Below are positions 1 through 64,000 of a stretch of 64,000 nt of DNA, piece after piece (position 1 is the first letter of the stretch; the number at the start of each line of letters is the position of its first letter). The notes beneath the pieces were generated by a model that was given only the letters and a program-made list of their open reading frames with translations, was not told the origin of the DNA and did not search any database. The translations under genes and the position numbers were made by a program. The stretch comes from Spirosoma sordidisoli (GTDB lineage Bacteria; Bacteroidota; Bacteroidia; Cytophagales; Spirosomataceae): contig NZ_SBLB01000001.1 in the NCBI RefSeq assembly GCF_004138325.1, positions 682,001 to 746,000 on the forward strand, written 5' to 3'.

Positions 1-2265
1 CACTTCGTCCGGAAAGACGTTTAGCTTAAGCAGCTTATCCCAGACCAGGTTGTACTTCTGGCTCCAGGTGCCGGGGTTTTCGAAGGTGAGGCTGTAGTGA
101 TCCCCATCATCGGCCAGTTTCATCCATTTGCGGGCCAGGTCACGCGCCATATCTATATACTCCTGCTCCCGCGCTTTATCGCCCAGCCGTCCGGCCAGGT
201 AGCCGTAGCAGGCAATGCCCATGATGGCCTTAACCGACAGATTGGCGTTGCGGGCAATATGCCCGGCAAAGTCGTCGGTACAGAGCTGATTGGCCGGATC
301 GAACCCATGCTGAATCAGGTAGTCGGTCCAGAGGGTTAGCGAGGCCCAGTGCTGACGGGCATAATTGGCATTTCCCTCTACGGCGGCAATGGCGGCCGTC
401 AGAATAAGCATGTTGCCACACTCCTCAACGGGCATGTCTTCGCCGTAGGTCTGCCCGTTAGCCAGCGGATAGGTGCCGACGTCGTGGGCCGCGAAGGGTT
501 TGTTCCACCGCCCACTTTCCGAATACTGGAAAATGGGCTCCATCATACCCTTGAGCAAATTGGGATTGTAGAGCAGAAACAAGGGCGCCGATGGATACGT
601 CACATCAACGGTGCCGATAGAGCCGTTCGAGAAGTTTTCTTTCGAGAAGAAAAACAGCTCTCCTTTGGGTCCGGCTACCAGTTTATGGGCCGCAATAGCC
701 TGCCGGTAAGCCAGCACACACAGGTCGGCGTAGGTAGCCCCACCCGCTTTCAGCGCATCGGCGTAGAGTTGTCTGTCGAACGCATCGCATTGCTTTTGCA
801 GCGTTGTATAGTCGGTTTCGGCGTCCTGTAACGCCTGCTCCATACTGGTGAGTCCGTCCGTCGACTGGTGATAGCGACGCCACCAGGCGTTGAGCGGCTG
901 CCCGAAATACTCAACGGACTTCACGTCGTCGTACCCCAGCAAGAGGTGCTGTTCAACGGGCTTTTCGCCGACCTGCCCCAGGGCCATACTGGTAGCCAGC
1001 ACGGGCAGACTATCGCTGACCAGACGCGGCATTCGTTCGTGCAGGTCGGTTACGCGCCCCTCTCGCTCAAACTGATTCAGGGCGCTGGCCAGTGAACCAA
1101 TCCGCCGGCTCGTGTTTGGCCCCACTACCGACGCGACGTAGAAATGGCCCCAGTCGATTCGAACATCGTCCCCTTTCCGGCCGAGCACCTTCTGCTCCAC
1201 CGTACCGACCCGCATGTAATCGAGCGCGGCACTGCCCGGGCGGTTAACCCGGCCGCGCTGCCACGTTACCAGCTGATCGGGCGTGTTTACAGCTAACTCG
1301 GCTGACGCATCCGTGTAGAGTTGTACGTCATGTTTTTTGCCATCCGTTGCCCGCACGGTAAAGGTCAGGTACTGGACGGGCCGTGACAAAACATCCAGAT
1401 TGGTCATCAGCAACGGCGACAGAAACGTTACCGTCAGCTCAACGCCAGCCGCGTTAAAGACAAATTCGGACCGGGTCGCCGTCATACGCCGGGCCGTTTG
1501 TTCGGCGGGTTTGTAGTGAAGCAGCCGCTGTTCTACCAGACCCAGATCGACAAAACCGGGGCCCGAAAAATTCTCACTATGAAACGCGATGATATTTCGT
1601 CCCTTGCGCAGGACCTCTGATGCGTTTCGATGGGTGGGGGTTAGTCGGTAATCCGGCGATACGCCACCTACTTTTGCGACGCGCTCGCCATTGATGAACA
1701 GCTCATAGTTATCGTTCTGAATAGCGTTGACCAGCAACGGACCATCCGGTACCTGATCGAGCACAACTTCGCGCCGAACGTACAGGTTCGGCGTTGTCCA
1801 ACTAGTCTCGTCACCGGCGCGACTTCCGAAATGTCCCGTTCCTTTTGTCCACTGGCTATCGTCGAACGCCGGGCTCATCCAGTCGTCAGAAGCTGGTTTC
1901 TCGGTCAGATAGCGGGCCGCATAGGCACCCTGCCGGGCGGTGGGGACAATGGTTTCGCCTGCAAACGAGGGGTTACCCATAAATCGAAACGTTTGCCCAT
2001 CTACCCGAATCAGTCCGTTCAGCTGGTTTGGCTGGCCCGTCCAGTGCCGGGTAGCGTCCTGATGTAGCTGAGGCCCAAATGACCAGACACTGGTGTAGGG
2101 ATCAATGGTCAATAAGGGGATAGCGGGCGGGTTCAAACGGGTCTCACTGACCACGTCTGGCTGCGCAACTGCTGCAGATGCATTCATGATAAGAGCAAAG
2201 ATTACGGTTATGTACGTGTAGGCAAAAGTAGAACAAGGATTATACCAATTGCATCTATAGATCAT
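1..2265 (-). CDS. Secreted DUF4964/DUF5127/DUF4965 (glutaminase A-like) protein, C-terminus beyond window
   Basis: The frame is open from the window edge up to 2265, giving 755 codons, and the C-terminal part lies outside. The N-terminus resembles DUF4964 (NPPAIPLLTIDPYTSVWSF), followed by a beta-rich DUF5127-like part and then the helical DUF4965/glutaminase toroid (GSIGTVDVTYPSAPLFLLYN, EECGNML). Fungal relatives were called glutaminase A, but bacterial members are uncharacterised and often sit with glycan genes. I chose the ATG at 2265 because it gives a hydrophobic stretch (ITVIFALIMNASAAVA) ending in an AxA-like signal-peptidase site. A start at the internal ATG at 2187 would cut that stretch. 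Probably periplasmic or surface-exposed. Family confidence is good; substrate is unknown. Confidence 0.75.
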   Translation of the reverse strand, partial: MIYRCNWYNPCSTFAYTYITVIFALIMNASAAVAQPDVVSETRLNPPAIPLLTIDPYTSVWSFGPQLHQDATRHWTGQPNQLNGLIRVDGQTFRFMGNPSFAGETIVPTARQGAYAARYLTEKPASDDWMSPAFDDSQWTKGTGHFGSRAGDETSWTTPNLYVRREVVLDQVPDGPLLVNAIQNDNYELFINGERVAKVGGVSPDYRLTPTHRNASEVLRKGRNIIAFHSENFSGPGFVDLGLVEQRLLHYKPAEQTARRMTATRSEFVFNAAGVELTVTFLSPLLMTNLDVLSRPVQYLTFTVRATDGKKHDVQLYTDASAELAVNTPDQLVTWQRGRVNRPGSAALDYMRVGTVEQKVLGRKGDDVRIDWGHFYVASVVGPNTSRRIGSLASALNQFEREGRVTDLHERMPRLVSDSLPVLATSMALGQVGEKPVEQHLLLGYDDVKSVEYFGQPLNAWWRRYHQSTDGLTSMEQALQDAETDYTTLQKQCDAFDRQLYADALKAGGATYADLCVLAYRQAIAAHKLVAGPKGELFFFSKENFSNGSIGTVDVTYPSAPLFLLYNPNLLKGMMEPIFQYSESGRWNKPFAAHDVGTYPLANGQTYGEDMPVEECGNMLILTAAIAAVEGNANYARQHWASLTLWTDYLIQHGFDPANQLCTDDFAGHIARNANLSVKAIMGIACYGYLAGRLGDKAREQEYIDMARDLARKWMKLADDGDHYSLTFENPGTWSQKYNLVWDKLLKLNVFPDEV

Positions 2266-2393
2266 ATATTTAAACTATTTTAATACGAAAACGAAAAAGG
2301 CTCCAGAATATGACGAATCTTCCTGTTGTGGCCGATACTTGTCAAACGAAGCGCTGAAACAGCGAACTTGGCCCTATCAAGCGCTTGGTTTCT

Positions 2394-2867
2394 ATGCAAA
2401 AGGATAATCCTGTTCATTTTACCCCGCCAGCTGACGGTTCTATTCGTCGGGCCACGCTGGCCGACGCTTCTATCATTTTTCAGTTTATCTGCGATCTCGA
2501 AAACCAGACACTGGACAGCGCACTTTTCCTGGCGGTATTCGAGCGTAACCTGGCTAATCCGCAGATCCATTACCTGATTGCAGTACAGGCAGATGAGCCC
2601 GTTGGCTTCGTCAGCTGCCACATACAGTATCTTCTGCATCATACGGGCAAGGTGGGCGAAATTCAGGAACTCTACGTTCATCCCAACTGGCGAAAGCAAC
2701 GCATAGGTCAGCAACTGCTCGACGCCGTTGCCCAGATCGGGACCGAAGAAGGACTCGTCAATCTGGAGGTGACTACCAATCAAAAACGGGTCGACACGCT
2801 TCGGTTCTACGAGCGGGAGTCGTTTCTTTGCACCCACTATAAACTGGTTAAATCTGTTTCTTTCTGA
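2394..2867 (+). CDS. GNAT family N-acetyltransferase
   Basis: 157 residues with the single-domain GNAT layout. The acetyl-CoA pyrophosphate loop is RKQRIGQ at residues 100-106, preceded by the strand EIQELYVHPNW and followed by the late motif NLEVTTNQKRVDTLRFYE, typical of PhnO/aminoglycoside-like small-molecule acetyltransferases. The acceptor substrate cannot be told. The ATG at 2394 is preferred over an in-frame TTG at 2385. Its TGA overlaps the ATG of the next gene by one base, so the two are very likely co-translated. A 201-codon frame on the opposite strand is a shadow without protein-like composition. Confidence 0.8.
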   Translation: MQKDNPVHFTPPADGSIRRATLADASIIFQFICDLENQTLDSALFLAVFERNLANPQIHYLIAVQADEPVGFVSCHIQYLLHHTGKVGEIQELYVHPNWRKQRIGQQLLDAVAQIGTEEGLVNLEVTTNQKRVDTLRFYERESFLCTHYKLVKSVSF

Positions 2868-3775
2868 TGCGTTTTCTTGTCTCAACGCTTTACTGCTGCC
2901 TGCTGGGTCTGATCACATATGCCCAGCCCGCGCGCCAATCAACCCTTGAAAAACGATTACAGACAGCGTTAACCGGTTTTCGGGGCGATGTGGGAGTTTA
3001 CGTTCGTAACCTCCGAACGGGTCAGACCGTAGCCATCAATGCTGACACGCTTTTCCCAACCGCCAGCACCATTAAAATTCCGATCCAGTGCGGGTTATTC
3101 GACAAGATTCATCAGGGTGAACTTACCTACGGGCAGGTGTTGACCTATAAAGATTCGCTGCGTTACGGGGATGACATTGTAGGGTCGCTTAAAGACGGCG
3201 CTAAAATTCCGCTGAGCGAAGTCGTTATGCTCATGGAAACCGTCAGCGATAATACCGCCAGCTTATGGTGTCAGGCATTGGCCGGTGGTGGAGCCGCCAT
3301 CAATGCCTGGCTGGACAAAAATGGATTTCCCCAAACCCGGGTCAACTCACGCACACCCGGTCGAAAAGGGTATTGGAGCCAGTATGGCTGGGGACAAACC
3401 ACGCCCCGCGAGCTGGCTAATCTACTGGTATACATTCGGGAGGGAAAAGCCGTTAGCCCCGATGCCAGCGACGAGATGTATCGGAATCTGGGTCGTCAGT
3501 ACTGGGACAATGATGGCCTGTCGCAACTGCCACCCGAGATAAAAACGGCTGCCAAAAATGGGGCTGTAGACCGGTCCCGTTCGGAGGTAGTACTGGTACA
3601 TGCTCCCCACGGCAACTATGTATACTGCGTCATGACCAAAAATCAGAAAGACGAAAGCTGGGAGCGGTCCAACGAGGGGTTCACGCTATTGCGCAACGTG
3701 TCGGCTATTCTCTGGCAGCATTTCGAACCAAAATCGACCTGGAAGCCTGCTAAGAATTACGAAAAATGGTGGTGA
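2867..3775 (+). CDS. Class A beta-lactamase-fold serine hydrolase, exported
   Basis: 302 residues with an N-terminal signal peptide (cleavage near the AQP at residues 19-21). The serine motif STIK is at 67-70, the SDN loop at 127-129, and a KNG in place of KTG lies near the C-terminus (TAAKNGAVDRSRSE). These place it in the penicillin-recognising class A beta-lactamase fold in the periplasm. The omega-loop Glu166 signature ExxLN, needed for deacylation in true class A enzymes, is not recognisable: the stretch before TTPRELANLL reads RTPGRKGYWSQ. It may therefore be an amidase/transpeptidase-like protein or a poor beta-lactamase. It overlaps the preceding acetyltransferase by one base and ends at a shared terminator. 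Confidence 0.82.
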   Translation: MRFLVSTLYCCLLGLITYAQPARQSTLEKRLQTALTGFRGDVGVYVRNLRTGQTVAINADTLFPTASTIKIPIQCGLFDKIHQGELTYGQVLTYKDSLRYGDDIVGSLKDGAKIPLSEVVMLMETVSDNTASLWCQALAGGGAAINAWLDKNGFPQTRVNSRTPGRKGYWSQYGWGQTTPRELANLLVYIREGKAVSPDASDEMYRNLGRQYWDNDGLSQLPPEIKTAAKNGAVDRSRSEVVLVHAPHGNYVYCVMTKNQKDESWERSNEGFTLLRNVSAILWQHFEPKSTWKPAKNYEKWW

Positions 3776-3787
3776 GCCACTAACACA

Positions 3788-3823
3788 AAAGCCGCCCACA
3801 GACTCTGCGGGCGGCTTTTTTTA
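3788..3823. terminator. Bidirectional rho-independent terminator
   Basis: Stem GCCGCCC (3791-3797) with GGGCGGC (3809-3815), extended inward with one mismatch. It is flanked by AAAA on the left and a T7 run on the right, so it can stop both the serine hydrolase transcript (plus) and the atp operon (minus). Confidence 0.88.
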
Positions 3824-3839
3824 TTGTATTGTGTATTTC

Positions 3840-4379
3840 TTAGTTCATAAACTTCAGGCGCATCTCGTTTAGTTGATTGCGAATCGAGCCATCGATCTGC
3901 TGATCACCCACCCGAAGAATATAGCCCCCAATCAGTTTAGAGTCTACTCGCTCGTCGAGTTCAATGATCTTACTGCCGGTTGTCTTCGTAACGATTGCCT
4001 TGAATTTAGCACGAAGTTCATCGGTCAGCGGTACCGTCGTGATGACAGTAGCGTGCTCGATTCCTTTCATACGGTCGTGCTGACTGATATACTCATCAGC
4101 AATAGCATCAACGATGGCTTCGCGATTCTTACGGGCAATGATGGCCAGAAACGACATGGTTACCGGGTTGAGCCGGGGACCAAACACCTGCTTAACGATC
4201 GAATTTTTCTTCTCAGCCCGAACAATCGGGTTTTTCAGAATCAGGTTGAGCTGACGATTTTTGATCAGCGTATCCCGGAAAAGCTTCATGTCTTCATAAA
4301 GCACGTCGGTAATTCCCTGTTCCTTGGCCAAATCTAACAACGACTTGGCATAACGCGCGGCTACACTAGCAACGGCCAT
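3840..4379 (-). CDS. atpH: F-type ATP synthase subunit delta
   Basis: 179 residues, the usual length for the delta/OSCP subunit, which ties the peripheral stalk to the top of the catalytic F1 head. The N-terminus VASVAARYAKSLLDLAKEQG and the C-terminal segment DERVDSKLIGGYILRVGDQQ are the family hallmarks. It starts 6 bases after the atpF stop and is the last gene of this operon. The alpha and gamma genes, which normally follow atpH, are absent. A terminator lies directly downstream. Confidence 0.95.
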   Translation of the reverse strand: MAVASVAARYAKSLLDLAKEQGITDVLYEDMKLFRDTLIKNRQLNLILKNPIVRAEKKNSIVKQVFGPRLNPVTMSFLAIIARKNREAIVDAIADEYISQHDRMKGIEHATVITTVPLTDELRAKFKAIVTKTTGSKIIELDERVDSKLIGGYILRVGDQQIDGSIRNQLNEMRLKFMN

Positions 4380-4385
4380 AATCGG

Positions 4386-4880
4386 TTAGTTTAAGCGAGA
4401 GTTAGACACCAGATCGTTTACCAGCTTCTCCTGCGATGATTTATCGCTCAGTTCCTTGCGGAGTACTTTCTCGGCGATATCCAGCGAGAGCGTAACTACC
4501 TCTTTTTTCATCTGAGCTACCAGAGCCTGCCGCTCGTTCTGCATAGCTTCGCGCGCCTGTTCCAGAATCCGTTTGCCTTCTGCCTCGGCTTTCACGCGCG
4601 AGTCAGCGACCATCTTATCGGCCGTTTCTTTGGCTCCCCGCAGGATAGCTTCCCGCTCCGTACGGGCCTGGGCCAGTAACTTATCGTTATCGGCTTTCAG
4701 CGCCGTCATTTCCTGACGGGTTTTTTCGGCCAGGTCAAGGGCACTTTGAATGTTGTTTTCGCGCTCGTTCAGACTTTCCGTGATGGGTTTCCAGGCAAAG
4801 GCGCGAAGAATCAGAAACAGGCCGAGGAAAACGACCACCTGCCAGAACAGCAGACCAAGATCGGGAGTAAGCAGATCCAT
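4386..4880 (-). CDS. atpF: F-type ATP synthase subunit b
   Basis: 164 residues: one membrane helix near residues 8-30 (LLFWQVVVFLGLFLILRAF) followed by a long charged coiled coil rich in Glu, Lys and Ala. This is the standard architecture of the peripheral-stalk b subunit, which dimerises and holds delta/F1 against rotation. The sequence after the helix (FAWKPITESLNERENNI) matches the family. It is separated from atpE by an unusually long 219-base spacer with hairpins, but by only 6 bases from atpH. Confidence 0.95.
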   Translation of the reverse strand: MDLLTPDLGLLFWQVVVFLGLFLILRAFAWKPITESLNERENNIQSALDLAEKTRQEMTALKADNDKLLAQARTEREAILRGAKETADKMVADSRVKAEAEGKRILEQAREAMQNERQALVAQMKKEVVTLSLDIAEKVLRKELSDKSSQEKLVNDLVSNSRLN

Positions 4881-5099
4881 TTTATGGAGTTCGATTTATA
4901 AGTGTTGACTTCGAATGTTCTTGTCTACGACTTGTGATCAACGCCCAAACGGGGCGTTTACAAATCGGGGTCAATCTTTTGTTGAAAGACGTCCGCTGGC
5001 TGGCAAGCCCAAACCAGACGGACGTTTCTCGGATACGCGGTGGGTAATGACGCCAGTGCCTAATGCAACCAGCTTACCCGGATACATTTTCTGCCGGGA
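4881..5099 (-). promoter_or_regulatory. Structured intercistronic spacer between atpE and atpF
   Basis: A 219-base non-coding spacer inside the atp operon. Hairpin 1 pairs 4989-4999 with 5014-5025 (ACGTCCG/CGGACGT plus CTGG/CCAG with one bulged A) and is followed on the transcript by CTTTC. Hairpin 2 pairs AACGCCC (4940-4946) with GGGCGTT (4952-4958). A weaker TGGGTAA/TTACCCG pair lies nearer atpE. These could terminate part of the transcripts or protect the atpE 3' end, raising subunit c output. That role is inference. Confidence 0.5.
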
Positions 5100-5369
<270 letters not shown>

Positions 5370-5400
5370 TTATAAGTGAAACGAAACAAAAGATTGCAAA

Positions 5401-6504
5401 TTAATGGGCTTCTGCGCCTTCGAAACCGATACCGTGATCAGCTTCGTGATGCTCCTCTACCGCGCTGCCGATGTACATGGCGGTCAGCAGCGTGAAGATG
5501 AACGCCTGCAGGAACGCAACCAGCAACTCGATCAAATTCAGGAAGAGCGTGAAGAACAGCACAACCGGGCTGATAGCAATACTGGTTGTCATACCACCCA
5601 GGCTGTTAGCCATGAAGATCAGGCCGAGTAAGCTCAGGATGATGATGTGACCAGCCGTGATATTGGCAAACAACCGGACCATCAGCGAGATCGGCTTCAT
5701 GAATACACCGACAATTTCGACCGGAATCATGATTGGCAGAACGAACCAGGGCACTCCCGTTGGTTTGACGATGTGCATCCAGTAATGCTTGTTCCCACTG
5801 AACGACACGATCAGGAACGTAATCACGGCCAGAACCAGGGTAACGGCAATATTACCCGTCAGGTTAGCAGCACCCGGCAGCAACCCCAGCAGGTTGTTAA
5901 CCAGAATGAAGAAGAACAGCGTCAGCAGGTATGGCAGATACTTGACGTATTTGGGGCCAATGCTGGGCTTGGCAATTTCGTCGCGAACAAACAGGATGAT
6001 CGGCTCCAGGAACGACTGTAGCCCTTTCGGCGCCTTGCCCCGGTTTTTGGCGTAAGACCGGCTAACGGCCGGGAAGATGCTCAACAGAATGATAGCACTC
6101 AGCAGCAGCGATGCGACGTTCTTCGTGATAGAAAAGTTATAAAACTTGGCTTCGTGGTCGTCATTGCCCGCTGCGTCGACCCGGTGAATTTTGCCGTGTA
6201 TCTGCTTGTATCCGTTATACACCTGATCGTGTGCCAGGCGTGATGACGAGAAGACTTCGAGCCCCCGGTCGGGTGAGTACAAAATAACGGGAAGCGGGAT
6301 GGTAACGCCATGCGCCAGTTCCCAACCATGCTCATCCTTAATGTGGTGCATGATCATTCCGCCTACGTCGAATCCCTCTTTACGGGTTTCGCCGTGTTCA
6401 GCGGTTTCGCCTTCATGACCGTGTTCCTGGGCTTGAGTAAAGGCTATCGGACTCATTACGAGTGCGATAGCGAGCAGCAATCTATTTAGAATCGAACGCA
6501 TCAT
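5401..6504 (-). CDS. atpB: F-type ATP synthase subunit a
   Basis: 367 residues from the ATG at 6504 (a second ATG follows at 6501). The N-terminus is a cleavable-looking signal peptide (LLLAIALVMSPIAFTQA) and a His/Glu-rich periplasmic extension, both usual in Bacteroidetes AtpB. Five or six membrane helices follow. The essential stator arginine that faces the c-ring carboxylate is in SLMVRLFANITAGH. It forms the proton half-channels. The start lies 20 bases after the upstream gene's stop. A TTG start further upstream would overlap that gene and spoil the signal peptide. Confidence 0.94.
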   Translation of the reverse strand: MMRSILNRLLLAIALVMSPIAFTQAQEHGHEGETAEHGETRKEGFDVGGMIMHHIKDEHGWELAHGVTIPLPVILYSPDRGLEVFSSSRLAHDQVYNGYKQIHGKIHRVDAAGNDDHEAKFYNFSITKNVASLLLSAIILLSIFPAVSRSYAKNRGKAPKGLQSFLEPIILFVRDEIAKPSIGPKYVKYLPYLLTLFFFILVNNLLGLLPGAANLTGNIAVTLVLAVITFLIVSFSGNKHYWMHIVKPTGVPWFVLPIMIPVEIVGVFMKPISLMVRLFANITAGHIIILSLLGLIFMANSLGGMTTSIAISPVVLFFTLFLNLIELLVAFLQAFIFTLLTAMYIGSAVEEHHEADHGIGFEGAEAH

Positions 6505-6523
6505 CTGATGGTACTGATCGGTT

Positions 6524-6886
6524 TTACGAATTTTGGCGCAATTTACGATTAATGCCCCAAACCTCAAAGCCCGTGTAGATTATATACAGGACAAGAAAAT
6601 CCAAAACGAAGGTTCGGCGATCAGCGACGGATTGAAACAAAAAGAAACCGACAAAAATCAGTCCCACGATAAACCGGGCTACAGTAGCCGCCAGGTATAA
6701 GGGCACAAATCGCTCCTGATTACCCTGCAAACCCGTTTCTACCAGCCGGTGAGTCAGTACAGAGACGCTGACGAAGAAGACAAGTATAGTTTTCCAGAAG
6801 GGATGCAACCAGGGTACAGCGTAATATCGTTCGGCTATGAAAAATACAATCGCAAGGAATCCAGTGAAGAGTAGGGTGCGAAACAT
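6524..6886 (-). CDS. Small integral membrane protein of the atp operon
   Basis: 120 residues with about four predicted membrane helices (TLLFTGFLAIVFFIAE, TILVFFVSVSVLTH, ATVARFIVGLIFVGFF, LDFLVLYIIYTGFEV). The family is not one I can name with confidence. Its place between atpZ and atpB, in the same orientation, suggests an AtpI-like helper of c-ring assembly or membrane insertion. That is inference from position and size only. Composition is like its neighbours. Confidence 0.7.
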   Translation of the reverse strand: MFRTLLFTGFLAIVFFIAERYYAVPWLHPFWKTILVFFVSVSVLTHRLVETGLQGNQERFVPLYLAATVARFIVGLIFVGFFLFQSVADRRTFVLDFLVLYIIYTGFEVWGINRKLRQNS

Positions 6887-6990
6887 GAAATAAAAAAAGT
6901 AACAGGTTAGTTACCGGGACTCGTACGTCCACGCCAGCCACGGCAACGTAGTGGGCCAGATGGCATACTGTACTGGTCTGCCCTGCTGGT

Positions 6991-7260
6991 TTACCGGGTC
7001 AACTGTTTGATGAACAAATAAAGCGAGGCACCGATGGCGGTGAGTGATAGAACAATGGTCCAGATTGGGCGCGCATTACCCTGCCACTCGTCGATCTTCA
7101 GCCCAGCATACACGCCGAGACCAATAGTGCCCAGCATCTGAAACGCAATGCCGCTGTACTGCGCAAACGACGTCGTTTTCTCGGTGGCTTTCGAGACCAG
7201 ATCGTTTCTGTCGGGCTTTTTGTCCTCGTTTGGGGCCGGTGAATCCGCTTGACTGTCCAT
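6991..7260 (-). CDS. atpZ: AtpZ/AtpI family protein
   Basis: 89 residues: a charged hydrophilic N-terminus of about 30 residues, then two membrane helices (YSGIAFQMLGTIGLGVYAG and WTIVLSLTAIGASLYLFI) separated by the short loop KIDEWQGNARPI. This is the layout of the AtpZ/AtpI family, which heads many F-ATPase operons and has been linked to c-ring assembly and divalent ion supply. It is the first gene of the operon here. The non-coding 104 bases before the next gene hold nothing I recognise. Confidence 0.85.
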   Translation of the reverse strand: MDSQADSPAPNEDKKPDRNDLVSKATEKTTSFAQYSGIAFQMLGTIGLGVYAGLKIDEWQGNARPIWTIVLSLTAIGASLYLFIKQLTR

Positions 7261-7378
7261 TGTTTTGCAGGAATTGGTACAATATAAACACCAAAATTCG
7301 TTAATTTGGCCTAACGTTACATACCGCTGGTCCGGCTCTGAGCGTTTTTATCGTTGAGTATGACGTGCCACCCCCTGA

Positions 7379-9628
7379 ATGTTCCGCTATCTCTGTAATC
7401 GTTCTTTCTTGCTGCTAACGGTCGTTTTCGGATTAACGACGGCTAGTCTGACCTCCTGTTCACAATACAGCACCAAACCGATCAGCAAAGGATACCATAA
7501 TCTCACGGCCCACTATAACGCCTACGTAATTGCCCGTGATCAGATCAATGTAGCGGAGCAGGTCTTCTTCAAAACCCGTCAGGAAAATTACAACCAGCTT
7601 TTACCCATTCTGCTTCCGGTCGATTCAAACGCTATTGCTTCGGTTCGGCCTCAGCTCGACGATGCCATCAAGAAAGCATCGCTGATTCCAGAACGTCATC
7701 AGAACAGTAAATGGCTCGATAATGCCTATATTCTGATTGGGCGGGCCCGCCTGCTGAAACAGGATCTGCCGAATGCTATTGAGGTTTTCAAATACGTCAA
7801 CACCAAGGGAACAAGTGAAACTGACAAGCACACGGCGCTGGTTGGCCTGATGCGGGCGTATGTAGAAGCCGACGACTACACGAATGCCCTGAACGTTTCC
7901 GAATACCTGCGCACCCAACCCCTCAACAAAACCAACACCCGCGATTTTTACCTGACCAAAGCGTATCTCCACCAGCGCCGGGGCGAATACGGCCTGGCTG
8001 TCGGTATTCTGGAGGCTACTTTCCCAGCGCTGAAAAGGGGAGAACAAACCGCCCGGCTGCATTTGATTGCCGGTCAGCTGTACGATTTGATCGGTCAGCC
8101 AGCCAAAGCCGTTGAGCAGTACAGAACCGTGCTGCGCGCCCGCCCTAACTATGACCAGTCGTTCTATGCCAACCTGTACGCTATTCAAAGCAACGGCCTG
8201 ACGGGTGATCAAAAACGGCTGGCGCAGTCGACCGAAACGTTTGAGTCGATGCTGAACGACCGGAAAAACGTCGACCTGAAGGATAAGATTTACTTTACCA
8301 TGGGGTTGCTGGAAGCCCGCTCCGGCCGGATCGATAAAGCCATCGGTTATTACAGTCGGTCAGTTCGGGAAGCGGGCGCCAATACCTCCCAGGTTCCCTA
8401 CACCTATCTGGAAATGGGTCGGCTTTATTTTGAGAAAAAAGCCAACTACGCCAAAGCGAAAGTGTATTACGACAGTGCCCTGGCCCTACTACCCCGCCAG
8501 GCGCCGGAATACGCAGCCCTGCTAACCCGAAAAAAGACGCTCGACGATTTTGTTCAGTATACCACAACGATCCGGACGGACGACAGTCTGTTAACCCTGG
8601 CTCAGCTGGACCGGACTTCGCTCAATCAACAGCTTGACAAAATACTGGCGCAGCAGGATAAAGAAGATCGGGCGCAGGCCGCCCTGGCTCAGCAAATCAT
8701 TGACCGGGCCAGTTCAGGCGCTGGTACTTCAATGCCCGGCGCGACCAACTCCAATCTGACGCCCAGCGAACGATGGGTACTTTATAACCCTATTGCCCTG
8801 AACCAGGGCCGACAGGAGTTTTCGGCTCGCTGGGGTAACCGCCCGCTTGAAGACAACTGGCGTCGCAGCACCAAAGAAGCCTCCGGCGCTATCGCTAATC
8901 TGTCGAGTCCGCTAAACGGAAACTCCCCTGCCGATGCCATAAACCCGAATGCTACCCTGCAACCGGCTACCGTTACGGGCGGGGCTACCAACGGGAACCC
9001 GCCCAGCCAGAACGCCCGCCGGGATGCTTTACTGGCTAAACTGCCCTTTTCTAAAGAAGCACAGGCGCAGGCGAACCAGCGCATCGAAAATGCGTTGTAT
9101 AAACTAGGCAAGCTCTATAAATTTGACCTGAATCAGCCCGCCGATGCGATTCCGACGTTTGAGCAGCTGTTGACGCGCTATCCGGCAACCCTGCAAAAAC
9201 CGGAGGTTTACTACCTGCTTCATTTGTCGAACGAGCAGTTGGGACGCACGTCGGTCTGGAAAGACAAATTGTTGGCCGAGTATCCGAATACATCGTATGC
9301 TCGCCTGACGGGTCGGGCCACTACCCAGACCACGGATTCAGAAGCGCAGGCCGTTGCTACGTATACGCAGATTTATGAGCTGTACAAAGCCAACAACATA
9401 ACCGAAGCGCTGGCCCGGGCAGAGACGGCATTGGGCGGGATGGCAGGCACCAAAATGGAGGATAAGCTGGCTATGCTGCGGGTCATGCTCATTGGGCGGG
9501 TACAGACAACGGATGCCTATCGGCAGGCGTTGAGCGAGTTTATACGCGATTATCCAACCAGCACACTGCTGCCCAGAGCCAAAGAAATGCAGTCGGCCGC
9601 GAATCAGGCAACGGCAAAGCGGAAATAA
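7379..9628 (+). CDS. sprE: T9SS-associated TPR lipoprotein SprE/PorW
   Basis: 749 residues. The signal peptide ends in a lipobox (LTSCS, Cys near residue 27), and the following YHNLTAHYNAYVIARDQI is characteristic of the SprE/PorW family. Several tetratricopeptide repeats cover roughly residues 110-410, and more TPR-like helices lie at the C-terminus after a Gln/Ala/Asn-rich low-complexity stretch near residues 430-560. In Flavobacterium and Porphyromonas this lipoprotein links the PorKN/GldKN ring to the Sov/SprA translocon and is required for type IX secretion. It faces the atp operon divergently and lies 4.5 kb from the gldK-N operon. Confidence 0.88.
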   Translation: MFRYLCNRSFLLLTVVFGLTTASLTSCSQYSTKPISKGYHNLTAHYNAYVIARDQINVAEQVFFKTRQENYNQLLPILLPVDSNAIASVRPQLDDAIKKASLIPERHQNSKWLDNAYILIGRARLLKQDLPNAIEVFKYVNTKGTSETDKHTALVGLMRAYVEADDYTNALNVSEYLRTQPLNKTNTRDFYLTKAYLHQRRGEYGLAVGILEATFPALKRGEQTARLHLIAGQLYDLIGQPAKAVEQYRTVLRARPNYDQSFYANLYAIQSNGLTGDQKRLAQSTETFESMLNDRKNVDLKDKIYFTMGLLEARSGRIDKAIGYYSRSVREAGANTSQVPYTYLEMGRLYFEKKANYAKAKVYYDSALALLPRQAPEYAALLTRKKTLDDFVQYTTTIRTDDSLLTLAQLDRTSLNQQLDKILAQQDKEDRAQAALAQQIIDRASSGAGTSMPGATNSNLTPSERWVLYNPIALNQGRQEFSARWGNRPLEDNWRRSTKEASGAIANLSSPLNGNSPADAINPNATLQPATVTGGATNGNPPSQNARRDALLAKLPFSKEAQAQANQRIENALYKLGKLYKFDLNQPADAIPTFEQLLTRYPATLQKPEVYYLLHLSNEQLGRTSVWKDKLLAEYPNTSYARLTGRATTQTTDSEAQAVATYTQIYELYKANNITEALARAETALGGMAGTKMEDKLAMLRVMLIGRVQTTDAYRQALSEFIRDYPTSTLLPRAKEMQSAANQATAKRK

Positions 9629-9715
9629 GTTTATGTGTGTTGTTCTGAGCTGGCTACGTTCCGAAAAAACCTGGTGGCTCAGACCAATATACCCACTAAT
9701 TGTAAACAGTAAAAA

Positions 9716-12073
9716 ATGATCGAGTTCGCTCCCGGTCCTTACCGAAAATTGATTCGAACTATCTGGCGCTTTTCGCTGATCGGCATCGTTCTGCTGATCG
9801 TATATGTAGTAGCGGTCAGCTATAATTTCTTCTGGTTGTTTGGTGGTATGCCCAGTCTGAAGGCACTGGAGAACCCCAAAAGCGAAGAAGCCTCAGAGGT
9901 ATACACCGCCGATAATCAGCTGCTGGGTAAGTATTACGTAGAAAACCGGACACCTATCGAAATATCGCAGGTGTCGCCGAATGTAACGTCGGCTCTGCTG
10001 GCTACTGAAGACGCCCGTTTTGTGAAACACTCTGGCATCGACCCCCGATCGCTGTTTCGGGCGGTGGGTGGTTTCCTGACGTTCCGGAGCGCGTCCAGTT
10101 CGGGCGGGGGTAGTACGCTAACCCAGCAGACGGCCAAAAACCTGTTCGACACCCGCCGGGAAGAACTACGGGGCATTCTGGGGCAGGTTCCGATAGTCGG
10201 GCTGGTCATTGCCAAGACCAAAGAATGGATTCTGGCCGTACGGCTCGAACGCAATTATACCAAGCAGGAGGTCATGATGATGTACCTCAACACGGTATCG
10301 TTCGGCAACAACACCTACGGCATAAAAACGGCGGCTAAAACCTATTTTGGCAAAGAGCCCTGGAACCTGAATGTAGAGGAAGCGGCTACGCTGGTCGGCA
10401 TGCTCAAAAACCCGACGCTCTACAACCCGCGGCTGTTCGAAGACCGAACCCGCGAGCGCCGGAATGTAGTGCTGTCGCAGATGCGCAAATATAAATTCCT
10501 GACCGATGAGCAGTTTCAGGCCTACAAAAGCAAGCCGCTCAAGCTGGACTTTAGCGTAGAGAATCAGAATACCGGTATGGCGGCTTATTTCCGCTCGGTT
10601 ATTCGTGATGACATCAAACGGTGGATCAGGCAGTACAACGAAGAGAACCCCGGAGCCGATCTTGACCTATACACCAGCGGTCTAAAGATCTACACCACCA
10701 TCGACTCCCGCATGCAGGCTTATGCCGAAGAAGCCGTAATGACGAACATGCGCGACCAGCAGAAGAAGTTTTACGAGCACTGGCGGGGACGCAACCCCTG
10801 GGTACAGAAAGACCCCCGGACCAAGAAATACGTAGAAAGTCCTGGTTTCATCGAAGCACGCGCCAAACAGACGGTCCGGTACAAGCAGCTGAAAGCCGTT
10901 TATGGCGATGATGAGAAGACCATTTGGCAGGAGATGCGTAAACCGACCAAGATGAAAGTGTTCGTCTACGGCGGCAAACGGAACGAGAAAGATACGACGA
11001 TGAGCCCGCTGGACTCGATTCGTTACTATAAGCGCTTGCTCAACACGGGCTTTATGTCAATGGATCCACGCTATGGCCATGTCAAGGCCTGGGTAGGTGG
11101 CATTAATTTTAAGCATATAAAGTTCGATCACGTTCGCCAGAGCCGACGCCAGCCGGGCTCTACCTTTAAACCGTTCGTGTATCTGACGGCGCTAGACCAG
11201 GGTTTTGTGACGCCCTGTAGCCATATTGCCGACAGACCCACCGTTTTTGCCCATGGTGAAGATAACAACGGCGGACCGCCCTGGATGCCCAAAAACTCGA
11301 CCGGTCGATATAGTGGGCGTAGCCTGTCGTTGCGGGAGGCTTTGGGCCAATCGATCAATACGGTCAGTGCCCAGCTGATCAAGAAAACCCGGGCGGCTGC
11401 GGTCATCAAGTATGCCAATGACATGGGCATTCAGAGTAAAGACCTGCCCAACAACCCTACCCTTTGCCTGGGTACGGGCGACGTATCGGTGTATGAAATG
11501 GTAGCTGCCTACTGCGCGTTTGCCAACGGCGGCATTCGGGTTCGTCCTATGATGATTCTGCGTATTACCGACAAGAACGGTAATGTCCTGAAAGTTTTCA
11601 CTCCCGATGCCAATCAGGTGATCAGCGCCAATCGGGCCTATGAAATGCTTCACCTGATGCGCGGAGCCGTTGAAGACCCCAATGGCACAGCCCAGCGCTT
11701 ACGGACGCAGTACAAACTACTGGAAGGCGGAAACGAAATTGCGGCCAAAACGGGAACCACCTCCAACTATTCGGATGCCTGGTTCATGGGCATGACCCAG
11801 CATCTGGTTTCGGGGCTGTGGGTAGGTGGTGATGACCGCTCTATTCACTTCCGAACTATTGAACTCGGTCAGGGTGGGCGTCTGGCTATGCCGGCCTGGG
11901 CCATGTACATGCAGAAAGTCTACGCTGATCCTACGCTGACTCAGTATCGTCCTGAACCGTTCCGCAAGCCGAACAATTTCCGGATCGACTGTGGAGGCTT
12001 TCACATCGACTCTTCACAACGGTACATTCCGCCCAAAGTTGTTCCGGAAGACGAAGAGGATATCCTTCAATAA
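9716..12073 (+). CDS. Class A penicillin-binding protein (PBP1A type)
   Basis: 785 residues: one N-terminal membrane anchor (residues 14-38), a family 51 glycosyltransferase domain with the catalytic Glu98 in TEDARF and the motif GGSTLTQQTAKN, then a transpeptidase domain with STFK (Ser482), SIN (Ser546) and KTG (Lys678). All active-site residues of both domains are present. It polymerises lipid II and cross-links peptidoglycan on the periplasmic face. An inverted repeat TCTGAGC/GCTCAGA (9644-9683) lies in the 87-base gap after sprE. It has no T-run and may only mark an intercistronic fold. Confidence 0.93.
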   Translation: MIEFAPGPYRKLIRTIWRFSLIGIVLLIVYVVAVSYNFFWLFGGMPSLKALENPKSEEASEVYTADNQLLGKYYVENRTPIEISQVSPNVTSALLATEDARFVKHSGIDPRSLFRAVGGFLTFRSASSSGGGSTLTQQTAKNLFDTRREELRGILGQVPIVGLVIAKTKEWILAVRLERNYTKQEVMMMYLNTVSFGNNTYGIKTAAKTYFGKEPWNLNVEEAATLVGMLKNPTLYNPRLFEDRTRERRNVVLSQMRKYKFLTDEQFQAYKSKPLKLDFSVENQNTGMAAYFRSVIRDDIKRWIRQYNEENPGADLDLYTSGLKIYTTIDSRMQAYAEEAVMTNMRDQQKKFYEHWRGRNPWVQKDPRTKKYVESPGFIEARAKQTVRYKQLKAVYGDDEKTIWQEMRKPTKMKVFVYGGKRNEKDTTMSPLDSIRYYKRLLNTGFMSMDPRYGHVKAWVGGINFKHIKFDHVRQSRRQPGSTFKPFVYLTALDQGFVTPCSHIADRPTVFAHGEDNNGGPPWMPKNSTGRYSGRSLSLREALGQSINTVSAQLIKKTRAAAVIKYANDMGIQSKDLPNNPTLCLGTGDVSVYEMVAAYCAFANGGIRVRPMMILRITDKNGNVLKVFTPDANQVISANRAYEMLHLMRGAVEDPNGTAQRLRTQYKLLEGGNEIAAKTGTTSNYSDAWFMGMTQHLVSGLWVGGDDRSIHFRTIELGQGGRLAMPAWAMYMQKVYADPTLTQYRPEPFRKPNNFRIDCGGFHIDSSQRYIPPKVVPEDEEDILQ

Positions 12074-12209
12074 GCGCCTTTCCTACTGAGTCGGATTCGG
12101 AACGGTTTATTCAGCGTTCTGGGTCCGGCTCAGGCAACCTTTGCGGCCTGTCAGTTGTTCTGTTAACACTCCCTTTTAGGTTCGGAGTAGACCAAATACT
12201 GCTGGCTAT

Positions 12210-14018
12210 ATGCCCGAATTCGATTATAAAAAAGAGTTGGCCAAGGTACCTCATGAACCCGGGGTGTACCGCTATTTCGATGCGACTGGTGAGGTGATTT
12301 ATGTTGGTAAAGCCAAAGACCTCAGGAATCGCGTCAGCAGTTATTTTACCAACTCCAAAGGTCACGACCGAAAGACGCTCCGTCTGGTCAGTCAAATCCG
12401 AAAGATCGAATTTACGATCGTTCATACCGAGTTTGACGCCTTACTGCTGGAGAACCAACTCATCAAGCGGTACCAGCCCAAGTTCAATATCCTCCTGCGC
12501 GACGACAAAACGTATCCGTTCGTCTGCGTTACCAATGAGCATTTTCCGCGCGTCATCACGACCCGGCGTATTGATCGCAAACTGGGTACCTTTTATGGTC
12601 CCTTTGCGAACCTGAAGCCCATGTATACGGTGCTGGATATGTTTAGCCAGCTGTTTACCATCCGGACCTGTAATTACAATCTGGCTCCGGAGAACATCGA
12701 AGCCGGCAAGTACAAGGTTTGTCTGGAGTACCATATCGGAAACTGTAAAGGCCCCTGTGAGGGACGACAGGCTGAAGCCGACTACAACAAAGACATTGAG
12801 CAGGTCCATCATATCCTGAAAGGGAATCTGAAGCCAGCTCAGGATCATTTCCGTAACCGAATGGTCGAAGCGGCCAACGACCTGGCTTTTGAACAGGCGC
12901 AGCAGTACAAAGACAAAATGGACGTGCTGCAGCGGTTCCAGAGTAAGTCGACAGTAGTAAACCCGAAGATTGCCGACGCAGACGTGTTTTCCATCGCATC
13001 TGATGAAACGGCCGCTTACATCAACTTCATGAAGGTGATCAACGGCACCATCGTTCAGGCCCATACGGTTGAAGTAAAGAAAAAACTGGACGAGGCCGAT
13101 GCCGATCTGCTGGCGATGCTCATCATCGAATTCCGGGAACAGTATGGCAGCCAATCCAAGGAGATTATCTCGAACATCCCGCTCGATGTCGACCTCAAAG
13201 CAGAAGTTACTATCCCGCAGATCGGTGATAAGAAAAAACTGCTCGACATGTCGCTAAAAAACGTGCTGTACTTCCGACGGGAACGGCAGGATCGGGCCGC
13301 TGCCGAAGCGACAGCCAATGCCAGCAAGAAAGATCGGGTTCTGATTAAACTGAAGCAGGATTTACAGCTTAAAACCTTACCCAATCGGATCGAATGCTTC
13401 GATAACTCGAATATTCAGGGCACCAACCCCGTTTCGGCTATGGTGTGTTTTATTGGAGGTAAGCCGGCCAACAAAGAGTATCGTCATTTCTCGATCAAAA
13501 CCGTTATCGGCCCCAACGACTTTGCCAGCATGCACGAAGTGGTTACGCGTCGCTACACGCGCGTTCTGGAAGAACAAACCGACATGCCTGACCTCATTGT
13601 TATCGATGGCGGTAAAGGCCAGCTCAGTGCAGCCTGCGATGCCCTTAAGGCGTTGGGGCTATACGGCAAAGTGCCCATCATCGGCATTGCCAAGCGCCTG
13701 GAAGAAATCTATTTCCCTGAGGACAATCTGCCCCTTTACATCGATAAAAAATCAGAGTCTCTCAAGCTCATCCAGCGTATCCGCGACGAAGCGCACCGTT
13801 TTGCCATCACCTACCACCGCGATAAACGGAGCCGGAACAGTCTGATTAGTGAACTGGAGAACGTAGAAGGCATTGGAAAGAAAACGGCGGCTAAACTCCT
13901 TAAGCATTTTAAAGGCGTCAAGAAGATAAAGGAAGCCAGCATCGACGAAGTGGCCGAAGTAGTCGGCAAAGACAGAGCCGTGAAGTTAAAACAGTATTTC
14001 GAAACCATTGAGCAATAA
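12210..14018 (+). CDS. uvrC: Excinuclease ABC subunit C
   Basis: 602 residues, the full family length. The N-terminal GIY-YIG nuclease (GVYRYF, YVGKAKDLRNR), which makes the 3' incision, is followed by a Cys cluster (CNYNLAPENIEAGKYKVCLEYHIGNC in part), a UVR helix pair near residue 210-230 that binds UvrB, and the RNase H-like nuclease with Asp in FDNSNIQG and VIDGGKGQL and His in RDEAHRF for the 5' cut. Two helix-hairpin-helix motifs (NVEGIGKKTAAKLL) close the protein. It acts in nucleotide excision repair. It is the last gene before a terminator. Confidence 0.96.
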   Translation: MPEFDYKKELAKVPHEPGVYRYFDATGEVIYVGKAKDLRNRVSSYFTNSKGHDRKTLRLVSQIRKIEFTIVHTEFDALLLENQLIKRYQPKFNILLRDDKTYPFVCVTNEHFPRVITTRRIDRKLGTFYGPFANLKPMYTVLDMFSQLFTIRTCNYNLAPENIEAGKYKVCLEYHIGNCKGPCEGRQAEADYNKDIEQVHHILKGNLKPAQDHFRNRMVEAANDLAFEQAQQYKDKMDVLQRFQSKSTVVNPKIADADVFSIASDETAAYINFMKVINGTIVQAHTVEVKKKLDEADADLLAMLIIEFREQYGSQSKEIISNIPLDVDLKAEVTIPQIGDKKKLLDMSLKNVLYFRRERQDRAAAEATANASKKDRVLIKLKQDLQLKTLPNRIECFDNSNIQGTNPVSAMVCFIGGKPANKEYRHFSIKTVIGPNDFASMHEVVTRRYTRVLEEQTDMPDLIVIDGGKGQLSAACDALKALGLYGKVPIIGIAKRLEEIYFPEDNLPLYIDKKSESLKLIQRIRDEAHRFAITYHRDKRSRNSLISELENVEGIGKKTAAKLLKHFKGVKKIKEASIDEVAEVVGKDRAVKLKQYFETIEQ

Positions 14019-14046
14019 AAACAGCCGCATACTAGCGGCTGTTTTT
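14018..14046 (+). terminator. Terminator after uvrC
   Basis: AAAACAGCCGC pairs with GCGGCTGTTTTT around the loop ATACTA (arms 14018-14028 and 14035-14046). The 3' T-run is on the plus strand, and the A-run on the other side also allows it to act on the minus strand. Confidence 0.88.
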
Positions 14047-14059
14047 ATTGCTCAATCAT

Positions 14060-14092
14060 AAAAAAGGGTGGCTGTTGAGCCACCCTTTTTTA
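14060..14092 (-). terminator. Terminator after gldN
   Basis: AAAAAAGGGTGGCT and AGCCACCCTTTTTT flank the loop GTTG (about 14060-14092). This perfect stem has a T-run on both strands. It lies immediately downstream of the gldN stop, in tandem with the uvrC terminator. Confidence 0.9.
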
Positions 14093-14093
14093 T

Positions 14094-15155
14094 TTAATAT
14101 TCCCAGAGGCCATGCTCTTTTTCCATCAGTTCGTACTCAGCCTGGTACGATTTCAGAAGACCTTCTTTGTCGCCAAACTGCGAAACCAGGTCTTTATCTT
14201 CCGGATTGGCTACCTTCCAGATACGACCGTAGAACAGACGCAGATCGAATGCATCGGCCAGGTTTTTATGTTGAGCCTGGTTTTGTGGATTATACCAGAT
14301 AAACTTTTTCGGGTCGCTCCGGAACAACTTGTCAAGATCTTTCCACTTGAAGTAGGCTACCGGTACTTCGTAACCAGCCGGATTCTTGTCGGCGGGTAGA
14401 ACAATACCGACAGACTGGATATCGTAATACAAGCGAGACCGTTTGCGATCGAAGATCCAGTCTTCCTTTACCTCCAGCAGGTTAAGCTCTTTTGCGAAGT
14501 ACTCATCGCCCGAGAAGGTTGGCCCCTGCGCCACAGCTACCGTATCTTTTTTAGGTTCTACAACGGGAGCGACCACCGGCGTTTTCTTTTTGCCTTTGGT
14601 GTTTTTCGCCGTCGATTTCTTCTTTACGGGTGCTCCCCAGCCATCGTCGACGGGCTGAGCTGCCTTTTTAGGAGCCCCCCACCCATCGTCGGCCGGCTGT
14701 TTGGCAGCTGGTTTTTTAGGGTCTTTGGCAGGACCGCCCCAACCGTCATCCGCTTTGCCTTTACCGTCCTCGGTGAAACCAGCCGCAATTTCTTCCTGCG
14801 ACAGGCCACCGCCTGTGTTCGGAATCAGCAGTTTCTCGTGCATTTTTTCGGCGGTCAGCTTCGTAGTCAGCGAGTCGCTGGTGTACGCATCCAACAGACC
14901 AGCTTTTACAGCATCGATCAGGTATTTCGAAATCTCGTTATTCTTCGAAAACATCGACTGATTCTGTTTCTCCTTCAGGTCGATCCGACGCCAAAGGGTC
15001 TTCTTCATCATGATGTCATTATCGTTGATGCCTCGAACTGAGTTCGGGTTGATCCCGGTACTTGCCTTCTCCTGCGCCAATGCTTCCGCTCCCACCAAGG
15101 CCAGTGCGGTCGTTGCTAACACACCGGCGTACCGAATCATTTTTGTCTGTATCAT
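14094..15155 (-). CDS. gldN: Type IX secretion/gliding protein GldN
   Basis: 353 residues from the ATG at 15155. A GTG two codons upstream is possible. A signal peptide (GVLATTALALVGAEALAQ) is followed by the GldN/PorN domain (NDNDIMMKKTLWRRIDLKEK). GldN forms the large periplasmic ring with the lipoprotein GldK and contacts the GldLM motor. Between the two conserved halves, at about residues 135-195, sits a low-complexity insert with three DDGWG(G/A)P units separated by Lys/Pro/Ala and Thr/Lys runs, an unusual addition. It is the last gene of porP-gldKLMN. Confidence 0.93.
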   Translation of the reverse strand: MIQTKMIRYAGVLATTALALVGAEALAQEKASTGINPNSVRGINDNDIMMKKTLWRRIDLKEKQNQSMFSKNNEISKYLIDAVKAGLLDAYTSDSLTTKLTAEKMHEKLLIPNTGGGLSQEEIAAGFTEDGKGKADDGWGGPAKDPKKPAAKQPADDGWGAPKKAAQPVDDGWGAPVKKKSTAKNTKGKKKTPVVAPVVEPKKDTVAVAQGPTFSGDEYFAKELNLLEVKEDWIFDRKRSRLYYDIQSVGIVLPADKNPAGYEVPVAYFKWKDLDKLFRSDPKKFIWYNPQNQAQHKNLADAFDLRLFYGRIWKVANPEDKDLVSQFGDKEGLLKSYQAEYELMEKEHGLWEY

Positions 15156-15211
15156 GCTCACTGTCTGTTGTCAGTTCAGTATGTTAACGGTCAATAAACC
15201 GCATTATTACG

Positions 15212-16801
15212 TTAATAAAGCGAAACCTGATAGATTGGATTCCCCATCGGTACATCGCTGATTTCACCCCGGAAATTCTGCCGCTGTACCCCTTCAACCT
15301 GAATAACCAGCCGGTCGCCAGACTGGGCCTCAGCCGCCAGTGAGCTAACCGAGCCACCGCCAGGTCCCAGATTGACAGACTGCACACGACGCGCACCCCG
15401 TACAAGGCTAACCGTCATGCCGGTAACCCGGAATTTAGCATCATCGGGCGAGAATGTAGCAAAGCTTGGATCAGATACCGCCCGCACCTGTACGCTACGA
15501 GCCGACGTAACCGGCACACCGCGGGGATCATTCGTCGCCTGTCCACCAACGCGATACTCCAGCGTAGGGCGGGGAACCCGGTTTACCCGGAATGTCTCCG
15601 TACCCAACAAGCTACCACCATTGCTGATGTTGAGCGACACCTGAGCAGCACTCGGCACAACGGTCACTTTGCCTTTTTCGCCCGATGGGATAACGGCAGC
15701 TCCGTTACCGGTAATCGTCGGACTCCAGAGAGCACCCAACTGCGGACTCTGAATGCTTAGCTTGTTAGCGCAACCCAGATACAGCGGAGGCAGCGTACCG
15801 GTCTCAATCTGGTACGAAGGCTTGGCTACAAAGTATTCAGCCTGCAGAGGTACCGTTTTTAAACCGGCTGGTGTCTGGTAAGCAATAGAGCCGGTCAGCA
15901 CCCGGCGGGCCAGACCATTTTTATCATAAGCCCCCCCTTGGGCCGTAAATTCGACCAAGCCCTGACCGTCCTGCATCCGAACCGGCGCGCCGTTGAGGCT
16001 CATGCGCGGCTGGATACCTGACGAAGAGGCTGCCAGAAACATCTGACCTTTGAACTTCGTACCAGCTACAACAACTTTCGATTCCATGCTAAGCATGGCA
16101 AGAATCTTGTCAAACTTAACGTCCTGGGCGCCTACTTTGCTAGCCAGCACATTCAGAACTTCACCTTCGATACGGCGAACATCTGTCTGCCGCTGGGTAA
16201 GTACTGCCAGAGCAGCCGGAACAGGCGTCTGGGCAAAGTTCAGTTCACCAAAATCTTTAGACCGCTGATCGGGCGACCGTTTTGTGATCGGGTCGTCTTT
16301 GCCATCCAGGGCCAGCGACGTATACTTGGCCGGGCTATACTTAGTTAAGTTCTGCAGGTAGTCGTCAAGTTGCTTCTTCAGTTTGTAAGCTTCCCCATTG
16401 TGGTTGCCGCCTACCATGATTTGCGCCACTTTTTCTTCTTCACTCAGATTCTTGATGTTGCCCGTTTCGTCGACTCCTCCTCCGGCTTCGGTAATGATCC
16501 GCTGTTTGAGAGCATCGATTTCGGCAATCACGTCTGACGTCGTCTTACGAACCTCATCGGCCTGCTTAACAATGACAAGGTCAGTGGCCCGGTTACCTGA
16601 TTTCTCGACGGTAGCACGAATGTTGTCGACCGTAGCCTGGTTGACCCGGTTGGCCGATACAGTGGAGGCCTCTAAGCTATTATTTAGTAATACAAATTTC
16701 TCCAGAATGGCCGAGGTGACTTGTAAAGCCAGCAACGCGGTCAAAACCAGATACATCATCCCGATCATTTTCTGACGGGGTGTTTCTTTTACGCCTGCCA
16801 T
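15212..16801 (-). CDS. gldM: Type IX secretion/gliding motor protein GldM
   Basis: 529 residues: a short cytoplasmic tail, one membrane helix (MIGMMYLVLTALLALQV) and a long periplasmic part with helical (residues 40-200) and beta-rich domains, matching the four-domain GldM/PorM shaft. Arg9, the residue that faces the GldL glutamate in known GldLM motors, is present in KETPRQK. With GldL it converts the proton-motive force into rotation that drives T9SS and gliding. The gene is preceded by a 122-base spacer with competing inverted repeats and followed 50 bases later by gldN. Confidence 0.95.
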   Translation of the reverse strand: MAGVKETPRQKMIGMMYLVLTALLALQVTSAILEKFVLLNNSLEASTVSANRVNQATVDNIRATVEKSGNRATDLVIVKQADEVRKTTSDVIAEIDALKQRIITEAGGGVDETGNIKNLSEEEKVAQIMVGGNHNGEAYKLKKQLDDYLQNLTKYSPAKYTSLALDGKDDPITKRSPDQRSKDFGELNFAQTPVPAALAVLTQRQTDVRRIEGEVLNVLASKVGAQDVKFDKILAMLSMESKVVVAGTKFKGQMFLAASSSGIQPRMSLNGAPVRMQDGQGLVEFTAQGGAYDKNGLARRVLTGSIAYQTPAGLKTVPLQAEYFVAKPSYQIETGTLPPLYLGCANKLSIQSPQLGALWSPTITGNGAAVIPSGEKGKVTVVPSAAQVSLNISNGGSLLGTETFRVNRVPRPTLEYRVGGQATNDPRGVPVTSARSVQVRAVSDPSFATFSPDDAKFRVTGMTVSLVRGARRVQSVNLGPGGGSVSSLAAEAQSGDRLVIQVEGVQRQNFRGEISDVPMGNPIYQVSLY

Positions 16802-16853
16802 ATACTATGGTGGAATACTATGGGGGTGAAGTTTTTAACAGTCCGCCTTAGCG

Positions 16854-16903
16854 GTTTACGGTGCTCAGCCTACGGCGTGCAATCCACAGCGAACGCCGTA
16901 AAC
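16854..16903 (-). promoter_or_regulatory. Competing inverted repeats between gldL and gldM
   Basis: Segment GTTTACGG (16854-16861) pairs with CCGTAAAC (16896-16903), while TACGGCGT (16871-16878) pairs with ACGCCGTA (16893-16900). The two right arms overlap, so the folds exclude each other. Non-coding spacer inside the operon; regulatory meaning is inferred. Confidence 0.45.
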
Positions 16904-16923
16904 TGAAAACCGTTACACTGATC

Positions 16924-17736
16924 TTAGTTACCACGCATGGCGGTCAGCATGCTACCATACACGTTATTGAGCGATGCCAGATTGCCGGTCAGCTTAGCCA
17001 GCTCATTCTTAAACTGCTGGGTATCGCGGCTGGCGTCGGCCATATTTTCCATAGCTGACGTCAGGCTGCCGTAGAAAGCGTTCATGGCTTTCAGGTGCTT
17101 GTTGGTGTCCTGCAGTTCGAGTTCATAGACTGCGTTCAGGGCGCCCATATTTTTGGTTACCTTCTGGAACTGATCCCGGTAGTCTTTGGCGTCCGTTGTG
17201 GCGTCGACCATCGAGTTCATAGCCGAAATGGCCGTACCATAGGACTTGTTCATCTCGCTGATCGAGCTTGAAGCTGATTTTACGTTACGGGCGTAATCGT
17301 TCGTAGCTACCGTTGCTTCGGTCAGATCCGACAATTTAGAAACCGTATCGTTCAAGCTGCGGAAGCCCGTACCCAGTTTTTCAAACACATCGGGGGTAAC
17401 TTTTGCCTGCGCCAGCATCTGATCCATATTGGCCGTCAGACCATTCGGCTGAGCTACTGGTTTGCGAGCTTCACCCTTGTAATCATCGGCCAGTTCCGGA
17501 TATACACGCTCCCAGGCGTAATCTGCACCACCAGCAGCCGCGGGTTGCGTAAAGCTTTGGACAGCATATAGGGCAAAGATGACAACCTCTGTTAACAAAC
17601 CAAGCGTCAGCATCCAGCCGAACTGCTCATTATGAGTAATCTTGGCCCACGCGCCAAAAATTACGACGGCGGCCCCTGCACTGTAAATAGTTGGTACTAA
17701 ACGATCCCAAAAGAAATTTGTTTTTGCTGCTGCCAT
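16924..17736 (-). CDS. gldL: Type IX secretion/gliding motor protein GldL
   Basis: 270 residues from the ATG at 17736. An in-frame extension upstream runs into the structured spacer and lacks family similarity. Two membrane helices (TIYSAGAAVVIFGAWAKI and WMLTLGLLTEVVIFALYAV) are followed by a cytoplasmic, coiled-coil-rich domain with repeated NxxYxxxxxAM-like heptads. Glu50 in the second helix corresponds to the protonatable motor glutamate, and Lys32/His35 at the end of helix one are also typical. GldL pentamers surround a GldM dimer in the inner membrane. Confidence 0.95.
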   Translation of the reverse strand: MAAAKTNFFWDRLVPTIYSAGAAVVIFGAWAKITHNEQFGWMLTLGLLTEVVIFALYAVQSFTQPAAAGGADYAWERVYPELADDYKGEARKPVAQPNGLTANMDQMLAQAKVTPDVFEKLGTGFRSLNDTVSKLSDLTEATVATNDYARNVKSASSSISEMNKSYGTAISAMNSMVDATTDAKDYRDQFQKVTKNMGALNAVYELELQDTNKHLKAMNAFYGSLTSAMENMADASRDTQQFKNELAKLTGNLASLNNVYGSMLTAMRGN

Positions 17737-17784
17737 GATAAGCGATTGGTTGGAATAGGTACTTATTTGTGTGGGTAAAAAGAA

Positions 17785-17836
17785 CTGAACATCAATCACC
17801 GAACCCCAGGGGCTCTTTTAGACGATTGATGTTCAG
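17785..17836 (-). terminator. Terminator-like hairpin between gldK and gldL
   Basis: A perfect 13-base inverted repeat, CTGAACATCAATC (17785-17797) with GATTGATGTTCAG (17824-17836), has a 26-base loop that contains CCCC-A-GGGG. On the transcribed strand it is followed by TTCTTTTT. It has the form of an attenuator inside the operon rather than an end point, since gldL-M-N follow. Confidence 0.6.
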
Positions 17837-17847
17837 GAATGATTCTA

Positions 17848-18990
17848 TTACGCTTTTGTCTTAGCCGACGATTTCTTGCTGCTCTTGGCTTTGCCACCGC
17901 CACCCAGACGACCACTGCGCGACGAGGCCGTGCGACCTTCCAGATTATCCATTACGCAACGGAAACCGATATACGACCGTTTCTGATCTTCATATTCATA
18001 ATAACGGGTACCGGTTTCAAGATAGTACGCGATATCTTTCCAGGAACCACCCCGAACGACTTTCCGTGGCTCATCGGCATTCTGGTTATCCGGGTTCATG
18101 TCCCAGACAATAGCGTTCGAGTTCTCGGCATAGGCATCCCGGCACCATTCCGCTACGTTTCCTGACATATTGTAGAGACCGTAATCATTCGGGCTGTAGG
18201 CCGTTGCAGGGGCGGTGTACGGGTAACCATCCGCATCGAAATTACCCCGCTGCGGTTTGAAGTTAGCCAGATAGCAGCCTTTTCCATTTGCTACATATGG
18301 GTTACCCCAAGGGTATTTAGCGCCATTTTTACCACCACGAGCGGCCCACTCCCATTCGGCTTCAGACGGCAGACGGAATCCGAACGAGCGGTACCCACCA
18401 TCTTTACTCCGAAAATCGTCGAGGGTGTTGGTGCGCCATTTGCAGAAATGCTTGGCCGCCAGCCAGCTAACGCCCACTACTGGGTAGGTATCAAAGGCCG
18501 GGTGCGCATAATAGTGCTCCAGCATAGGATCCCCGTTATGATAGGTAAAGTCATTTTTCCAGACGGTCGTATCCGGGTAGAACTTAGACATGATCTCTTC
18601 CTCACCCAATACCGATACCGAGTCAGCCAACAGGGCGTTTACGTACTGCCGATATTCGTGGTTCGAGATTTCAGCATCATCCATATAGAACGAGCTGATC
18701 GTTACCTGACGGTTCATGTTGATCTGGGTAGCGGCAACGTCTTCGTCGGCCTGGCCCATGATGAACGAACCTGACGGGACCAGCACCATACCATAAGGAG
18801 TCGGTTGTTTCCAGCCTTTACGTCCGGTGGCTGTAATTTCACCGTTCGTAACGCCAACTTCACCGTTACCCTTACCGCCTTTACCGCCAAATTTCGACTT
18901 CACAAACCCGCACCCCTGCATCAGTACTACTACTGCCGCGACCATCACTCCACGGGTTGCATTGATTGTAAACCAGTTAGACTTCATCAT
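17848..18990 (-). CDS. gldK: Type IX secretion/gliding lipoprotein GldK
   Basis: 380 residues from the first ATG of the pair at 18990/18987. A signal peptide ends in a lipobox (LMQGCGF), so it is anchored by lipid to the outer membrane. The rest is a formylglycine-generating-enzyme (SUMF1) fold, with GMVLVPSGSFIMG near the start, GFRLPSEAEWEWAARGG in the middle and NMSGNVAEWCRDAY and VVRGGSW near the end. GldK forms the periplasmic ring with GldN. The C-terminal tail is basic and Ser/Lys-rich. A terminator-like hairpin separates it from gldL. Confidence 0.95.
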   Translation of the reverse strand: MMKSNWFTINATRGVMVAAVVVLMQGCGFVKSKFGGKGGKGNGEVGVTNGEITATGRKGWKQPTPYGMVLVPSGSFIMGQADEDVAATQINMNRQVTISSFYMDDAEISNHEYRQYVNALLADSVSVLGEEEIMSKFYPDTTVWKNDFTYHNGDPMLEHYYAHPAFDTYPVVGVSWLAAKHFCKWRTNTLDDFRSKDGGYRSFGFRLPSEAEWEWAARGGKNGAKYPWGNPYVANGKGCYLANFKPQRGNFDADGYPYTAPATAYSPNDYGLYNMSGNVAEWCRDAYAENSNAIVWDMNPDNQNADEPRKVVRGGSWKDIAYYLETGTRYYEYEDQKRSYIGFRCVMDNLEGRTASSRSGRLGGGGKAKSSKKSSAKTKA

Positions 18991-19256
18991 TGTAAAACTT
19001 TTGACCTTCTTCTTGTGCAAGACCGAACTAAAAACGAAAATCTGTTTGGATATTGTATGTGCTTATAGCTTTCAACTCAATTTATGTATCCAGCGCTCAA
19101 AATCGTGAATTTGAGCAAATGAACCCGCAAAACTGACTAGGTTAAACTACGCGTTTCTCAAAAATACAGTGCCATTTGCAAACAGCCTAACAACAATGTT
19201 GCCAAAATGTTGGTCACCTCAACCCCTATCTGGAATCCGTACAACTTTATATCCGT
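18991..19256. other. Non-coding gap between porP and gldK
   Basis: 266 bases without a credible gene. It contains a 7-base hairpin GCTCAAA/TTTGAGC (19095-19116). It also holds one match to the Bacteroidetes -7 box on the minus strand, TATTTTTG (19159-19166), without a well-spaced -33 TTG, so a separate promoter for gldK is possible but unproven. Confidence 0.4.
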
Positions 19257-20228
19257 TTAATACCGGAAGCGCGGAGTACGAATAATTGGTTTTTTGCGGG
19301 CATCAGGAGCTGGCAGTGCATACCCCACCATTACCTCATGCGAAGTCAGGCTTTTGGCCTGCGTCCCTCCTGCTATCAGGTCCAGTGCATACCCTACCCG
19401 CAGTGCGTTATTTCTCATTAGATTGATTCCGACTGTAGCCATTATGGCATCACCAAGTCGGTACCCTACTCCAGCCCATAACCGGTTATCATAGGTTCCA
19501 ACCAGGTTGGCGGTTACCGTTGCCGCTTCAACACCCGGCTGCGTATCATACTGTACGAGTATCGACGGCTGAACTTCCAGATCATAGCCTATGCCAAGCC
19601 GATAACCTGCCGTTAAATAAGCCACTCGACTGAGCGGGTTGGTAGACCGGTCGGTTCCGAGGGTGTAGGTTGCCTGGTTGATGTGCGACAGGTTGACACC
19701 AATCCAGTAGTCTGTGGTATTGTAGTATGCGCCGGCGCCAAAATCCGGGCGGGCCTGGTTGATGCGCCCCGTAGGAATCAGCGGATCGTTGGGCTCTCCG
19801 GGACGCAACTGCCCGTAATCATACCCTTTGTTAAACAGGCCAGCCTGAACGCCCAGGGCCAGGGTACCATCTTTCAGCGGAATCCGATACGCGTAAGAAA
19901 GCTGTACGGTCTGGTTGGTAATCTGTCCAAGCCGGTCGTTGAAGGCATAAATGCCCAGTCCGCTTCTGTACCGGGCCAGCGGCACGTTAAACGATATCAG
20001 TTGTGTACTCTGCGCACCCCCGTCGCCGGTTACGGTTGGCTGATAGCCCAGATACTGCGTCCGGTGGCTTAATTGTAAGCGCGAAACGCCTTCAGAACCT
20101 GCAGCCGCCGGGTTGTAATACAGCGGGTTATACATATACATACTGAACTGAGGATCCTGCTGCGCAAACGTAGGGCGAAGGCTTAACAGCAACAGAAGAC
20201 AAACCAGAACGTAGAGGGTGCGCGTCAT
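19257..20228 (-). CDS. porP: PorP/SprF family type IX secretion outer-membrane protein
   Basis: 323 residues from the ATG at 20228, which begins a clean signal peptide (TLYVLVCLLLLLSLRPTFAQ). The following QDPQFSMYMYNPLYYNPAAA is the PorP/SprF signature, and the remainder is a beta-barrel with alternating strands ending in an aromatic residue. It is an outer-membrane partner of the GldKN ring or of SprB-like adhesins. It heads porP-gldK-gldL-gldM-gldN, the classical order. A frame extending upstream to 20387 is spurious. Confidence 0.9.
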   Translation of the reverse strand: MTRTLYVLVCLLLLLSLRPTFAQQDPQFSMYMYNPLYYNPAAAGSEGVSRLQLSHRTQYLGYQPTVTGDGGAQSTQLISFNVPLARYRSGLGIYAFNDRLGQITNQTVQLSYAYRIPLKDGTLALGVQAGLFNKGYDYGQLRPGEPNDPLIPTGRINQARPDFGAGAYYNTTDYWIGVNLSHINQATYTLGTDRSTNPLSRVAYLTAGYRLGIGYDLEVQPSILVQYDTQPGVEAATVTANLVGTYDNRLWAGVGYRLGDAIMATVGINLMRNNALRVGYALDLIAGGTQAKSLTSHEVMVGYALPAPDARKKPIIRTPRFRY

Positions 20229-20338
20229 ACGATAAAAGCAAGAGTATCTGAATGGGGGGCTTAGGATTCCCCGCCAGAAAACAAGCGGTTGCAGTTTACA
20301 ACTAAACGCCTGTGCAATCAAATTATTGGCACAAAAAC

Positions 20339-20392
20339 AAAGGTTGGATAGCAGAAACAGGTAAGATCCTTTGTTTCTGCCAACCAACCTTT
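20339..20392 (-). terminator. Terminator after hemD
   Basis: Stem of AAAGGTTGG and GCAGAAACA (20339-20347, 20351-20359) with TGTTTCTGC and CCAACCTTT (20372-20380, 20384-20392). The two 9-base stems are separated by a symmetric ATA/CAA internal loop. On the minus strand a TTTGTTTTTG run follows. It separates hemD from porP. Confidence 0.8.
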
Positions 20393-20408
20393 TTGTAACC
20401 CCAGGTTC

Positions 20409-21224
20409 CTATTGATTGTTAGCTTTTTTGATGTACAATTCCAGCGCGCCGGTCATGGATGGCGCGTTAGGTAGCGGAGCCTCTATGTCCAGCACCAGCC
20501 CGGCTTCTGTAATGGCGCGGGCCGTTGTTGGTCCAAAGGCGGCCATCCGTGTACCATTCTGCTTATAATCAGGGAAGTTGCTAAACAAAGAGCTAACGCC
20601 GGAAGGACTGAAAAAGGCGATAATATCGTACGACTGGATGTCCAGATCTGATAAGTCCGTCGGCACCGTCTCATACATTACGGCTTCCGTAAAATGCAGG
20701 CTGCTGGTATCCATAAACTCCGGAATATCATTCCGGCGTATGTTGGAACACGGAAACAGGAATTTTTCGGTCTTGTGTTTTTTGATCAGGTCAAATAACT
20801 CCGTAGCCGTCTTGGTCCCGTTGAAGATCTTCCGCTTCCGGATAACTATATACTTTTGAAGATAGTTGGCCGTTTGCTCCGATATACAGAAGTACTTCAT
20901 ATCGGCCGGAATCTCGATCCGGCTTTCCTGACAGATACGAAAGAAGTGGTCGATAGCGTTACGACTAGTAAAGATGATAGCCGTATGAGCCAGAATATTG
21001 ATCTTCTGACGGCGAAAATCCTTAGCCGATACACCCTGAATCTCGATGAAAGGTCGAAAATCGATCTGAAGGTTGTACTTGCTGGCCAGGTCGAAGTATG
21101 GGGATTTTTCGTCGGCTGGCCGGGACTGGGTTACTAGAAGCCGGGTTACTTTCGTTAGCCGGTCCAACATAACCTGATCTGGCGTGGTCCGGTCTCCGGT
21201 GGATTGCATGCTGGTATCGTTCAT
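20409..21224 (-). CDS. hemD: Uroporphyrinogen-III synthase
   Basis: 271 residues from the ATG at 21224; an in-frame TTG at 21263 would overlap the upstream gene. The two-lobed HemD fold is suggested by VTRLLVTQSRPADEKSPYF at the start, the inter-lobe FTSRNAIDHFF, and IIAFFSPSGVSSLF plus AAFGPTTARAITEAG in the second lobe. It closes and inverts ring D of hydroxymethylbilane to give uroporphyrinogen III for haem and related tetrapyrroles. Sequence identity in this family is low, so the call rests on these motifs and on the common DUF4271-hemD pairing in Bacteroidetes. Confidence 0.9.
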   Translation of the reverse strand: MNDTSMQSTGDRTTPDQVMLDRLTKVTRLLVTQSRPADEKSPYFDLASKYNLQIDFRPFIEIQGVSAKDFRRQKINILAHTAIIFTSRNAIDHFFRICQESRIEIPADMKYFCISEQTANYLQKYIVIRKRKIFNGTKTATELFDLIKKHKTEKFLFPCSNIRRNDIPEFMDTSSLHFTEAVMYETVPTDLSDLDIQSYDIIAFFSPSGVSSLFSNFPDYKQNGTRMAAFGPTTARAITEAGLVLDIEAPLPNAPSMTGALELYIKKANNQ

Positions 21225-21252
21225 TGAATCACTACTACCTGAGAACGTCTCA

Positions 21253-22449
21253 TCAAAGGGCAAAACGCAGTCCTATGATGAGTGGAATCAATTCAACGAT
21301 GCAAAGGTACGAAAATAAATAAAGATTCTTGATAGGCTCTACCGTTCGGATCACAATGTAAAGCCACCCCATTCGCGCCAGATAGAAACCCAGCAGCGGT
21401 ATCAGAAAGGCGTTAGACGACCAGGTTGTTGCCGATGTGTTGTAGGCCACAACAGCCAGGATAAGCGTCATTCCGGTGAAAAACAGGACCGACGACTGCA
21501 TCGTCTTGAAAAAATGTACGTTGATGGCGTCGTGCAGTTTATAGAGATTCCCCAATACCTCAAGCAGCAGGTATTTTCCTAACAGGGCCACGAAAGCAAT
21601 CGCGCTCAACGCCAGAAATTCGCCGATCAGCCAGCCGAAGTGCTGCCCTACGGCCAGAAACGTCCTGGACGCAAAGACATCTACATTCCGGCTTTGAACG
21701 AACATGATCAGGTAGGCCACTACGAAACTCAGGTTGAGCGTAAACAAGAGGTTCGTACCACTCAGGGGCCGATTGATCAGGAAAGAATCTTCCTGAGAAC
21801 GGAGCGAGACCAGATCCCTTAGGCTAAAAAAGCGGAGAAAGGCCCGTTGATGCAGCGTGAACAACAGGGCGTGAGTAGCCAGCAGAAAGAGTAAGCCGAG
21901 GGCCAGAAAATCACTGTAGACGGGCTGCGGCCTGGGCCGTACGCTTAGGTTATCGTCTCGAAGAACAACTGCCTTCTGCGTTGTTGAGATAGGCTGACCA
22001 ATATAAAGCTGCCGATCGTCGAGGCCGGGCGCTCCGTATAGGGTCAGAAAAATTTCGGGTTGCCGGTATACGCGATACAGACTGTCGATGCTGAGCACCT
22101 GCCACTGGCCAGCTCTCAGCTTACGCTTCAGTGCTGCGTTCACGAATAGATAACCATCCTGTTTCGTAGCGATGAGCAGCGAATAATGTCGGTTACTCTC
22201 CAGATCGACGTATACGCTCAGCGCCGTTTGGTCGGCATGTTGCTCAAGGATGTAAGGCACATACGCTTTCGTGCCTTCGTCGTACACCAGGAAGTCGTTC
22301 CGTAAATCCCGTACCGGATAATATCGGTTCTGGGGCCCTATGCCGCTGGTGCGCGGCTGAGCGGTAGCCGCCAGACTAAAAAGCATAAAAATGCCGTACC
22401 GGAAGCAAAACAGGCGAAGAGATAACAGCTTGCTCAGGCTCATCGCCAT
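21253..22449 (-). CDS. DUF4271 membrane protein
   Basis: 398 residues from the ATG at 22449 (MAMSLSKLL). A signal peptide (LFCFRYGIFMLFSLAATAQ) is followed by about 150 residues of periplasmic domain and then roughly seven membrane helices from FLALGLLFLLATHALLF to the C-terminus (IVELIPLIIGLRFAL). This is the DUF4271 layout. Function is unknown. Its stop lies 28 bases before hemD, a linkage I recall as widespread in the phylum, which may point to a haem- or envelope-related role. A GTG start at 22506 would lengthen the leader without improving it. Confidence 0.85.
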   Translation of the reverse strand: MAMSLSKLLSLRLFCFRYGIFMLFSLAATAQPRTSGIGPQNRYYPVRDLRNDFLVYDEGTKAYVPYILEQHADQTALSVYVDLESNRHYSLLIATKQDGYLFVNAALKRKLRAGQWQVLSIDSLYRVYRQPEIFLTLYGAPGLDDRQLYIGQPISTTQKAVVLRDDNLSVRPRPQPVYSDFLALGLLFLLATHALLFTLHQRAFLRFFSLRDLVSLRSQEDSFLINRPLSGTNLLFTLNLSFVVAYLIMFVQSRNVDVFASRTFLAVGQHFGWLIGEFLALSAIAFVALLGKYLLLEVLGNLYKLHDAINVHFFKTMQSSVLFFTGMTLILAVVAYNTSATTWSSNAFLIPLLGFYLARMGWLYIVIRTVEPIKNLYLFSYLCIVELIPLIIGLRFAL

Positions 22450-22517
22450 CAGGCTGTACTGGTTCGTCCGTTCAGTATCCGCTACGGCATTCTTTCGTTC
22501 CTTCACTCGTTCACTTA

Positions 22518-23393
22518 TTATTTGCCAAGCGCTTTCAGCATGGTATCCCCAATGAGGGCGGGCGATTCAACTACGTGGATGCCGCACTCACGCATAATGG
22601 CCATCTTAGCCGCGGCCGTATCATCAGCTCCGCCTACGATAGCCCCCGCATGACCCATCCGGCGACCTTTCGGGGCGGTTTGACCGGCAATAAATCCGAC
22701 AACAGGTTTGCGGTTACCGTCAGCCTTGATCCAGCGGGCGGCTTCAGCTTCCATACCACCCCCAATTTCACCGATCATCACGATAGCTTCCGTTTCCGGA
22801 TCGTTCATCAGTAATTCGACGGCCTGCTTGGTCGTTGTGCCAATAATTGGGTCTCCGCCAATACCGATGGCGGTGCTCTGGCCAAGACCGGCTTTTGTGA
22901 GCTGATCAACAGCTTCGTAGGTCAGCGTACCGGATTTGGAAACGATGCCGATCGTGCCTTTTTTGAATATAAAGCCGGGCATGATTCCTACTTTACACTC
23001 CTCGGCGGTCATAACGCCGGGGCAGTTGGGACCGATCAGGCGAACTTCTTTGTCAGACAGGTAATTTTTTACAGCTACCATATCTTCCGTAGGTATACCT
23101 TCGGTGATGCAGATAATGACCTTGATACCCGCGTCGGCGGCTTCCATGATGGCATCGGCCGCAAAGGCCGGTGGCACAAAGATTATGGAAACATCGGCAC
23201 CTGCTTCATCTACAGCTTGTTGAACGGTATTGAACACCGGGCGGTCGAGGTGGGTTTTGCCACCTTTGCCGGGGGTTACGCCCCCAACAACGTTGGTGCC
23301 GTATTCAATCATCTGCTGGGCATGGAAACTGCCCTCGGAGCCGGTAAAACCCTGGACGATAACTTTGGAGTCTTTGTTTACTAAAACACTCAT
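22518..23393 (-). CDS. sucD: Succinyl-CoA synthetase subunit alpha
   Basis: 291 residues, full length. The N-terminal CoA-binding Rossmann domain contains [12 protein letters not shown], followed by the ligase domain with GPNCPGVM and the phosphohistidine loop [13 protein letters not shown] (His248). With SucB it interconverts succinyl-CoA and succinate with substrate-level phosphorylation in the TCA cycle. The beta-subunit gene is not adjacent. The next gene, DUF4271, starts in the same orientation after about 70 bases. Confidence 0.97.
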
Positions 23394-23549
23394 GACGGTT
23401 GGTTAATCGTTGGCGATGCGGTTGAACGGGCGAAAAAACTGAAAAAGAACAAAAGAGCGGGCAAAGACTGCTGCTCATTTCACTCACTCGGCTGGTTTTC
23501 CGCCCCAAAAAAGTTGGGCAAAAGTAGCCGAAACTTCGTAAATTACGTG

Positions 23550-24134
23550 ATGATTTTTTCGCACATTCTTTCCGGCTCTATACTGGCTGGGGCAGGCGTA
23601 GGCGTCTTTTGGCATTTCTTCGGCCGTATCTCGCTATTCAATCGGCTGTTGTGGGGCTTTTTCTTACTGACCACCTCGCTGGCTGCGCTGATCGGGGTTA
23701 TTCACTACGCCGGCAACCAGTCGCTCGAACCGCTTCACCGGTCAATGATCGTTCTGTCAGATAGTCTGGGCGTGGTTTGTGTCGTTACGGCCGTATACGC
23801 GTTGCTTAATCAGCGGACGTTATCGCTGCTCACGTTTGTGGCCACTGTGCTGTTCGGTCTGTTTCTCTTCATCAGTCTGCTGCTGCCCGATGTGCGGGTG
23901 TTTACGCCCGTTGTTCCGTCGCTGGGCATCCTGGTGCTCATGTTGCTGGCCGTTTTTTCTTTACTGCAGCGCAACAAACGCGGCCTTTGGGTCGTGCTGG
24001 CTGCCATGCTGATGGGACTGGCTACCAAAGCCGATGCCTTCAACGCATTTATTCATCCTACCGATTTCTATCACTACGCCAACGCCGTTTCCCTCTGGTT
24101 CTTCGGGAAAGCCGCACAGCCTCGCGGTTTTTAA
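23550..24134 (+). CDS. Polytopic membrane protein of unknown function
   Basis: 194 residues from the ATG at 23550. A TTG at 23514 would add a hydrophilic leader. About six hydrophobic helices cover nearly the whole chain (ILSGSILAGAGVGVFWHFF, LLWGFFLLTTSLAALIGVI, LLTFVATVLFGLFLFISLLL, LGILVLMLLAVFSLL, VVLAAMLMGLATKADAF). It ends with His-rich IHPTDFYHYANAVSLWFFG. I do not recognise the family by name. It diverges from sucD and lies just upstream of topoisomerase IB. Confidence 0.75.
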   Translation: MIFSHILSGSILAGAGVGVFWHFFGRISLFNRLLWGFFLLTTSLAALIGVIHYAGNQSLEPLHRSMIVLSDSLGVVCVVTAVYALLNQRTLSLLTFVATVLFGLFLFISLLLPDVRVFTPVVPSLGILVLMLLAVFSLLQRNKRGLWVVLAAMLMGLATKADAFNAFIHPTDFYHYANAVSLWFFGKAAQPRGF

Positions 24135-24180
24135 CCAATTCCTTCATCCGCGAGTTACCAATCCACAAAACTCAACGACT

Positions 24181-25278
24181 GTGGATTTATTGCAATTAGC
24201 CCACGACCCGGCTCAGACCGCCCGTGCGGCCCGACTAATTTATATAGACGATACGGCACCCGGTATCACCCGCCACCGTACCGGCGACCACTTCACTTAC
24301 CGCGACGCGGCTGGTCATGATGTTTCGGACGAGTCTACCCTGGCCCGCATCCGGCAGATGGCGCTTCCGCCCGCCTGGGAACGCGTCTGGATCAGTGCGA
24401 AGCCCAATGGACACTTACAGGCTACGGGCATCGATACCAAGAACCGAAAGCAGTATCGGTATCATGCCAACTGGAACGCCATCCGGAGCGAGACGAAATT
24501 TTTTCGGATGGTTGCATTCGGCGAAGCGCTGCCGCTGCTGCGGGCCCGTCTTGACAAAGATTTGAAGCAAAGAGACCTCAACCGCGACAAAGTGATAGCC
24601 ATTGCGCTCAGCGTGATGGAGCAAACCCTCATTCGGGTAGGCAATGCTGCCTACGAAAAAGAGTACGGCTCATACGGGCTGACCACGCTTAAAGACCGGC
24701 ATGTAAAAACCACTGGTAGCGATGTTCGATTCAGCTTCAAAGGCAAAAAGGGGATTTATCACGACATCACCCTACACGACCGCCGACTGTCGCGGCTGGT
24801 GAAGGCTTGCCGGGACATACCGGGCAAGGAGCTGTTTCAGTACTTCGACCCGGATGGGCAGCGCCATTCCATCGACTCCGGTATGGTAAACGATTACCTG
24901 AAAGAAACCATGGGCGATGACTTTTCGGCCAAAGATTTCAGAACCTGGGCTGGCACCGTCAACGCCCTCCGTTTACTGGTCGAACTGGAGCCGTGCGAAA
25001 CGGAGAAAGAGCTGAAAAAGAATGTAAACACAGTACTGGATGAGGTTTCGCAGCAACTGGGAAACACCCGTACCGTATGCCGCAAGCACTACGTACATCC
25101 GCAGATTCTGGAAGCGTACGAATGTCAGGATCTGAATCCATACATCAAACAGAAAGCCCGGTTCCGGCAAACGAGCCCGCATGGTCTCGATGGGGTCGAA
25201 AAACTGTTGCTGCGATTCCTGAAAGACCAGGTGAAAGACGTAGTAAAAAATTCGACCATCAAAAAGAATCTGGCCTGA
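24181..25278 (+). CDS. DNA topoisomerase IB (poxvirus-like)
   Basis: 365 residues from the GTG at 24181, which keeps the gene clear of its neighbour. An ATG at 24034 is in frame but would overlap the previous gene by 101 bases and add a non-conserved leader. The N-terminal domain (PPAWERVWIS, NGHLQATGIDTKNRKQYRYH) is followed by the catalytic domain with Arg in TLIRVGNAAYEKEYGSYG, LKDRHV, Lys in FKGKKG, Arg in FRTWAGT and the nucleophile Tyr304 in RKHYVHPQI. It relaxes supercoils through a 3'-phosphotyrosine bond. Confidence 0.93.
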   Translation: MDLLQLAHDPAQTARAARLIYIDDTAPGITRHRTGDHFTYRDAAGHDVSDESTLARIRQMALPPAWERVWISAKPNGHLQATGIDTKNRKQYRYHANWNAIRSETKFFRMVAFGEALPLLRARLDKDLKQRDLNRDKVIAIALSVMEQTLIRVGNAAYEKEYGSYGLTTLKDRHVKTTGSDVRFSFKGKKGIYHDITLHDRRLSRLVKACRDIPGKELFQYFDPDGQRHSIDSGMVNDYLKETMGDDFSAKDFRTWAGTVNALRLLVELEPCETEKELKKNVNTVLDEVSQQLGNTRTVCRKHYVHPQILEAYECQDLNPYIKQKARFRQTSPHGLDGVEKLLLRFLKDQVKDVVKNSTIKKNLA

Positions 25279-25290
25279 CTCATTCTTCAC

Positions 25291-25327
25291 CCTCCAACTC
25301 CGGATACATGTTATTCGGAGTTAGAGG
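25291..25327. terminator. Hairpin between convergent topoisomerase IB and DUF421 genes
   Basis: CCTC-C-AACTCCG pairs with CGGAGTT-A-GAGG (25292-25302 with 25316-25327), broken by one C/A mismatch. No T-run follows on either strand, so terminator function is uncertain. Its right arm includes the stop codon of the minus-strand gene. Confidence 0.45.
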
Positions 25328-26013
25328 ACTGCTTCGACCCATATTTTCTGCCCGCAGGTTGGACATAATGGCTCCAGGGCTGGTGCATTGAACTGTTGTA
25401 CGTGCCCACAGTTACAACAGGCATACTCGCCCGGCTGGCCGATGTCTTTCGATTGCTGATCAAAGATTTTGGGGAGTATGGGCAGTCCTTTCCGCACGTC
25501 GCCGGGTTCAAATTGGAACAGGCTTAGCTGACCGCTGTGCTCCCGGATGGCCACCCGAACCTGCCCCAGTTGTTCAATGCCTTCTACCCGCAGCTCTGAA
25601 AAAAGCTCATCGAGGCTCAGATCCTCCTGGTCGAAGTTCTGGGTAAGAATGCAGCCATCTTCAATGACATAAACGGCCTTTCCTTCCAGGGTTTCGCGTA
25701 CCCGCCTGTTACGGTCGCTGATGTAGGTTGCCAGTTTGTAGCAGCTCATCACTACCACAAATACCACCACAGCCGACGCTAACGGTACATCATGGTAGAA
25801 CATGGGGTCGCCGGCTGCCGAGCCAAGCCCAATCAGTAAAACCAGCTCATAGATTGATAACTGACGGACTTCGCGCTTCCCCGAAACAGCCAGTGCTGTT
25901 AGGATAACGACGAACATGAATACTGTCCGAAAGGCAACCTCTCCCAGATACGTTCCCGGAAACTGATCCAGTACGATACGCTCCCAATCGAATGGCTCAA
26001 CGGGCTCCTGCAT
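25321..26013 (-). CDS. DUF421 (YetF-like) membrane protein with C-terminal zinc ribbon
   Basis: 230 residues. Residues 25-100 hold three membrane helices (TVFMFVVILTALAVSG, LVLLIGLGSAAGDPMFY, VVVFVVVMSCYKLA), and residues 105-170 form the soluble DUF421 domain (EGKAVYVIEDGCI, SLDELFSELRVEGI). The C-terminus carries CxxC at 199-202 and CxxC at 217-220, spaced like a rubredoxin/zinc-ribbon knuckle. YetF-type proteins are poorly characterised inner-membrane proteins, and I do not recall the ribbon as part of the usual domain set, so metal or redox sensing is a possible inference. Confidence 0.85.
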   Translation of the reverse strand: MQEPVEPFDWERIVLDQFPGTYLGEVAFRTVFMFVVILTALAVSGKREVRQLSIYELVLLIGLGSAAGDPMFYHDVPLASAVVVFVVVMSCYKLATYISDRNRRVRETLEGKAVYVIEDGCILTQNFDQEDLSLDELFSELRVEGIEQLGQVRVAIREHSGQLSLFQFEPGDVRKGLPILPKIFDQQSKDIGQPGEYACCNCGHVQQFNAPALEPLCPTCGQKIWVEAVL

Positions 26014-26085
26014 GATAGTGTAGTGAAGTGAAATCAGATGAAACCTGCCCGACAGATGTATGCCTGGATAAATGAAAATCGGCTT

Positions 26086-26295
26086 TTAGTCTCTGTTTTC
26101 AGGAGCGTTGTCTTTTCTGACTTTCACGCCACGTTTCAGGGCCCATTCTTCCGCTTTGGCCGTGGCAATGGCAATCGCTTTCGATTCATCATTACCATCG
26201 GCCAGCAGCGCGTTGGCAATATCAATGGCTTTGTTCCGGACCGGCGCCATGAAAAACTTCAGCGAGTCCGGGTACTCTTTTTTCGTATACGGCAT
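26086..26295 (-). CDS. Small YdaT-like stress-associated protein
   Basis: 69 residues, hydrophilic and mostly helical. The pattern YPDSLKFFMAPVRNKAIDIA, then NALLADGNDESKAIAIATAK and a Trp, matches a small family that includes Bacillus YdaT and is found across many phyla, often among general-stress genes. Function is unknown. It stands alone, 72 bases from the DUF421 gene, in the same direction. Confidence 0.7.
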   Translation of the reverse strand: MPYTKKEYPDSLKFFMAPVRNKAIDIANALLADGNDESKAIAIATAKAEEWALKRGVKVRKDNAPENRD

Positions 26296-26361
26296 AACGT
26301 TCAGCAGTTAGCAATCAGCTATGAGCAATAACCTCATCTGATGATAACTGTTTGGCGGCCG

Positions 26362-27750
26362 CTACATAGCCAGTTCCTGCGTGATGGTGCTACTGAGCCG
26401 GAGGAGCTCAATCTCCGCTGCTTTCGCGTTGAATTCTGCCTCTATCAGACGGGTCTGGGCATTGATGGCGTTGCGCTGCACATCGCGGAACTCCACAAAA
26501 GTAGAATTACCGATCCGGTACCGATCGTACGCGATATCGACGTTCTGATTAGCGAGCTGGTTATTCTGCACTTCCAGATTCAGCAGCCGGATGCTATTCT
26601 GATAGGTCTGGTACGTTTGGGCCAGGGCTGACTGCAGCTGCAGCCGCTGGTCAGCTTCCTGAGTCTGGGCAATAATGGTGTTCACCCGTGCATTCTGAAT
26701 CTGCCGCTTCAGGTTATATCCGTTGAAAATGGGAATGGTAGCCTGCACGTTGTAGGTAATAGCGCTGGTTCGGCCGGTTCGCACACCGAAGCCCCCCTGG
26801 TTGTCGATAAACTGATAGTTATAACCGGTTTGAGCGGTGATCAACGGCAGCTGCTGGGCGTTGGCCAGTCGAACGTTTACGTCGGCCAGCGTACGGTTCA
26901 GTACAGCCGCAGCCAGGAGCGGGTTGTTGGTAGTCAGCGATTGTTGCAATGGCGCCAGCTGCAGGTCACTACGGGCCACGATTGTATCCCGAACCGAAAA
27001 CTCGGTCAGCGGATCGCGCACCAGCAGGGTGTTCAGTACAATTTTAGCATTCCGCAAGGCCTGCTCCTGCGATATGAGCGCGGCACTATCCGTGTTGTAA
27101 TCGACCTGCGCACTCAGAAAGTCGACTTTGGAGCGAGTACCGACTTCGTAGTTGGCCCGTGCCAGCTCCAGTCGTTCGCGCGAGATATCCAGCGCCTGGG
27201 CAAACGCGATCAGCCGCTGTAACTGCCTGACCACATCGTAATAACCGGTGGCAATGCTGGCAATAGTCGCTTCCACGTTGGCCCGTGTATTTACCGTACT
27301 GATCTGGACCAGCTGCTGGAGCTGGGTGTAGGTTGCTGAGCGGGCGTAGCCATTAAAGACCACGTAGTTCAGGTTCACGCCCAGGTTTGAGGTTCGGTTA
27401 AAAATACCGGTAGCTCTGAGGGGAGGTCTGATACCATCCAGAAATGTTTGGCGGAGGCTCTGCAATCCACCGTTCGAGGTGGCGTTGCCGGTCAGCGTGG
27501 GCAGATAACCAGCGTTCCCTTTCGTATAATTGTTGCGGGCAATTTCTTCCTGCGACCGATTGATCTGTAGTTGATAATTCTGTCTGACAGCCTGCTCGAC
27601 GGCTTGCGGAAGCGTCAGAAGGTCACCAGGTTGCGGGATGGTTGCCACGGTTGGCGTTCGTAGCTGAGCGCGTTTAATGGCATTAGGGGCTTGTTGAGCA
27701 TTGGCCAGAATAGGTACGCAAACAAAAAATATCCAACTGCTGAGCTTCAT
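26362..27750 (-). CDS. TolC family outer-membrane efflux protein
   Basis: 462 residues from the ATG at 27750, where a signal peptide begins (KLSSWIFFVCVPILANAQ). Two homologous halves of long amphipathic helices with beta strands (LTLPQAVEQAVRQNYQLQIN; GYNLKRQIQNARVNTIIAQT) match the outer-membrane-channel TolC fold. It would form the trimeric exit duct for a tripartite pump or type I exporter. No inner-membrane pump or adaptor gene is adjacent. The codons before 27750 read as leader. A -7 box match lies 31 bases upstream. Confidence 0.9.
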   Translation of the reverse strand: MKLSSWIFFVCVPILANAQQAPNAIKRAQLRTPTVATIPQPGDLLTLPQAVEQAVRQNYQLQINRSQEEIARNNYTKGNAGYLPTLTGNATSNGGLQSLRQTFLDGIRPPLRATGIFNRTSNLGVNLNYVVFNGYARSATYTQLQQLVQISTVNTRANVEATIASIATGYYDVVRQLQRLIAFAQALDISRERLELARANYEVGTRSKVDFLSAQVDYNTDSAALISQEQALRNAKIVLNTLLVRDPLTEFSVRDTIVARSDLQLAPLQQSLTTNNPLLAAAVLNRTLADVNVRLANAQQLPLITAQTGYNYQFIDNQGGFGVRTGRTSAITYNVQATIPIFNGYNLKRQIQNARVNTIIAQTQEADQRLQLQSALAQTYQTYQNSIRLLNLEVQNNQLANQNVDIAYDRYRIGNSTFVEFRDVQRNAINAQTRLIEAEFNAKAAEIELLRLSSTITQELAM

Positions 27751-27780
27751 CGACTTGGTTTTAACAACGACACGAACGGT

Positions 27781-27788
27781 CAAAATTA
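27781..27788 (-). promoter_or_regulatory. Candidate -7 promoter box for the TolC gene
   Basis: TAATTTTG on the minus strand fits TAnnTTTG and lies 31 bases before the ATG at 27750, the same distance as in metK. No clear TTG -33 element is at the expected spacing, so this is a partial match. Confidence 0.35.
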
Positions 27789-27858
27789 CGAGAATATGCG
27801 ATTAGCCGTCGCACTCATTAACTTTCTATAAATTGCAAACTTTCCCAACCATCAAGGT

Positions 27859-29490
27859 ATGATTCGTATACTTCTACTTCTATTGGCTTTTACGGCCACT
27901 CTTTCGGCCTGTTCTACCCGAAAAAAAGCCGACTTACTCGTTACTAATGCCCGAATATACACCGCTGATTCCGCTTTTTCGACCGCCGATGCCTTCGTGG
28001 TCAAAGACGGCAAATTTCTGGCGGTGGGGCCGGCCAGCAGCCTGACCGATCAGTATGATGCCGACAGCACAGCCGATCTGGGCGGGGCGCCTGTATATCC
28101 GGGTTTTTATGATCCACACGCCCACTTTCTGGGACTGGGCCAGATGCTCGACCAGGCTGATCTGGTTGGCGCCGAATCCTATGATGAAGTTATTGACCGG
28201 CTGAAGACGTTTCAGCAAAAACACCCCGACGCTACCTGGATCATTGGCCGGGGCTGGGACCAGAACGACTGGGCTGACAAAGCGTTTCCAACCAAAGAAA
28301 AGCTGGATGCGGCTTTCCCCAATATACCCGTTGCCCTGACCCGGGTTGATGGGCACGCGCTGCTGGTCAACTCGAAGGCGCTGCGGTTAGGCCAGATCAC
28401 GGCCGGTACGCGGATGGCGGGCGGAGAAGTGGTACTGAAAAACGGAGAACCCATCGGCGTTCTGGTCGATAACGCCATGCAGATCATCCGCCGACTGGTG
28501 CCCCGCCCCGACGTAGCCGACAAAGCCCGGATGTTACAGGCCGCCGAAAAGGTGTGTGTGTCGTTGGGACTGACTACCGTTTCGGACGCGGGTATCAGCC
28601 CCGACGAGATTAACCTGATCGACAGCCTTCACAAAGCTGGCAAATTGAAAATACGCGACTACGCCATGGTCAGCCTGGGCGAGCCTAACCTGAACTATTT
28701 CCTGAAACGCGGGCCTTTCCAGACCGACCGGCTCACCGTCCGTTCGTTTAAACTGTATGCCGACGGCGCTCTGGGGTCGCGGGGGGCCTGTCTCCGCAAG
28801 CCGTATGCCGATCGACCCGAAACGGGCGGTTTTCTGTTGCTCAGCCCCGCCGAGCTGGAGCGCGTTACCAGACTGCTGTATGCATCGAACTTTCAGGCGA
28901 ATACCCACTGCATTGGCGACTCGGCCAATCACCTCATGCTCGACCTGTATGGCAAACTCCTGAAAACAACCAACAACCGGCGGTGGCGTATCGAGCATGC
29001 GCAGGTCGTTTCACCAGACGATTTCTGGAAATTTGGTCGGTACTCCATCATTCCGTCGGTACAGCCTACCCATGCGACCTCCGATATGTACTGGGCTCAG
29101 GATCGGCTCGGCCCGGTCCGGGTAAAAGGCGCCTATGCGTTCAAGGATCTGATGAAGCAGAACCAGATGATCACCTTCGGTAGTGATTTTCCGGTCGAGG
29201 CTGTCAACCCCCTCTTTGGCTTCCATTCGGCCGTAGCGCGGCAGGACGCCAAAAACTTCCCAAAAGCCGGTTACCAGATGGAAAATGCCGTTGATCGCCG
29301 GTCGGCTTTACTGGCTATGACGCGCTGGGCAGCCTACGCTAATTTTGAAGACCAGCTGCGCGGCAGCATCGCTCCTGGCAAACAAGCCGATTTTGTTGTG
29401 CTTGACCGCGATATCATGACGGCACCAAATACCCAGCTACGCGACACCAAAGTACGGCAAACCTGGATTGGCGGAGAGCGGGTTTATTGA
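27859..29490 (+). CDS. Amidohydrolase family lipoprotein (YtcJ-like)
   Basis: 543 residues. The signal peptide ends in the lipobox LSACS (Cys18), so it is probably an envelope lipoprotein. The amidohydrolase 3/YtcJ fold shows the metal-binding HAH (His87, His89) in FYDPHAHFLGLG, Lys in FKLYADGALGSRG, His in RIEHAQVVSP and Asp in ITFGSDFPVE. Members hydrolyse cyclic or acylated amines; substrate is unknown. Its stop lies one base from the stop of the convergent GreA-like gene. Confidence 0.9.
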   Translation: MIRILLLLLAFTATLSACSTRKKADLLVTNARIYTADSAFSTADAFVVKDGKFLAVGPASSLTDQYDADSTADLGGAPVYPGFYDPHAHFLGLGQMLDQADLVGAESYDEVIDRLKTFQQKHPDATWIIGRGWDQNDWADKAFPTKEKLDAAFPNIPVALTRVDGHALLVNSKALRLGQITAGTRMAGGEVVLKNGEPIGVLVDNAMQIIRRLVPRPDVADKARMLQAAEKVCVSLGLTTVSDAGISPDEINLIDSLHKAGKLKIRDYAMVSLGEPNLNYFLKRGPFQTDRLTVRSFKLYADGALGSRGACLRKPYADRPETGGFLLLSPAELERVTRLLYASNFQANTHCIGDSANHLMLDLYGKLLKTTNNRRWRIEHAQVVSPDDFWKFGRYSIIPSVQPTHATSDMYWAQDRLGPVRVKGAYAFKDLMKQNQMITFGSDFPVEAVNPLFGFHSAVARQDAKNFPKAGYQMENAVDRRSALLAMTRWAAYANFEDQLRGSIAPGKQADFVVLDRDIMTAPNTQLRDTKVRQTWIGGERVY

Positions 29491-29491
29491 C

Positions 29492-29974
29492 TCAGGCGAC
29501 TGACAAAATCTGGTAAGCCATCTTGTTAAACACCACCGTTTCGCTGACCTGATGCCCGGCCAATAGCGCTGCCACAGGTGAGGCCGGAGAAACGGCGAAG
29601 TAGTCAACATGCTCAAGCGTAAGCTTACCGGCGCTGACACTGATAAAAAAGCGCCCCCGGTTTGTCTCAACCAGACTACCCGGCTGAACTGTATCGTACT
29701 TTTTGTCGATGTTCAGCCGGGTCAGCTCGCCTTCCAGCTTGAGGGCTTCGGCCAGTAGCTGGGCATGCCGGTCGCGTTCGAGCTGGGCCATAGCCCGGCC
29801 GGTTTCGTACTTGTCGCCCGCACTACTTTTGGATTCACTGTTAGCCGACTCCTGAGCCGCTTCCATCGCCAGGCGAGCGGTATCGATGCGTTGTTGCACG
29901 TACTGCTGACAGCGGCTAAATAATTCTTTCTTGATCGTGAGTGGATCATCCATCGGCGATGGGGCTATCGGCAT
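29492..29974 (-). CDS. GreA/GreB-like transcription factor domain protein
   Basis: 160 residues (ATG at 29974; a second ATG at 29953 is equally possible). A helical, Gln/Glu/Ala-rich N-terminal half suggests a coiled-coil finger, and the C-terminal half (PGSLVETNRGRFFISVSAGK, then AVSPASPVAALLAGHQVSE) resembles the FKBP-like GreA C-domain with its conserved SPxS/P-x-A-x-x-L-x-G stretch. Such shortened proteins in Bacteroidetes are often mislabelled 3-oxoacyl-ACP synthase. Likely a regulator that binds the RNA polymerase secondary channel. It begins 10 bases after the GMC gene and may be cotranscribed with it. Confidence 0.72.
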   Translation of the reverse strand: MPIAPSPMDDPLTIKKELFSRCQQYVQQRIDTARLAMEAAQESANSESKSSAGDKYETGRAMAQLERDRHAQLLAEALKLEGELTRLNIDKKYDTVQPGSLVETNRGRFFISVSAGKLTLEHVDYFAVSPASPVAALLAGHQVSETVVFNKMAYQILSVA

Positions 29975-29983
29975 CTGAGTAAT

Positions 29984-31690
29984 TTATAGATTCTTACGTT
30001 TCATCTCCCCCACAGCATAGTTAACGGCGCGGGCGGTCAGGGCCATAAACGTAATAGATGGATTCTGCGAGCCCGTAGAGGCCATGGCGGCCCCGTCGGT
30101 TACAAACACATTCCGACAGCTGTGTATCTGGTTGTGGGCATTGAGTATGGATGTTTTCGGATCACGGCCCATGCGAGCCCCGCCCATCTCGTGAATATCG
30201 AGACCAGGGTTACGATGATCGTCGTAGGGTCGAATGTTTTTGCAGCCGGCCTTGTCGAGCATCTCGGCCCCCTGTACCAGAAAATCGTCCATCATTTTCG
30301 TATCGTTATCGGTATAGCCAATCGAGGTAACGAGCTGCGGAACGCCCCAGGCATCGGTCTGATCGGGACTTAGCCGAACGTGGTTTTCGAAGCGCGGTAC
30401 AGTTTCACCCTGCATCATCATAAACACGTGCCACGGCCCGGGTTGAGTTATTCTCTCCTTGAATTCTGCGCCAAACGTCTCAGCAGTTGGCTGTCCCTGC
30501 CCCCGGCTGGCGTTGAAAGCAACCATGTACCCACGCTGGAAGTCGGTTTCCTGTCGGTTTACATTCCGGAAGTTGGGCATGAACGCCGTGGTAGGGCGTC
30601 GACCGTAATAATAGCCATCCTCAAAGCCTTCGTAGTCGGCCAGAATATTGCCCCGGTAATTATGAAAAGCCACGTACCGGCCCAGCACGCCACTGTCGTT
30701 ACCCAAGCCATTGGGAAAACGGCGAGAGGTTGAATTGAGCAGAATCAGGTTGGTATTCAGACAGGCTGCATTCACAAATATGATCTGGGCGTAATACTCC
30801 GTCAGTTGTTTGGTCTGTGCATCGACTACCCGTACGCCCGTTGCTTTCTGCTTCACCTCATCGTAAATAATCGAGTGCACAACCGAATCGGGGCGGAGGG
30901 TCAGCTTTCCGGTTTTGGCAGCCCATGGCAGAGTCGACGAGTTTGACGAAAAATACCCGCCATAAGGACAGCCCCGATAACAGAGATGCCGGGCCTGACA
31001 CGGCGCCCGCCCCTGGTCATAGTGGATCTGTTGGGGCTCTGTCAGGTGGGCGCACCGGCCAATGATAACATGCCGGTCTTTATAGCTAGCCGCCACACGC
31101 TGCTGAATGTGTTTTTCCACACAGTTCAGCTCCCACGGCTTCAGAAACTCCCCATCGGGCAGGGTTTCGAGTCCGTCTTTGTTGCCGCTGATCCCCACGA
31201 ATCGCTCTACGTGACTATACCAGGGCGCTATGTCGGCGTACCGAATGGGCCAGTCGGCAGCTGCCCCGTCGCGGGCGTTGGCTTCAAAATCGAACCGGCT
31301 CCAGCGTTGCGTTTGCCGGGCCCAGATCAGCGATTTTCCACCTACCTGATACCCTCGTATCCAGTCGAAAGGCTTCTCCTGCTGATACGGGTGCTCGGCA
31401 TCCTTGACGAAAAACTGCTGGGTGGCTTCGTCCAGCGCATAACATTTGGTAGCGATGGGGTTAGCCTCGTCAAACGCCACCGGCATTCGGTTGCGGTGCG
31501 GGAAATCCCAGGGGTTGAGCGTAGCCGTCGGGTAATCCGTAATGTGCCGCACATCGCGGCCTCGCTCCAGCACCAGCGTCCGCAGCCCCTTCTCACACAG
31601 CTCTTTAGCCGCCCAGCCCCCACTGATTCCGGAACCGATGACGATAGCATCGTAGGTACGGGTGGCCCTGGTATCGCCGTAAGTCATCAT
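29984..31690 (-). CDS. GMC family FAD-dependent oxidoreductase
   Basis: 568 residues from the first of two ATGs (31690/31687). A TTG further up is less likely. The N-terminal dinucleotide motif is GSGISGGWAAKELCEKG. The GMC substrate domain has GGKSLIWARQTQRWS, ARHLCYRGCPYGGYFSS and, near the C-terminus, HEMGGARMG with NPSITFMALTARA carrying the catalytic His/Asn pair. It resembles glucose/gluconate dehydrogenase-type enzymes that often pair with a DUF1348/subunit 3 partner, but none is adjacent. No signal peptide is visible. Confidence 0.9.
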   Translation of the reverse strand: MMTYGDTRATRTYDAIVIGSGISGGWAAKELCEKGLRTLVLERGRDVRHITDYPTATLNPWDFPHRNRMPVAFDEANPIATKCYALDEATQQFFVKDAEHPYQQEKPFDWIRGYQVGGKSLIWARQTQRWSRFDFEANARDGAAADWPIRYADIAPWYSHVERFVGISGNKDGLETLPDGEFLKPWELNCVEKHIQQRVAASYKDRHVIIGRCAHLTEPQQIHYDQGRAPCQARHLCYRGCPYGGYFSSNSSTLPWAAKTGKLTLRPDSVVHSIIYDEVKQKATGVRVVDAQTKQLTEYYAQIIFVNAACLNTNLILLNSTSRRFPNGLGNDSGVLGRYVAFHNYRGNILADYEGFEDGYYYGRRPTTAFMPNFRNVNRQETDFQRGYMVAFNASRGQGQPTAETFGAEFKERITQPGPWHVFMMMQGETVPRFENHVRLSPDQTDAWGVPQLVTSIGYTDNDTKMMDDFLVQGAEMLDKAGCKNIRPYDDHRNPGLDIHEMGGARMGRDPKTSILNAHNQIHSCRNVFVTDGAAMASTGSQNPSITFMALTARAVNYAVGEMKRKNL

Positions 31691-31825
31691 AGTCCAATCT
31701 GATTTGAGCAACGATAATACATATTAATTCAGGCAAACTAAATCTGTCTACCATTTCAATAGATTTCTACAAACAACCGCCGTTGCTTTTGGCTTATTTA
31801 GGCAGGTACAACCAACAGCAACGTT

Positions 31826-32680
31826 ATGGAAGCTAAAATTCCCCCGCAGCATCAGAACACCCAACCCGGCATTGAGGCCGAGCTGGACCCGCAGCCGAAA
31901 ATAATCCGGCACCTCTACAAAGGCGCGAACAAACTTAAGGATAAAGTAGCACTCATCACCGGGGGCGACTCTGGCATTGGGCGAGCCGTAGCCGTCCATT
32001 TTGCCCGCGAAGGCGCCGATGTTGCCATCTCGTATATGACCCGTGAGGAAGAAGACGCTCAGAAAACCAAAGAACTGGTTGAGGCCGAAGGACGGCGTTG
32101 CGTGCTGCTGCCGGGGGATATCCGGCATGAGGACTACTGCACGCACATCGTTGAAGAAACCGTTGCGCAGCTGGGCAAGCTGAACATTCTGGTCAACAAT
32201 GCCGGGCTTCAGCTGGCCCACAAAACGCTGGAAGAAGCCCGCGACGAAGACCTGCTGGACACCTACGAAACCAACATCTACTCGTTTTTCCGGGTCACGA
32301 AAGCCGCCGTACCGCACCTGCACAAAGGCGACAGCATCATCAACACCACCTCGGTAACGGCCTACCAGGGGCGCGCCGATCTGCTGGAATACTCGTCGAC
32401 CAAAGGGGCGATCATGACGTTTACGCGGGCGCTGTCGAGCAACCTGATCAGCAAAGGTATCCGGGTCAATGGCGTAGCACCGGGTCCGATCTGGACCCCA
32501 CTCAACCCTTCGTCGGTAGAAGCCAAACAGATTCCTATGTTCGGGAAAGACGTGCCCATGAAGCGCCCTGGCCAACCCAGCGAGGTGGCCCCTGCTTACG
32601 TTTTTCTGGCTTCAGAAGACGCATCGTACATCACCGGCCAGGTACTTCATCCCAACGGTGGCACCATCATAAACGCATAG
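31826..32680 (+). CDS. SDR family oxidoreductase, copy 1
   Basis: 284 residues. An N-terminal tail of about 45 residues (QHQNTQPGIEAELDPQPK) precedes the Rossmann fold, as in YhxC/YdaD-type general-stress dehydrogenases. The NAD(P) motif is TGGDSGIGRA, followed by NNAG, and the catalytic Ser and Tyr-x-x-x-Lys are in NTTSVTAY and YSSTKGA. The C-terminus GQVLHPNGG is typical. Substrate unknown. The next gene, 69 bases downstream, is a clear paralogue. Confidence 0.92.
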   Translation: MEAKIPPQHQNTQPGIEAELDPQPKIIRHLYKGANKLKDKVALITGGDSGIGRAVAVHFAREGADVAISYMTREEEDAQKTKELVEAEGRRCVLLPGDIRHEDYCTHIVEETVAQLGKLNILVNNAGLQLAHKTLEEARDEDLLDTYETNIYSFFRVTKAAVPHLHKGDSIINTTSVTAYQGRADLLEYSSTKGAIMTFTRALSSNLISKGIRVNGVAPGPIWTPLNPSSVEAKQIPMFGKDVPMKRPGQPSEVAPAYVFLASEDASYITGQVLHPNGGTIINA

Positions 32681-32749
32681 ACCGACACGCCTTTCAGGCG
32701 CATGCCGTAAGTATAAGCCCAACACTGTAGACAGAAAATACGCTCCGTT

Positions 32750-33613
32750 ATGGAACAAATGGAAATTGACGCCAAGCCGCAGCACCAGGATGCGCAGCCT
32801 GGCCTGGAATACGAAATGGACCCGCAGCCGATATATATTCGGGACAACTACGAAGGTGCCGACAAACTCAGGGATAAGATTGCAGTCATCACCGGGGGCG
32901 ACTCTGGCATCGGGCGGGCCATAGCCGTTCACTATGCCCGCGAAGGCGCCGACCTGGCTCTCATCTACCACCCCCGCGAAGAGCAGGACGCTCAGAAGAC
33001 AAAATCGCTGGTTGAGGCCGAAGGGCGTCGATGCCTGCTGCTGGCGGGCGACCTGAAAAGTCTTTCTTTCATTCGGGAATCGGTTGGCAAAATCATCAGC
33101 ACCTATCATCACATCAATATACTGGTGAACAATGCAGCCAATCACGTAGAACAGCACGAGTTCACGGACATTTCGGACGAACAGATGCGGCAGACCTTCG
33201 AGCTGAATATACTGGCTATGTTCCGGCTCACTAAAAACGTACTCCCCTACATGGGCAGTTACGACTGCATCATCAACACCACCTCGGTGGTATCCTACCG
33301 GGGCAGCAAAGCTCTGATCGATTATGCCGCCACCAAGGGGGCAGTAACGGCCTTTACGCGGTCTTTGTCACAGAACCTGGTAGACCGTGGCATCCGGGTC
33401 AACGCCGTAGCCCCCGGCCCGATCTGGACCCCACTGATCGTAGCGACCAAATCGCCGGAAACGGTTGCTGAATTCGGTAAAGACACCCCCATGGAGCGGC
33501 CTGGCCAACCCGCCGAGCTGGCCCCGGCCTATGTGTTTCTGGCTTCGGAAGATGCGTCGTATTTTACAGGACAGGTCATTCATGTAAACGGGGGCGAAGT
33601 GATCAACTCGTAA
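32750..33613 (+). CDS. SDR family oxidoreductase, copy 2
   Basis: 287 residues with the same tail (AKPQHQDAQPGLEYEMDPQP), TGGDSGIGRA cofactor loop, Ser in NTTSVVSY and YAATKGA active site as the gene before it. Long stretches are identical (APGPIWTPL, AYVFLASEDASY), which marks a tandem duplication. It has NNAA where copy 1 has NNAG, and the middle helix region (residues 105-150) is divergent, so the two may differ in substrate. Cytoplasmic; probably stress-related by family. Confidence 0.92.
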   Translation: MEQMEIDAKPQHQDAQPGLEYEMDPQPIYIRDNYEGADKLRDKIAVITGGDSGIGRAIAVHYAREGADLALIYHPREEQDAQKTKSLVEAEGRRCLLLAGDLKSLSFIRESVGKIISTYHHINILVNNAANHVEQHEFTDISDEQMRQTFELNILAMFRLTKNVLPYMGSYDCIINTTSVVSYRGSKALIDYAATKGAVTAFTRSLSQNLVDRGIRVNAVAPGPIWTPLIVATKSPETVAEFGKDTPMERPGQPAELAPAYVFLASEDASYFTGQVIHVNGGEVINS

Positions 33614-33628
33614 GAAAAAATTGTACCT

Positions 33629-33693
33629 GACAGCCTCGGGTTCTTTGCCTGGTAACTACTATTTTTACTAGTCAAGGACAGCTCGAGGCTGTC
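33629..33693 (+). promoter_or_regulatory. Competing hairpins just upstream of the P450 start
   Basis: CGAGGCTGTC (33684-33693) can pair with GACAGCCTCG (33629-33638) across a 45-base loop or, through GCTGTC, with GACAGC (33678-33683) across 5 bases. It ends 10 bases before the ATG at 33704, so either fold would affect initiation. Regulation is inferred. Confidence 0.4.
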
Positions 33694-33703
33694 TGGTATC
33701 TGT

Positions 33704-35062
33704 ATGGAAGCACCTCCATTAACGACCCGTCCCGTACCGCTGCATCCGGGCGTACCGGGTTTGGGCAACACATTGGCCTTTCTTCGGGATCCGCTGGCTA
33801 TTCTGCGGACGCTGCAGCAGCGCTACGACCGAATCGTTCACCTCCGCATTGGGGGTCGCCATCAGTATCTGGTGCTGCGGCCCGAAGATGCCAAGCACGT
33901 TTTACAGGAGAACCACCGGAACTACGGCCGCTCGCCCGCGTTTCAGGTGTTGAAAATCTTTCTGGGAAACGGCCTGCTGACCAGCGAAGGCGATTTCTGG
34001 CGTCGGCAGCGTCGGCTGGCCCAACCAGCCTTTCACCGGCAAAAACTGGCGGCCCTGGCCCAGACGATGGTATCGGAAACAGCCAGTTGGCTAACTGAGC
34101 TCAACCAATCTAATCGTCATCAGCCCATTAATATATCGCAGGCCTTTATGGATGTTACCATGCGTATCGTCTGTAAAACCCTGTTTGGCTCGGATGTAGT
34201 TGGCCGGCTGGATGGCCTCTCAACAGCGCTCGATACGCTCAATTACCTGGCCAATGACCGGATGCTCTCACCCGTTCGATTTCCGATGCACTGGCCAACC
34301 CCCACGAACCTGCGCTTCAAACGGGCTGGCATTGTCGTCGACTCGTTTATATACGGGGTCATCAACCAGCGTACCCAGCTCGCTTCCAGCGACCGCGACG
34401 ACCTGCTGGATATGCTGCGACTGGCCGAAGATGAAGATACCGGCGAACGGATGTCCAGCCAGCAACTGCGCGATGAGTGCGTTACGCTGTTTGCCGCCGG
34501 GCACGAGACGACGGCTGTCTCTATGGCCTGGACCATGCATCTGCTCACGCAGCACCCCGACGTGACCGCCCGACTGCGGGATGAGGCTATACTGCATCTG
34601 GGAAGCGCCCCCCTCCCCCCGCCCGAGGCATTCAGAAGCATGACCTATACCATGCAGGTCATTCAGGAATCGATGCGGCTCTACCCACCGGCCTGGATTA
34701 TGAGTCGGCTGGCGCTGGCCGATGACCCTATCGGGCCCTATACCATTCCGGCGGGAGATACGGCTCTGGTTAGCCCTTACCTGTTGCATCGCGACCCGGT
34801 CAGCTGGCCCGATCCCGACCGGTTTGATCCCGATCGGTTTGCGCCCGGCTGGGATAAAGAACGCCATTCGTATGCTTACCTGCCCTTTGGCGGGGGCCCC
34901 AGGCTATGCATCGGTAACCAGTTTGCTTTACTGGAGATGCAGATACTACTGGGGATGCTCATGCGCGATTTTACCGTTCAGGCAGCCTCTGATCGACCCG
35001 TTATCACCCAACCGCTTATTACCCTGCGCCCCAAAAGACCTATTTATGTCAGGTTGTCCTGA
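33704..35062 (+). CDS. Cytochrome P450
   Basis: 452 residues, full length and soluble (no membrane anchor). The I-helix oxygen-activation motif is AGHETT (residues 265-270), the K-helix ExxR is ESMR (322-325), the PERF-like region is PDRFAP, and the haem loop FGGGPRLCIG holds the thiolate Cys402. The overall pattern is of the CYP102/CYP4-like group (HPDV, YPPAW). The substrate is unknown and no ferredoxin or reductase gene is nearby, so electron partners must be encoded elsewhere. It follows the two SDR genes in the same direction. Confidence 0.95.
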   Translation: MEAPPLTTRPVPLHPGVPGLGNTLAFLRDPLAILRTLQQRYDRIVHLRIGGRHQYLVLRPEDAKHVLQENHRNYGRSPAFQVLKIFLGNGLLTSEGDFWRRQRRLAQPAFHRQKLAALAQTMVSETASWLTELNQSNRHQPINISQAFMDVTMRIVCKTLFGSDVVGRLDGLSTALDTLNYLANDRMLSPVRFPMHWPTPTNLRFKRAGIVVDSFIYGVINQRTQLASSDRDDLLDMLRLAEDEDTGERMSSQQLRDECVTLFAAGHETTAVSMAWTMHLLTQHPDVTARLRDEAILHLGSAPLPPPEAFRSMTYTMQVIQESMRLYPPAWIMSRLALADDPIGPYTIPAGDTALVSPYLLHRDPVSWPDPDRFDPDRFAPGWDKERHSYAYLPFGGGPRLCIGNQFALLEMQILLGMLMRDFTVQAASDRPVITQPLITLRPKRPIYVRLS

Positions 35063-35273
35063 CAGGCAAATTATACTTTACGAAGAACTTTTGTAGGTGG
35101 GCGTTCCACGATAGATACTAAATGTTGATAGACAGCGATCTGTTGACAACATAGGCTGTGGAGTCGTGAAACAGGATTGCATCTTTTGTAGTAGGTATTG
35201 ACTTTGTAGTCAGTATACCCAAACTTAGATAGTCCATTGCTGTTCTGATTTATTCACCTTTAAACGCGACACA
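35063..35273. other. Non-coding gap before hpf
   Basis: 211 bases without a credible reading frame. It presumably holds the hpf promoter, but I find no exact TAnnTTTG box; TGACTTTG near 35209 is the closest. Nothing else is recognisable. Confidence 0.35.
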
Positions 35274-35648
35274 ATGAGACTACAAATGCACGCCGTTAAG
35301 TTTACGGCCGATCAGAGCCTGTTAGATTTCATCCAGGCTAAGCTGAACAAATTAGACACTTTCCATGACCGGATCATCGGCGGTGAAGTGTTTCTCCGAC
35401 TAGACGGAGCCGACTCCAACAAGGTAAAAGAGAAAATTGTTGAAGTCAGGCTGACGATTCCAGGAAAAGAGCTGTTCGTTAAAGAACACGACAAGAGTTT
35501 CGAGAGCGCTACCGACCGCGTGTTGGATGTGCTGAAAGATAAACTTGTTCGCTGCAAAGAAAAACGTAGCGACTTTTCGAGTCCCGTCATTGTCGAAGCC
35601 AAATCCCGGATGGAAGAAGACGAGGTTTTCGAGCCCGATGAGTTATAA
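35274..35648 (+). CDS. hpf: Ribosome hibernation promoting factor (short form)
   Basis: 124 residues with the HPF/RaiA/YfiA beta-alpha-beta-beta-beta-alpha fold. The N-terminal MHAVKFTADQSLLDFIQAKL and the later KELFVKEHDKSFESATDRVL, DVLKDKLVRCKEK are the conserved parts. It binds the 30S A/P sites and silences or dimerises ribosomes in stationary phase. It lacks the C-terminal dimerisation domain of long HPF, the usual situation in Bacteroidetes, and ends in an acidic tail. Confidence 0.9.
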   Translation: MRLQMHAVKFTADQSLLDFIQAKLNKLDTFHDRIIGGEVFLRLDGADSNKVKEKIVEVRLTIPGKELFVKEHDKSFESATDRVLDVLKDKLVRCKEKRSDFSSPVIVEAKSRMEEDEVFEPDEL

Positions 35649-35661
35649 AACCCAAGTCAGT

Positions 35662-35708
35662 AAAACAGTGAAAGCCACCCGAATAAGGTGGCTTTCACTG
35701 TTTTACTT
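35662..35708. terminator. Bidirectional terminator between hpf and metK
   Basis: A perfect 18-base stem, AAAACAGTGAAAGCCACC (35662-35679) with its complement at 35687-35704, has a 7-base loop. A- and T-runs on both sides let it stop both convergent genes. Confidence 0.92.
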
Positions 35709-35720
35709 ATCTTTAGTTGC

Positions 35721-36998
35721 TCAGAGGCTAAACGCCTGTTTGATCTGATTGACAAAATCGAGTTTTTCCCAGGTGAAAAGCTCTACTTCCAGTTCTATGG
35801 TCTGACCGTTTGAACCAAAGGTCTTTTTCACGACTTCGTTCTTCCGGCCCATGTGTCCGTAAGCAGCCGTTTCCGAATAGATCGGGTTACGGAGCTTGAG
35901 CCGCTGCTCGATAGCGTAGGGACGCATATCGAAGATCTGTCCGATTTTTTCGGCAATGGCGCCATCGTGCAAGTCTACTTTCGACGTGCCATAGGTATTC
36001 ACATACAGGCCACATGGTTTAGCAACGCCGATGGCGTACGAAACCTGCACCAGCACCTGATCGCAAAGGCCAGCCGCTACCATGTTCTTGGCAATGTGGC
36101 GCGTTGCATAGGCCGCCGAACGGTCTACTTTCGACGGATCTTTGCCCGAAAAAGCGCCACCACCGTGGGCACCTTTGCCGCCGTAGGTATCGACAATGAT
36201 CTTGCGACCCGTCAATCCGGTATCGCCATGGGGACCACCAATCACAAACTTACCCGTGGGGTTGATGTAATAGGTAATGTCGTCGGTAAACAGGCTGTGT
36301 AGTTCGGCTTTCTGGGCGGCTTTAACGCGGGGAATGACGATGTTGATAATATCTTCCCGAATCTTGGCCAGCATGGTTGCATCATCGGCAAAATCATCAT
36401 GTTGAGTCGATACCACGATGGTATCGATGCGGATCGGCTGATGATCATCGCTGTACTCAATGGTCACCTGCGACTTGGCATCGGGCCGCAGATACGGCAT
36501 CAGGTGATTTTCGTTGTTACGAATGTGCGACATCTCCCGCAAAATGGCGTGGGCCAGATCGAGCGGAAGCGGCATGAAATTGTCGGTTTCGTTGGTGGCG
36601 TATCCGAACATCATGCCCTGGTCACCGGCGCCCTGTGCATTCGCTTTCGTTTCGAAATCGTCGTTGGCTACTTCCCGGTCAACCCCCTGGTTGATGTCGG
36701 CCGACTGATCATGAAGCGCCGAAAAGATGCCACACGAGTTGGCTTCGAACATGTATTCGCTCTTGGTGTAGCCGATTTTACGGATCACCTCGCGCGTAAT
36801 TTTCTGGACATCCAGATAGGTTTCTGTTTTGATTTCACCAGCCAGAACAACCTGTCCTGTTGTAACGAGCGTTTCGCAGGCTACCTTACTGGAGGGATCG
36901 AACGCCAGAAAGTTATCAATCAGTGCATCGGAGATTTGGTCAGCGACCTTGTCGGGGTGTCCTTCAGAAACAGATTCGGACGTAAAAAGATAAGGCAT
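35721..36998 (-). CDS. metK: S-adenosylmethionine synthase
   Basis: 425 residues from the ATG at 36998. Upstream in-frame codons would cover the promoter. ATP and methionine binding motifs are intact: [19 protein letters not shown] at the start, the potassium/magnesium site in [13 protein letters not shown], the P-loop-like [19 protein letters not shown] and DLRPYAI-like [13 protein letters not shown]. It makes the methyl donor SAM from ATP and methionine. It is transcribed alone, from its own promoter at 37029-37058 to the shared terminator. Confidence 0.97.
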
Positions 36999-37028
36999 TG
37001 CAGCTCTGAGAAACTTGGTTTGAAACCA

Positions 37029-37058
37029 CAAAGCTACACCTTTATAGACAGGTGACAA
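37029..37058 (-). promoter_or_regulatory. metK promoter (Bacteroidetes type)
   Basis: On the minus strand TTG (37056-37058) is followed after exactly 19 bases by TAGCTTTG (37029-37036), an exact fit to the TTG-N17-23-TAnnTTTG consensus of Bacteroidetes primary sigma factor. Transcription would begin about 25 bases before the metK ATG, leaving no room for a riboswitch. Confidence 0.65.
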
Positions 37059-37121
37059 ACGATAACCCTGCCAGGCAAATCAGTATTCTTAGTTACAGTT
37101 TATCTACCGGGCTCTTACGCG

Positions 37122-37173
37122 ACTTGCTATCAGCAAGTAGCCACCCGTCCGGATCGGGTGGCTACTTGCTTTT
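37122..37173. terminator. Strong hairpin with alternative pairing between crtY and metK
   Basis: GCAAGTAGCCACCCG (37133-37147) pairs perfectly with CGGGTGGCTACTTGC (37155-37169), followed on the plus strand by TTTT. ACTTGCT (37122-37128) can instead pair with AGCAAGT (37132-37138). The only transcript expected here is the minus-strand crtY tail, and that strand has no T-run after the stem, so the role is unclear. Confidence 0.5.
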
Positions 37174-37259
37174 CCCGAAGCGTTTAGACTACAAGCCCTG
37201 GCTTGTAAAAGAACACGTAGACAGGCCTCGTAATGACAGATACGTTGATCACCTGTGGA

Positions 37260-38411
37260 TTAACCAAACATTTTTCGGCGAATAACGTCGAAGAAAGCAG
37301 CTGTAAACGGCCACCACGGCATGGTGGTAAATAGCCGCAGTTCATCAGTCAGTCGGGTATCTTCATCCAGAAACGTAAAAACCCGACGGGGGTTTTCGAC
37401 ATAGACGCGGGTAAACACATCGTCGGCGGGGTGCCGGTGTTTTTCCAGTACATTCAGAAAAACGCTGTCGTACAGTTTGAAGCGTTTCTGAAACCAGGGG
37501 GTTCGGCGGGTGGGCTTACCGGTCTCAACCAGGTTGTGGACAATGTCGTGCAGGTAACGCTGGGTACGCTGAAATGTATAGCCGGTCGACGCTTTGGTAT
37601 ACCCGCCCGAGGTGCCGATCCGAACAATATGCTCCGAAGGATTTTCCTGAGTCGCTACGTCCGACATCGGGATTACGCCGTATTCCGTTTCCCGAATTTC
37701 GTAAGTGCCGGTATCGACGAACCGGTCTATGTACTGACGCAGATCGGTTTCGTACTCCTCCATTGTCAGCAGCTTATCATTGAAGAGGGTAAACTCGACC
37801 AGCGCCGTTTTTTCGTCGAAGGGGAGTACATACATAAACCGGCAATCGCCATGCTGTTCGACCCGGAAGTCCATTATTTCGGGAAGCGACGGGTTGAAAC
37901 AGGGTTTTTCAGTCTGGATTACCCATCCTTTAAAATGTTGGAGCAGGTTATGATTGTCGGGCTGATCCAGATTCAGGGAGTAGGTACTGTCGAAAACATA
38001 ATCGGCGATGTATGGCTCATCATTGGCAATGACAAACCCACCCTGGGGAGTGTCCTTGATCCGGTTAATGGTTGCCTGCTGCCGCTCTACATTAGGGTAT
38101 TTAGCCAGTTCGGCCAGTACAAAGCTGTAGAAATCGATGCCCCGCAGCATCTTGTACCGGTACTCGCCCAGTTCTAAAGGGCCGGTATAGGTTGTGCCAT
38201 GAAAATGTACGGTTTGCCACGTCTTAAACAGAATCGACTCAAACGGGCCGGTTCCCCGCTCCCAGAAGCACCACGTTCGATCATTACGATCTTTCTGTTC
38301 GCGATCAAGAATCAGAATAGAATGGTTTCCCAGCGGAGATTGTGTCAGGTAGTAGGCCAGGCTTAATCCTGCCATACCTCCTCCGGCGATGATGAAGTCG
38401 TATTTTTTCAT
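37260..38411 (-). CDS. crtY: Lycopene beta-cyclase (CrtY type)
   Basis: 383 residues. FAD/NAD-binding motif AGGGMAGLSLAYYL at the N-terminus, then the diagnostic NDRTWCFWERG of bacterial CrtY cyclases, and MPMSD-like VIPMSDV and GTSGGYTKASTGYTF further on. It closes the ends of lycopene into beta-ionone rings on the way to beta-carotene and its derivatives, consistent with a pigmented bacterium. No other carotenoid gene (crtB, crtI, crtZ) is adjacent, so the pathway is split. A 15-base-stem hairpin lies downstream. Confidence 0.92.
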   Translation of the reverse strand: MKKYDFIIAGGGMAGLSLAYYLTQSPLGNHSILILDREQKDRNDRTWCFWERGTGPFESILFKTWQTVHFHGTTYTGPLELGEYRYKMLRGIDFYSFVLAELAKYPNVERQQATINRIKDTPQGGFVIANDEPYIADYVFDSTYSLNLDQPDNHNLLQHFKGWVIQTEKPCFNPSLPEIMDFRVEQHGDCRFMYVLPFDEKTALVEFTLFNDKLLTMEEYETDLRQYIDRFVDTGTYEIRETEYGVIPMSDVATQENPSEHIVRIGTSGGYTKASTGYTFQRTQRYLHDIVHNLVETGKPTRRTPWFQKRFKLYDSVFLNVLEKHRHPADDVFTRVYVENPRRVFTFLDEDTRLTDELRLFTTMPWWPFTAAFFDVIRRKMFG

Positions 38412-38416
38412 GCAGC

Positions 38417-38447
38417 AAATAAAAAGCCCGGACGCATAGCCCGGACT
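38417..38447 (-). terminator. Terminator after lipA
   Basis: On the minus strand AGTCCGG (38447-38441) pairs with CCGGGCT (38431-38425), with one G-T pair, and TTTTTATTT follows. The same bases also form a direct repeat TCCGGGCT. It lies just upstream of the crtY start. Confidence 0.72.
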
Positions 38448-38551
38448 TTCGTTAGTAGGCAGTTAGTAGAACAAAGCAGGAAGTGGGCTGCTGCTAACAA
38501 TACGGGCCTCCAGAGGCTACCGCCCGACAGCTTGCCATCACTACTACTCGA

Positions 38552-39430
38552 TTATACATTCACATGTTTTTCGGCATGGTAACTCGACCGGACCAGTGGC
38601 CCCGATTCAACGTATTTCAGCCCCCGGCTTAACCCTTCTTCCTTGTACATGGCAAAGGTTTCGGGGTGAATCCACTCGATGACTTCGTGGTGCATTTTAG
38701 TCGGTTGCAGGTACTGGCCAAGGGTCAGCACATCCAGTCCGTTTGCAGCCAGATCGTCCATGGCTTTAAATACTTCGTCGTGGGTTTCGCCCAGGCCCAG
38801 CATAATCCCGGATTTGGTACGCTGCCCATACTCTTTCGTGCGTCGGATCTGTTCCAGGCTGCGCTCGTAGCGGGCCTGGGGTCGTACACGCCGATACAGC
38901 CGCTCAACCGTTTCCATGTTGTGCGAGACGACTTCCTGGCCGGCAGAAATCATGCGGGTCAACGCTTCCCAGTTGCCTTTGGTATCCGGAATCAGCGTTT
39001 CGATCGTTGTTGCCGGCGACGCTTCCTTGATCAGACGAACGGTCTGATACCAGATTTCAGCACCCCGGTCTTTCAATTCGTCCCGGTTAACGGACGTAAT
39101 CACCGCGTGCTTCACCTTCATCAGCACGATGGCTTCGGCCACGCGACGGGGCTCGTCCGTATCGTACTCGTTAGGGCGTCCGGTAGCCACGGCACAGAAC
39201 GTACAGCTGCGGGTGCAGACGTTACCCAATATCATGAATGTGGCCGTGCCGGCACCCCAGCACTCACCCATATTAGGGCAGTTACCACTTTCGCAAATCG
39301 TGTGTAGCTTATGTTCATCGACGAGCTTACGGACTTTGGCATATTCCGGACCGATCGGCAGCTTAACGCGCAACCAGTCTGGACGTTTCTTCCGTTGCTG
39401 TTCGGAGGGTATTACGGGTAGTTCGATCAT
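38552..39430 (-). CDS. lipA: Lipoyl synthase
   Basis: 292 residues, complete. It carries both iron-sulfur cluster motifs: the auxiliary Cys46/Cys51/Cys57 ([12 protein letters not shown]) and the radical SAM Cys72/Cys76/Cys79 (CTRSCTFC). The C-terminal RSSYHAE supplies the serine ligand to the auxiliary cluster. It inserts two sulfurs into octanoyl groups on the E2 subunits of 2-oxoacid dehydrogenases and the glycine cleavage H protein. lipB is not adjacent. Confidence 0.97.
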
Positions 39431-39485
39431 GGCACCTCAATCCTTTCCAACAAAATTCGTTTTTCCGGCGTAAAGTTCATAAAAA

Positions 39486-39579
39486 AGCCAGAAAGGCGCC
39501 GGCGGAAGAGAAGGGCCGGGAAAGCGATAGCCAACTCCCGAACCGTCTCTTCCGCCGGCGCCTTCCGGCGCACCTGGCT
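39486..39579 (-). terminator. Long GC-rich inverted repeat upstream of lipA
   Basis: A perfect 19-base stem, AAGGCGCCGGCGGAAGAGA (39493-39511) with its complement at 39546-39564, has a 34-base loop. An outer AGCCAG/CTGGCT pair adds to it, and on the minus strand TTTCTGGCTTTTTT follows. It reads as the terminator of the outer-membrane-type gene at 39579, but it is longer than usual and could be a mobile palindromic element. Confidence 0.7.
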
Positions 39580-40364
39580 TACTTCTTACTGCCAAAAAAC
39601 AAGGTTAGGTAGCCCGAGGTAAAGAAGCTACGGTTGCCTATGCTTCGATCTCCGCCCTGTGTCTGATTGGGGATGATCACGATCCGCTGGGGGAATGCTT
39701 CGGCCAGAAAACCGATCTCGACGCCGGTTGTGTTGCTGCGGAAGGCACTCAATTCAAAACTGAGGGCGGCTTTGACGTTCACACCCACGGTTAATTTGGA
39801 CTGACCAAATCCCTGAAAGAAACTACCGGCTCCGGTCACTGTTTCGCCGGTTGCGGTCGCGAAACCGTTTACTTCAGAAGCGGGCACCGACCGGGTCGTG
39901 TTGCCGAACGAAACTTCGAGATAGTAAGGCTTTATAATCCCCAGCGAAGGACCTGCTGCCAGGATACCGCTTACCGCGATGCCTTCATCATCGTCCCGCT
40001 GAAATAACTTCACCTCCCGACCATACTGTGGCCTCACAACAAACAGGTAATTCTCTTTGCCGCTTATATAACGCGACCCAACCGAATTAATCGACGACTG
40101 TATCTCCTTGGGATGCTTTACATTGACCACTTCCAGGCTGAAGTAATGGTACTGACGCATACCCAGCAGCTCACCCGAAGCGAGTCTCGACTGGCGAAAC
40201 GAGAAGCCACCCACAATACCGGAATTGGTATTGGTCGTGATGCCAAACGTGGTAATGGTATTGTAGTTTTCCTCTTCCGTTTCGGCGGCTGATGGCCGGA
40301 CGTTTTGTCCCAGCACAGACAGGCTGCTTAGTACGAGGCTAAATAAAACGTATATCGTTCGCAT
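39579..40364 (-). CDS. Putative outer-membrane protein, family not recognised
   Basis: 261 residues with a signal peptide (YVLFSLVLSSLSVLGQ). The mature chain alternates hydrophobic and polar residues in beta strands and ends in an aromatic/basic terminus (YLTLFFGSKK), as in small outer-membrane beta-barrels. Glycine- and aromatic-rich strands such as SGIVGGFSFRQSR and RQYHYFSLEVV support that. I recognise no named family. It stands alone between divergent osmC and the long inverted repeat. Confidence 0.7.
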   Translation of the reverse strand: MRTIYVLFSLVLSSLSVLGQNVRPSAAETEEENYNTITTFGITTNTNSGIVGGFSFRQSRLASGELLGMRQYHYFSLEVVNVKHPKEIQSSINSVGSRYISGKENYLFVVRPQYGREVKLFQRDDDEGIAVSGILAAGPSLGIIKPYYLEVSFGNTTRSVPASEVNGFATATGETVTGAGSFFQGFGQSKLTVGVNVKAALSFELSAFRSNTTGVEIGFLAEAFPQRIVIIPNQTQGGDRSIGNRSFFTSGYLTLFFGSKK

Positions 40365-40532
40365 TGTCGTAAATTCCTGAATTAAAGCTAATCAATTTGC
40401 CCGTCTCCACAAAATCGGGTACGCTATTAGCGTAACCAATTCATAATTTATATGTTTGAGGAAAACACCCACAGCAAGGAAAAGACCTCCCGGCGGTAAC
40501 CTCCTCAGTCTTTGTACATTCTCCCTTTTTCT

Positions 40533-40970
40533 ATGGCAACCATTCACATAGCTTACGTAGGCGACCTGCGCACGGATTGCACCCATATTCAGTCAGGCAC
40601 GCATATCAACACCGACGCCCCCACCGATAACCAGGGCCGGGGCGAAGCCTTCTCCCCCACCGACCTCGTAGCCAACGCGCTCGGCACCTGTATTATTACA
40701 ACCATGGCCATCTTTGCCCGGCGCGATGGCATAGAGCTGGCCGGCAGCTCACTCGATGTGACCAAGATTATGAGCAGCCAGCCACCCCGGCGCATTGCCC
40801 GGATCGACGTTGATCTGGTTCTCCGCGCTGACCCGATGCCCGACGCCGACACATGCGCCCGTCTGGAAAAGATAGCGCATACCTGCCCCGTGGCCATCAG
40901 TCTGCATCCGGATATAGAGCAGGCCGTCTCGATCCGCTGGGAAGCCGTAGCTAACGCGGCCGCGGACTAA
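40533..40970 (+). CDS. OsmC family protein
   Basis: 145 residues from the ATG at 40533. The first reactive cysteine is in ANALGTCIITTMAIFARRDG and the second in IAHTCPVAISLHPD, the pair used by OsmC/Ohr-type peroxidases to reduce organic hydroperoxides. The SPTDLVANALG stretch is the family signature, closer to OsmC-like YhfA proteins than to Ohr. Cytoplasmic. The last codons lie just before a hairpin shared with the convergent gene. Confidence 0.9.
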   Translation: MATIHIAYVGDLRTDCTHIQSGTHINTDAPTDNQGRGEAFSPTDLVANALGTCIITTMAIFARRDGIELAGSSLDVTKIMSSQPPRRIARIDVDLVLRADPMPDADTCARLEKIAHTCPVAISLHPDIEQAVSIRWEAVANAAAD

Positions 40971-40976
40971 AAACCG

Positions 40977-41012
40977 GGAAACTGCCAGCCTGGTATCAGG
41001 CTGGCAGTTTCC
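40977..41012 (-). terminator. Terminator overlapping the end of the Gfo/Idh gene
   Basis: A 16-base stem, GGAAACTGCCAGCCTG (40977-40992) with 40997-41012, has loop GTAT. On the minus strand CGGTTTTTAG follows. One arm is made of the last codons of the minus-strand gene (stop 40996). Confidence 0.78.
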
Positions 41013-42327
41013 AGCCGTTCTGGTAGTTGGCTTTCAGCAGTGCATTGGCCTGCGGGTCGTTACTGAATTCTCCTTTTTCCATATCCCAGAACAGACGCCG
41101 ACCCGTCCGGAAAGCAATATTGCCCAGATGCGAGTTCAACGCGGCTCCCTGCGCCACGTCGGTATTGCAGGTCGGCTGTTTCCGGGATTTGATGCACTCG
41201 ACAAAATTGACCGCGTGATTGTCGAGACCGTTCCCCTGTGGACTTTGCCGGGGAAGCTGTTCCAGTTTATACCTGACAATCCCTTTTTCAGTTACAGTTT
41301 CGGGGTAGAGTTCCCAGCCGCTCCGGTCAACAACCAGCGTACCGTTCTCCCCGATGAACGCTATGCCGTGTGGCCGGTTATAGTTGGCTCCGTTGATACC
41401 GATGGTATGCTCCCAACTCATTGTCACATCCCCAAAGTCGTAGATCGCCTGCTGAGTATCCGGTGTTTCGCGCGCATCGGTAGGGTACCCGTACTTACCT
41501 CCCAGCGACATAATTGATTTGGGGGCGGTTTGCTTCATTCCCCATAAAGCAATATCAATCAGGTGAACACCCCAGTCGGTCATCAGCCCACCCGCATAAT
41601 CCCAGTACCAGCGGAAGTTGAAATGAAACCGGTTTATATTAAAAGGACGCCTGGGTGCCGGACCCAGCCACATGGCGTAGTCAACGCCGGGCGGTACCGG
41701 ACCATCGGGCTGCCTGGGCACTTCACTTTTCCAGCCGATGTATGACCACACTTTTACGATCCGTAGCTTGCCCAGCTTCCCGGAATGCACGTAATCGATG
41801 GCGTTGTAAAAATGAGGACTGCTCCGCTGCCACTGGCCAACCTGCACAATTTTGTTGGTCCGTTTGGCAGCAGCCATCATTCGGTTACACTCCTCGATGG
41901 TATTGGCCAGCGGCTTTTCGACGTACACATCTTTACCGGCTTCACAGGCGTCGGTCATCATCAGACAATGCCAGTGGTCGGGCGTGCCGATAATTACGGC
42001 ATCGATGTCTTTGTTTTCGAGCAGTTTCCGGTAATCGCCGTACGTCTGCGCTTTTTTACCGGTCTGTTTCTCCAGCTCAGCAGCCCGTTTTGTCAGTACG
42101 TTCTGGTCTACATCACAGAGGGCTACGACCTCAACGCCCGGCACTTTCAGATGCGCCTGCACATCGGACCAGCCCATGCCGTTTATGCCGATCGCCCCGA
42201 TGCGGAGCCGGTCAGAGGGAGCAACAACAGGAGTGGCAGCTGTTGACGCGAGGGCTGGCAATGACAGCGCGGGCGCTGCTGCGGAAGCACTTAAGCTCGT
42301 TCGGAGAAAGTCTCGGCGGGTGGTCAT
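40996..42327 (-). CDS. Gfo/Idh/MocA family oxidoreductase with Tat signal
   Basis: 443 residues. The twin-arginine signal TTRRDFLRTSLSASAAAPAL predicts export in folded form with bound NAD(P). The Rossmann domain has IGAIGINGMGWSDVQAH and the conserved VYVEKPLA, in which the Lys is catalytic. The C-terminal dehydrogenase domain has GLMTDWGVHLIDIALWGM. These periplasmic Bacteroidetes enzymes act on sugars and cyclitols, with unknown substrate here. It is transcribed alone. Confidence 0.92.
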   Translation of the reverse strand: MTTRRDFLRTSLSASAAAPALSLPALASTAATPVVAPSDRLRIGAIGINGMGWSDVQAHLKVPGVEVVALCDVDQNVLTKRAAELEKQTGKKAQTYGDYRKLLENKDIDAVIIGTPDHWHCLMMTDACEAGKDVYVEKPLANTIEECNRMMAAAKRTNKIVQVGQWQRSSPHFYNAIDYVHSGKLGKLRIVKVWSYIGWKSEVPRQPDGPVPPGVDYAMWLGPAPRRPFNINRFHFNFRWYWDYAGGLMTDWGVHLIDIALWGMKQTAPKSIMSLGGKYGYPTDARETPDTQQAIYDFGDVTMSWEHTIGINGANYNRPHGIAFIGENGTLVVDRSGWELYPETVTEKGIVRYKLEQLPRQSPQGNGLDNHAVNFVECIKSRKQPTCNTDVAQGAALNSHLGNIAFRTGRRLFWDMEKGEFSNDPQANALLKANYQNGWKLPA

Positions 42328-42368
42328 GGTAGCGAAGATCGTGTGCGCTGATAAAGACCCGCCCGGTT

Positions 42369-42740
42369 TTATTTTACTGACCCGGCAGTGCGCTTTCGCA
42401 GGAGATAATAGTATCGTTCAGCAGCCCCATCCTTATCCGAATTTATATGCGACGATACCAGTTCCCAGCCATTACGGACCATAAAATTGAGCGCATCCAT
42501 CGACGAGCCGAAACGAATCTGCTGCCTGTCGGTACCGCTGATTACCTGTCTTCGGGCGTAAGGAGACGGTTGCCCGTAGTCGATGTAAGCATAAGTTGAA
42601 GCCGTTGCCCGGGCAGAGCCTGTAAGCAGCTGGCAGTAGGTAATCTCTTCTTTACTAATATCTACCCCGTCGACAAAGACCTGGGCCGTAGCCCAGTAAC
42701 TGAGGCTGGTGAGCCAGCCGATGAGAAAAACAGTTTTCAT
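42369..42740 (-). CDS. Small secreted protein, family not recognised
   Basis: 123 residues with a signal peptide (VFLIGWLTSLSYWATAQ). The mature part is small, ends in RYYYLLRKR and contains MDALNFMVRNGWELVSSH, a pattern seen in short Bacteroidetes proteins annotated only as hypothetical. No catalytic motif is visible. It lies 36 bases after the next upstream gene's stop and may be cotranscribed with it. Confidence 0.65.
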   Translation of the reverse strand: MKTVFLIGWLTSLSYWATAQVFVDGVDISKEEITYCQLLTGSARATASTYAYIDYGQPSPYARRQVISGTDRQQIRFGSSMDALNFMVRNGWELVSSHINSDKDGAAERYYYLLRKRTAGSVK

Positions 42741-42776
42741 AGTCTGAATGCATTACTTGATTGAGGAAGGGAAATA

Positions 42777-44126
42777 TTATCGTCGATTCCCGAATAGGTT
42801 GAACAAGCCTTTACGGCCTTTCAGCAAAGCAACCGGTTTATCGCGATTTTCGGAGTTGTAACGGGTAATGATGTCGACTTCAAACTGCCGGAAAAATTCA
42901 GGATCGAAGTTTGCCTGGGGCAGGTGCTCAATGACGTGCTTGATCGACTTCCCCTCTCGAATCCATTGTTGCCAGACGTCCTGCCGCTGCCGCAGGCCTA
43001 ACACGTTCATGCCCGTTACGGCCTGATCGCTGACCCGGTAGTTAATCCGGATGGCTACATTCTCTGTAGCATGCTGCCAGTAGAACGACTCTTCGGGGCC
43101 GTCGTCAGGCAGGAAATTAGCCACATTCCCGTAGGTCTGGTACTCGATATCAAAGAATTTGGCCGAGTTGAAGAAGACCCCTGGCTGGTAGCGGGTGCGC
43201 GTACCCAGCAGGGTTTTGGCCACCGTTTCGCCCATAATTCGGCCTGTATACCAGATTTGCTCCAGCGGCTTCCGGCCCGCTGGTGGATGCCGGTGCTGCA
43301 CACAGTCGCCGATAGCATACACATCGGGCAGGTTCGTTTCCAGGTATTCGTTTACCAGGATACCTCGGTCGGTGTCAAGGGGTGTCTCTTTCAGAAAGCC
43401 AATGTTCGGGCTGACCCCCACGGCAACGCCGACAAACTCGGCGGGTATTGTTTCGCCCGTTTTCGTGATGACGGCGTCGACCCGGCCCGCTCCATTGTCG
43501 CGCAGTTCAGCCATTTCGGTATCGATCCGCAGGTCGACATGATGGTCGCGGATGTGGCGGGTTACCATCGCCGACTCTTCGGGGGGAAGAACGCTGCTCC
43601 AGAACGTCTTTTCCCGAACCAGGAACGTAACCCGAATCCCACGCGACAGCAGCATTTCGCACAGTTCGATGCCAATCAGTCCACCGCCTACCACCACCGC
43701 CTGCCGAATGCCCGCAGTAGACGCTTCCATCCGATCCAGATCAGGTTTTCCATACAACCCCTGTACGCCCTGCAACTGCTGGCCGGGCCAGTCGAAAAAA
43801 TTGGGTTGCGACCCCACGGCCAGAATCAGGACATCATAGGTGAGCGTCTGACCGCCGGCGTACTGAATCAGTTTGTTGCTGAAATCGATGGTATCTACCC
43901 TGACCTGAAGGAGATCGATGCGATTTTTGGTCCAGAACCAGTCTTCGTAGGGTTTGGTATGCTGAAACTCCAGATGCCCCATGTACACATACATCAGTGC
44001 CGTACGGGAAAAGAAATGGGGCGTTTCGTCTGATACTACTGTAATCTGGTCATCAGTATGTTTTCGCAATTCACGGGCGGCCGTAATGCCTGATATACCG
44101 TTACCAAGAATAACGATGTGGCGCAT
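42777..44126 (-). CDS. FAD/NAD(P)-dependent oxidoreductase
   Basis: 449 residues from the ATG at 44126, chosen because the family starts MRHIVILGNGISG. Upstream in-frame codons are unrelated. FAD motif GNGISGITAARELRKH, NAD motif VVVGGGLIGIELCEMLLSRG and the second FAD motif VYAIGDCVQH place it with rubredoxin/ferredoxin/nitrite reductase-type Pyr_redox_2 enzymes. There is no CxxC, so it is not a thioredoxin reductase. A C-terminal extension of about 120 residues (after RYQPGVFFNS) is more helical. A TATGTTTG -7 box lies 53 bases upstream (44179-44186), within the terminator region. Confidence 0.87.
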   Translation of the reverse strand: MRHIVILGNGISGITAARELRKHTDDQITVVSDETPHFFSRTALMYVYMGHLEFQHTKPYEDWFWTKNRIDLLQVRVDTIDFSNKLIQYAGGQTLTYDVLILAVGSQPNFFDWPGQQLQGVQGLYGKPDLDRMEASTAGIRQAVVVGGGLIGIELCEMLLSRGIRVTFLVREKTFWSSVLPPEESAMVTRHIRDHHVDLRIDTEMAELRDNGAGRVDAVITKTGETIPAEFVGVAVGVSPNIGFLKETPLDTDRGILVNEYLETNLPDVYAIGDCVQHRHPPAGRKPLEQIWYTGRIMGETVAKTLLGTRTRYQPGVFFNSAKFFDIEYQTYGNVANFLPDDGPEESFYWQHATENVAIRINYRVSDQAVTGMNVLGLRQRQDVWQQWIREGKSIKHVIEHLPQANFDPEFFRQFEVDIITRYNSENRDKPVALLKGRKGLFNLFGNRR

Positions 44127-44196
44127 AAAGTAAAGAGAAGACAGGCTGCAGAGTTTCGGTTGCGAAAACGTTGATTGGCAAACATACCGTAATTGC

Positions 44197-44229
44197 ACAA
44201 AAAAAGCCACAATCCGTAGAAAGTGGCTT
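44197..44229 (-). terminator. Terminator after the mini DksA-type gene
   Basis: AAGCCAC (44204-44210) pairs with GTGGCTT (44223-44229). On the minus strand GTGGC runs into TTTTTTTG. Confidence 0.78.
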
Positions 44230-44259
44230 GCTTACTTATAGTAATCGGCAAAAAGGCAG

Positions 44260-44502
44260 CTAGTTCCGCTTCTCGCGGGTCATGGTAAGTGACGCACCCA
44301 TACCGCGCCGGGCCTGCATTTTATGCAGATGGGCTGCTTCCTGTTGCGAAACAAGCTGAAGAGCAGCGTATTCGGTCTTACCGGTAATCAGCGGAAAACC
44401 GGCTACCCGCTGCACCGACGAACAGGGCACGCAGGTACGGGCGGTAGGCAGCGCTTTCAGACGGGCGTCCGGGATCGTATTACCACATTTCACACAATAC
44501 AT
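44260..44502 (-). CDS. Mini DksA/TraR-type C4 zinc-finger protein
   Basis: 80 residues from the ATG at 44502. The N-terminus is a CxxC-x17-CxxC zinc finger (YCVKCGNTIPDARLKALPTA, then RTCVPC) that matches the C-terminal finger of DksA/TraR, but it stands alone at the start of the chain without the coiled-coil domain that reaches into RNA polymerase. The remainder is polar and mostly helical. It may bind RNA polymerase or another protein. A strong palindrome lies just before the start. Confidence 0.78.
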   Translation of the reverse strand: MYCVKCGNTIPDARLKALPTARTCVPCSSVQRVAGFPLITGKTEYAALQLVSQQEAAHLHKMQARRGMGASLTMTREKRN

Positions 44503-44510
44503 AAGGCGAT

Positions 44511-44538
44511 CTGGTTGGTTATATAGATAACCAATCAG
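44511..44538 (-). promoter_or_regulatory. Palindromic operator or leader hairpin before the mini DksA-type gene
   Basis: CTGGTTGGTTAT (44511-44522) pairs with ATAACCAATCAG (44527-44538) around ATAG, a 12-base stem with one mismatched position. It ends 8 bases upstream of the ATG at 44502. Confidence 0.55.
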
Positions 44539-44622
44539 ATGCCCGAATCGTGCAAAATTCAGGCTGAACCTACAGCGCCAAGCCACTGATTTACAGCATT
44601 TTGAAAATTATTTCTCAAAATA

Positions 44623-46314
44623 CTAGTCTTCCCAGATCACGGTTTCGGTTCGGCTGAACCAGGGCTCCATATGGGGTTCGTAGTAAGACTCGATCACGTT
44701 TCGTTTAATTTTCATGGTGGGCGTCATGCGGTTGTTTTCGATAGTCCACGGGTCTTTTACCACCACCACTTTTCGAACGTGTTCGTACGCGTGCAGGCGC
44801 GGGTTGAGCTGCGACAGGGTTTGCTGAAGACTGGGTTCGACCACCTGACGACCCGCCTGACGCCCGGTCTCTGATAGTACCACCAGCGCAATGGGTTGGG
44901 GCAGATGCTGACCGCCCACACAGATCTGCTCGATGTAGGTGTTATCGGCAAAACCAAACTCGATCTGGGCCGGAGCAATGTATTCACCCTTCGGACTTTT
45001 ATACATTTCCTTAACCCGACCCGTAATGCGCAGATAGCCATCATCGTCGACCTCGCCCACATCGCCGGTAGCCAGCCACCCGTTCTTCAGAACCGCTTCG
45101 GTCAGGGCCGGTTCGCGGTAGTAGCCCCGCATCAGCCAGCCACAGCGGGTCAATACCTCGCCCGTTCTGGAATCGATCCGGACATCGACACCCTCGTACA
45201 GTTGGCCAACGGTACCGTCTTTGACGCGGCTGACAGGCATGATCGACACAGCGCCCAGATTCTCAGTCATGCCGTAGGCTTCCTGGATGTGAATATCCAG
45301 CTTCCGGAACCAGCGGATCAGCGAAATCGGCATGGGGGCCGCGCCCGTGATGATTAGTTTGGCCTCGTTAAGGCCCAGTCCTTGGCGTATCTTTCGCTTA
45401 ACGATGCCCGATAAGAAAGGAATTTTGAGCAAGGTATCGAGTTTGTGCTGCGGTAGTTTAGCCAGTACGCCCTGCTGTAGTTTCGTCCAGATACGCGGCA
45501 CGGCCAGGAAATGGGTAGGGCGCGCGGCCGCCAGATTACGGGCAAACGAATCGAGCGATTCGGTAAAGTAAACAGTACCTCCCGTTGCCAGACTGGTTGC
45601 TTCCACAATGTTCCGTTCGGCCACGTGGCACAGGGGCAGATACGAAAAGAAGCGGGTCTCAGGCAGGTCGTGACCCATGCGGTAGCGCGTATGCCCAATA
45701 GCCTGACGTACCGCCCCATAATCAACCATAACCCCTTTCGGATTGCCCGTCGTGCCGGATGTATAAATGATCGTGAACAAATCGCTGTCGGCAGGTACGG
45801 GATGGCCGGGGTACGGTTGGTTCGTTGCCAGTATCTGGTTCCATTGTGCATAGTCGGGGTCCGGCGCGGAGCTGTTGGGGCGGTAATCCGGAAAAGCAAT
45901 GCCGTGAACAGTCGGCGGAACACCTGGTTTGATAGCCTCCCAATTGTCAATCTTACCCACAAAAAGCACCCGGCACCCACTATGCTCGAGCACCTGTTTG
46001 AGCTGCTCAGCGGTAAGCGTTGGGTAAAAAGGTACTGACACATGGCCACTCAGCAGGATGGCAATATCGGCAATGAGCCAGTGTGCGCAGTTTTTCGAAA
46101 TCAGGCCGATATTACTCCGGGGTGGTAGCCCCAGCGAGTGGATATAAGTTACCAGCCGACGAGCCTGCTGACCAACCTCAGCCCAGGTAAAATCGATATA
46201 GGCATCACCCACGGGCTGGCGCAGGTACACTTTCCCGGGTTGCTGTTGTTCCCAGCGATAGAACGACTCGATCAATGTTTCGGCTCCCTGCCTTTCCGTG
46301 CTACCTGTGTTCAT
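44623..46314 (-). CDS. AMP-dependent long-chain acyl-CoA synthetase/ligase
   Basis: 563 residues. P-loop-like TIIYTSGTTGNPKGVM, the A5 motif AYGMTENLGAVSIMP and the hinge DDGYLRITGRVKEMYKSPKG are the ANL-superfamily hallmarks, with the overall form of the FadD15-type ligases. It activates a fatty or aromatic acid to the CoA thioester through an acyl-adenylate. The N-terminus is cytoplasmic. A small palindrome TGTAATTTTACA (46337-46348) lies before the start and could be a fatty-acid-regulator site. Confidence 0.92.
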   Translation of the reverse strand: MNTGSTERQGAETLIESFYRWEQQQPGKVYLRQPVGDAYIDFTWAEVGQQARRLVTYIHSLGLPPRSNIGLISKNCAHWLIADIAILLSGHVSVPFYPTLTAEQLKQVLEHSGCRVLFVGKIDNWEAIKPGVPPTVHGIAFPDYRPNSSAPDPDYAQWNQILATNQPYPGHPVPADSDLFTIIYTSGTTGNPKGVMVDYGAVRQAIGHTRYRMGHDLPETRFFSYLPLCHVAERNIVEATSLATGGTVYFTESLDSFARNLAAARPTHFLAVPRIWTKLQQGVLAKLPQHKLDTLLKIPFLSGIVKRKIRQGLGLNEAKLIITGAAPMPISLIRWFRKLDIHIQEAYGMTENLGAVSIMPVSRVKDGTVGQLYEGVDVRIDSRTGEVLTRCGWLMRGYYREPALTEAVLKNGWLATGDVGEVDDDGYLRITGRVKEMYKSPKGEYIAPAQIEFGFADNTYIEQICVGGQHLPQPIALVVLSETGRQAGRQVVEPSLQQTLSQLNPRLHAYEHVRKVVVVKDPWTIENNRMTPTMKIKRNVIESYYEPHMEPWFSRTETVIWED

Positions 46315-46604
46315 CTTCGTGCTTACATCTGGTGAAATGTAATTTTACACGAAAATAATTTAACAAAAAAAAGTCAGAGCGATATGTTATCACCATGCTT
46401 TACACAGCAATCATTGACGGCAGCACGGCCCCATTTCAGGTACACAAGACTGGTTATCAGCAGCAAACCTTTATATTAGTATCTCCTGACTACGTAGCCT
46501 CGTCGTACCGGTTTTCAACTTGCTGATAAAGCTACCTCACCCGGTCGTGACCGATTAGGCGGTTGGTATGGGAATTTCGGAGCAGGAGCCCAGAACAGCC
46601 ACAA
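46315..46604. other. Gap of 290 bases with one possible short gene
   Basis: No homologue-like gene is evident. It contains the palindrome TGTAATTTTACA near the ligase start and a 43-codon frame at 46395-46526, listed separately. Otherwise AT-rich, with no recognised element. Confidence 0.4.
46395..46526 (+). CDS. Possible small protein of 43 residues
   Basis: ATG to TGA with 43 codons. The composition is protein-like and no family is recognised (IIDGSTAPFQVHKTGYQQQT, ending in SSYRFSTC). It fills a stretch otherwise empty. Only the codon pattern supports it, so it is a weak candidate. Confidence 0.25.
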   Translation: MLYTAIIDGSTAPFQVHKTGYQQQTFILVSPDYVASSYRFSTC

Positions 46605-47408
46605 TTACTTTTTCTGTTTTCTTTTCTTCCGCCAGTATTTTAGATCGGCGGTCAGGTTTTCCAGAAAGAACGAAGGACCCACTGAAATGTAGAAGCCGGT
46701 ATAGTTGATCTGACTCGCCGGCACGTCTTTCTTCAGAATAAATCGATACCCACCCAACACGTTGAAGCCGAACCAATGCAGCGGGCGAAACCATCTGATT
46801 CGTGGAAACTGGTAGGCCGTCAGAACCCCCACGCCCAGTGGAATAAAGACACCACGCGCTACTTCTTCCTCGGTGCCCCCGTGGCGTTCGTAACGGGAAT
46901 GGCCATAGCCTAACTCGAGCGGCAAACTTACCTCCAGCGCTTTTTTGCGGTAGAGATATCGTTCGTAGTAGGCCGTAGCGATGCGCAGATGCCGGGTAAC
47001 CGACTCAGATGTATTGGGTAGCAGTCCGGGCCGGTTAATATCCTGGTTCACGAAATAGAACCCAAGTCCGGCTTTGAAGCTGGCCGAACGCCCTCCCGAC
47101 AGCTCAGGGCGGGCGTCGTGGGGCGGAAACAGGAAGCCAGCCCGAATCCCGTATACGCTCACCGGTGTGCGTCGGCCATTTTCGTTTCGCGTGTCGCTGA
47201 AGAAGAAAAACCGCTGGTCGGTAGAGGCCGTGAAGGTAAGTGACATCGGCTTTACTGACTGCACAGACACCGTATCGGGCTGGTTGGTCCGTTTCAGATC
47301 GGTTGGTTTTCGGACGGTGACGTTGGTCTGGGCCAAACCGGTCAGGCTGGTAATAAGCCAGAGACAGACCAGCCAACCAAGCGGGTATAGGTTTACTTTA
47401 TCTTTCAT
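46605..47408 (-). CDS. Putative outer-membrane protein
   Basis: 267 residues from the ATG at 47408; an ATG at 47426 would add six residues before the signal peptide. The signal peptide is LGWLVCLWLITSLTGLAQ. The mature part looks like a beta-barrel of alternating strands (FKAGLGFYFVNQDINRPG, LEVSLPLELGYGHSRYE), with a basic C-terminus of Lys/Gln/Arg after the last strand. No family is recognised. It stands alone; divergent from the acetoacetate-decarboxylase-like gene. Confidence 0.68.
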   Translation of the reverse strand: MKDKVNLYPLGWLVCLWLITSLTGLAQTNVTVRKPTDLKRTNQPDTVSVQSVKPMSLTFTASTDQRFFFFSDTRNENGRRTPVSVYGIRAGFLFPPHDARPELSGGRSASFKAGLGFYFVNQDINRPGLLPNTSESVTRHLRIATAYYERYLYRKKALEVSLPLELGYGHSRYERHGGTEEEVARGVFIPLGVGVLTAYQFPRIRWFRPLHWFGFNVLGGYRFILKKDVPASQINYTGFYISVGPSFFLENLTADLKYWRKKRKQKK

Positions 47409-47540
47409 AACGTTCAGTGTGGACATAACTCAGCCGACGAGCAATGGTTACAAGCCAATAGGCAGAAACAAGCCCGCTGGCCTGGATGTTGCTAGCTCAC
47501 AAATACCTGTCTATTCATGTTGCCAACGCCCCGACATCAG

Positions 47541-48209
47541 ATGAACGCTCCTCCCCCCTGGACCCTTACTGGCTATGGTCTGATTCTGGTTGCCCATTTT
47601 CCGGAGGCCTTTGTTCGCCGGCATGGGTTTCTTCAACCCTACCAGCAAGTAGCCTACCGGGGCTGGTTAGGTACGGTCATGCTGGTGAACTATCAAACCT
47701 CTAACGTTGGCCCTTATGCCGAGCTGCTCTTCATACCGGGTCTGTTTCGCTTTGGAAATACAACCAGCTTTTCCATCGCCAAAATTTATGTTTCAACCGA
47801 GGAGAGCGTTGTGAATGGCCGGCTTAACTGGGGCATTCCGAAAGAGCGGGCCGACTTTGCTTTTTCAGAACCGGCCCGTGGCTATCAGCAGATCTCGGTC
47901 AGTCGCAGGGGGCAGCCGTTTCTGTCGGTACAGGCGAAAACGTGGGGGCCCCGTTTTCCGATTTCTACCGCCTTCGTGCCTGGCTTTCGGGTCGTGCAGG
48001 CGTCATTTTTCGAGGCATCTGAGCCTGCGGTCAGTGGTCTGCTCTTGACGAAACCAACGGCATCGGGTTCAGCCAGACTAGCCTCGCTGACCAATGTGAC
48101 TATTGATAGTACCTTTTTTCCAGATTTAAGTGCAATAAAACCGATTATTGCGCTGTCGGTAGAAAATTTCAGCATGCAGTTTCCCCATCCCAGGCAGATA
48201 CGGGGCTGA
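47541..48209 (+). CDS. Acetoacetate decarboxylase-fold protein
   Basis: 222 residues from the ATG at 47541 (an upstream ATG at 47517 is possible). Family features are GPYAELLFIPG, KIYVSTEESVVNGRLNWGIP and EASEPAVSGLLL, which fit the acetoacetate decarboxylase-like beta-barrel. The Schiff-base Lys of true decarboxylases is not clearly at its usual place, so the reaction is uncertain; a related dehydratase or aldolase-like role is possible. Alone, with an inverted repeat downstream. Confidence 0.72.
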   Translation: MNAPPPWTLTGYGLILVAHFPEAFVRRHGFLQPYQQVAYRGWLGTVMLVNYQTSNVGPYAELLFIPGLFRFGNTTSFSIAKIYVSTEESVVNGRLNWGIPKERADFAFSEPARGYQQISVSRRGQPFLSVQAKTWGPRFPISTAFVPGFRVVQASFFEASEPAVSGLLLTKPTASGSARLASLTNVTIDSTFFPDLSAIKPIIALSVENFSMQFPHPRQIRG

Positions 48210-48231
48210 TTTTGTGGTTTTAATTCGAAGG

Positions 48232-48264
48232 CACCTGTCTAACCCCATGGATCAACGACAGGTG
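48232..48264. repeat. Inverted repeat between the decarboxylase-like gene and FecR
   Basis: CACCTGTC (48232-48239) pairs with GACAGGTG (48257-48264) across a 17-base loop without a T-run. It may be an operator for the FecR gene or a weak terminator. ACCTGTCTAA here recurs in the tandem repeats before susC. Confidence 0.4.
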
Positions 48265-48320
48265 ACATAAGTAGAACTCCTCAAAGCTCACCCTTTAAGA
48301 CAAAAGTCAACATCTAAAAC

Positions 48321-49109
48321 GTGCATCAGAAACCATACGCTGCCTACAGCGCCGAGGAGTTTGCCCTCGACGACCTGTTTGTCCGGTGGGTACAACACCC
48401 CGACGACGAAGAGGTAGTGGCGTACTGGGAGCAGTGGTTGCGTAACAACCCCGCCTGTTCAGAAACAGTTGATACGGCGCGCATCCTGGTCGAGACCGGT
48501 AGTCGTCCGATGCTTCCCTCACTCACGTCCGATGAGATTTCGACGGTTTGGGGGCGCATCCGCGAATCGCTCGAAACGATGGAAGACGTTCGTCCGCTGC
48601 AACCCGATGTACGGGCCGTGGTTGGCTGGTGGTACTTTTTCCGGACCGTAGCCGCCACGCTGGGTCTAATCCTGCTCGTAGGCTGGGCGCTCTGGATGCA
48701 GTACGGCCCCGAGCAATCAGTACAGGTAGTACGAACAAATGGTGGCCAGACACGCAGTGTCCGGCTACCCGACAACTCAACGGTTACATTACATCCGAAC
48801 AGCGTAGTTCGGTTTGCCCGCTGCTGGCACGACGAATCGCCGAGGGCGGTCTGGCTGCAGGGGGAAGCTGACTTCGCGGTTGTTCACAGACCTGATACCA
48901 GTTCGTCGAGACTGTTTCGGGTACATACAGCCGACCTGACCATCGAGGCTGTTGGTACCACGTTTCGTGTACGGCAACGGCCCAAAGGCACCCGTGTGGC
49001 GCTCCAGTCCGGCCAGGTTAATCTGCTGATCAGTCAACAACAATCTATTCGCCTGCAACCCGGCGATTCTGTTGAGGTTGCCGGAGGGTCGATTCAACCC
49101 TTACCCTGA
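48321..49109 (+). CDS. FecR family anti-sigma factor
   Basis: 262 residues starting with GTG (the next ATG is far inside). The N-terminal cytoplasmic region (residues 1-95) is followed by one membrane helix (TLGLILLVGWALWMQYG) and a periplasmic FecR domain with TRSVRLPDNSTVTLHPNS, then VEAVGTTFRV-like IEAVGTTFRVR and GQVNLL. Such proteins receive the TonB-receptor signal and release a partner sigma factor. No ECF sigma gene is adjacent. It lies 44 bases before susC and shares its direction. Confidence 0.88.
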   Translation: MHQKPYAAYSAEEFALDDLFVRWVQHPDDEEVVAYWEQWLRNNPACSETVDTARILVETGSRPMLPSLTSDEISTVWGRIRESLETMEDVRPLQPDVRAVVGWWYFFRTVAATLGLILLVGWALWMQYGPEQSVQVVRTNGGQTRSVRLPDNSTVTLHPNSVVRFARCWHDESPRAVWLQGEADFAVVHRPDTSSSRLFRVHTADLTIEAVGTTFRVRQRPKGTRVALQSGQVNLLISQQQSIRLQPGDSVEVAGGSIQPLP

Positions 49110-49127
49110 GTTATATAATTTGTTGTC

Positions 49128-49147
49128 CTAAACCTGTCTAAACCTGT
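49128..49147 (+). repeat. Tandem 10-base direct repeat before susC
   Basis: CTAAACCTGT occurs twice in direct succession (49128-49137 and 49138-49147), 6 bases before the susC ATG. A near match ACCTGTCTAACC is at 48234-48245. It may be a regulator-binding site or an RNA feature. Confidence 0.45.
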
Positions 49148-49153
49148 TCGTTT

Positions 49154-52100
49154 ATGAAGTTAACAACTACCCAATTTATTGGGTTGTCGTGGCGTCCTGT
49201 TGCGATGCTAACGGCACTTACGTTGTTGGGTCAGCCTGCTTTCAGCGCCCCCCCTACTCATCGCTCTGTTCTTGTCGATCCGGCTCAGGAACGCGTCATT
49301 ACCGGTCGCGTACTCTCGACCGATGACAACAACCCCTTACCCGGTGTCAACGTTGCCGTGAAGGGAACCAACCGCGGTACCACTACCGATGCCGAAGGCA
49401 ACTACCGCATTGGGGTTCCCGCAGGCGGAACCGTACTGGTCTTTTCATCAGTGGGCTTTATCAGTCAGGAAGTTACGATTGGCAATCAGGCAACTATCAA
49501 TCTAAGCTTGAAAACCGACGACCGCTCCCTGAACGAGGTCGTCGTTGTGGGGTATGGTACGCAGAAAAAGAGCCAGTTGACGGGTGCTATCTCGTCGGTA
49601 TCGGCAAAAGAAATCGCTGAATTACCCATCACCAACGCGCGGCAGGCCTTACAGGGCCGGGCAGCGGGGGTTGACGTTATTCAGAACGGGAGCAAGCCGG
49701 GAGCCGGCGTAACCGTCCGGATTCGGGCCCGTCGTTCCATCAACGCCAGTAACGACCCCCTGTATGTACTGGACGGGATTCCGCTGGCCGGGAACATTGA
49801 CGACGTTAACCCGAACGACATTGCGGGTATGGAGGTCCTTAAAGATGCGTCGGCTACGGCTATCTACGGATCGCGGGGCGCCAACGGCGTAGTTATCGTA
49901 ACGACCAAACGCGGCAAACCAGGCGGTACCGTCGTGGCTTATGACGGCTACTATGGCACATCCACTTCGCTCGGCACCATCGACGTAATGGATGGCCCCC
50001 AGTTTGCTGAGTATAAGCGGGAGTCACGCCGGGCGGTCAATGCCTATACGACCGATGCAGCCCTGTTTGAGCCCATCGAGCTGGACGGCATCGCTAAAAA
50101 CCGGACAACCGATTATCAATCCTATTTACTGCGTCAGGGCAGCATCCAAAGCCACAACGTTTCGGTGCTGGGTGGCTCCGAAAAAACCCAGTTTGGCCTG
50201 TCGGTCGGGTATTTCAACGAAAAAGGGATTATCTACAATCAGGACTTTACCCGGTATAACTTCCGGCTGGCCATTGACCACCAGATCAGTAAGAAAATCA
50301 GGGTGGGACTTACGTCGCTGGGCGCTTATGGCCTGCAGAATGGCGAAAACTTCAACCCCTACGGCGGAGCCCTCCAGGAAAACCCGCTCGGCAAACCGTA
50401 TGATGACAACGGCAACCTGATTTTCCTGCCCACCTCAGACGGACTTCGGACGAACCCGATTGCCGAGATTATTCCGGGCGCCCAGATCGATCTGGTTAAA
50501 CGAATCCGGATGTTCAACAGCCTATATGGCGAGTGGAACATCATCGATGGCCTGAAATACCGGGTCAACTTCGGCCCTGACTTCACCAACCGGCGGGTTG
50601 GCCGCTTTGTCGGTAGCCAGACAAACGCCCGGCGTGGTGGCGATCCAACCGGCTTTACGGGCTATAATTACCAGTTCAACTACACGCTCGAAAACATCCT
50701 GTCGTACCAGAAAACGCTGGCCGACGTACACAACCTGAACATCACGGCGCTTCACTCGCTGCAGCGCGACGACGTGGAAGAAGGGACGATGAGCGTAACG
50801 GGTATTCCGGCCGAGACCCAGCAGTACTTTAACCTCGGTCAGGCCACCATCATTAACGGGATCGGGACCAACCTGACCCAGTGGACGCTGAACTCGTACA
50901 TGGGTCGTATCAACTACGACTACAACGACAAGTACCTGCTCACGCTTACCGCCCGGGCCGACGGATCGAGCCGTTTCGGTGTCAACAACAAATACGGCTT
51001 TTTCCCCTCGGCAGCGGTTGGCTGGAACCTCAGCAACGAATCGTTCCTGAAAAGCAGTACCTGGGTCGATCTGCTGAAACTGCGGGTTAGCTACGGCTCA
51101 ACCGGCAACACGGCCATTAACCCATACCAGACCCAGACGCTGCTTACCCGTACTACCTATGCGTTTGGCAGTACACCGGCCTATGGCTACCGTCCCAACA
51201 GCATTGGCAACCCGGATCTGAAATGGGAAACGACCACCACCGGTAACATCGGTCTCGACTTCAGCTTATACCGGGGTCGCGTGTCGGGTACGATTGAAGT
51301 ATACCGGGCCAACACCCGCGATCTGCTGCTGTCTGACCAGCTTCCGTTTACCAGCGGCTACGGCAGCGTACTCCGCAACGTGGGTAAAACCCGTACCGAA
51401 GGGGTAGAAGTAACCCTCTCGACGGTCAACGTCAGCACAGCCGGCGGTTTCCGCTGGACAACCGACATCCAGTGGGCCCGCAACCGGGAATCCATTGTCG
51501 AACTCTTCAATGGAAAGGTCGACGACATTGGTAACGCCCGTTTCATTGGTCAGCCCCTGACGGCCTACTTCGATTACAAGAAGATCGGTATCTGGCAGCT
51601 CGGCGAAGAATCGGCCGCAGCCAGCTTCGGTCGTAAGGTGGGTGAAATCAAAGTAGAAGATAACAACGGCCGGGCCGCCGATGGTACGCTGACGGGCAAA
51701 CCCGATGGCAAAATCAACGCCGACGACCGGGTCATTATCGGGTCGCAGGTACCTGAGTTTACCGCGGGTATGACCAACCGGTTCAGCTTTAAAGGCTTCG
51801 ACCTGTCGTTCTTCCTGTTTGCGAGGGTCGGCAGCACCATCCGCAGCGGCTTCCATACGTCGTTCAACTCGCTGGCCGGTCGGTACAACAACCTCGATGT
51901 CGACTACTGGACGCCCAACAACCCAACCAACGAGTTTCCACGGCCCAACCAGTCGCAGGAAGCACCCGTATTCCAGTCAACGCTGCAGTACTTCAGCGGC
52001 AGCTTCCTGAAAGTCCGGAATATCAACATCGGCTACAACATTCCCGAGTCGGTTACCAAACGGCTGCGGATGAGTAGCCTGCGGGTATTTGCGTCGGCTC

Positions 52101-52231
52101 AGCAGCCGTTCATCTTCTCGGAATACCGGTCTAAATACAAAGGCATTGATAACGAGTCATTCGATTCGGTCAACGAAAGCCAAACGCCAGCCGTCAAGCA
52201 ATTCACGTTCGGAATCAACGCCAAATTCTAA
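49154..52231 (+). CDS. SusC/RagA family TonB-dependent outer-membrane receptor
   Basis: 1025 residues. Signal peptide, then a carboxypeptidase-regulatory-like domain (ITGRVLSTDDNNPLPGVNVA, residues 48-130), the plug beginning EVVVVGYGTQKKSQLTGAIS with LQGRAAGVDV and LYVLDGIPL, and a 22-strand barrel ending in FTFGINAKF. SusC proteins with their SusD lid import oligosaccharides or other nutrients under TonB power. There is no separate STN signalling domain at the N-terminus, although a FecR gene precedes it. It is followed by susD after 13 bases. Confidence 0.96.
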   Translation: MKLTTTQFIGLSWRPVAMLTALTLLGQPAFSAPPTHRSVLVDPAQERVITGRVLSTDDNNPLPGVNVAVKGTNRGTTTDAEGNYRIGVPAGGTVLVFSSVGFISQEVTIGNQATINLSLKTDDRSLNEVVVVGYGTQKKSQLTGAISSVSAKEIAELPITNARQALQGRAAGVDVIQNGSKPGAGVTVRIRARRSINASNDPLYVLDGIPLAGNIDDVNPNDIAGMEVLKDASATAIYGSRGANGVVIVTTKRGKPGGTVVAYDGYYGTSTSLGTIDVMDGPQFAEYKRESRRAVNAYTTDAALFEPIELDGIAKNRTTDYQSYLLRQGSIQSHNVSVLGGSEKTQFGLSVGYFNEKGIIYNQDFTRYNFRLAIDHQISKKIRVGLTSLGAYGLQNGENFNPYGGALQENPLGKPYDDNGNLIFLPTSDGLRTNPIAEIIPGAQIDLVKRIRMFNSLYGEWNIIDGLKYRVNFGPDFTNRRVGRFVGSQTNARRGGDPTGFTGYNYQFNYTLENILSYQKTLADVHNLNITALHSLQRDDVEEGTMSVTGIPAETQQYFNLGQATIINGIGTNLTQWTLNSYMGRINYDYNDKYLLTLTARADGSSRFGVNNKYGFFPSAAVGWNLSNESFLKSSTWVDLLKLRVSYGSTGNTAINPYQTQTLLTRTTYAFGSTPAYGYRPNSIGNPDLKWETTTTGNIGLDFSLYRGRVSGTIEVYRANTRDLLLSDQLPFTSGYGSVLRNVGKTRTEGVEVTLSTVNVSTAGGFRWTTDIQWARNRESIVELFNGKVDDIGNARFIGQPLTAYFDYKKIGIWQLGEESAAASFGRKVGEIKVEDNNGRAADGTLTGKPDGKINADDRVIIGSQVPEFTAGMTNRFSFKGFDLSFFLFARVGSTIRSGFHTSFNSLAGRYNNLDVDYWTPNNPTNEFPRPNQSQEAPVFQSTLQYFSGSFLKVRNINIGYNIPESVTKRLRMSSLRVFASAQQPFIFSEYRSKYKGIDNESFDSVNESQTPAVKQFTFGINAKF

Positions 52232-52244
52232 CTGCAACCTATCC

Positions 52245-53927
52245 ATGAAAAAGTCATATCTATTGGTGAGTGCCTTGACAGTGGGCTTACTCTTCAGCAC
52301 AACCTCCTGCAAAGACGTATTGGAAGAGGTACCTGTTTCGCAGGTAGGCGCTCAGTACATCAACAGCGCAGCCGGGTTCGAAGCCGCGGGCCGCGCAGCC
52401 TATTCGACCCTGCGCGATTTCTACGGTCGCGAGATCGGGATGAACCTGACCGTATTCGGCACCGACACCTATACGATGGGGGCCGATGGGAGTTACAAGT
52501 TCATGAACCAGTACCTGTCGCAGTTTGACGGGCGGGTCGACATCCTGCGTGACCTCTGGAACAACTTCTACGTGGGCATCAACACGATGAACATTGTCAT
52601 CGATAATGCCGCTACGGTCACCGGTCTGGATGCCAACCTGGTCAAGCGCCGGGTCGCCGAGATGAAATTTCTGCGGGCTCACCATTATTTCGTGCTGGTA
52701 CAGACTTTCGGCGGTGTTGCGCTGATCACAAAAGGTAATCTGGAACCAACTAAAGCGTTCAACCGGGCTTCGGTCAAAGATGCGTATGCTTTAATCACCA
52801 GCGATCTGGAATCGGCTATACCGGATTTGGGTACGCCGACTTCAGACTACGGCCGGGCTACCAAAGGCGCGGCAGAACATCTGCTGGCTCGTGTTTATCT
52901 GACCAAAGCGACCTCGGAAGCCGCTGCCGCCGACGACTACGCCAAAGCAGCTACCTACGCCACGAACGTCATCAAGAATTACAGCTATGCGCTGCTGCCT
53001 GATTTCGCGAGCGTATTTGCCCAGGGGGGTGGTGAGATCAACAGCGAGGTTATTTTCGCTACGCAGTATACGTCCGACGCCTTGACCAATATTGGCGTAG
53101 CCGGTGGGGCTGTCGTAAACGGTAACCAGACTCACCTGTATTTCGGTATGGAATACGATACGCAGGCAGGTATGCAACGCGACGTGCTGGGTGGCCGTCC
53201 TTTCAAACGCTACCGCCCAACTACGTACATGCTCGAAACGGTTTTTGCCCAGGCAAACCGGGTCAATGATTCGCGCTACAAAAAGACGTTTAAGGATACC
53301 TGGCTCAGCAACCGCCCTGGCACCTACACCAACATGTTCGACGATTCAAAAACGTCGGCCACCTTTGCCGCTGGCGATACCACGATTTTTATTCCGGGTT
53401 TCGAGATGTCGAAGGCTGAGCGGGCCAAGCGCAAATACCAGGTGCTGGTGCCGAGCAACTACCGCCCCAACCTGTTCCCAACCCTTCAGAAGTTCCTGGA
53501 CCCCCTCCGCCCCGACCGGACGTACGAGGCCGGTAGCCGCGACTTCCTGATGTTCCGACTGGCTGAAACCTACCTGATTCTGGGCGAGGCACAGTTCAGA
53601 CTGGGTAAGCTCACCGAAGCAGCCGAAGCCATCAACGTAGTCCGTCGGCGGGCAGCCTGGCCGGGTCGGCAAACTCAGATGGAAATTACCCCCGCTCAGC
53701 TGAGTATCGATTTCATCCTCGATGAGCGCGACCGCGAGCTGGCCGGCGAAATGTTCCGCTGGTTCGATCTGAAACGGACGGGTAAACTGATTGAACGCGT
53801 CAAAGCCCACAACCCCGATGGCGGTCCGAACATTAAGGATTTCCACGTACTGCGGCCTATTCCGCAGGATCAGATCGACCGTACCACCAACGGGGCTACT
53901 GCCTTCCCGCAAAACCCCGGCTACTAA
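52245..53927 (+). CDS. SusD/RagB family nutrient-binding lipoprotein
   Basis: 560 residues from the ATG at 52245. Signal peptide ends in the lipobox TTSCKD (Cys near residue 22). The helical TPR-like scaffold (MKFLRAHHYFVLVQTFGGV in part) and C-terminal DERDRELAGEMFRWFDLKRT are the SusD signature. It caps the SusC barrel and binds the ligand at the surface. The stop lies before a terminator; the following genes are likely part of the same locus. Confidence 0.95.
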   Translation: MKKSYLLVSALTVGLLFSTTSCKDVLEEVPVSQVGAQYINSAAGFEAAGRAAYSTLRDFYGREIGMNLTVFGTDTYTMGADGSYKFMNQYLSQFDGRVDILRDLWNNFYVGINTMNIVIDNAATVTGLDANLVKRRVAEMKFLRAHHYFVLVQTFGGVALITKGNLEPTKAFNRASVKDAYALITSDLESAIPDLGTPTSDYGRATKGAAEHLLARVYLTKATSEAAAADDYAKAATYATNVIKNYSYALLPDFASVFAQGGGEINSEVIFATQYTSDALTNIGVAGGAVVNGNQTHLYFGMEYDTQAGMQRDVLGGRPFKRYRPTTYMLETVFAQANRVNDSRYKKTFKDTWLSNRPGTYTNMFDDSKTSATFAAGDTTIFIPGFEMSKAERAKRKYQVLVPSNYRPNLFPTLQKFLDPLRPDRTYEAGSRDFLMFRLAETYLILGEAQFRLGKLTEAAEAINVVRRRAAWPGRQTQMEITPAQLSIDFILDERDRELAGEMFRWFDLKRTGKLIERVKAHNPDGGPNIKDFHVLRPIPQDQIDRTTNGATAFPQNPGY

Positions 53928-53948
53928 TCACGTTGAACCATACTCAGC

Positions 53949-53984
53949 AAAAGCACCGGAACCCGTTCGTTTCGGTGCTTTTTG
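53949..53984 (+). terminator. Terminator after susD
   Basis: AAAAGCACCG (53949-53958) pairs with CGGTGCTTTT (53973-53982) around a 14-base loop, then T. It ends the fecR-susC-susD transcript, so the following genes need a promoter of their own. Confidence 0.85.
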
Positions 53985-54034
53985 TTTCTGTTCCTGGCAG
54001 GATAAGTAGAAAAACGGCATTGGCGTCTTACACA

Positions 54035-54095
54035 GATGCATGGGCGTACAGCATGCTCTGTTTAACCATCAGTATTCGGTTCAGCCTATACTGAT
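54035..54095 (+). promoter_or_regulatory. Two inverted repeats before the TIM-barrel gene
   Basis: CAGA-T-GCATG (54035-54044) pairs with CATGCTCTG (54053-54061) with one bulged T. ATCAGTAT (54068-54075) pairs with ATACTGAT (54088-54095). The second ends 20 bases upstream of the ATG. Operator or leader function is inferred. Confidence 0.4.
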
Positions 54096-54115
54096 TATTC
54101 CTAACTCTTATCACT

Positions 54116-55042
54116 ATGAATGAAACTGTAAATAGACGACAGTTTCTGAAAACCACTGGTATTTCGGCTCTGGCTCTCACAGCCGGAGCCGATTTTTTGC
54201 TGGCTCAGTCAGCAAAAAAGTCTGGTTTGCAGATCGCTTATTCAGCCATCACCTGGGGCGGCAACGACGCCCAGGCCATTGCCGACCTGGCCGCTCTTGG
54301 CTACCGGGGTGTTCAGTTGCGAGCCAATACCTTTGGTCCCTACAAAGCCAAACCGTCAGAACTGAAAGCGTTACTGGATCAGCATAAACTGAAGCTGGCC
54401 ATGTTCTCGAGCGGTAACGTAGAGATCGATCCCGCCAAAGAACAGAGTACGATCGATATGCACGTGGCTCACGCCAGCTTCGTGAAAGCCCTGGGCGGAT
54501 CGGCCATTCAGCTCACCAACAGTGTTCGGCCCAAAGATCGGCTTCCAACCACCGACGAACTGAAACGGCTGGCGGCCGTCATGAACGAAATCGGCAAACA
54601 GACTGCCGATATGGGTGTTCAGGCGGCTTACCATAACCACATGAACCAGCTCGGCGAAACGCCGGAAGAAGTTGATGTCATTGTGCAGGCCATGAATCCC
54701 AAATACTGCAAGCTGCTGCTCGACATTGCCCACTACAAACAGGGCGGTGGACAGCCCGAACAGGCCGTGAAGCAGTATAAGGACCTGCTGTATGCACTGC
54801 ACCTGAAAGATACCATGTCGCCCCTGCCCGATAAACCCGACAATCCTAAAGCCTACAAGTTCGTTGAGCTGGGCCGGGGTAATGTCAACGTTCCCGCCGT
54901 ATTCAGTGCTCTCGACGAGATTAACTTCAAAGGCTGGGGCATCATTGAACTGGATGGCGTTCCTGAAAAAGACAAATCAGCGGCCCAGTGTGCCCAGATC
55001 AATAAAGACTACATTACCAAAACGCTTAAACACAACCTGTAA
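54116..55042 (+). CDS. Sugar phosphate isomerase/epimerase-like TIM-barrel protein
   Basis: 308 residues. A twin-arginine-like leader (NRRQFLKTTGISALALTAGA) implies export. The mature part is the xylose isomerase-like TIM barrel (AP endonuclease family 2): AYSAITWGGND, AYHNHMNQLGE with metal ligands, LLLDIAHYKQGGG and HLKDT followed by LGRGNVNVPAVF. Such enzymes epimerise, isomerise or eliminate on keto-sugars. It is followed by the DUF1080 and Gfo/Idh genes, so a periplasmic role on an oxidised sugar is plausible. Confidence 0.88.
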   Translation: MNETVNRRQFLKTTGISALALTAGADFLLAQSAKKSGLQIAYSAITWGGNDAQAIADLAALGYRGVQLRANTFGPYKAKPSELKALLDQHKLKLAMFSSGNVEIDPAKEQSTIDMHVAHASFVKALGGSAIQLTNSVRPKDRLPTTDELKRLAAVMNEIGKQTADMGVQAAYHNHMNQLGETPEEVDVIVQAMNPKYCKLLLDIAHYKQGGGQPEQAVKQYKDLLYALHLKDTMSPLPDKPDNPKAYKFVELGRGNVNVPAVFSALDEINFKGWGIIELDGVPEKDKSAAQCAQINKDYITKTLKHNL

Positions 55043-55093
55043 GCCAGTGCACCGGGGTTTACCTCTGGCGCCCGGGCGTTAATCTGAACACGT

Positions 55094-55837
55094 ATGAAAC
55101 ACCTTTTTGTAGCCGGCATCCTGTCGCTGAGTCTGATAGCTGCCGAAAAACCCCAAAGCCCCAATACCCTAACCGATAAAGAACGGAAAGAAGGCTGGAA
55201 GCTGCTCTTCGACGGTAAAACGACAAACGGCTGGCGCGGAGCCTACAAAGACAAGTTTCCGGATAAAGGCTGGTCCGTACAGGATGGTATGCTGAGTATT
55301 CAGAAATCAGACGGATCAGAGTCGCAAAGCTTTGGCGACATTGTTACGACCGGCGAGTACGGCGATTTCGATCTGACTTTCGATTTTAAACTCACCGACG
55401 GAGCTAACAGTGGCCTCAAATACTTCGTGGTTGAGCAGCAGCCGAAACCCAAAGGATCGGCTTTCGGTCTGGAGTTCCAGGTTCTTGATGACGACAAACA
55501 CCCCGACGCCAAGATGGGTCGCGATGGTAACCGAACAATCGGTTCGCTCTACGACCTGATCACAGCCACCGGAAAAAAAGCCAACCCCATCGGCGAATGG
55601 AACACGGGCCGGGTGGTGTCAAAAGGGCAGCACGTTGAACACTGGCTGAACGGCAAAAAAGTGGTCGAATACGAGCGGGGCAGCGAAAAATTCCGGGAGC
55701 TGGTTGCCATGAGCAAATACAAAGCCCCCGAGTATAACGCCAACGGCCGGTTTGGTGAGGCCAGCAAAGGTCACATCCTGCTTCAGGACCACGGCGACCA
55801 GGTATCGTACCGCAACATCAAGATAAAGACCCTGTAA
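55094..55837 (+). CDS. DUF1080 (3-keto-disaccharide hydrolase-type) protein
   Basis: 247 residues. A short signal-like N-terminus (HLFVAGILSLSLIAAE) is followed by a concanavalin-like jelly roll typical of DUF1080: GWKLLFDGKTTNGWRGAYK, GEYGDFDLTFDFKL, NSGLKYFV, FGLEFQVLDDDKHPDA, RNIKIKTL at the end. The family is now linked to hydrolysis of 3-keto-glycosides and other oxidised disaccharides. It lies between the TIM-barrel and Gfo/Idh genes, 51 and 172 bases away. Confidence 0.9.
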   Translation: MKHLFVAGILSLSLIAAEKPQSPNTLTDKERKEGWKLLFDGKTTNGWRGAYKDKFPDKGWSVQDGMLSIQKSDGSESQSFGDIVTTGEYGDFDLTFDFKLTDGANSGLKYFVVEQQPKPKGSAFGLEFQVLDDDKHPDAKMGRDGNRTIGSLYDLITATGKKANPIGEWNTGRVVSKGQHVEHWLNGKKVVEYERGSEKFRELVAMSKYKAPEYNANGRFGEASKGHILLQDHGDQVSYRNIKIKTL

Positions 55838-56009
55838 ACCCGGACCACAGACCCGAACAGGTAACCAGCCTGTCGCCCAAATTCTGAGCATCCGCCAAGT
55901 AAAGTACCTGCCAGTCATGACTTTACCAGGATAACGTCAGGCGAGTAACAGGCTGATGATGAAGTAACGGCATACAGCTTATTTTATAAACCAGAGATAC
56001 TACGTCACT
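55838..56009. other. Spacer before the Gfo/Idh gene
   Basis: 172 bases without a gene. It contains a 7-base inverted repeat GTAAAGT/ACTTTAC (55900-55927 region) and nothing else recognisable. A terminator or promoter could lie here, but neither is clear. Confidence 0.3.
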
Positions 56010-57350
56010 ATGGAAAATCGTCGCGATTTTATTAAAAAAACGGCCGTGGCCGGCCTGGGCCTTGCGCTGCCGACGGCCAGCTTCTCGGCCAGCAGTTACG
56101 CTCGTATTCTGGGCGCAAACGACCGGGTTCGGGTAGGGATCATCGGTTTCTCGGACCGGTTCCGGCAATCGCTGGCGCCGTCGTTCATGAACCACGCCAA
56201 AGACATGAATTTTGCATTTGTGGGCGTTTCGGACATCTGGAGCCGCCGTCGCGATGAAGCCGAATCATTTCTGAAAGGCAAGGGCTGGAACGACAGCGCC
56301 TTCTTCAAAGCCCGCAACAACGACGAACTCCTGGATCGGAAAGACGTGGATGCGGTCATCATCAGCACTGCCGACTTCCAGCACGCGCTCCACTGCGTCG
56401 ATGCCGTAGAATCTGGCCGGGATGTGTACGTCGAAAAGCCGTTTGCCGAATCGCTGGAAGATGCCCGCAAGGCTTTGAAAGCGGTTGAAAAGTCGAAGAA
56501 AATCGTACAGGTCGGTTCGCAGCGCCGGTCGGCTCCCAACTATCATGCCGCCAATGATTTTATCCGATCCGGTAAATTTGGCGACATCAGCATGGTAGAG
56601 ATGACCTGGAACGTGAACCAGCCCGGCCGCTGGCGCCGGGCCAAACTGGTTTCCGAAATCCGGAAAGAAGATACCGACTGGACCCGCTTCCTGCTCAACC
56701 GCCCCAAAGTAGACTGGGATTCGCGCAAATACCTCGAGTACCGCCTGTTCTACCCATACTCGTCCGGCATTCCGGGTCAGTGGATGTCGCACCAGATCGA
56801 TACCGTTCACTGGTTCAGCGGTCTCGAACATCCGCGCTCGGTAGTCGCCAACGGGGGTGTGTATGTCTGGAAAGACGGTCGGGTAAACCCCGATACGTTT
56901 ACGGCCGTGTTCGATTACGGTCCGGACAACGACAAAGCCAAAGGGTTTCAGGTGCTGTATTCATCGCGGATGCACAACGAAGCAGGCGGCACGAAAGAGT
57001 ATTACTACTCGAACGGCGGCATGATCAACCTCGATACCAACAAGATTACCTCGGAGGGTGGTTTGCAGGCAGGTCCGGCCAAAGAGATGGGAATGGAGCC
57101 AAACCTTCTGGCTGCTACGGAGCTCAAATCGATGGGCCAGATGGCAACCGGTGCCAATACCGGAGCCGACCCCATGACGTCGCTGCACATGCGCAACTGG
57201 ATGGAATGCGTACGGAGCCGTAAAGAGCCGAACGCACCCGCTAAAGCAGGCTTTAACCACTCCATTGCCAATATCATGGCAACCATGGCGCTGCATACCG
57301 GTAAGCGTGTTACCTGGGATGCTACCAAACAGGATGTTGTAGTCAGCTAA
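56010..57350 (+). CDS. Gfo/Idh/MocA family oxidoreductase with Tat signal
   Basis: 446 residues. Twin-arginine leader (NRRDFIKKTAVAGLGLALPT) followed by the Rossmann domain (VRVGIIGFSDRFR) and the catalytic VYVEKPFAESLEDARKALKA, in which the Lys of EKP is catalytic. The C-terminal half has WMSHQIDTVHWFSGLEH with the second catalytic His. Likely oxidises a sugar hydroxyl in the periplasm with a tightly bound NAD(P). It ends the putative 3-keto-glycoside set. Confidence 0.93.
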   Translation: MENRRDFIKKTAVAGLGLALPTASFSASSYARILGANDRVRVGIIGFSDRFRQSLAPSFMNHAKDMNFAFVGVSDIWSRRRDEAESFLKGKGWNDSAFFKARNNDELLDRKDVDAVIISTADFQHALHCVDAVESGRDVYVEKPFAESLEDARKALKAVEKSKKIVQVGSQRRSAPNYHAANDFIRSGKFGDISMVEMTWNVNQPGRWRRAKLVSEIRKEDTDWTRFLLNRPKVDWDSRKYLEYRLFYPYSSGIPGQWMSHQIDTVHWFSGLEHPRSVVANGGVYVWKDGRVNPDTFTAVFDYGPDNDKAKGFQVLYSSRMHNEAGGTKEYYYSNGGMINLDTNKITSEGGLQAGPAKEMGMEPNLLAATELKSMGQMATGANTGADPMTSLHMRNWMECVRSRKEPNAPAKAGFNHSIANIMATMALHTGKRVTWDATKQDVVVS

Positions 57351-57367
57351 CCGACGGCTTATTCTAT

Positions 57368-57416
57368 AAAAAGCCGGGCCGTTGATGCGTAATAGCATTA
57401 ACGGCCCGGCTTTTTT
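57368..57416. terminator. Bidirectional terminator between the Gfo/Idh and nuclease genes
   Basis: AAAAAGCCGGGCCGTT (57368-57383) pairs with its complement (57400-57415), extended by ATGC/GCAT. The A- and T-runs on both sides stop both convergent genes. Confidence 0.92.
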
Positions 57417-57435
57417 ATGTCTGCTCAGGAAAATC

Positions 57436-60400
57436 CTATTGCTTAACTACCTTAAGCACGACGGTCTGCTGACCGGCGGACAACCGCAGCAGGTACAGAC
57501 CCGCGGGCCGACTACCCAGCCGCACCCGTTCCAGCTGATCAGCAGTGGTAACAGGTACCGAGGAGTCGACAAGGGCATTACCAGCCAGATCGGTCAGCAC
57601 GATTCCGACGGTTTTACCCATCGCCCCGCTGATACGAACTGTAAACTCCTCGCCTACCGGATTCGGCAGCAGCGTAGCCGTCAGGGTGGTACCGGGTTCA
57701 GCCGCGGCCGCTAACCGACCATTTGGGTTGGTAAACGTTAGCGTAAACGAGGTGCGTACTGACTGCCCAGCGCCATCGATGGCCGTTACCGTAATCACGC
57801 GCTGATCGGGCTGGCTGACGGTTCCCATGATGGTCTGGTTGAGGTACATCAGTCCACGGGGCAGGTCACTTACATCGATGCCCGCCACGGGGCCGGAGAA
57901 CGTACCGGCCGGGATCGCAAAACTGAAGGGCTGGCCAACCGTACCGGTCTGATTGGGGATCGACTGCGCTACCGCCAGGCTTCCGCTGTTGCTACCCTGA
58001 TTCGGGCTGGTAAACGTAAGCAGGAACGTTGTCTGCACCTGATTCCCCTGTCCATCAACAGCCGTTACGGTAATATACCGCTGGTCGGGCTGACTAACGG
58101 TACCATCGAACAAGCGGGTATCGCTGTAGTAAAACAGCCCGCGGGGCAGATCGCTTACATCAATAGCAGTAACCGGCCCGGAGAAGGTACCCGCCGGAAT
58201 AGCGAAACGGAAGAACTGACCAACGGTACCGGTCTGATCAGGTATGGTCTGCGCTACGGCCAGACTTCCCTGAGCGCCCGTCGAGAACGTAAGCAGGAAA
58301 CCGCTTCTTACGGTGTTGCCCTGGCCATCCGACGCCGTTACGTTTATGTACCGCTGGTCGGGCTGGCTAACCACCCCACTGATTGTCCGGGTGCTGCTTG
58401 TATACATCAGCCCACGGGGCAGATCGCTTACATCTACCGAAGCAACGGAACCGGAGAAGGCGTCGGCGGGAATCGTGAAGCTGAACGACTGCCCTACCAG
58501 AGCGGCCTGATTAGGAATCGGTTTATTCACCGCCAGTGCCCCATTTCCCGGGGTAGGCCCGGCCGCCGACTGAATCGTAAACACGAGCGTCAGGCTGTTG
58601 GCCCCGTTTTGCGGGTCTGTGGCCGTAATGGTTGCGGTGAAGCTACCCGCCTGGGTTGGAATGCCGCTGATCAGCCGCAGGTCAGGCGGGGTCTGGCTCA
58701 GACCGGCGGGCAAACCAGCCGCGCTCAGGGTCAACGGCTGACTTTCCGGATCGGAGAAGGTGCCATCGGGCAGCTTATAGCTGAAAAACTGGCCTACTGT
58801 ACCCGTCTGGGCAGGTAATGTCAGGTTTACGGCAGGCGGCAGATTCGCTCCCTGCGTACGGCAATAAGCCCCGAAATCGAATTCGTACGTAACCTCGGCG
58901 CCACTCTGACGAGCCCGGAGCAGAATGGTGGTGCCGCTGTTGGGATCCGAGCGTTTCTCGGCATCGATCGTGCCGTTCGGGTTCGTTGTCCAGGTCGGGG
59001 TAATGCCCAGTCCGAAAAACTCGATGGGCGTACCATCGCCCCCGCTGGTTCGGAAGGTAATGCCCCCCGTCTGACAGTTGTAGAGCGGCATCGTAAGAGT
59101 CAGTGGCGTAGCAACCGGAGCCAGGTTGAAACGGGCAACGCTAGGGTCGTGATCGCTGTCCTGATCGTTGAACTCCGAGTTGATATGCACCACATCCATG
59201 CGGTCGAGCCGATTGCCGGTCAGGTTGTTACTAACCAGAATGTGGTCAATGGCCTGCGCGTTGCCTTCAAAATTATAGGTATAGCGTTCGTTGGCTGGCA
59301 AGGTCTCGATCAGCGCAGTTAGCGGAGCGGCCTTCAGGATATTGAGCGGACTGGCAAATTCAAAATCGTTCAGGTCACCAGCTACAATGACGTTGGCACT
59401 GGCATCGACGGCCAGAATAGCCTGCACGAAATCGCGTATCACCGTGGCCTGTTGATTGCGCTGGGTCTCACTACTCAATACGGGAGGCTGCACATTTCCG
59501 AACAGCGGATTGTCGCCCCCTTTCGATACCAGGTGGTTACCAATCACGAACACGGTCTGTCCGTTGAAGAGGAACTCACCAGCCAGCGGCTTCCGGCTTG
59601 CGCTGTTGGCGCCCCCCCCATCGAAGGCTGGGTTCGTGGGCTCAACCCGCCCCGGGCTGAACGACAGTTGTGGCTTTCCGCCAACGTTGTTCACGGTCGT
59701 GGCGCTGGTCGATGTGCCTCCCGGACGATCGACGAACGTAACCCGGGCCGGATTGAACAGAAAACCTACCCGAATATTGCCTCCCGGCTCTCCGCCATCC
59801 TGGTTGTTCACGGGGTTAATCTGTCGGTATTCGTAGGTGGGCCCACCAGCCGTAGTGATGGCATTGATCAGCAGGCCAAACGTCGTTGACGCATCTACAA
59901 CCCCGTTATTCGTTGGGCCGCTGTTATCCTGAATCTCTTCCAGCAGCAGAATGTCCGGTGAGCGCAGATTGGTAACGATTCGACCCGCAATGGCCGAGAA
60001 CGTAGCATCGCCCGGGTCCAGGTTCTCTACGTTGAAGGTGCCAAACGTCAGTTGACCGGTCGTACCGGTCAGATCAGTCACCTCTTTGGTCAGCGGGTTA
60101 GAGACCACCACCGGCAGGGATGTAGCCAGCACCTCGTAATTACCAGCCGCATAGTTGACAATCCCGGTAATCGTGTTGAACAAGGCGCCGGTGTTGACCA
60201 CAGGCGTGACAAAACTATTGTTGGGCGGGTTCAGCAGGTTGTCGTCAATCTGGATGCGCTCCGGGTTGAAGTCAGCAGCGCTGATGACGATACCTCCCCG
60301 TGCTGATCGGCCGGTTACGTTAGCGCCATTATCGGCCAGCACCCATACTTCACCCTGGGCTGCCCCACTGGTGACTGTAGGACTGGCTGCAACCGGGTTG

Positions 60401-61950
60401 TTGATCTGTACCCGCATCCCTTCCAGACTCTCGTAGAAATCAATACCGTCGGTGGCGGGGTCGAAACTGCTGAAATTGTCGTCTTCGATGATGGTAGTCG
60501 GAATAGCCCGACCGCCGGCACCCACTATCGTTGCGGCTGGCAGCGTTTGACCTTCCGACAGCTCAGTTACCGTAGGGCTGGTAATCTGCGTAATGGTTAG
60601 GTTAGTACCCGTGCCAAACTCGCCAACGACCCCGCTTACCTGCACGCCGTCACCAACCAAAATGGTAGAAGCCGGCGCCGTACCACTGCCCGTAAAAACG
60701 AATATCCCTTCTGACGTCCGGTCATCAGCGTCCGGCTCGGGATCCTGCATGTAAAACCCGTTCGACGCACGCGCCGTTACGATGCCGGTTACATTGGTAA
60801 CCGTTTGTCCGAACAGGGGGGATCGATGTGAGGTACCCTGTATGGTCCGGATTCGGGTTACGGGCGCACTTTCATTATCAGTAATAACAACCGTTGCCAG
60901 GTTGTCAGGACTGGCCCCAACGGCATAGCTGGTCGAACTGGCCAGCGTCAGGGCAGCCGTCTCGGCGCCTTCCGAATCGGAGTCGTCAACGGGCGTTATG
61001 GTGATATCGGCAGAAGCTGCCCCAGCGGCAATGGTAATGGTGCCACTCAGAGTCGGGGTGTAGTCGGTGCCATTGATAGCAGTGCCTCCCACCGTATAAG
61101 TTACCGTCAGCGGATCCGTTGTAGCACCCGTACGGGAGAAACGAAACGTGCCGGGATCAGAACCGGCTTCCGCAGCGCTGGCGTCAATGGCAGCCAGGGT
61201 TACCGTTGGCAGGGCTACCCCACCGCCGGTCGACGCCGTTACCGTCAGATCATCAATGGCCAGACCGTGATCATTGCCTGTATCGTTCGCATCTGTCCAG
61301 CGAAGTAAAATTTGCTGACCAGCCTCAACGGGCGTTGCGAAGGTGATGGTTTGGGTCAGCGTTGTCCGATTGGCGGCCAAATTACCATCCAAAGCACTAG
61401 CCGCAACGCCTGATATGGGACTTATAAAATCAAGTGCGTCTACAGGAGTACCCGTTGAACTAAGCGTGGGCGAAGGCCCGACAATGTAGGCAAATGTTAA
61501 CCGCTGAGGACCTGCGGGTGGATTGCCTCCCCCAACGCGCCACTGCTCGCCCGTGTAGGTGATGTTTAACGAGGTAATAGCGGTACCGGTGTTATTGGAA
61601 AAAACGACGCCGAAAACCGATTGCAGCGTTCCCGAAGCCAGCGCCCCCAACGCACGATCAACATTGCCGGTTGAACCGTAGCTATACGTATCGCCCGTGT
61701 TTCCAGTGCCCGCATCGGCAGCATACTGTTCGTTATCACGGCCTCCTCCTCCGCTCTCCTGCAACAAAAACCCGGCAGGCAAATCCGCATTGGTAGTGCC
61801 ACTGGTGGCCAGCCCGTTAAAGTTCTGGGTGTAGGTCAGATTGCCCGCCGACAAAGACACCTGAGCCCGGGAGTCGGCTGGCCTGAGCAGCGCCAGCACA
61901 AACAACCCGCCCACCATCGTTGATGAGAGTAGTTTGTAGATTTTATACAT
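57436..61950 (-). CDS. Secreted ExeM/NucH-type nuclease/phosphatase with T9SS sorting domain
   Basis: 1504 residues. Signal peptide; N-terminal beta domain; Calx-beta repeat near residues 248-358 (TDYTPTLSGTITIAAGAA); an OB-like region to about 560; an endonuclease/exonuclease/phosphatase domain near 633-943 with Asn in TFNVEN, Glu in LLLEEIQD, Asp/Asn in GDLNDF and His in DSDHDPS; then Ig/cadherin-like repeats of about 91-95 residues (three near copies, and one more distant); and a C-terminal sorting domain (LLPNPVGEEFTVRISG, GLYLLRL, VVLKVVK). It likely cleaves extracellular DNA or phosphate esters after T9SS export. Confidence 0.93.
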   Translation of the reverse strand: MYKIYKLLSSTMVGGLFVLALLRPADSRAQVSLSAGNLTYTQNFNGLATSGTTNADLPAGFLLQESGGGGRDNEQYAADAGTGNTGDTYSYGSTGNVDRALGALASGTLQSVFGVVFSNNTGTAITSLNITYTGEQWRVGGGNPPAGPQRLTFAYIVGPSPTLSSTGTPVDALDFISPISGVAASALDGNLAANRTTLTQTITFATPVEAGQQILLRWTDANDTGNDHGLAIDDLTVTASTGGGVALPTVTLAAIDASAAEAGSDPGTFRFSRTGATTDPLTVTYTVGGTAINGTDYTPTLSGTITIAAGAASADITITPVDDSDSEGAETAALTLASSTSYAVGASPDNLATVVITDNESAPVTRIRTIQGTSHRSPLFGQTVTNVTGIVTARASNGFYMQDPEPDADDRTSEGIFVFTGSGTAPASTILVGDGVQVSGVVGEFGTGTNLTITQITSPTVTELSEGQTLPAATIVGAGGRAIPTTIIEDDNFSSFDPATDGIDFYESLEGMRVQINNPVAASPTVTSGAAQGEVWVLADNGANVTGRSARGGIVISAADFNPERIQIDDNLLNPPNNSFVTPVVNTGALFNTITGIVNYAAGNYEVLATSLPVVVSNPLTKEVTDLTGTTGQLTFGTFNVENLDPGDATFSAIAGRIVTNLRSPDILLLEEIQDNSGPTNNGVVDASTTFGLLINAITTAGGPTYEYRQINPVNNQDGGEPGGNIRVGFLFNPARVTFVDRPGGTSTSATTVNNVGGKPQLSFSPGRVEPTNPAFDGGGANSASRKPLAGEFLFNGQTVFVIGNHLVSKGGDNPLFGNVQPPVLSSETQRNQQATVIRDFVQAILAVDASANVIVAGDLNDFEFASPLNILKAAPLTALIETLPANERYTYNFEGNAQAIDHILVSNNLTGNRLDRMDVVHINSEFNDQDSDHDPSVARFNLAPVATPLTLTMPLYNCQTGGITFRTSGGDGTPIEFFGLGITPTWTTNPNGTIDAEKRSDPNSGTTILLRARQSGAEVTYEFDFGAYCRTQGANLPPAVNLTLPAQTGTVGQFFSYKLPDGTFSDPESQPLTLSAAGLPAGLSQTPPDLRLISGIPTQAGSFTATITATDPQNGANSLTLVFTIQSAAGPTPGNGALAVNKPIPNQAALVGQSFSFTIPADAFSGSVASVDVSDLPRGLMYTSSTRTISGVVSQPDQRYINVTASDGQGNTVRSGFLLTFSTGAQGSLAVAQTIPDQTGTVGQFFRFAIPAGTFSGPVTAIDVSDLPRGLFYYSDTRLFDGTVSQPDQRYITVTAVDGQGNQVQTTFLLTFTSPNQGSNSGSLAVAQSIPNQTGTVGQPFSFAIPAGTFSGPVAGIDVSDLPRGLMYLNQTIMGTVSQPDQRVITVTAIDGAGQSVRTSFTLTFTNPNGRLAAAAEPGTTLTATLLPNPVGEEFTVRISGAMGKTVGIVLTDLAGNALVDSSVPVTTADQLERVRLGSRPAGLYLLRLSAGQQTVVLKVVKQ
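57720..58545 (-). repeat. Coding tandem repeats in the nuclease gene
   Basis: Three consecutive units of the Ig-like domain, with the equivalent GTACCGGTCT spaced 285 bases apart for the first two and about 273 for the third. Each encodes IPAxxFSGxVxxIDVSDLPRG and VSQPDQRxIxVTAxDG. The DNA is conserved enough for recombination to change copy number. Confidence 0.75.
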
Positions 61951-62088
61951 ATTGTTTTGGGTAGAATAAACAACCAGGGTACGCTGGTCAGTTACAAAGG
62001 TATGCCGGAGGTCAGGACCTATCCGTTAATAAATCTTTACGTTTATAGTTTATGTATAGATTCTTAGCAGGTGGAACGCTGGTGTAAT

Positions 62089-63384
62089 TTATCCTTTCAA
62101 TAGTCCGGCCCCAATCTGGCAGCTGAGGCATTTCTTCTGGGTGCAGAACTCATTGTACAATTCTATACCCGCCTGCGAGTCGAAAGCTGTCTGAATGCCC
62201 ATACCCAGTTTGTTCCAGCCTTCGGTCAGTCGGTTGTGTTCAGCGGGGAGCTGCTCCAGCAAAGCGATGGCCCGATCGAGATAGGCGGGTTGGCCCCGGT
62301 GATGAGCATAGGCAGCCAATAGTGGCACAACCGTATTAATAACAATATTCTCGGCCGACATACGACCCAGCGCCGGGGATCCCCTGTCGGTAGCTTTCCC
62401 GAACCGGTAATGTGTCTGCCAGTAGTCGGAGGGCGTAACCTGTAGTGCTTGAAGGATTAGTTCAACATCGGTAGTTGCCACAAACAGCGAAAACAGACTC
62501 GCGTGCCGGGTAAGCAGCCGGGCCAGCTGAGCCAGCCGAAGCGTAGGAAAACTGGCCGGTCGCAGGCGGCCCCACTTCCAGGCGTGAGCCATCACCTGTA
62601 GCCCGGTCAGTTGGTATTTGGCGGCCAGAAACCGGTATTCCCGCTGCAACATGCCGCCGTACTCATCAGGATCGGTTAATTCATCGAGCAGGCCGGCGGC
62701 TCCAAACAACATGGCTTCGGCCTGAATAACCTTATCCCGATGCTTAAGAATAGCTTTCAGGGGGACAGCCCGGCTGAGCTGCTCCATCGGTTCCGCATTC
62801 AGCTTAAACCCCATGTTTACGGCCAGCATCTGATACGCCGTTTCTTCCCAGTCCGATCCTGTCTGGTCAAATATGGCCTGAACGGTGGCGGCTTTGCGCT
62901 CAAGCCGTTGCAGCATGGCTTTATCCAGCATCGACGTTATCCGCAGCGGCTGCACCGACCGAAACTGAGCAGCACAGGGAATTGGCGCAGCGGAATCGTG
63001 AAGCTGCCCGAACCGATCGATCAGCGCCCGGTCGGTGAGGGGTTCAAGAACCAGTGTCGGAAGGGGTGTGCCATCGGTGCGCTCGACCCGGCGACTGCTG
63101 GCCGGCTGATCATCCTGCCAGACAACATGCAGTATGACATTGTCGTAAGCGCGGTCGTGCTGATGCCGATGGGCCAGCCAGTCGGTGGTTCGGGTGTGCA
63201 TCTCAACGGTGCCTCCCCATTCCTGTCCACCTATGAGCAGCCGCGCATTAATGAAATCGGGACCAGCCCCGTGGTTTCTGAAACCCGGATGCAGCACCTC
63301 AACCTGCTCACCATCGGTCGTGACGAGCAGGCTGGGGTTTATGTACTGATATTGCCAAAGGAAATACAGAAACGATTCGGGCAC
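62089..63384 (-). CDS. DUF2851 family protein
   Basis: 431 residues with a GTG start; a TAG lies four codons upstream, so no earlier start exists. The N-terminal LYFLWQYQYINPSLLVTTDG, then HPGFRNHGAGPDFINARLLI and GTVEMHTRTTDWLAHRHQHD are the family's conserved core, with Asp/Glu residues reminiscent of a nuclease-like fold. A C-terminal Cys pair cluster (CTQKKCLSCQIG) could bind metal. Function unknown. It is transcribed after pyrF in the same direction. Confidence 0.88.
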   Translation of the reverse strand: MPESFLYFLWQYQYINPSLLVTTDGEQVEVLHPGFRNHGAGPDFINARLLIGGQEWGGTVEMHTRTTDWLAHRHQHDRAYDNVILHVVWQDDQPASSRRVERTDGTPLPTLVLEPLTDRALIDRFGQLHDSAAPIPCAAQFRSVQPLRITSMLDKAMLQRLERKAATVQAIFDQTGSDWEETAYQMLAVNMGFKLNAEPMEQLSRAVPLKAILKHRDKVIQAEAMLFGAAGLLDELTDPDEYGGMLQREYRFLAAKYQLTGLQVMAHAWKWGRLRPASFPTLRLAQLARLLTRHASLFSLFVATTDVELILQALQVTPSDYWQTHYRFGKATDRGSPALGRMSAENIVINTVVPLLAAYAHHRGQPAYLDRAIALLEQLPAEHNRLTEGWNKLGMGIQTAFDSQAGIELYNEFCTQKKCLSCQIGAGLLKG

Positions 63385-63453
63385 GATAGCTGGCTACTGA
63401 CAAAAAAGTCAGTTACTGCAAATATACACAAACCTGAAATTAGCTCACTACCC

Positions 63454-64000
63454 TTAACGTATTGCCTGTAAATGACGGGCCATTTCCTGTTGCAGACTCA
63501 CAGCCTCGGCCCGCGCCCGCCTGGCAAAGTCGGTACCGCCGGATGCGTACAGGATACTGCGCGATGCATTGACAAGCAGTCCGCCGTCGGTTGTCAGCCC
63601 ATAGCGCGATACATCTTCCAGCGACCCTCCCTGCGCCCCTACCCCCGGCACGAGCAGAAAATTTTTGGGAGCCAGCTGCCGGATACGTCCTAACTCAGCG
63701 GCCTGGGTGGCGCCCACGACAAACATGATCCGGTCAGGGCCTGCCCAGCTGTTGGCGGTTTCTATAACGGCTTCGAACAGTTCCTGCTCGCCCAGGCTTT
63801 GCCGCTGAAAATCAGCACTCCCCGGATTAGACGTCAGAGCCAGCAAAATGACCCATTTTCCTTCGTAGTCGAGAAAAGGCGTTACGGAATCGTGGCCCAT
63901 ATAGGGCGCTACGGTAATGGAGTCGAAATGGAGCCCGGCGGCTGCAGGGTCAAAAAACGCCCGCGCATACAGGCCCGACGTATTGCCAATATCGCCCCGT
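63454..64000 (-). CDS. pyrF: Orotidine 5'-phosphate decarboxylase, group II (N-terminus beyond window)
   Basis: The frame is open to the window edge, so only the last 182 codons or so are visible. RGDIGNTSGLYARAFF near the edge is the group II PyrF signature; FVVGATQAAELGRIRQLAP and FLLVPGVGAQGG form the phosphate-binding part of the barrel. It converts OMP to UMP, the last step of pyrimidine synthesis. An ATG at 63900 is internal. It lies 69 bases before DUF2851. Confidence 0.93.
   Translation of the reverse strand, partial: RGDIGNTSGLYARAFFDPAAAGLHFDSITVAPYMGHDSVTPFLDYEGKWVILLALTSNPGSADFQRQSLGEQELFEAVIETANSWAGPDRIMFVVGATQAAELGRIRQLAPKNFLLVPGVGAQGGSLEDVSRYGLTTDGGLLVNASRSILYASGGTDFARRARAEAVSLQQEMARHLQAIR

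Follow-up and report, generated by a model that had tools for sequence, protein, structure and literature searches.

The six genes at positions 48321-57350 of the window of Spirosoma sordidisoli encode what is, on balance, probably a periplasmic 3-keto-glycoside module, which would break sugar linkages after a prior oxidation of the sugar and not by direct hydrolysis. The window is the whole stretch of 64,000 nt that was analysed (GCF_004138325.1, NZ_SBLB01000001.1, positions 682,001-746,000, forward strand). The gene content of the locus, its conservation, the family membership of the products, their active-site residues and the separate clade of the Gfo/Idh oxidoreductase were observed directly. 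The conserved cluster keeps the original prediction of a 3-keto-glycoside locus plausible; the oxidation at C3 that it assumed is a step that we infer, because the Gfo/Idh protein falls outside the curated BT_2158 family.

All six genes lie on the + strand, in the place and direction predicted, and their products match Pfam and NCBIfam models. The first gene codes for a FecR-like protein of 262 aa (48321..49109; PF04773, 59.5 bits). It is followed by the genes for a SusC/RagA TonB-linked outer-membrane transporter of 1025 aa (49154..52231; TIGR04056, 842.4 bits at a cut-off of 368.25) and a SusD/RagB lipoprotein (52245..53927; PF07980, 113.3 bits), whose ATG start at 52245 and TTSC lipobox were both read by eye. 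The enzyme genes code for an AP_endonuc_2 TIM barrel protein (54116..55042; PF01261, 110.9 bits), a DUF1080 protein of the 3-keto-disaccharide hydrolase family, 247 aa in length (55094..55837; PF06439, 173.1 bits), and a Gfo/Idh/MocA oxidoreductase of 446 aa (56010..57350; PF01408, 66.1 bits). The export proposed for the TIM barrel protein and the Tat export proposed for the Gfo/Idh protein were both confirmed by Tat signals of 20.7 and 20.3 bits, respectively, at a model cut-off of 16.7. A terminator-like hairpin of 20 pairs (57369..57414, + strand) stands 3' of the Gfo/Idh gene and is common to it and a convergent nuclease gene. The locus had also been described as having no glycoside hydrolase. 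This is true of the six genes, which did not match any glycoside-hydrolase model other than that of DUF1080's own family (Pfam/NCBIfam, E 1e-3), and is not true of some relatives (L205, L202, L193), where GH3, GH88 or GH13 genes lie inside or adjoin the core.

The conservation of the locus was followed in 80 named loci, including 10 on short stretches that were counted like the others. The complete order from FecR through SusC, SusD, the TIM barrel and DUF1080 to Gfo/Idh was kept in 31 loci, and the order of the three enzyme genes in 61, so the surroundings of the homologues are not unrelated throughout. Likewise, catalytic residues are not absent from all three enzymes. The FecR gene of the relatives was located either 5' of SusC or 5' of the TIM barrel gene. 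Literature searches, with most subscription papers outside their reach, revealed no report of this locus in Spirosoma.

The SusC and SusD genes adjoin the enzyme genes in the window and had been counted as part of the locus. That assignment suits the many relatives in which they also lie beside the enzymes; it does not suit others, in which they are swapped, absent or separated by a hairpin. SusD was found at most 1 kb 5' of the TIM barrel gene in 49 of the 80 loci, and in one locus (L150) SusC and SusD form a divergent pair. The gap between SusD and the enzyme genes of the window contains a terminator-like hairpin of 14 pairs followed by a T run (53949..53982, + strand). Similar hairpins were present in 25 of 49 SusD-TIM gaps of the relatives, compared with three of 61 TIM-DUF1080 gaps and one of 58 DUF1080-Gfo gaps. 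Because such a hairpin parts SusD from the enzyme genes here and in about half of these relatives, the sequence suggests that they are probably two transcription units. A single operon from FecR to Gfo/Idh is unlikely, given the hairpins in the window and the relatives. A promoter scan gave 7 sites versus 6.2 in shuffled sequences, which is no excess.

The DUF1080 protein is a true member of PF06439, matched over profile positions 1-187 of 187 at a cut-off of 26.8 bits, and its N-terminus carries a Sec-type signal, as judged by eye. It was aligned in 41 rows comprising the window protein, 32 syntenic relatives and eight proteins encoded beside curated glycoside 3-dehydrogenases. This alignment upheld the predicted identity of the protein by revealing 35 invariant positions, among them H136, D138, R147, Y153, D154, H183 and H233. 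The closest solved relatives were 3hbk (3.5e-96) and 4jqt (3.1e-91), followed by 3osd, 8rr2 and 8tda (~1e-43). It is plausible from the sequence that the protein cleaves 3-keto-glycosides. H233 may correspond to residue H275 in a lyase from B. theta (PMC13273386), a correspondence to which we gave no weight.

Among 20 chosen family loci, 15 have the DUF1080 gene directly beside a gene of the same Gfo/Idh clade, and two more have one gene between them; the two are also neighbours in 11 of 19 phylum loci. Curated BT_2158-family genes have a DUF1080 neighbour in 8 of 12 loci, with one gene between in one more. In these loci, which are over the BT_2158 cut-off, the DUF1080 identity was 40-44% in eight of the 12 and 34% in a ninth. 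The lasting pair is DUF1080-Gfo, which is more constant than the TIM barrel gene. The latter is often missing where the pair stands among the 20 chosen family loci, and one locus of the same genus (L188) lacks it but is otherwise complete. In 10 of the 80 loci it occurs by itself, and at E 1e-50 it was found in one of 345 phylum-sample genomes. In this family the TIM barrel protein is an extra component, most likely a further lyase or hydratase by which more kinds of linkage could be cleaved.

The setting of the Gfo/Idh protein, exported and encoded beside DUF1080, resembles that of BT_2158, yet its score with the BT_2158_fam glycoside 3-dehydrogenase model (NF058561) was 84.7 bits at a cut-off of 750. 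A paralogue at 40999-42327 scored higher (169.7 bits), and the window protein reached no curated dehydrogenase cut-off in NCBIfam. We built a tree from the window protein, 18 randomly drawn rows of the 39 clade rows and 10 of the 12 BT_2158 loci, with one own gene present twice (C27 and L025). The Gfo/Idh clade was placed apart from the BT_2158 proteins on a branch of 100/100, to which a long-branch warning applies. The arginine pair of the Tat signal is invariant in 32 aligned rows, and a script recovered the motif in 38 of the 40 rows of a wider set. Residues G46, S48, R50, E142-K143-P144, Q257, H261 and D264 are invariant in 40 rows, and the clade is marked in all of these by a G-x-S-x-R loop, a Gln before the active-site His and the signature SSGxPxQWxxHQIDT. 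In the cofactor loop, Ser takes the place of the second Gly, which is Gly in 10/10 BT_2158 rows, and the Gln before the active-site His is Asp in the BT_2158 rows. The loop is not unique, as four other Gfo/Idh proteins of the same genome have Asn instead of the second Gly (the 40999 gene, L023, L026 and L027). Three distinct own-genome genes carry Asn at the place of Q257. Since these proteins vary at both places, what distinguishes the clade is the exact Ser/Gln combination alone. The structure model was poor (pLDDT 58, from 16 rows), probably because the rows were too alike.

Judging from these sequences, the window Gfo/Idh protein may not be a 3-dehydrogenase. We tentatively consider it possible that the clade is an unrecognised family that shares the DUF1080 partner of BT_2158 and acts at another position or on another substrate, or binds its cofactor differently. 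If so, DUF1080 chemistry would have a second oxidising module in this clade. Of 200 family genomes sampled, 192 had a match at E 1e-130, including small ones of 2-3 Mb. The function may therefore be a general one, such as the recycling of glycosides made by the cell, and not a matter of diet alone. We found no function for this branch. Elsewhere in the window, the opposite strand carries a LacA-type GMC oxidoreductase gene (29984-31711), ~22 kb ahead of the TIM barrel gene. Its product was rejected as the oxidising partner since it reaches no NCBIfam cut-off. The ORF at 31748-32575 (minus strand) was rejected as the GMC small subunit; it has no Pfam match and overlaps a dehydrogenase-like ORF of the opposite strand.

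The TIM barrel protein has a Tat arginine pair that is invariant in 41 aligned rows. In the printed alignment to 8bvk, its residues H173, H175, D203 and H229 meet the identical H132, H134, D163 and H189 of AtOGE; E278, the putative counterpart of Glu233, lies beyond the printed alignment and was placed by strand. The AtOGE paper gives His132, His134, Asp163, His189 and Glu233 as metal and catalytic residues, and the second His of the pair as the catalytic base, also in C-glycoside enzymes (PMC10628242). All five candidate active-site residues are invariant in the 41 rows. The same pattern occurs in 8/8 paralogues of the genome and is thus characteristic of a branch of the AP_endonuc_2 family, not of one reaction. 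Because the AtOGE-type His-x-His/Asp/His residues match, a 3-keto-glycoside lyase or hydratase is a more likely reading of the sequence than an isomerase. The word isomerase in the original prediction was thus probably wrong, as the residues match those of a 3-keto-glucoside eliminase.

The structure search with the TIM barrel model (AlphaFold2, pLDDT 91) gave a divided answer. Foldseek found the lyases AL1 and BT1 at ranks 18, 24 and 25 (E ~1e-12, 16-18% identity). The dehydratases IolE (ranks 1-3 and 5) and AsbF (rank 6) and the hydratase AtHYD (ranks 4 and 9) stood high, and isomerases and epimerases filled much of the list, including D-allulose and D-tagatose 3-epimerases and the isomerase Art22. 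The best sequence relative in the PDB was also an IolE (3cny, 2.6e-18), which at 69.3 bits outscored the lyases 8tct, 8tcs, 8tcd and 8bvk. These matches raise the possibility of cyclitol metabolism, in which Gfo/Idh would be an inositol-type dehydrogenase, the TIM barrel protein an inosose dehydratase, and DUF1080 would release a conjugated cyclitol. Oxidation would again be followed by elimination beside the ketone, the same chemistry, with inositol or an inositol glycoside as the substrate. It agrees with iolE as the best NCBIfam model of the TIM barrel protein (TIGR04379, 95.6 bits) and iolG as the second-best of Gfo/Idh (TIGR04380, 78 bits). However, both scores are far below the curated cut-offs of 290 and 355, and DUF1080-Gfo pairs occur without the TIM barrel protein. 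Nor are Tat export and a DUF1080 partner known as features of inositol operons, and we regard this explanation as unlikely.

We hold it improbable, too, that the TIM barrel protein is a true isomerase or epimerase acting on the freed 3-keto sugar, with DUF1080 cleaving alone. PF01261 includes many epimerases, 3-epimerases and Art22 are among the Foldseek matches, DUF1080-Gfo pairs without the TIM barrel protein are common, and the residue pattern may be less telling as it is shared by all eight paralogues. The AtOGE-type residues nevertheless made this the second choice, as H175, at the place of the catalytic base, is kept in 41/41 rows. 3-Epimerases are not known to have that second His. GH109 enzymes have the Gfo/Idh fold and bind NAD tightly. 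A GH109-like Gfo/Idh glycosidase that oxidises, eliminates, hydrates and reduces at a single site, assisted by DUF1080 and the TIM barrel protein, would suit a protein below every curated dehydrogenase cut-off. We rejected this reading as very unlikely, since the GH109 C-terminal domain PF21252 had no match on the window Gfo/Idh protein at E 1e-3 and its one match in the whole genome is on another contig (C12:367003-367551).

For the preferred 3-keto-glycoside module, we propose a cycle that is predicted throughout, from its catalytic steps to the role in transport and the substrate. Glycosides would enter through SusC/SusD, as their families suggest. The Tat-exported Gfo/Idh protein, with its nicotinamide cofactor folded in, would oxidise C3 of the glycosyl unit, and the ketone at C3 would make H2 acidic. 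Judging from residues and relatives, DUF1080, the TIM barrel protein or both would abstract H2, the aglycone would leave by beta-elimination, and the 2-hydroxy-3-keto-glycal would then take up water. The resulting 3-keto sugar may then be reduced by the same Gfo/Idh protein using the retained NAD(P)H. As the enzyme would reuse its own NAD(P)H, the cycle could run without an outside redox partner. The gene trio is a widespread trait of Spirosoma's family, with a different oxidoreductase clade and a TIM barrel protein that, by its residues, more probably acts as a lyase or hydratase, even if related genes carry an isomerase annotation. The locus offers a compact three-gene set for testing and a sequence signature for finding more.

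The chemistry itself is already known from other bacteria. Glycoside cleavage by oxidation, elimination, hydration and reduction is recent knowledge, mainly from gut bacteria and Agrobacterium. Nasseri et al., in Nature 631:199 of 2024, reportedly described a 3-keto-glycoside pathway of B. thetaiotaomicron BT2156-BT2158. In PMC10434189, BT2156-58 are annotated as a sugar isomerase/epimerase, a DUF1080 protein and a Gfo/Idh oxidoreductase, which equals the Spirosoma trio in the same numerical order and agrees with the company that had been noted in some gut Bacteroidetes. BT2157 was named a 3-ketotrehalose hydrolase (PMC9007349) and BT2158 is a periplasmic glycoside 3-dehydrogenase (PMC11300592). 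The Gfo-DUF1080 adjacency recurs in Spirosoma, but its Gfo/Idh protein belongs to another clade, and FecR, SusC and SusD adjoin the trio, a feature read on the Spirosoma side only. A scan near the BT_2158 genes covered six proteins from 6 of the 12 loci: two TIM barrels, one beta-propeller and three without a match. The L248 neighbour, which has no Pfam match and is not a TIM protein, was left out of the count. Both TIM barrel proteins have Glu as the first ligand, in contrast to His in Spirosoma, so the Spirosoma protein is not simply the same part. We rejected this Glu as an epimerase contrast, because C-glycoside eliminases also carry it; the L277 protein gave a weak match to C-deglycosylation enzymes and a strong one to 4ovx.

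The AL1/BT1 lyases (8tcd, 8tcr, 8tct) and AtOGE (8bvk) have the same TIM barrel with His-x-His, Asp and His; the Spirosoma protein differs by its Tat signal and its low identity to AL1/BT1. The myo-inosose-2 dehydratase IolE is its best match in sequence and fold, from which it differs by the score far below the family cut-off and by export. IolE eliminates next to a ketone, as proposed for the TIM barrel protein. In Caulobacter, oxidation is likewise periplasmic and is followed by a proposed cleavage by DUF1080, put forward as a periplasmic 3'-ketolactose hydrolase; there the membrane-bound LacABC oxidises (PMC9007349), whereas in Spirosoma a Tat-exported Gfo/Idh protein is proposed for this role.

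Six genes lie in one direction at 48321-57350, as originally observed: FecR, SusC and SusD, then the genes for an AP_endonuc_2 barrel (TIM), a DUF1080 protein and a Gfo/Idh oxidoreductase (Gfo), of which TIM and Gfo are Tat-exported. The TIM protein is 100% identical to its counterpart in S. lacussanchae (L108). The FecR-like gene (48321-49109, + strand) follows an acetoacetate-decarboxylase-like gene (47517-48209), and no sigma-factor gene was found among its scanned neighbours. The Gfo gene is convergent with a gene on the minus strand (57436-61950) for an ExeM/NucH-like large extracellular nuclease with a T9SS sorting domain, which scored under the ExeM/NucH model cut-off. Among the terminator-like sites detected (17 observed, 11.1 in shuffles), one hairpin separates SusD from the enzyme genes and a second follows the Gfo gene; both are among the longest stems of the scan. 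A strict scan of relatives, in which perfect stems were required, revealed a hairpin in 25 of 49 SusD-TIM gaps (median gap 172 bases), 3 of 61 TIM-DUF1080 gaps (107 bases) and 1 of 58 DUF1080-Gfo gaps (174 bases). These counts suggest that the enzyme genes probably form their own unit, kept beside the transporter genes.

A search with the TIM protein alignment gave 171 relatives, from which the best 80 named loci were taken. Homologues were accepted at 35% identity or more, on the same strand and within about 8 kb. Among these best 80 of 171, all six genes occurred in order in 31 loci, TIM-DUF1080-Gfo in 61, TIM-DUF1080 in 68, TIM-Gfo in 2 and TIM alone in 10; the figures are low estimates, as 10 of the 80 loci lie on short stretches and were retained. 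In an earlier, overlapping set of 40 loci, all six genes were present in 20. A SusD gene of any identity was located at most 1 kb upstream of TIM in 49 of the 80 loci. Because the S. sordidisoli genome holds 54 SusD matches, some fragmentary, in 7.4 Mb, this recurrent adjacency is unlikely to be due to chance. The Dyadobacter locus L150 has a divergent SusC/SusD pair (32% and 26%) in the corresponding position before TIM, and in three Rudanella-like and two Dyadobacter loci FecR precedes TIM without a SusC/SusD pair passing the filter. In L150, a DUF6807 gene (12869-13903) follows Gfo; other loci have 342-368 aa genes there, known by size alone. The TIM-alone loci come from Arcicella, Flectobacillus, Pseudarcicella, other Cytophagales and one record named Cellulophaga. 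The partly scanned neighbours of four of them (L168, L174, L180 and L184) are unrelated to the 3-keto-glycoside pathway, and a sugar-transporter-like MFS gene follows TIM in L168 and L184. The loci recorded as Flavobacterium sp. SUN052 (L120) and Cellulophaga sp. BC115SP (L185) resemble those of Rudanella and Flectobacillus, and their record names may be wrong.

Gfo was detected in 192 of 200 sampled genomes of the family (E 1e-130) and TIM in 154 (E 1e-40). In 20 family loci chosen for TIM missing or located elsewhere, DUF1080 adjoins Gfo in 15, is one gene off in 2 and is absent in 3. One of these 20 loci, from the same genus (L188), reads FecR-SusC-SusD-DUF1080-Gfo without TIM. In the phylum sample, the Gfo clade was present in 21 of 345 genomes, every match reaching at least 716 bits, and DUF1080 was adjacent in 11 of the 19 Gfo loci fetched (only 26% identical in one). 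The TIM subfamily (E 1e-50) was found in 1 of the 345 genomes, S. sordidisoli itself, in a sample with only three genomes of the family. Therefore, DUF1080 and Gfo appear to be the older partners, to which TIM was added in the family of Spirosoma. TIM-DUF1080 in L138 (named Fibrella rubiginis) and SusC-SusD-Gfo with a GMC oxidoreductase and a mannonate dehydratase in L206 look like one genome's module split over two places. Another S. sordidisoli locus (L282, C24:257500-271500) carries SusC-SusD-DUF1080 with FG-GAP repeats-YdcZ-TIM barrel and no adjoining Gfo. In genome G194 of the same genus, a TIM match (C1:3036267-3036839) contains two in-frame TGA codons, and the nearby Gfo match none.

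The AlphaFold2 model of TIM was good (pLDDT 91). Foldseek ranked the myo-inosose-2 dehydratase IolE first, the 2-hydroxy-3-keto-glucal hydratase AtHYD fourth and AsbF, a probable 3-DHS dehydratase, sixth; the 3-keto-beta-glucopyranoside-1,2-lyases AL1 and BT1 appeared at ranks 18, 24 and 25, amid isomerases/epimerases. The predicted fold alone leaves the activity undecided. In the O-glycoside eliminase AtOGE (8bvk), the metal is described as bound by His132, Asp163, His189 and, weakly, Glu233, with His134 as the catalytic residue (excerpt of PMC10628242). His132, His134, Asp163 and His189 align with H173, H175, D203 and H229 of TIM, which together with E278 are invariant across 41 rows. As all eight S. 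sordidisoli paralogues also have this five-residue pattern, it marks a wide branch. Sugar 3-epimerases are not known to have the second His. In two genomes, the TIM proteins beside genes of the BT_2158 family (glycoside 3-dehydrogenases, model NF058561) have Glu at the first position, which is also the ligand in C-glycoside enzymes. The TIM reaction is likely an elimination or hydration adjacent to a ketone; the sequence does not discriminate between lyase and hydratase or indicate the sugar.

The window Gfo passes the general Gfo/Idh model but, at 84.7 bits, falls short of the BT_2158 model (cut-off 750). In a 38-row tree, for which the program warned of long branches meeting and in which one S. 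sordidisoli gene was entered twice, a 100/100 branch split 19 rows of the window clade from 10 BT_2158-family rows. All 40 aligned rows of the clade share G46, S48, R50, E142-K143-P144, Q257 and H261, whereas the 10 BT_2158 rows have a G-x-G-G-x-G loop and Asp at the Q257 position. In related dehydrogenases, this Asp and the His work together with the EKP lysine. These differences carry less weight because Gfo proteins of S. sordidisoli also vary there: Asn replaces the second Gly of the loop in four others and occupies the Q257 position in three distinct genes. The window Gfo thus stands outside the BT_2158 family, although its setting is that of BT2158, and C3 oxidation by this Gfo is an inference. 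A second Gfo/Idh protein (40996-42327, - strand) is closer to the BT_2158 family (169.7 bits, also under the cut-off). The window also encodes a GMC-family FAD oxidoreductase (29984-31711, - strand) that reached no NCBIfam cut-off. In L206, a GMC gene comes directly after Gfo, and behind it lie genes for mannonate dehydratase, a short-chain dehydrogenase and another Gfo; L207 has the same gene sizes.

The closest solved structures to the DUF1080 protein are 3hbk and 4jqt, with 3osd, 8rr2 and 8tda farther. When the window protein was aligned with 32 syntenic relatives and with 8 DUF1080 proteins encoded next to curated BT_2158-family genes (41 rows in total), 35 positions were invariant. In several genera the protein is longer, at about 455-490 aa, and thereby matches the two-domain chain 4jqt in length.

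Periplasmic oxidation at C3 and splitting of a glycoside without a classical hydrolase, as originally proposed, is still the most likely reading, with corrections to the transcript units, the core pair, the TIM activity and the Gfo family. In B. thetaiotaomicron, BT2156-BT2158 are annotated as a sugar phosphate isomerase/epimerase, a DUF1080 protein and a Gfo/Idh/MocA oxidoreductase (excerpt of PMC10434189), and BT2158 is described as a periplasmic glycoside 3-dehydrogenase (excerpt of PMC11300592). At 12 loci above the BT_2158 cut-off, DUF1080 was adjacent in 8 and one gene off in 1. In an excerpt of PMC9007349, BT2157 is named as a 3-ketotrehalose hydrolase and DUF1080 is described as lying near LacABC; the paper also states that none of the ten DUF1080 genes of a Pedobacter gave a lactose phenotype, which calls for caution on easy transfer of DUF1080 function. 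BT2158 and the window Gfo are alike in setting and differ in family membership. The chemistry is already known, and the variation lies in the arrangement, the clade of Gfo and the type of TIM.
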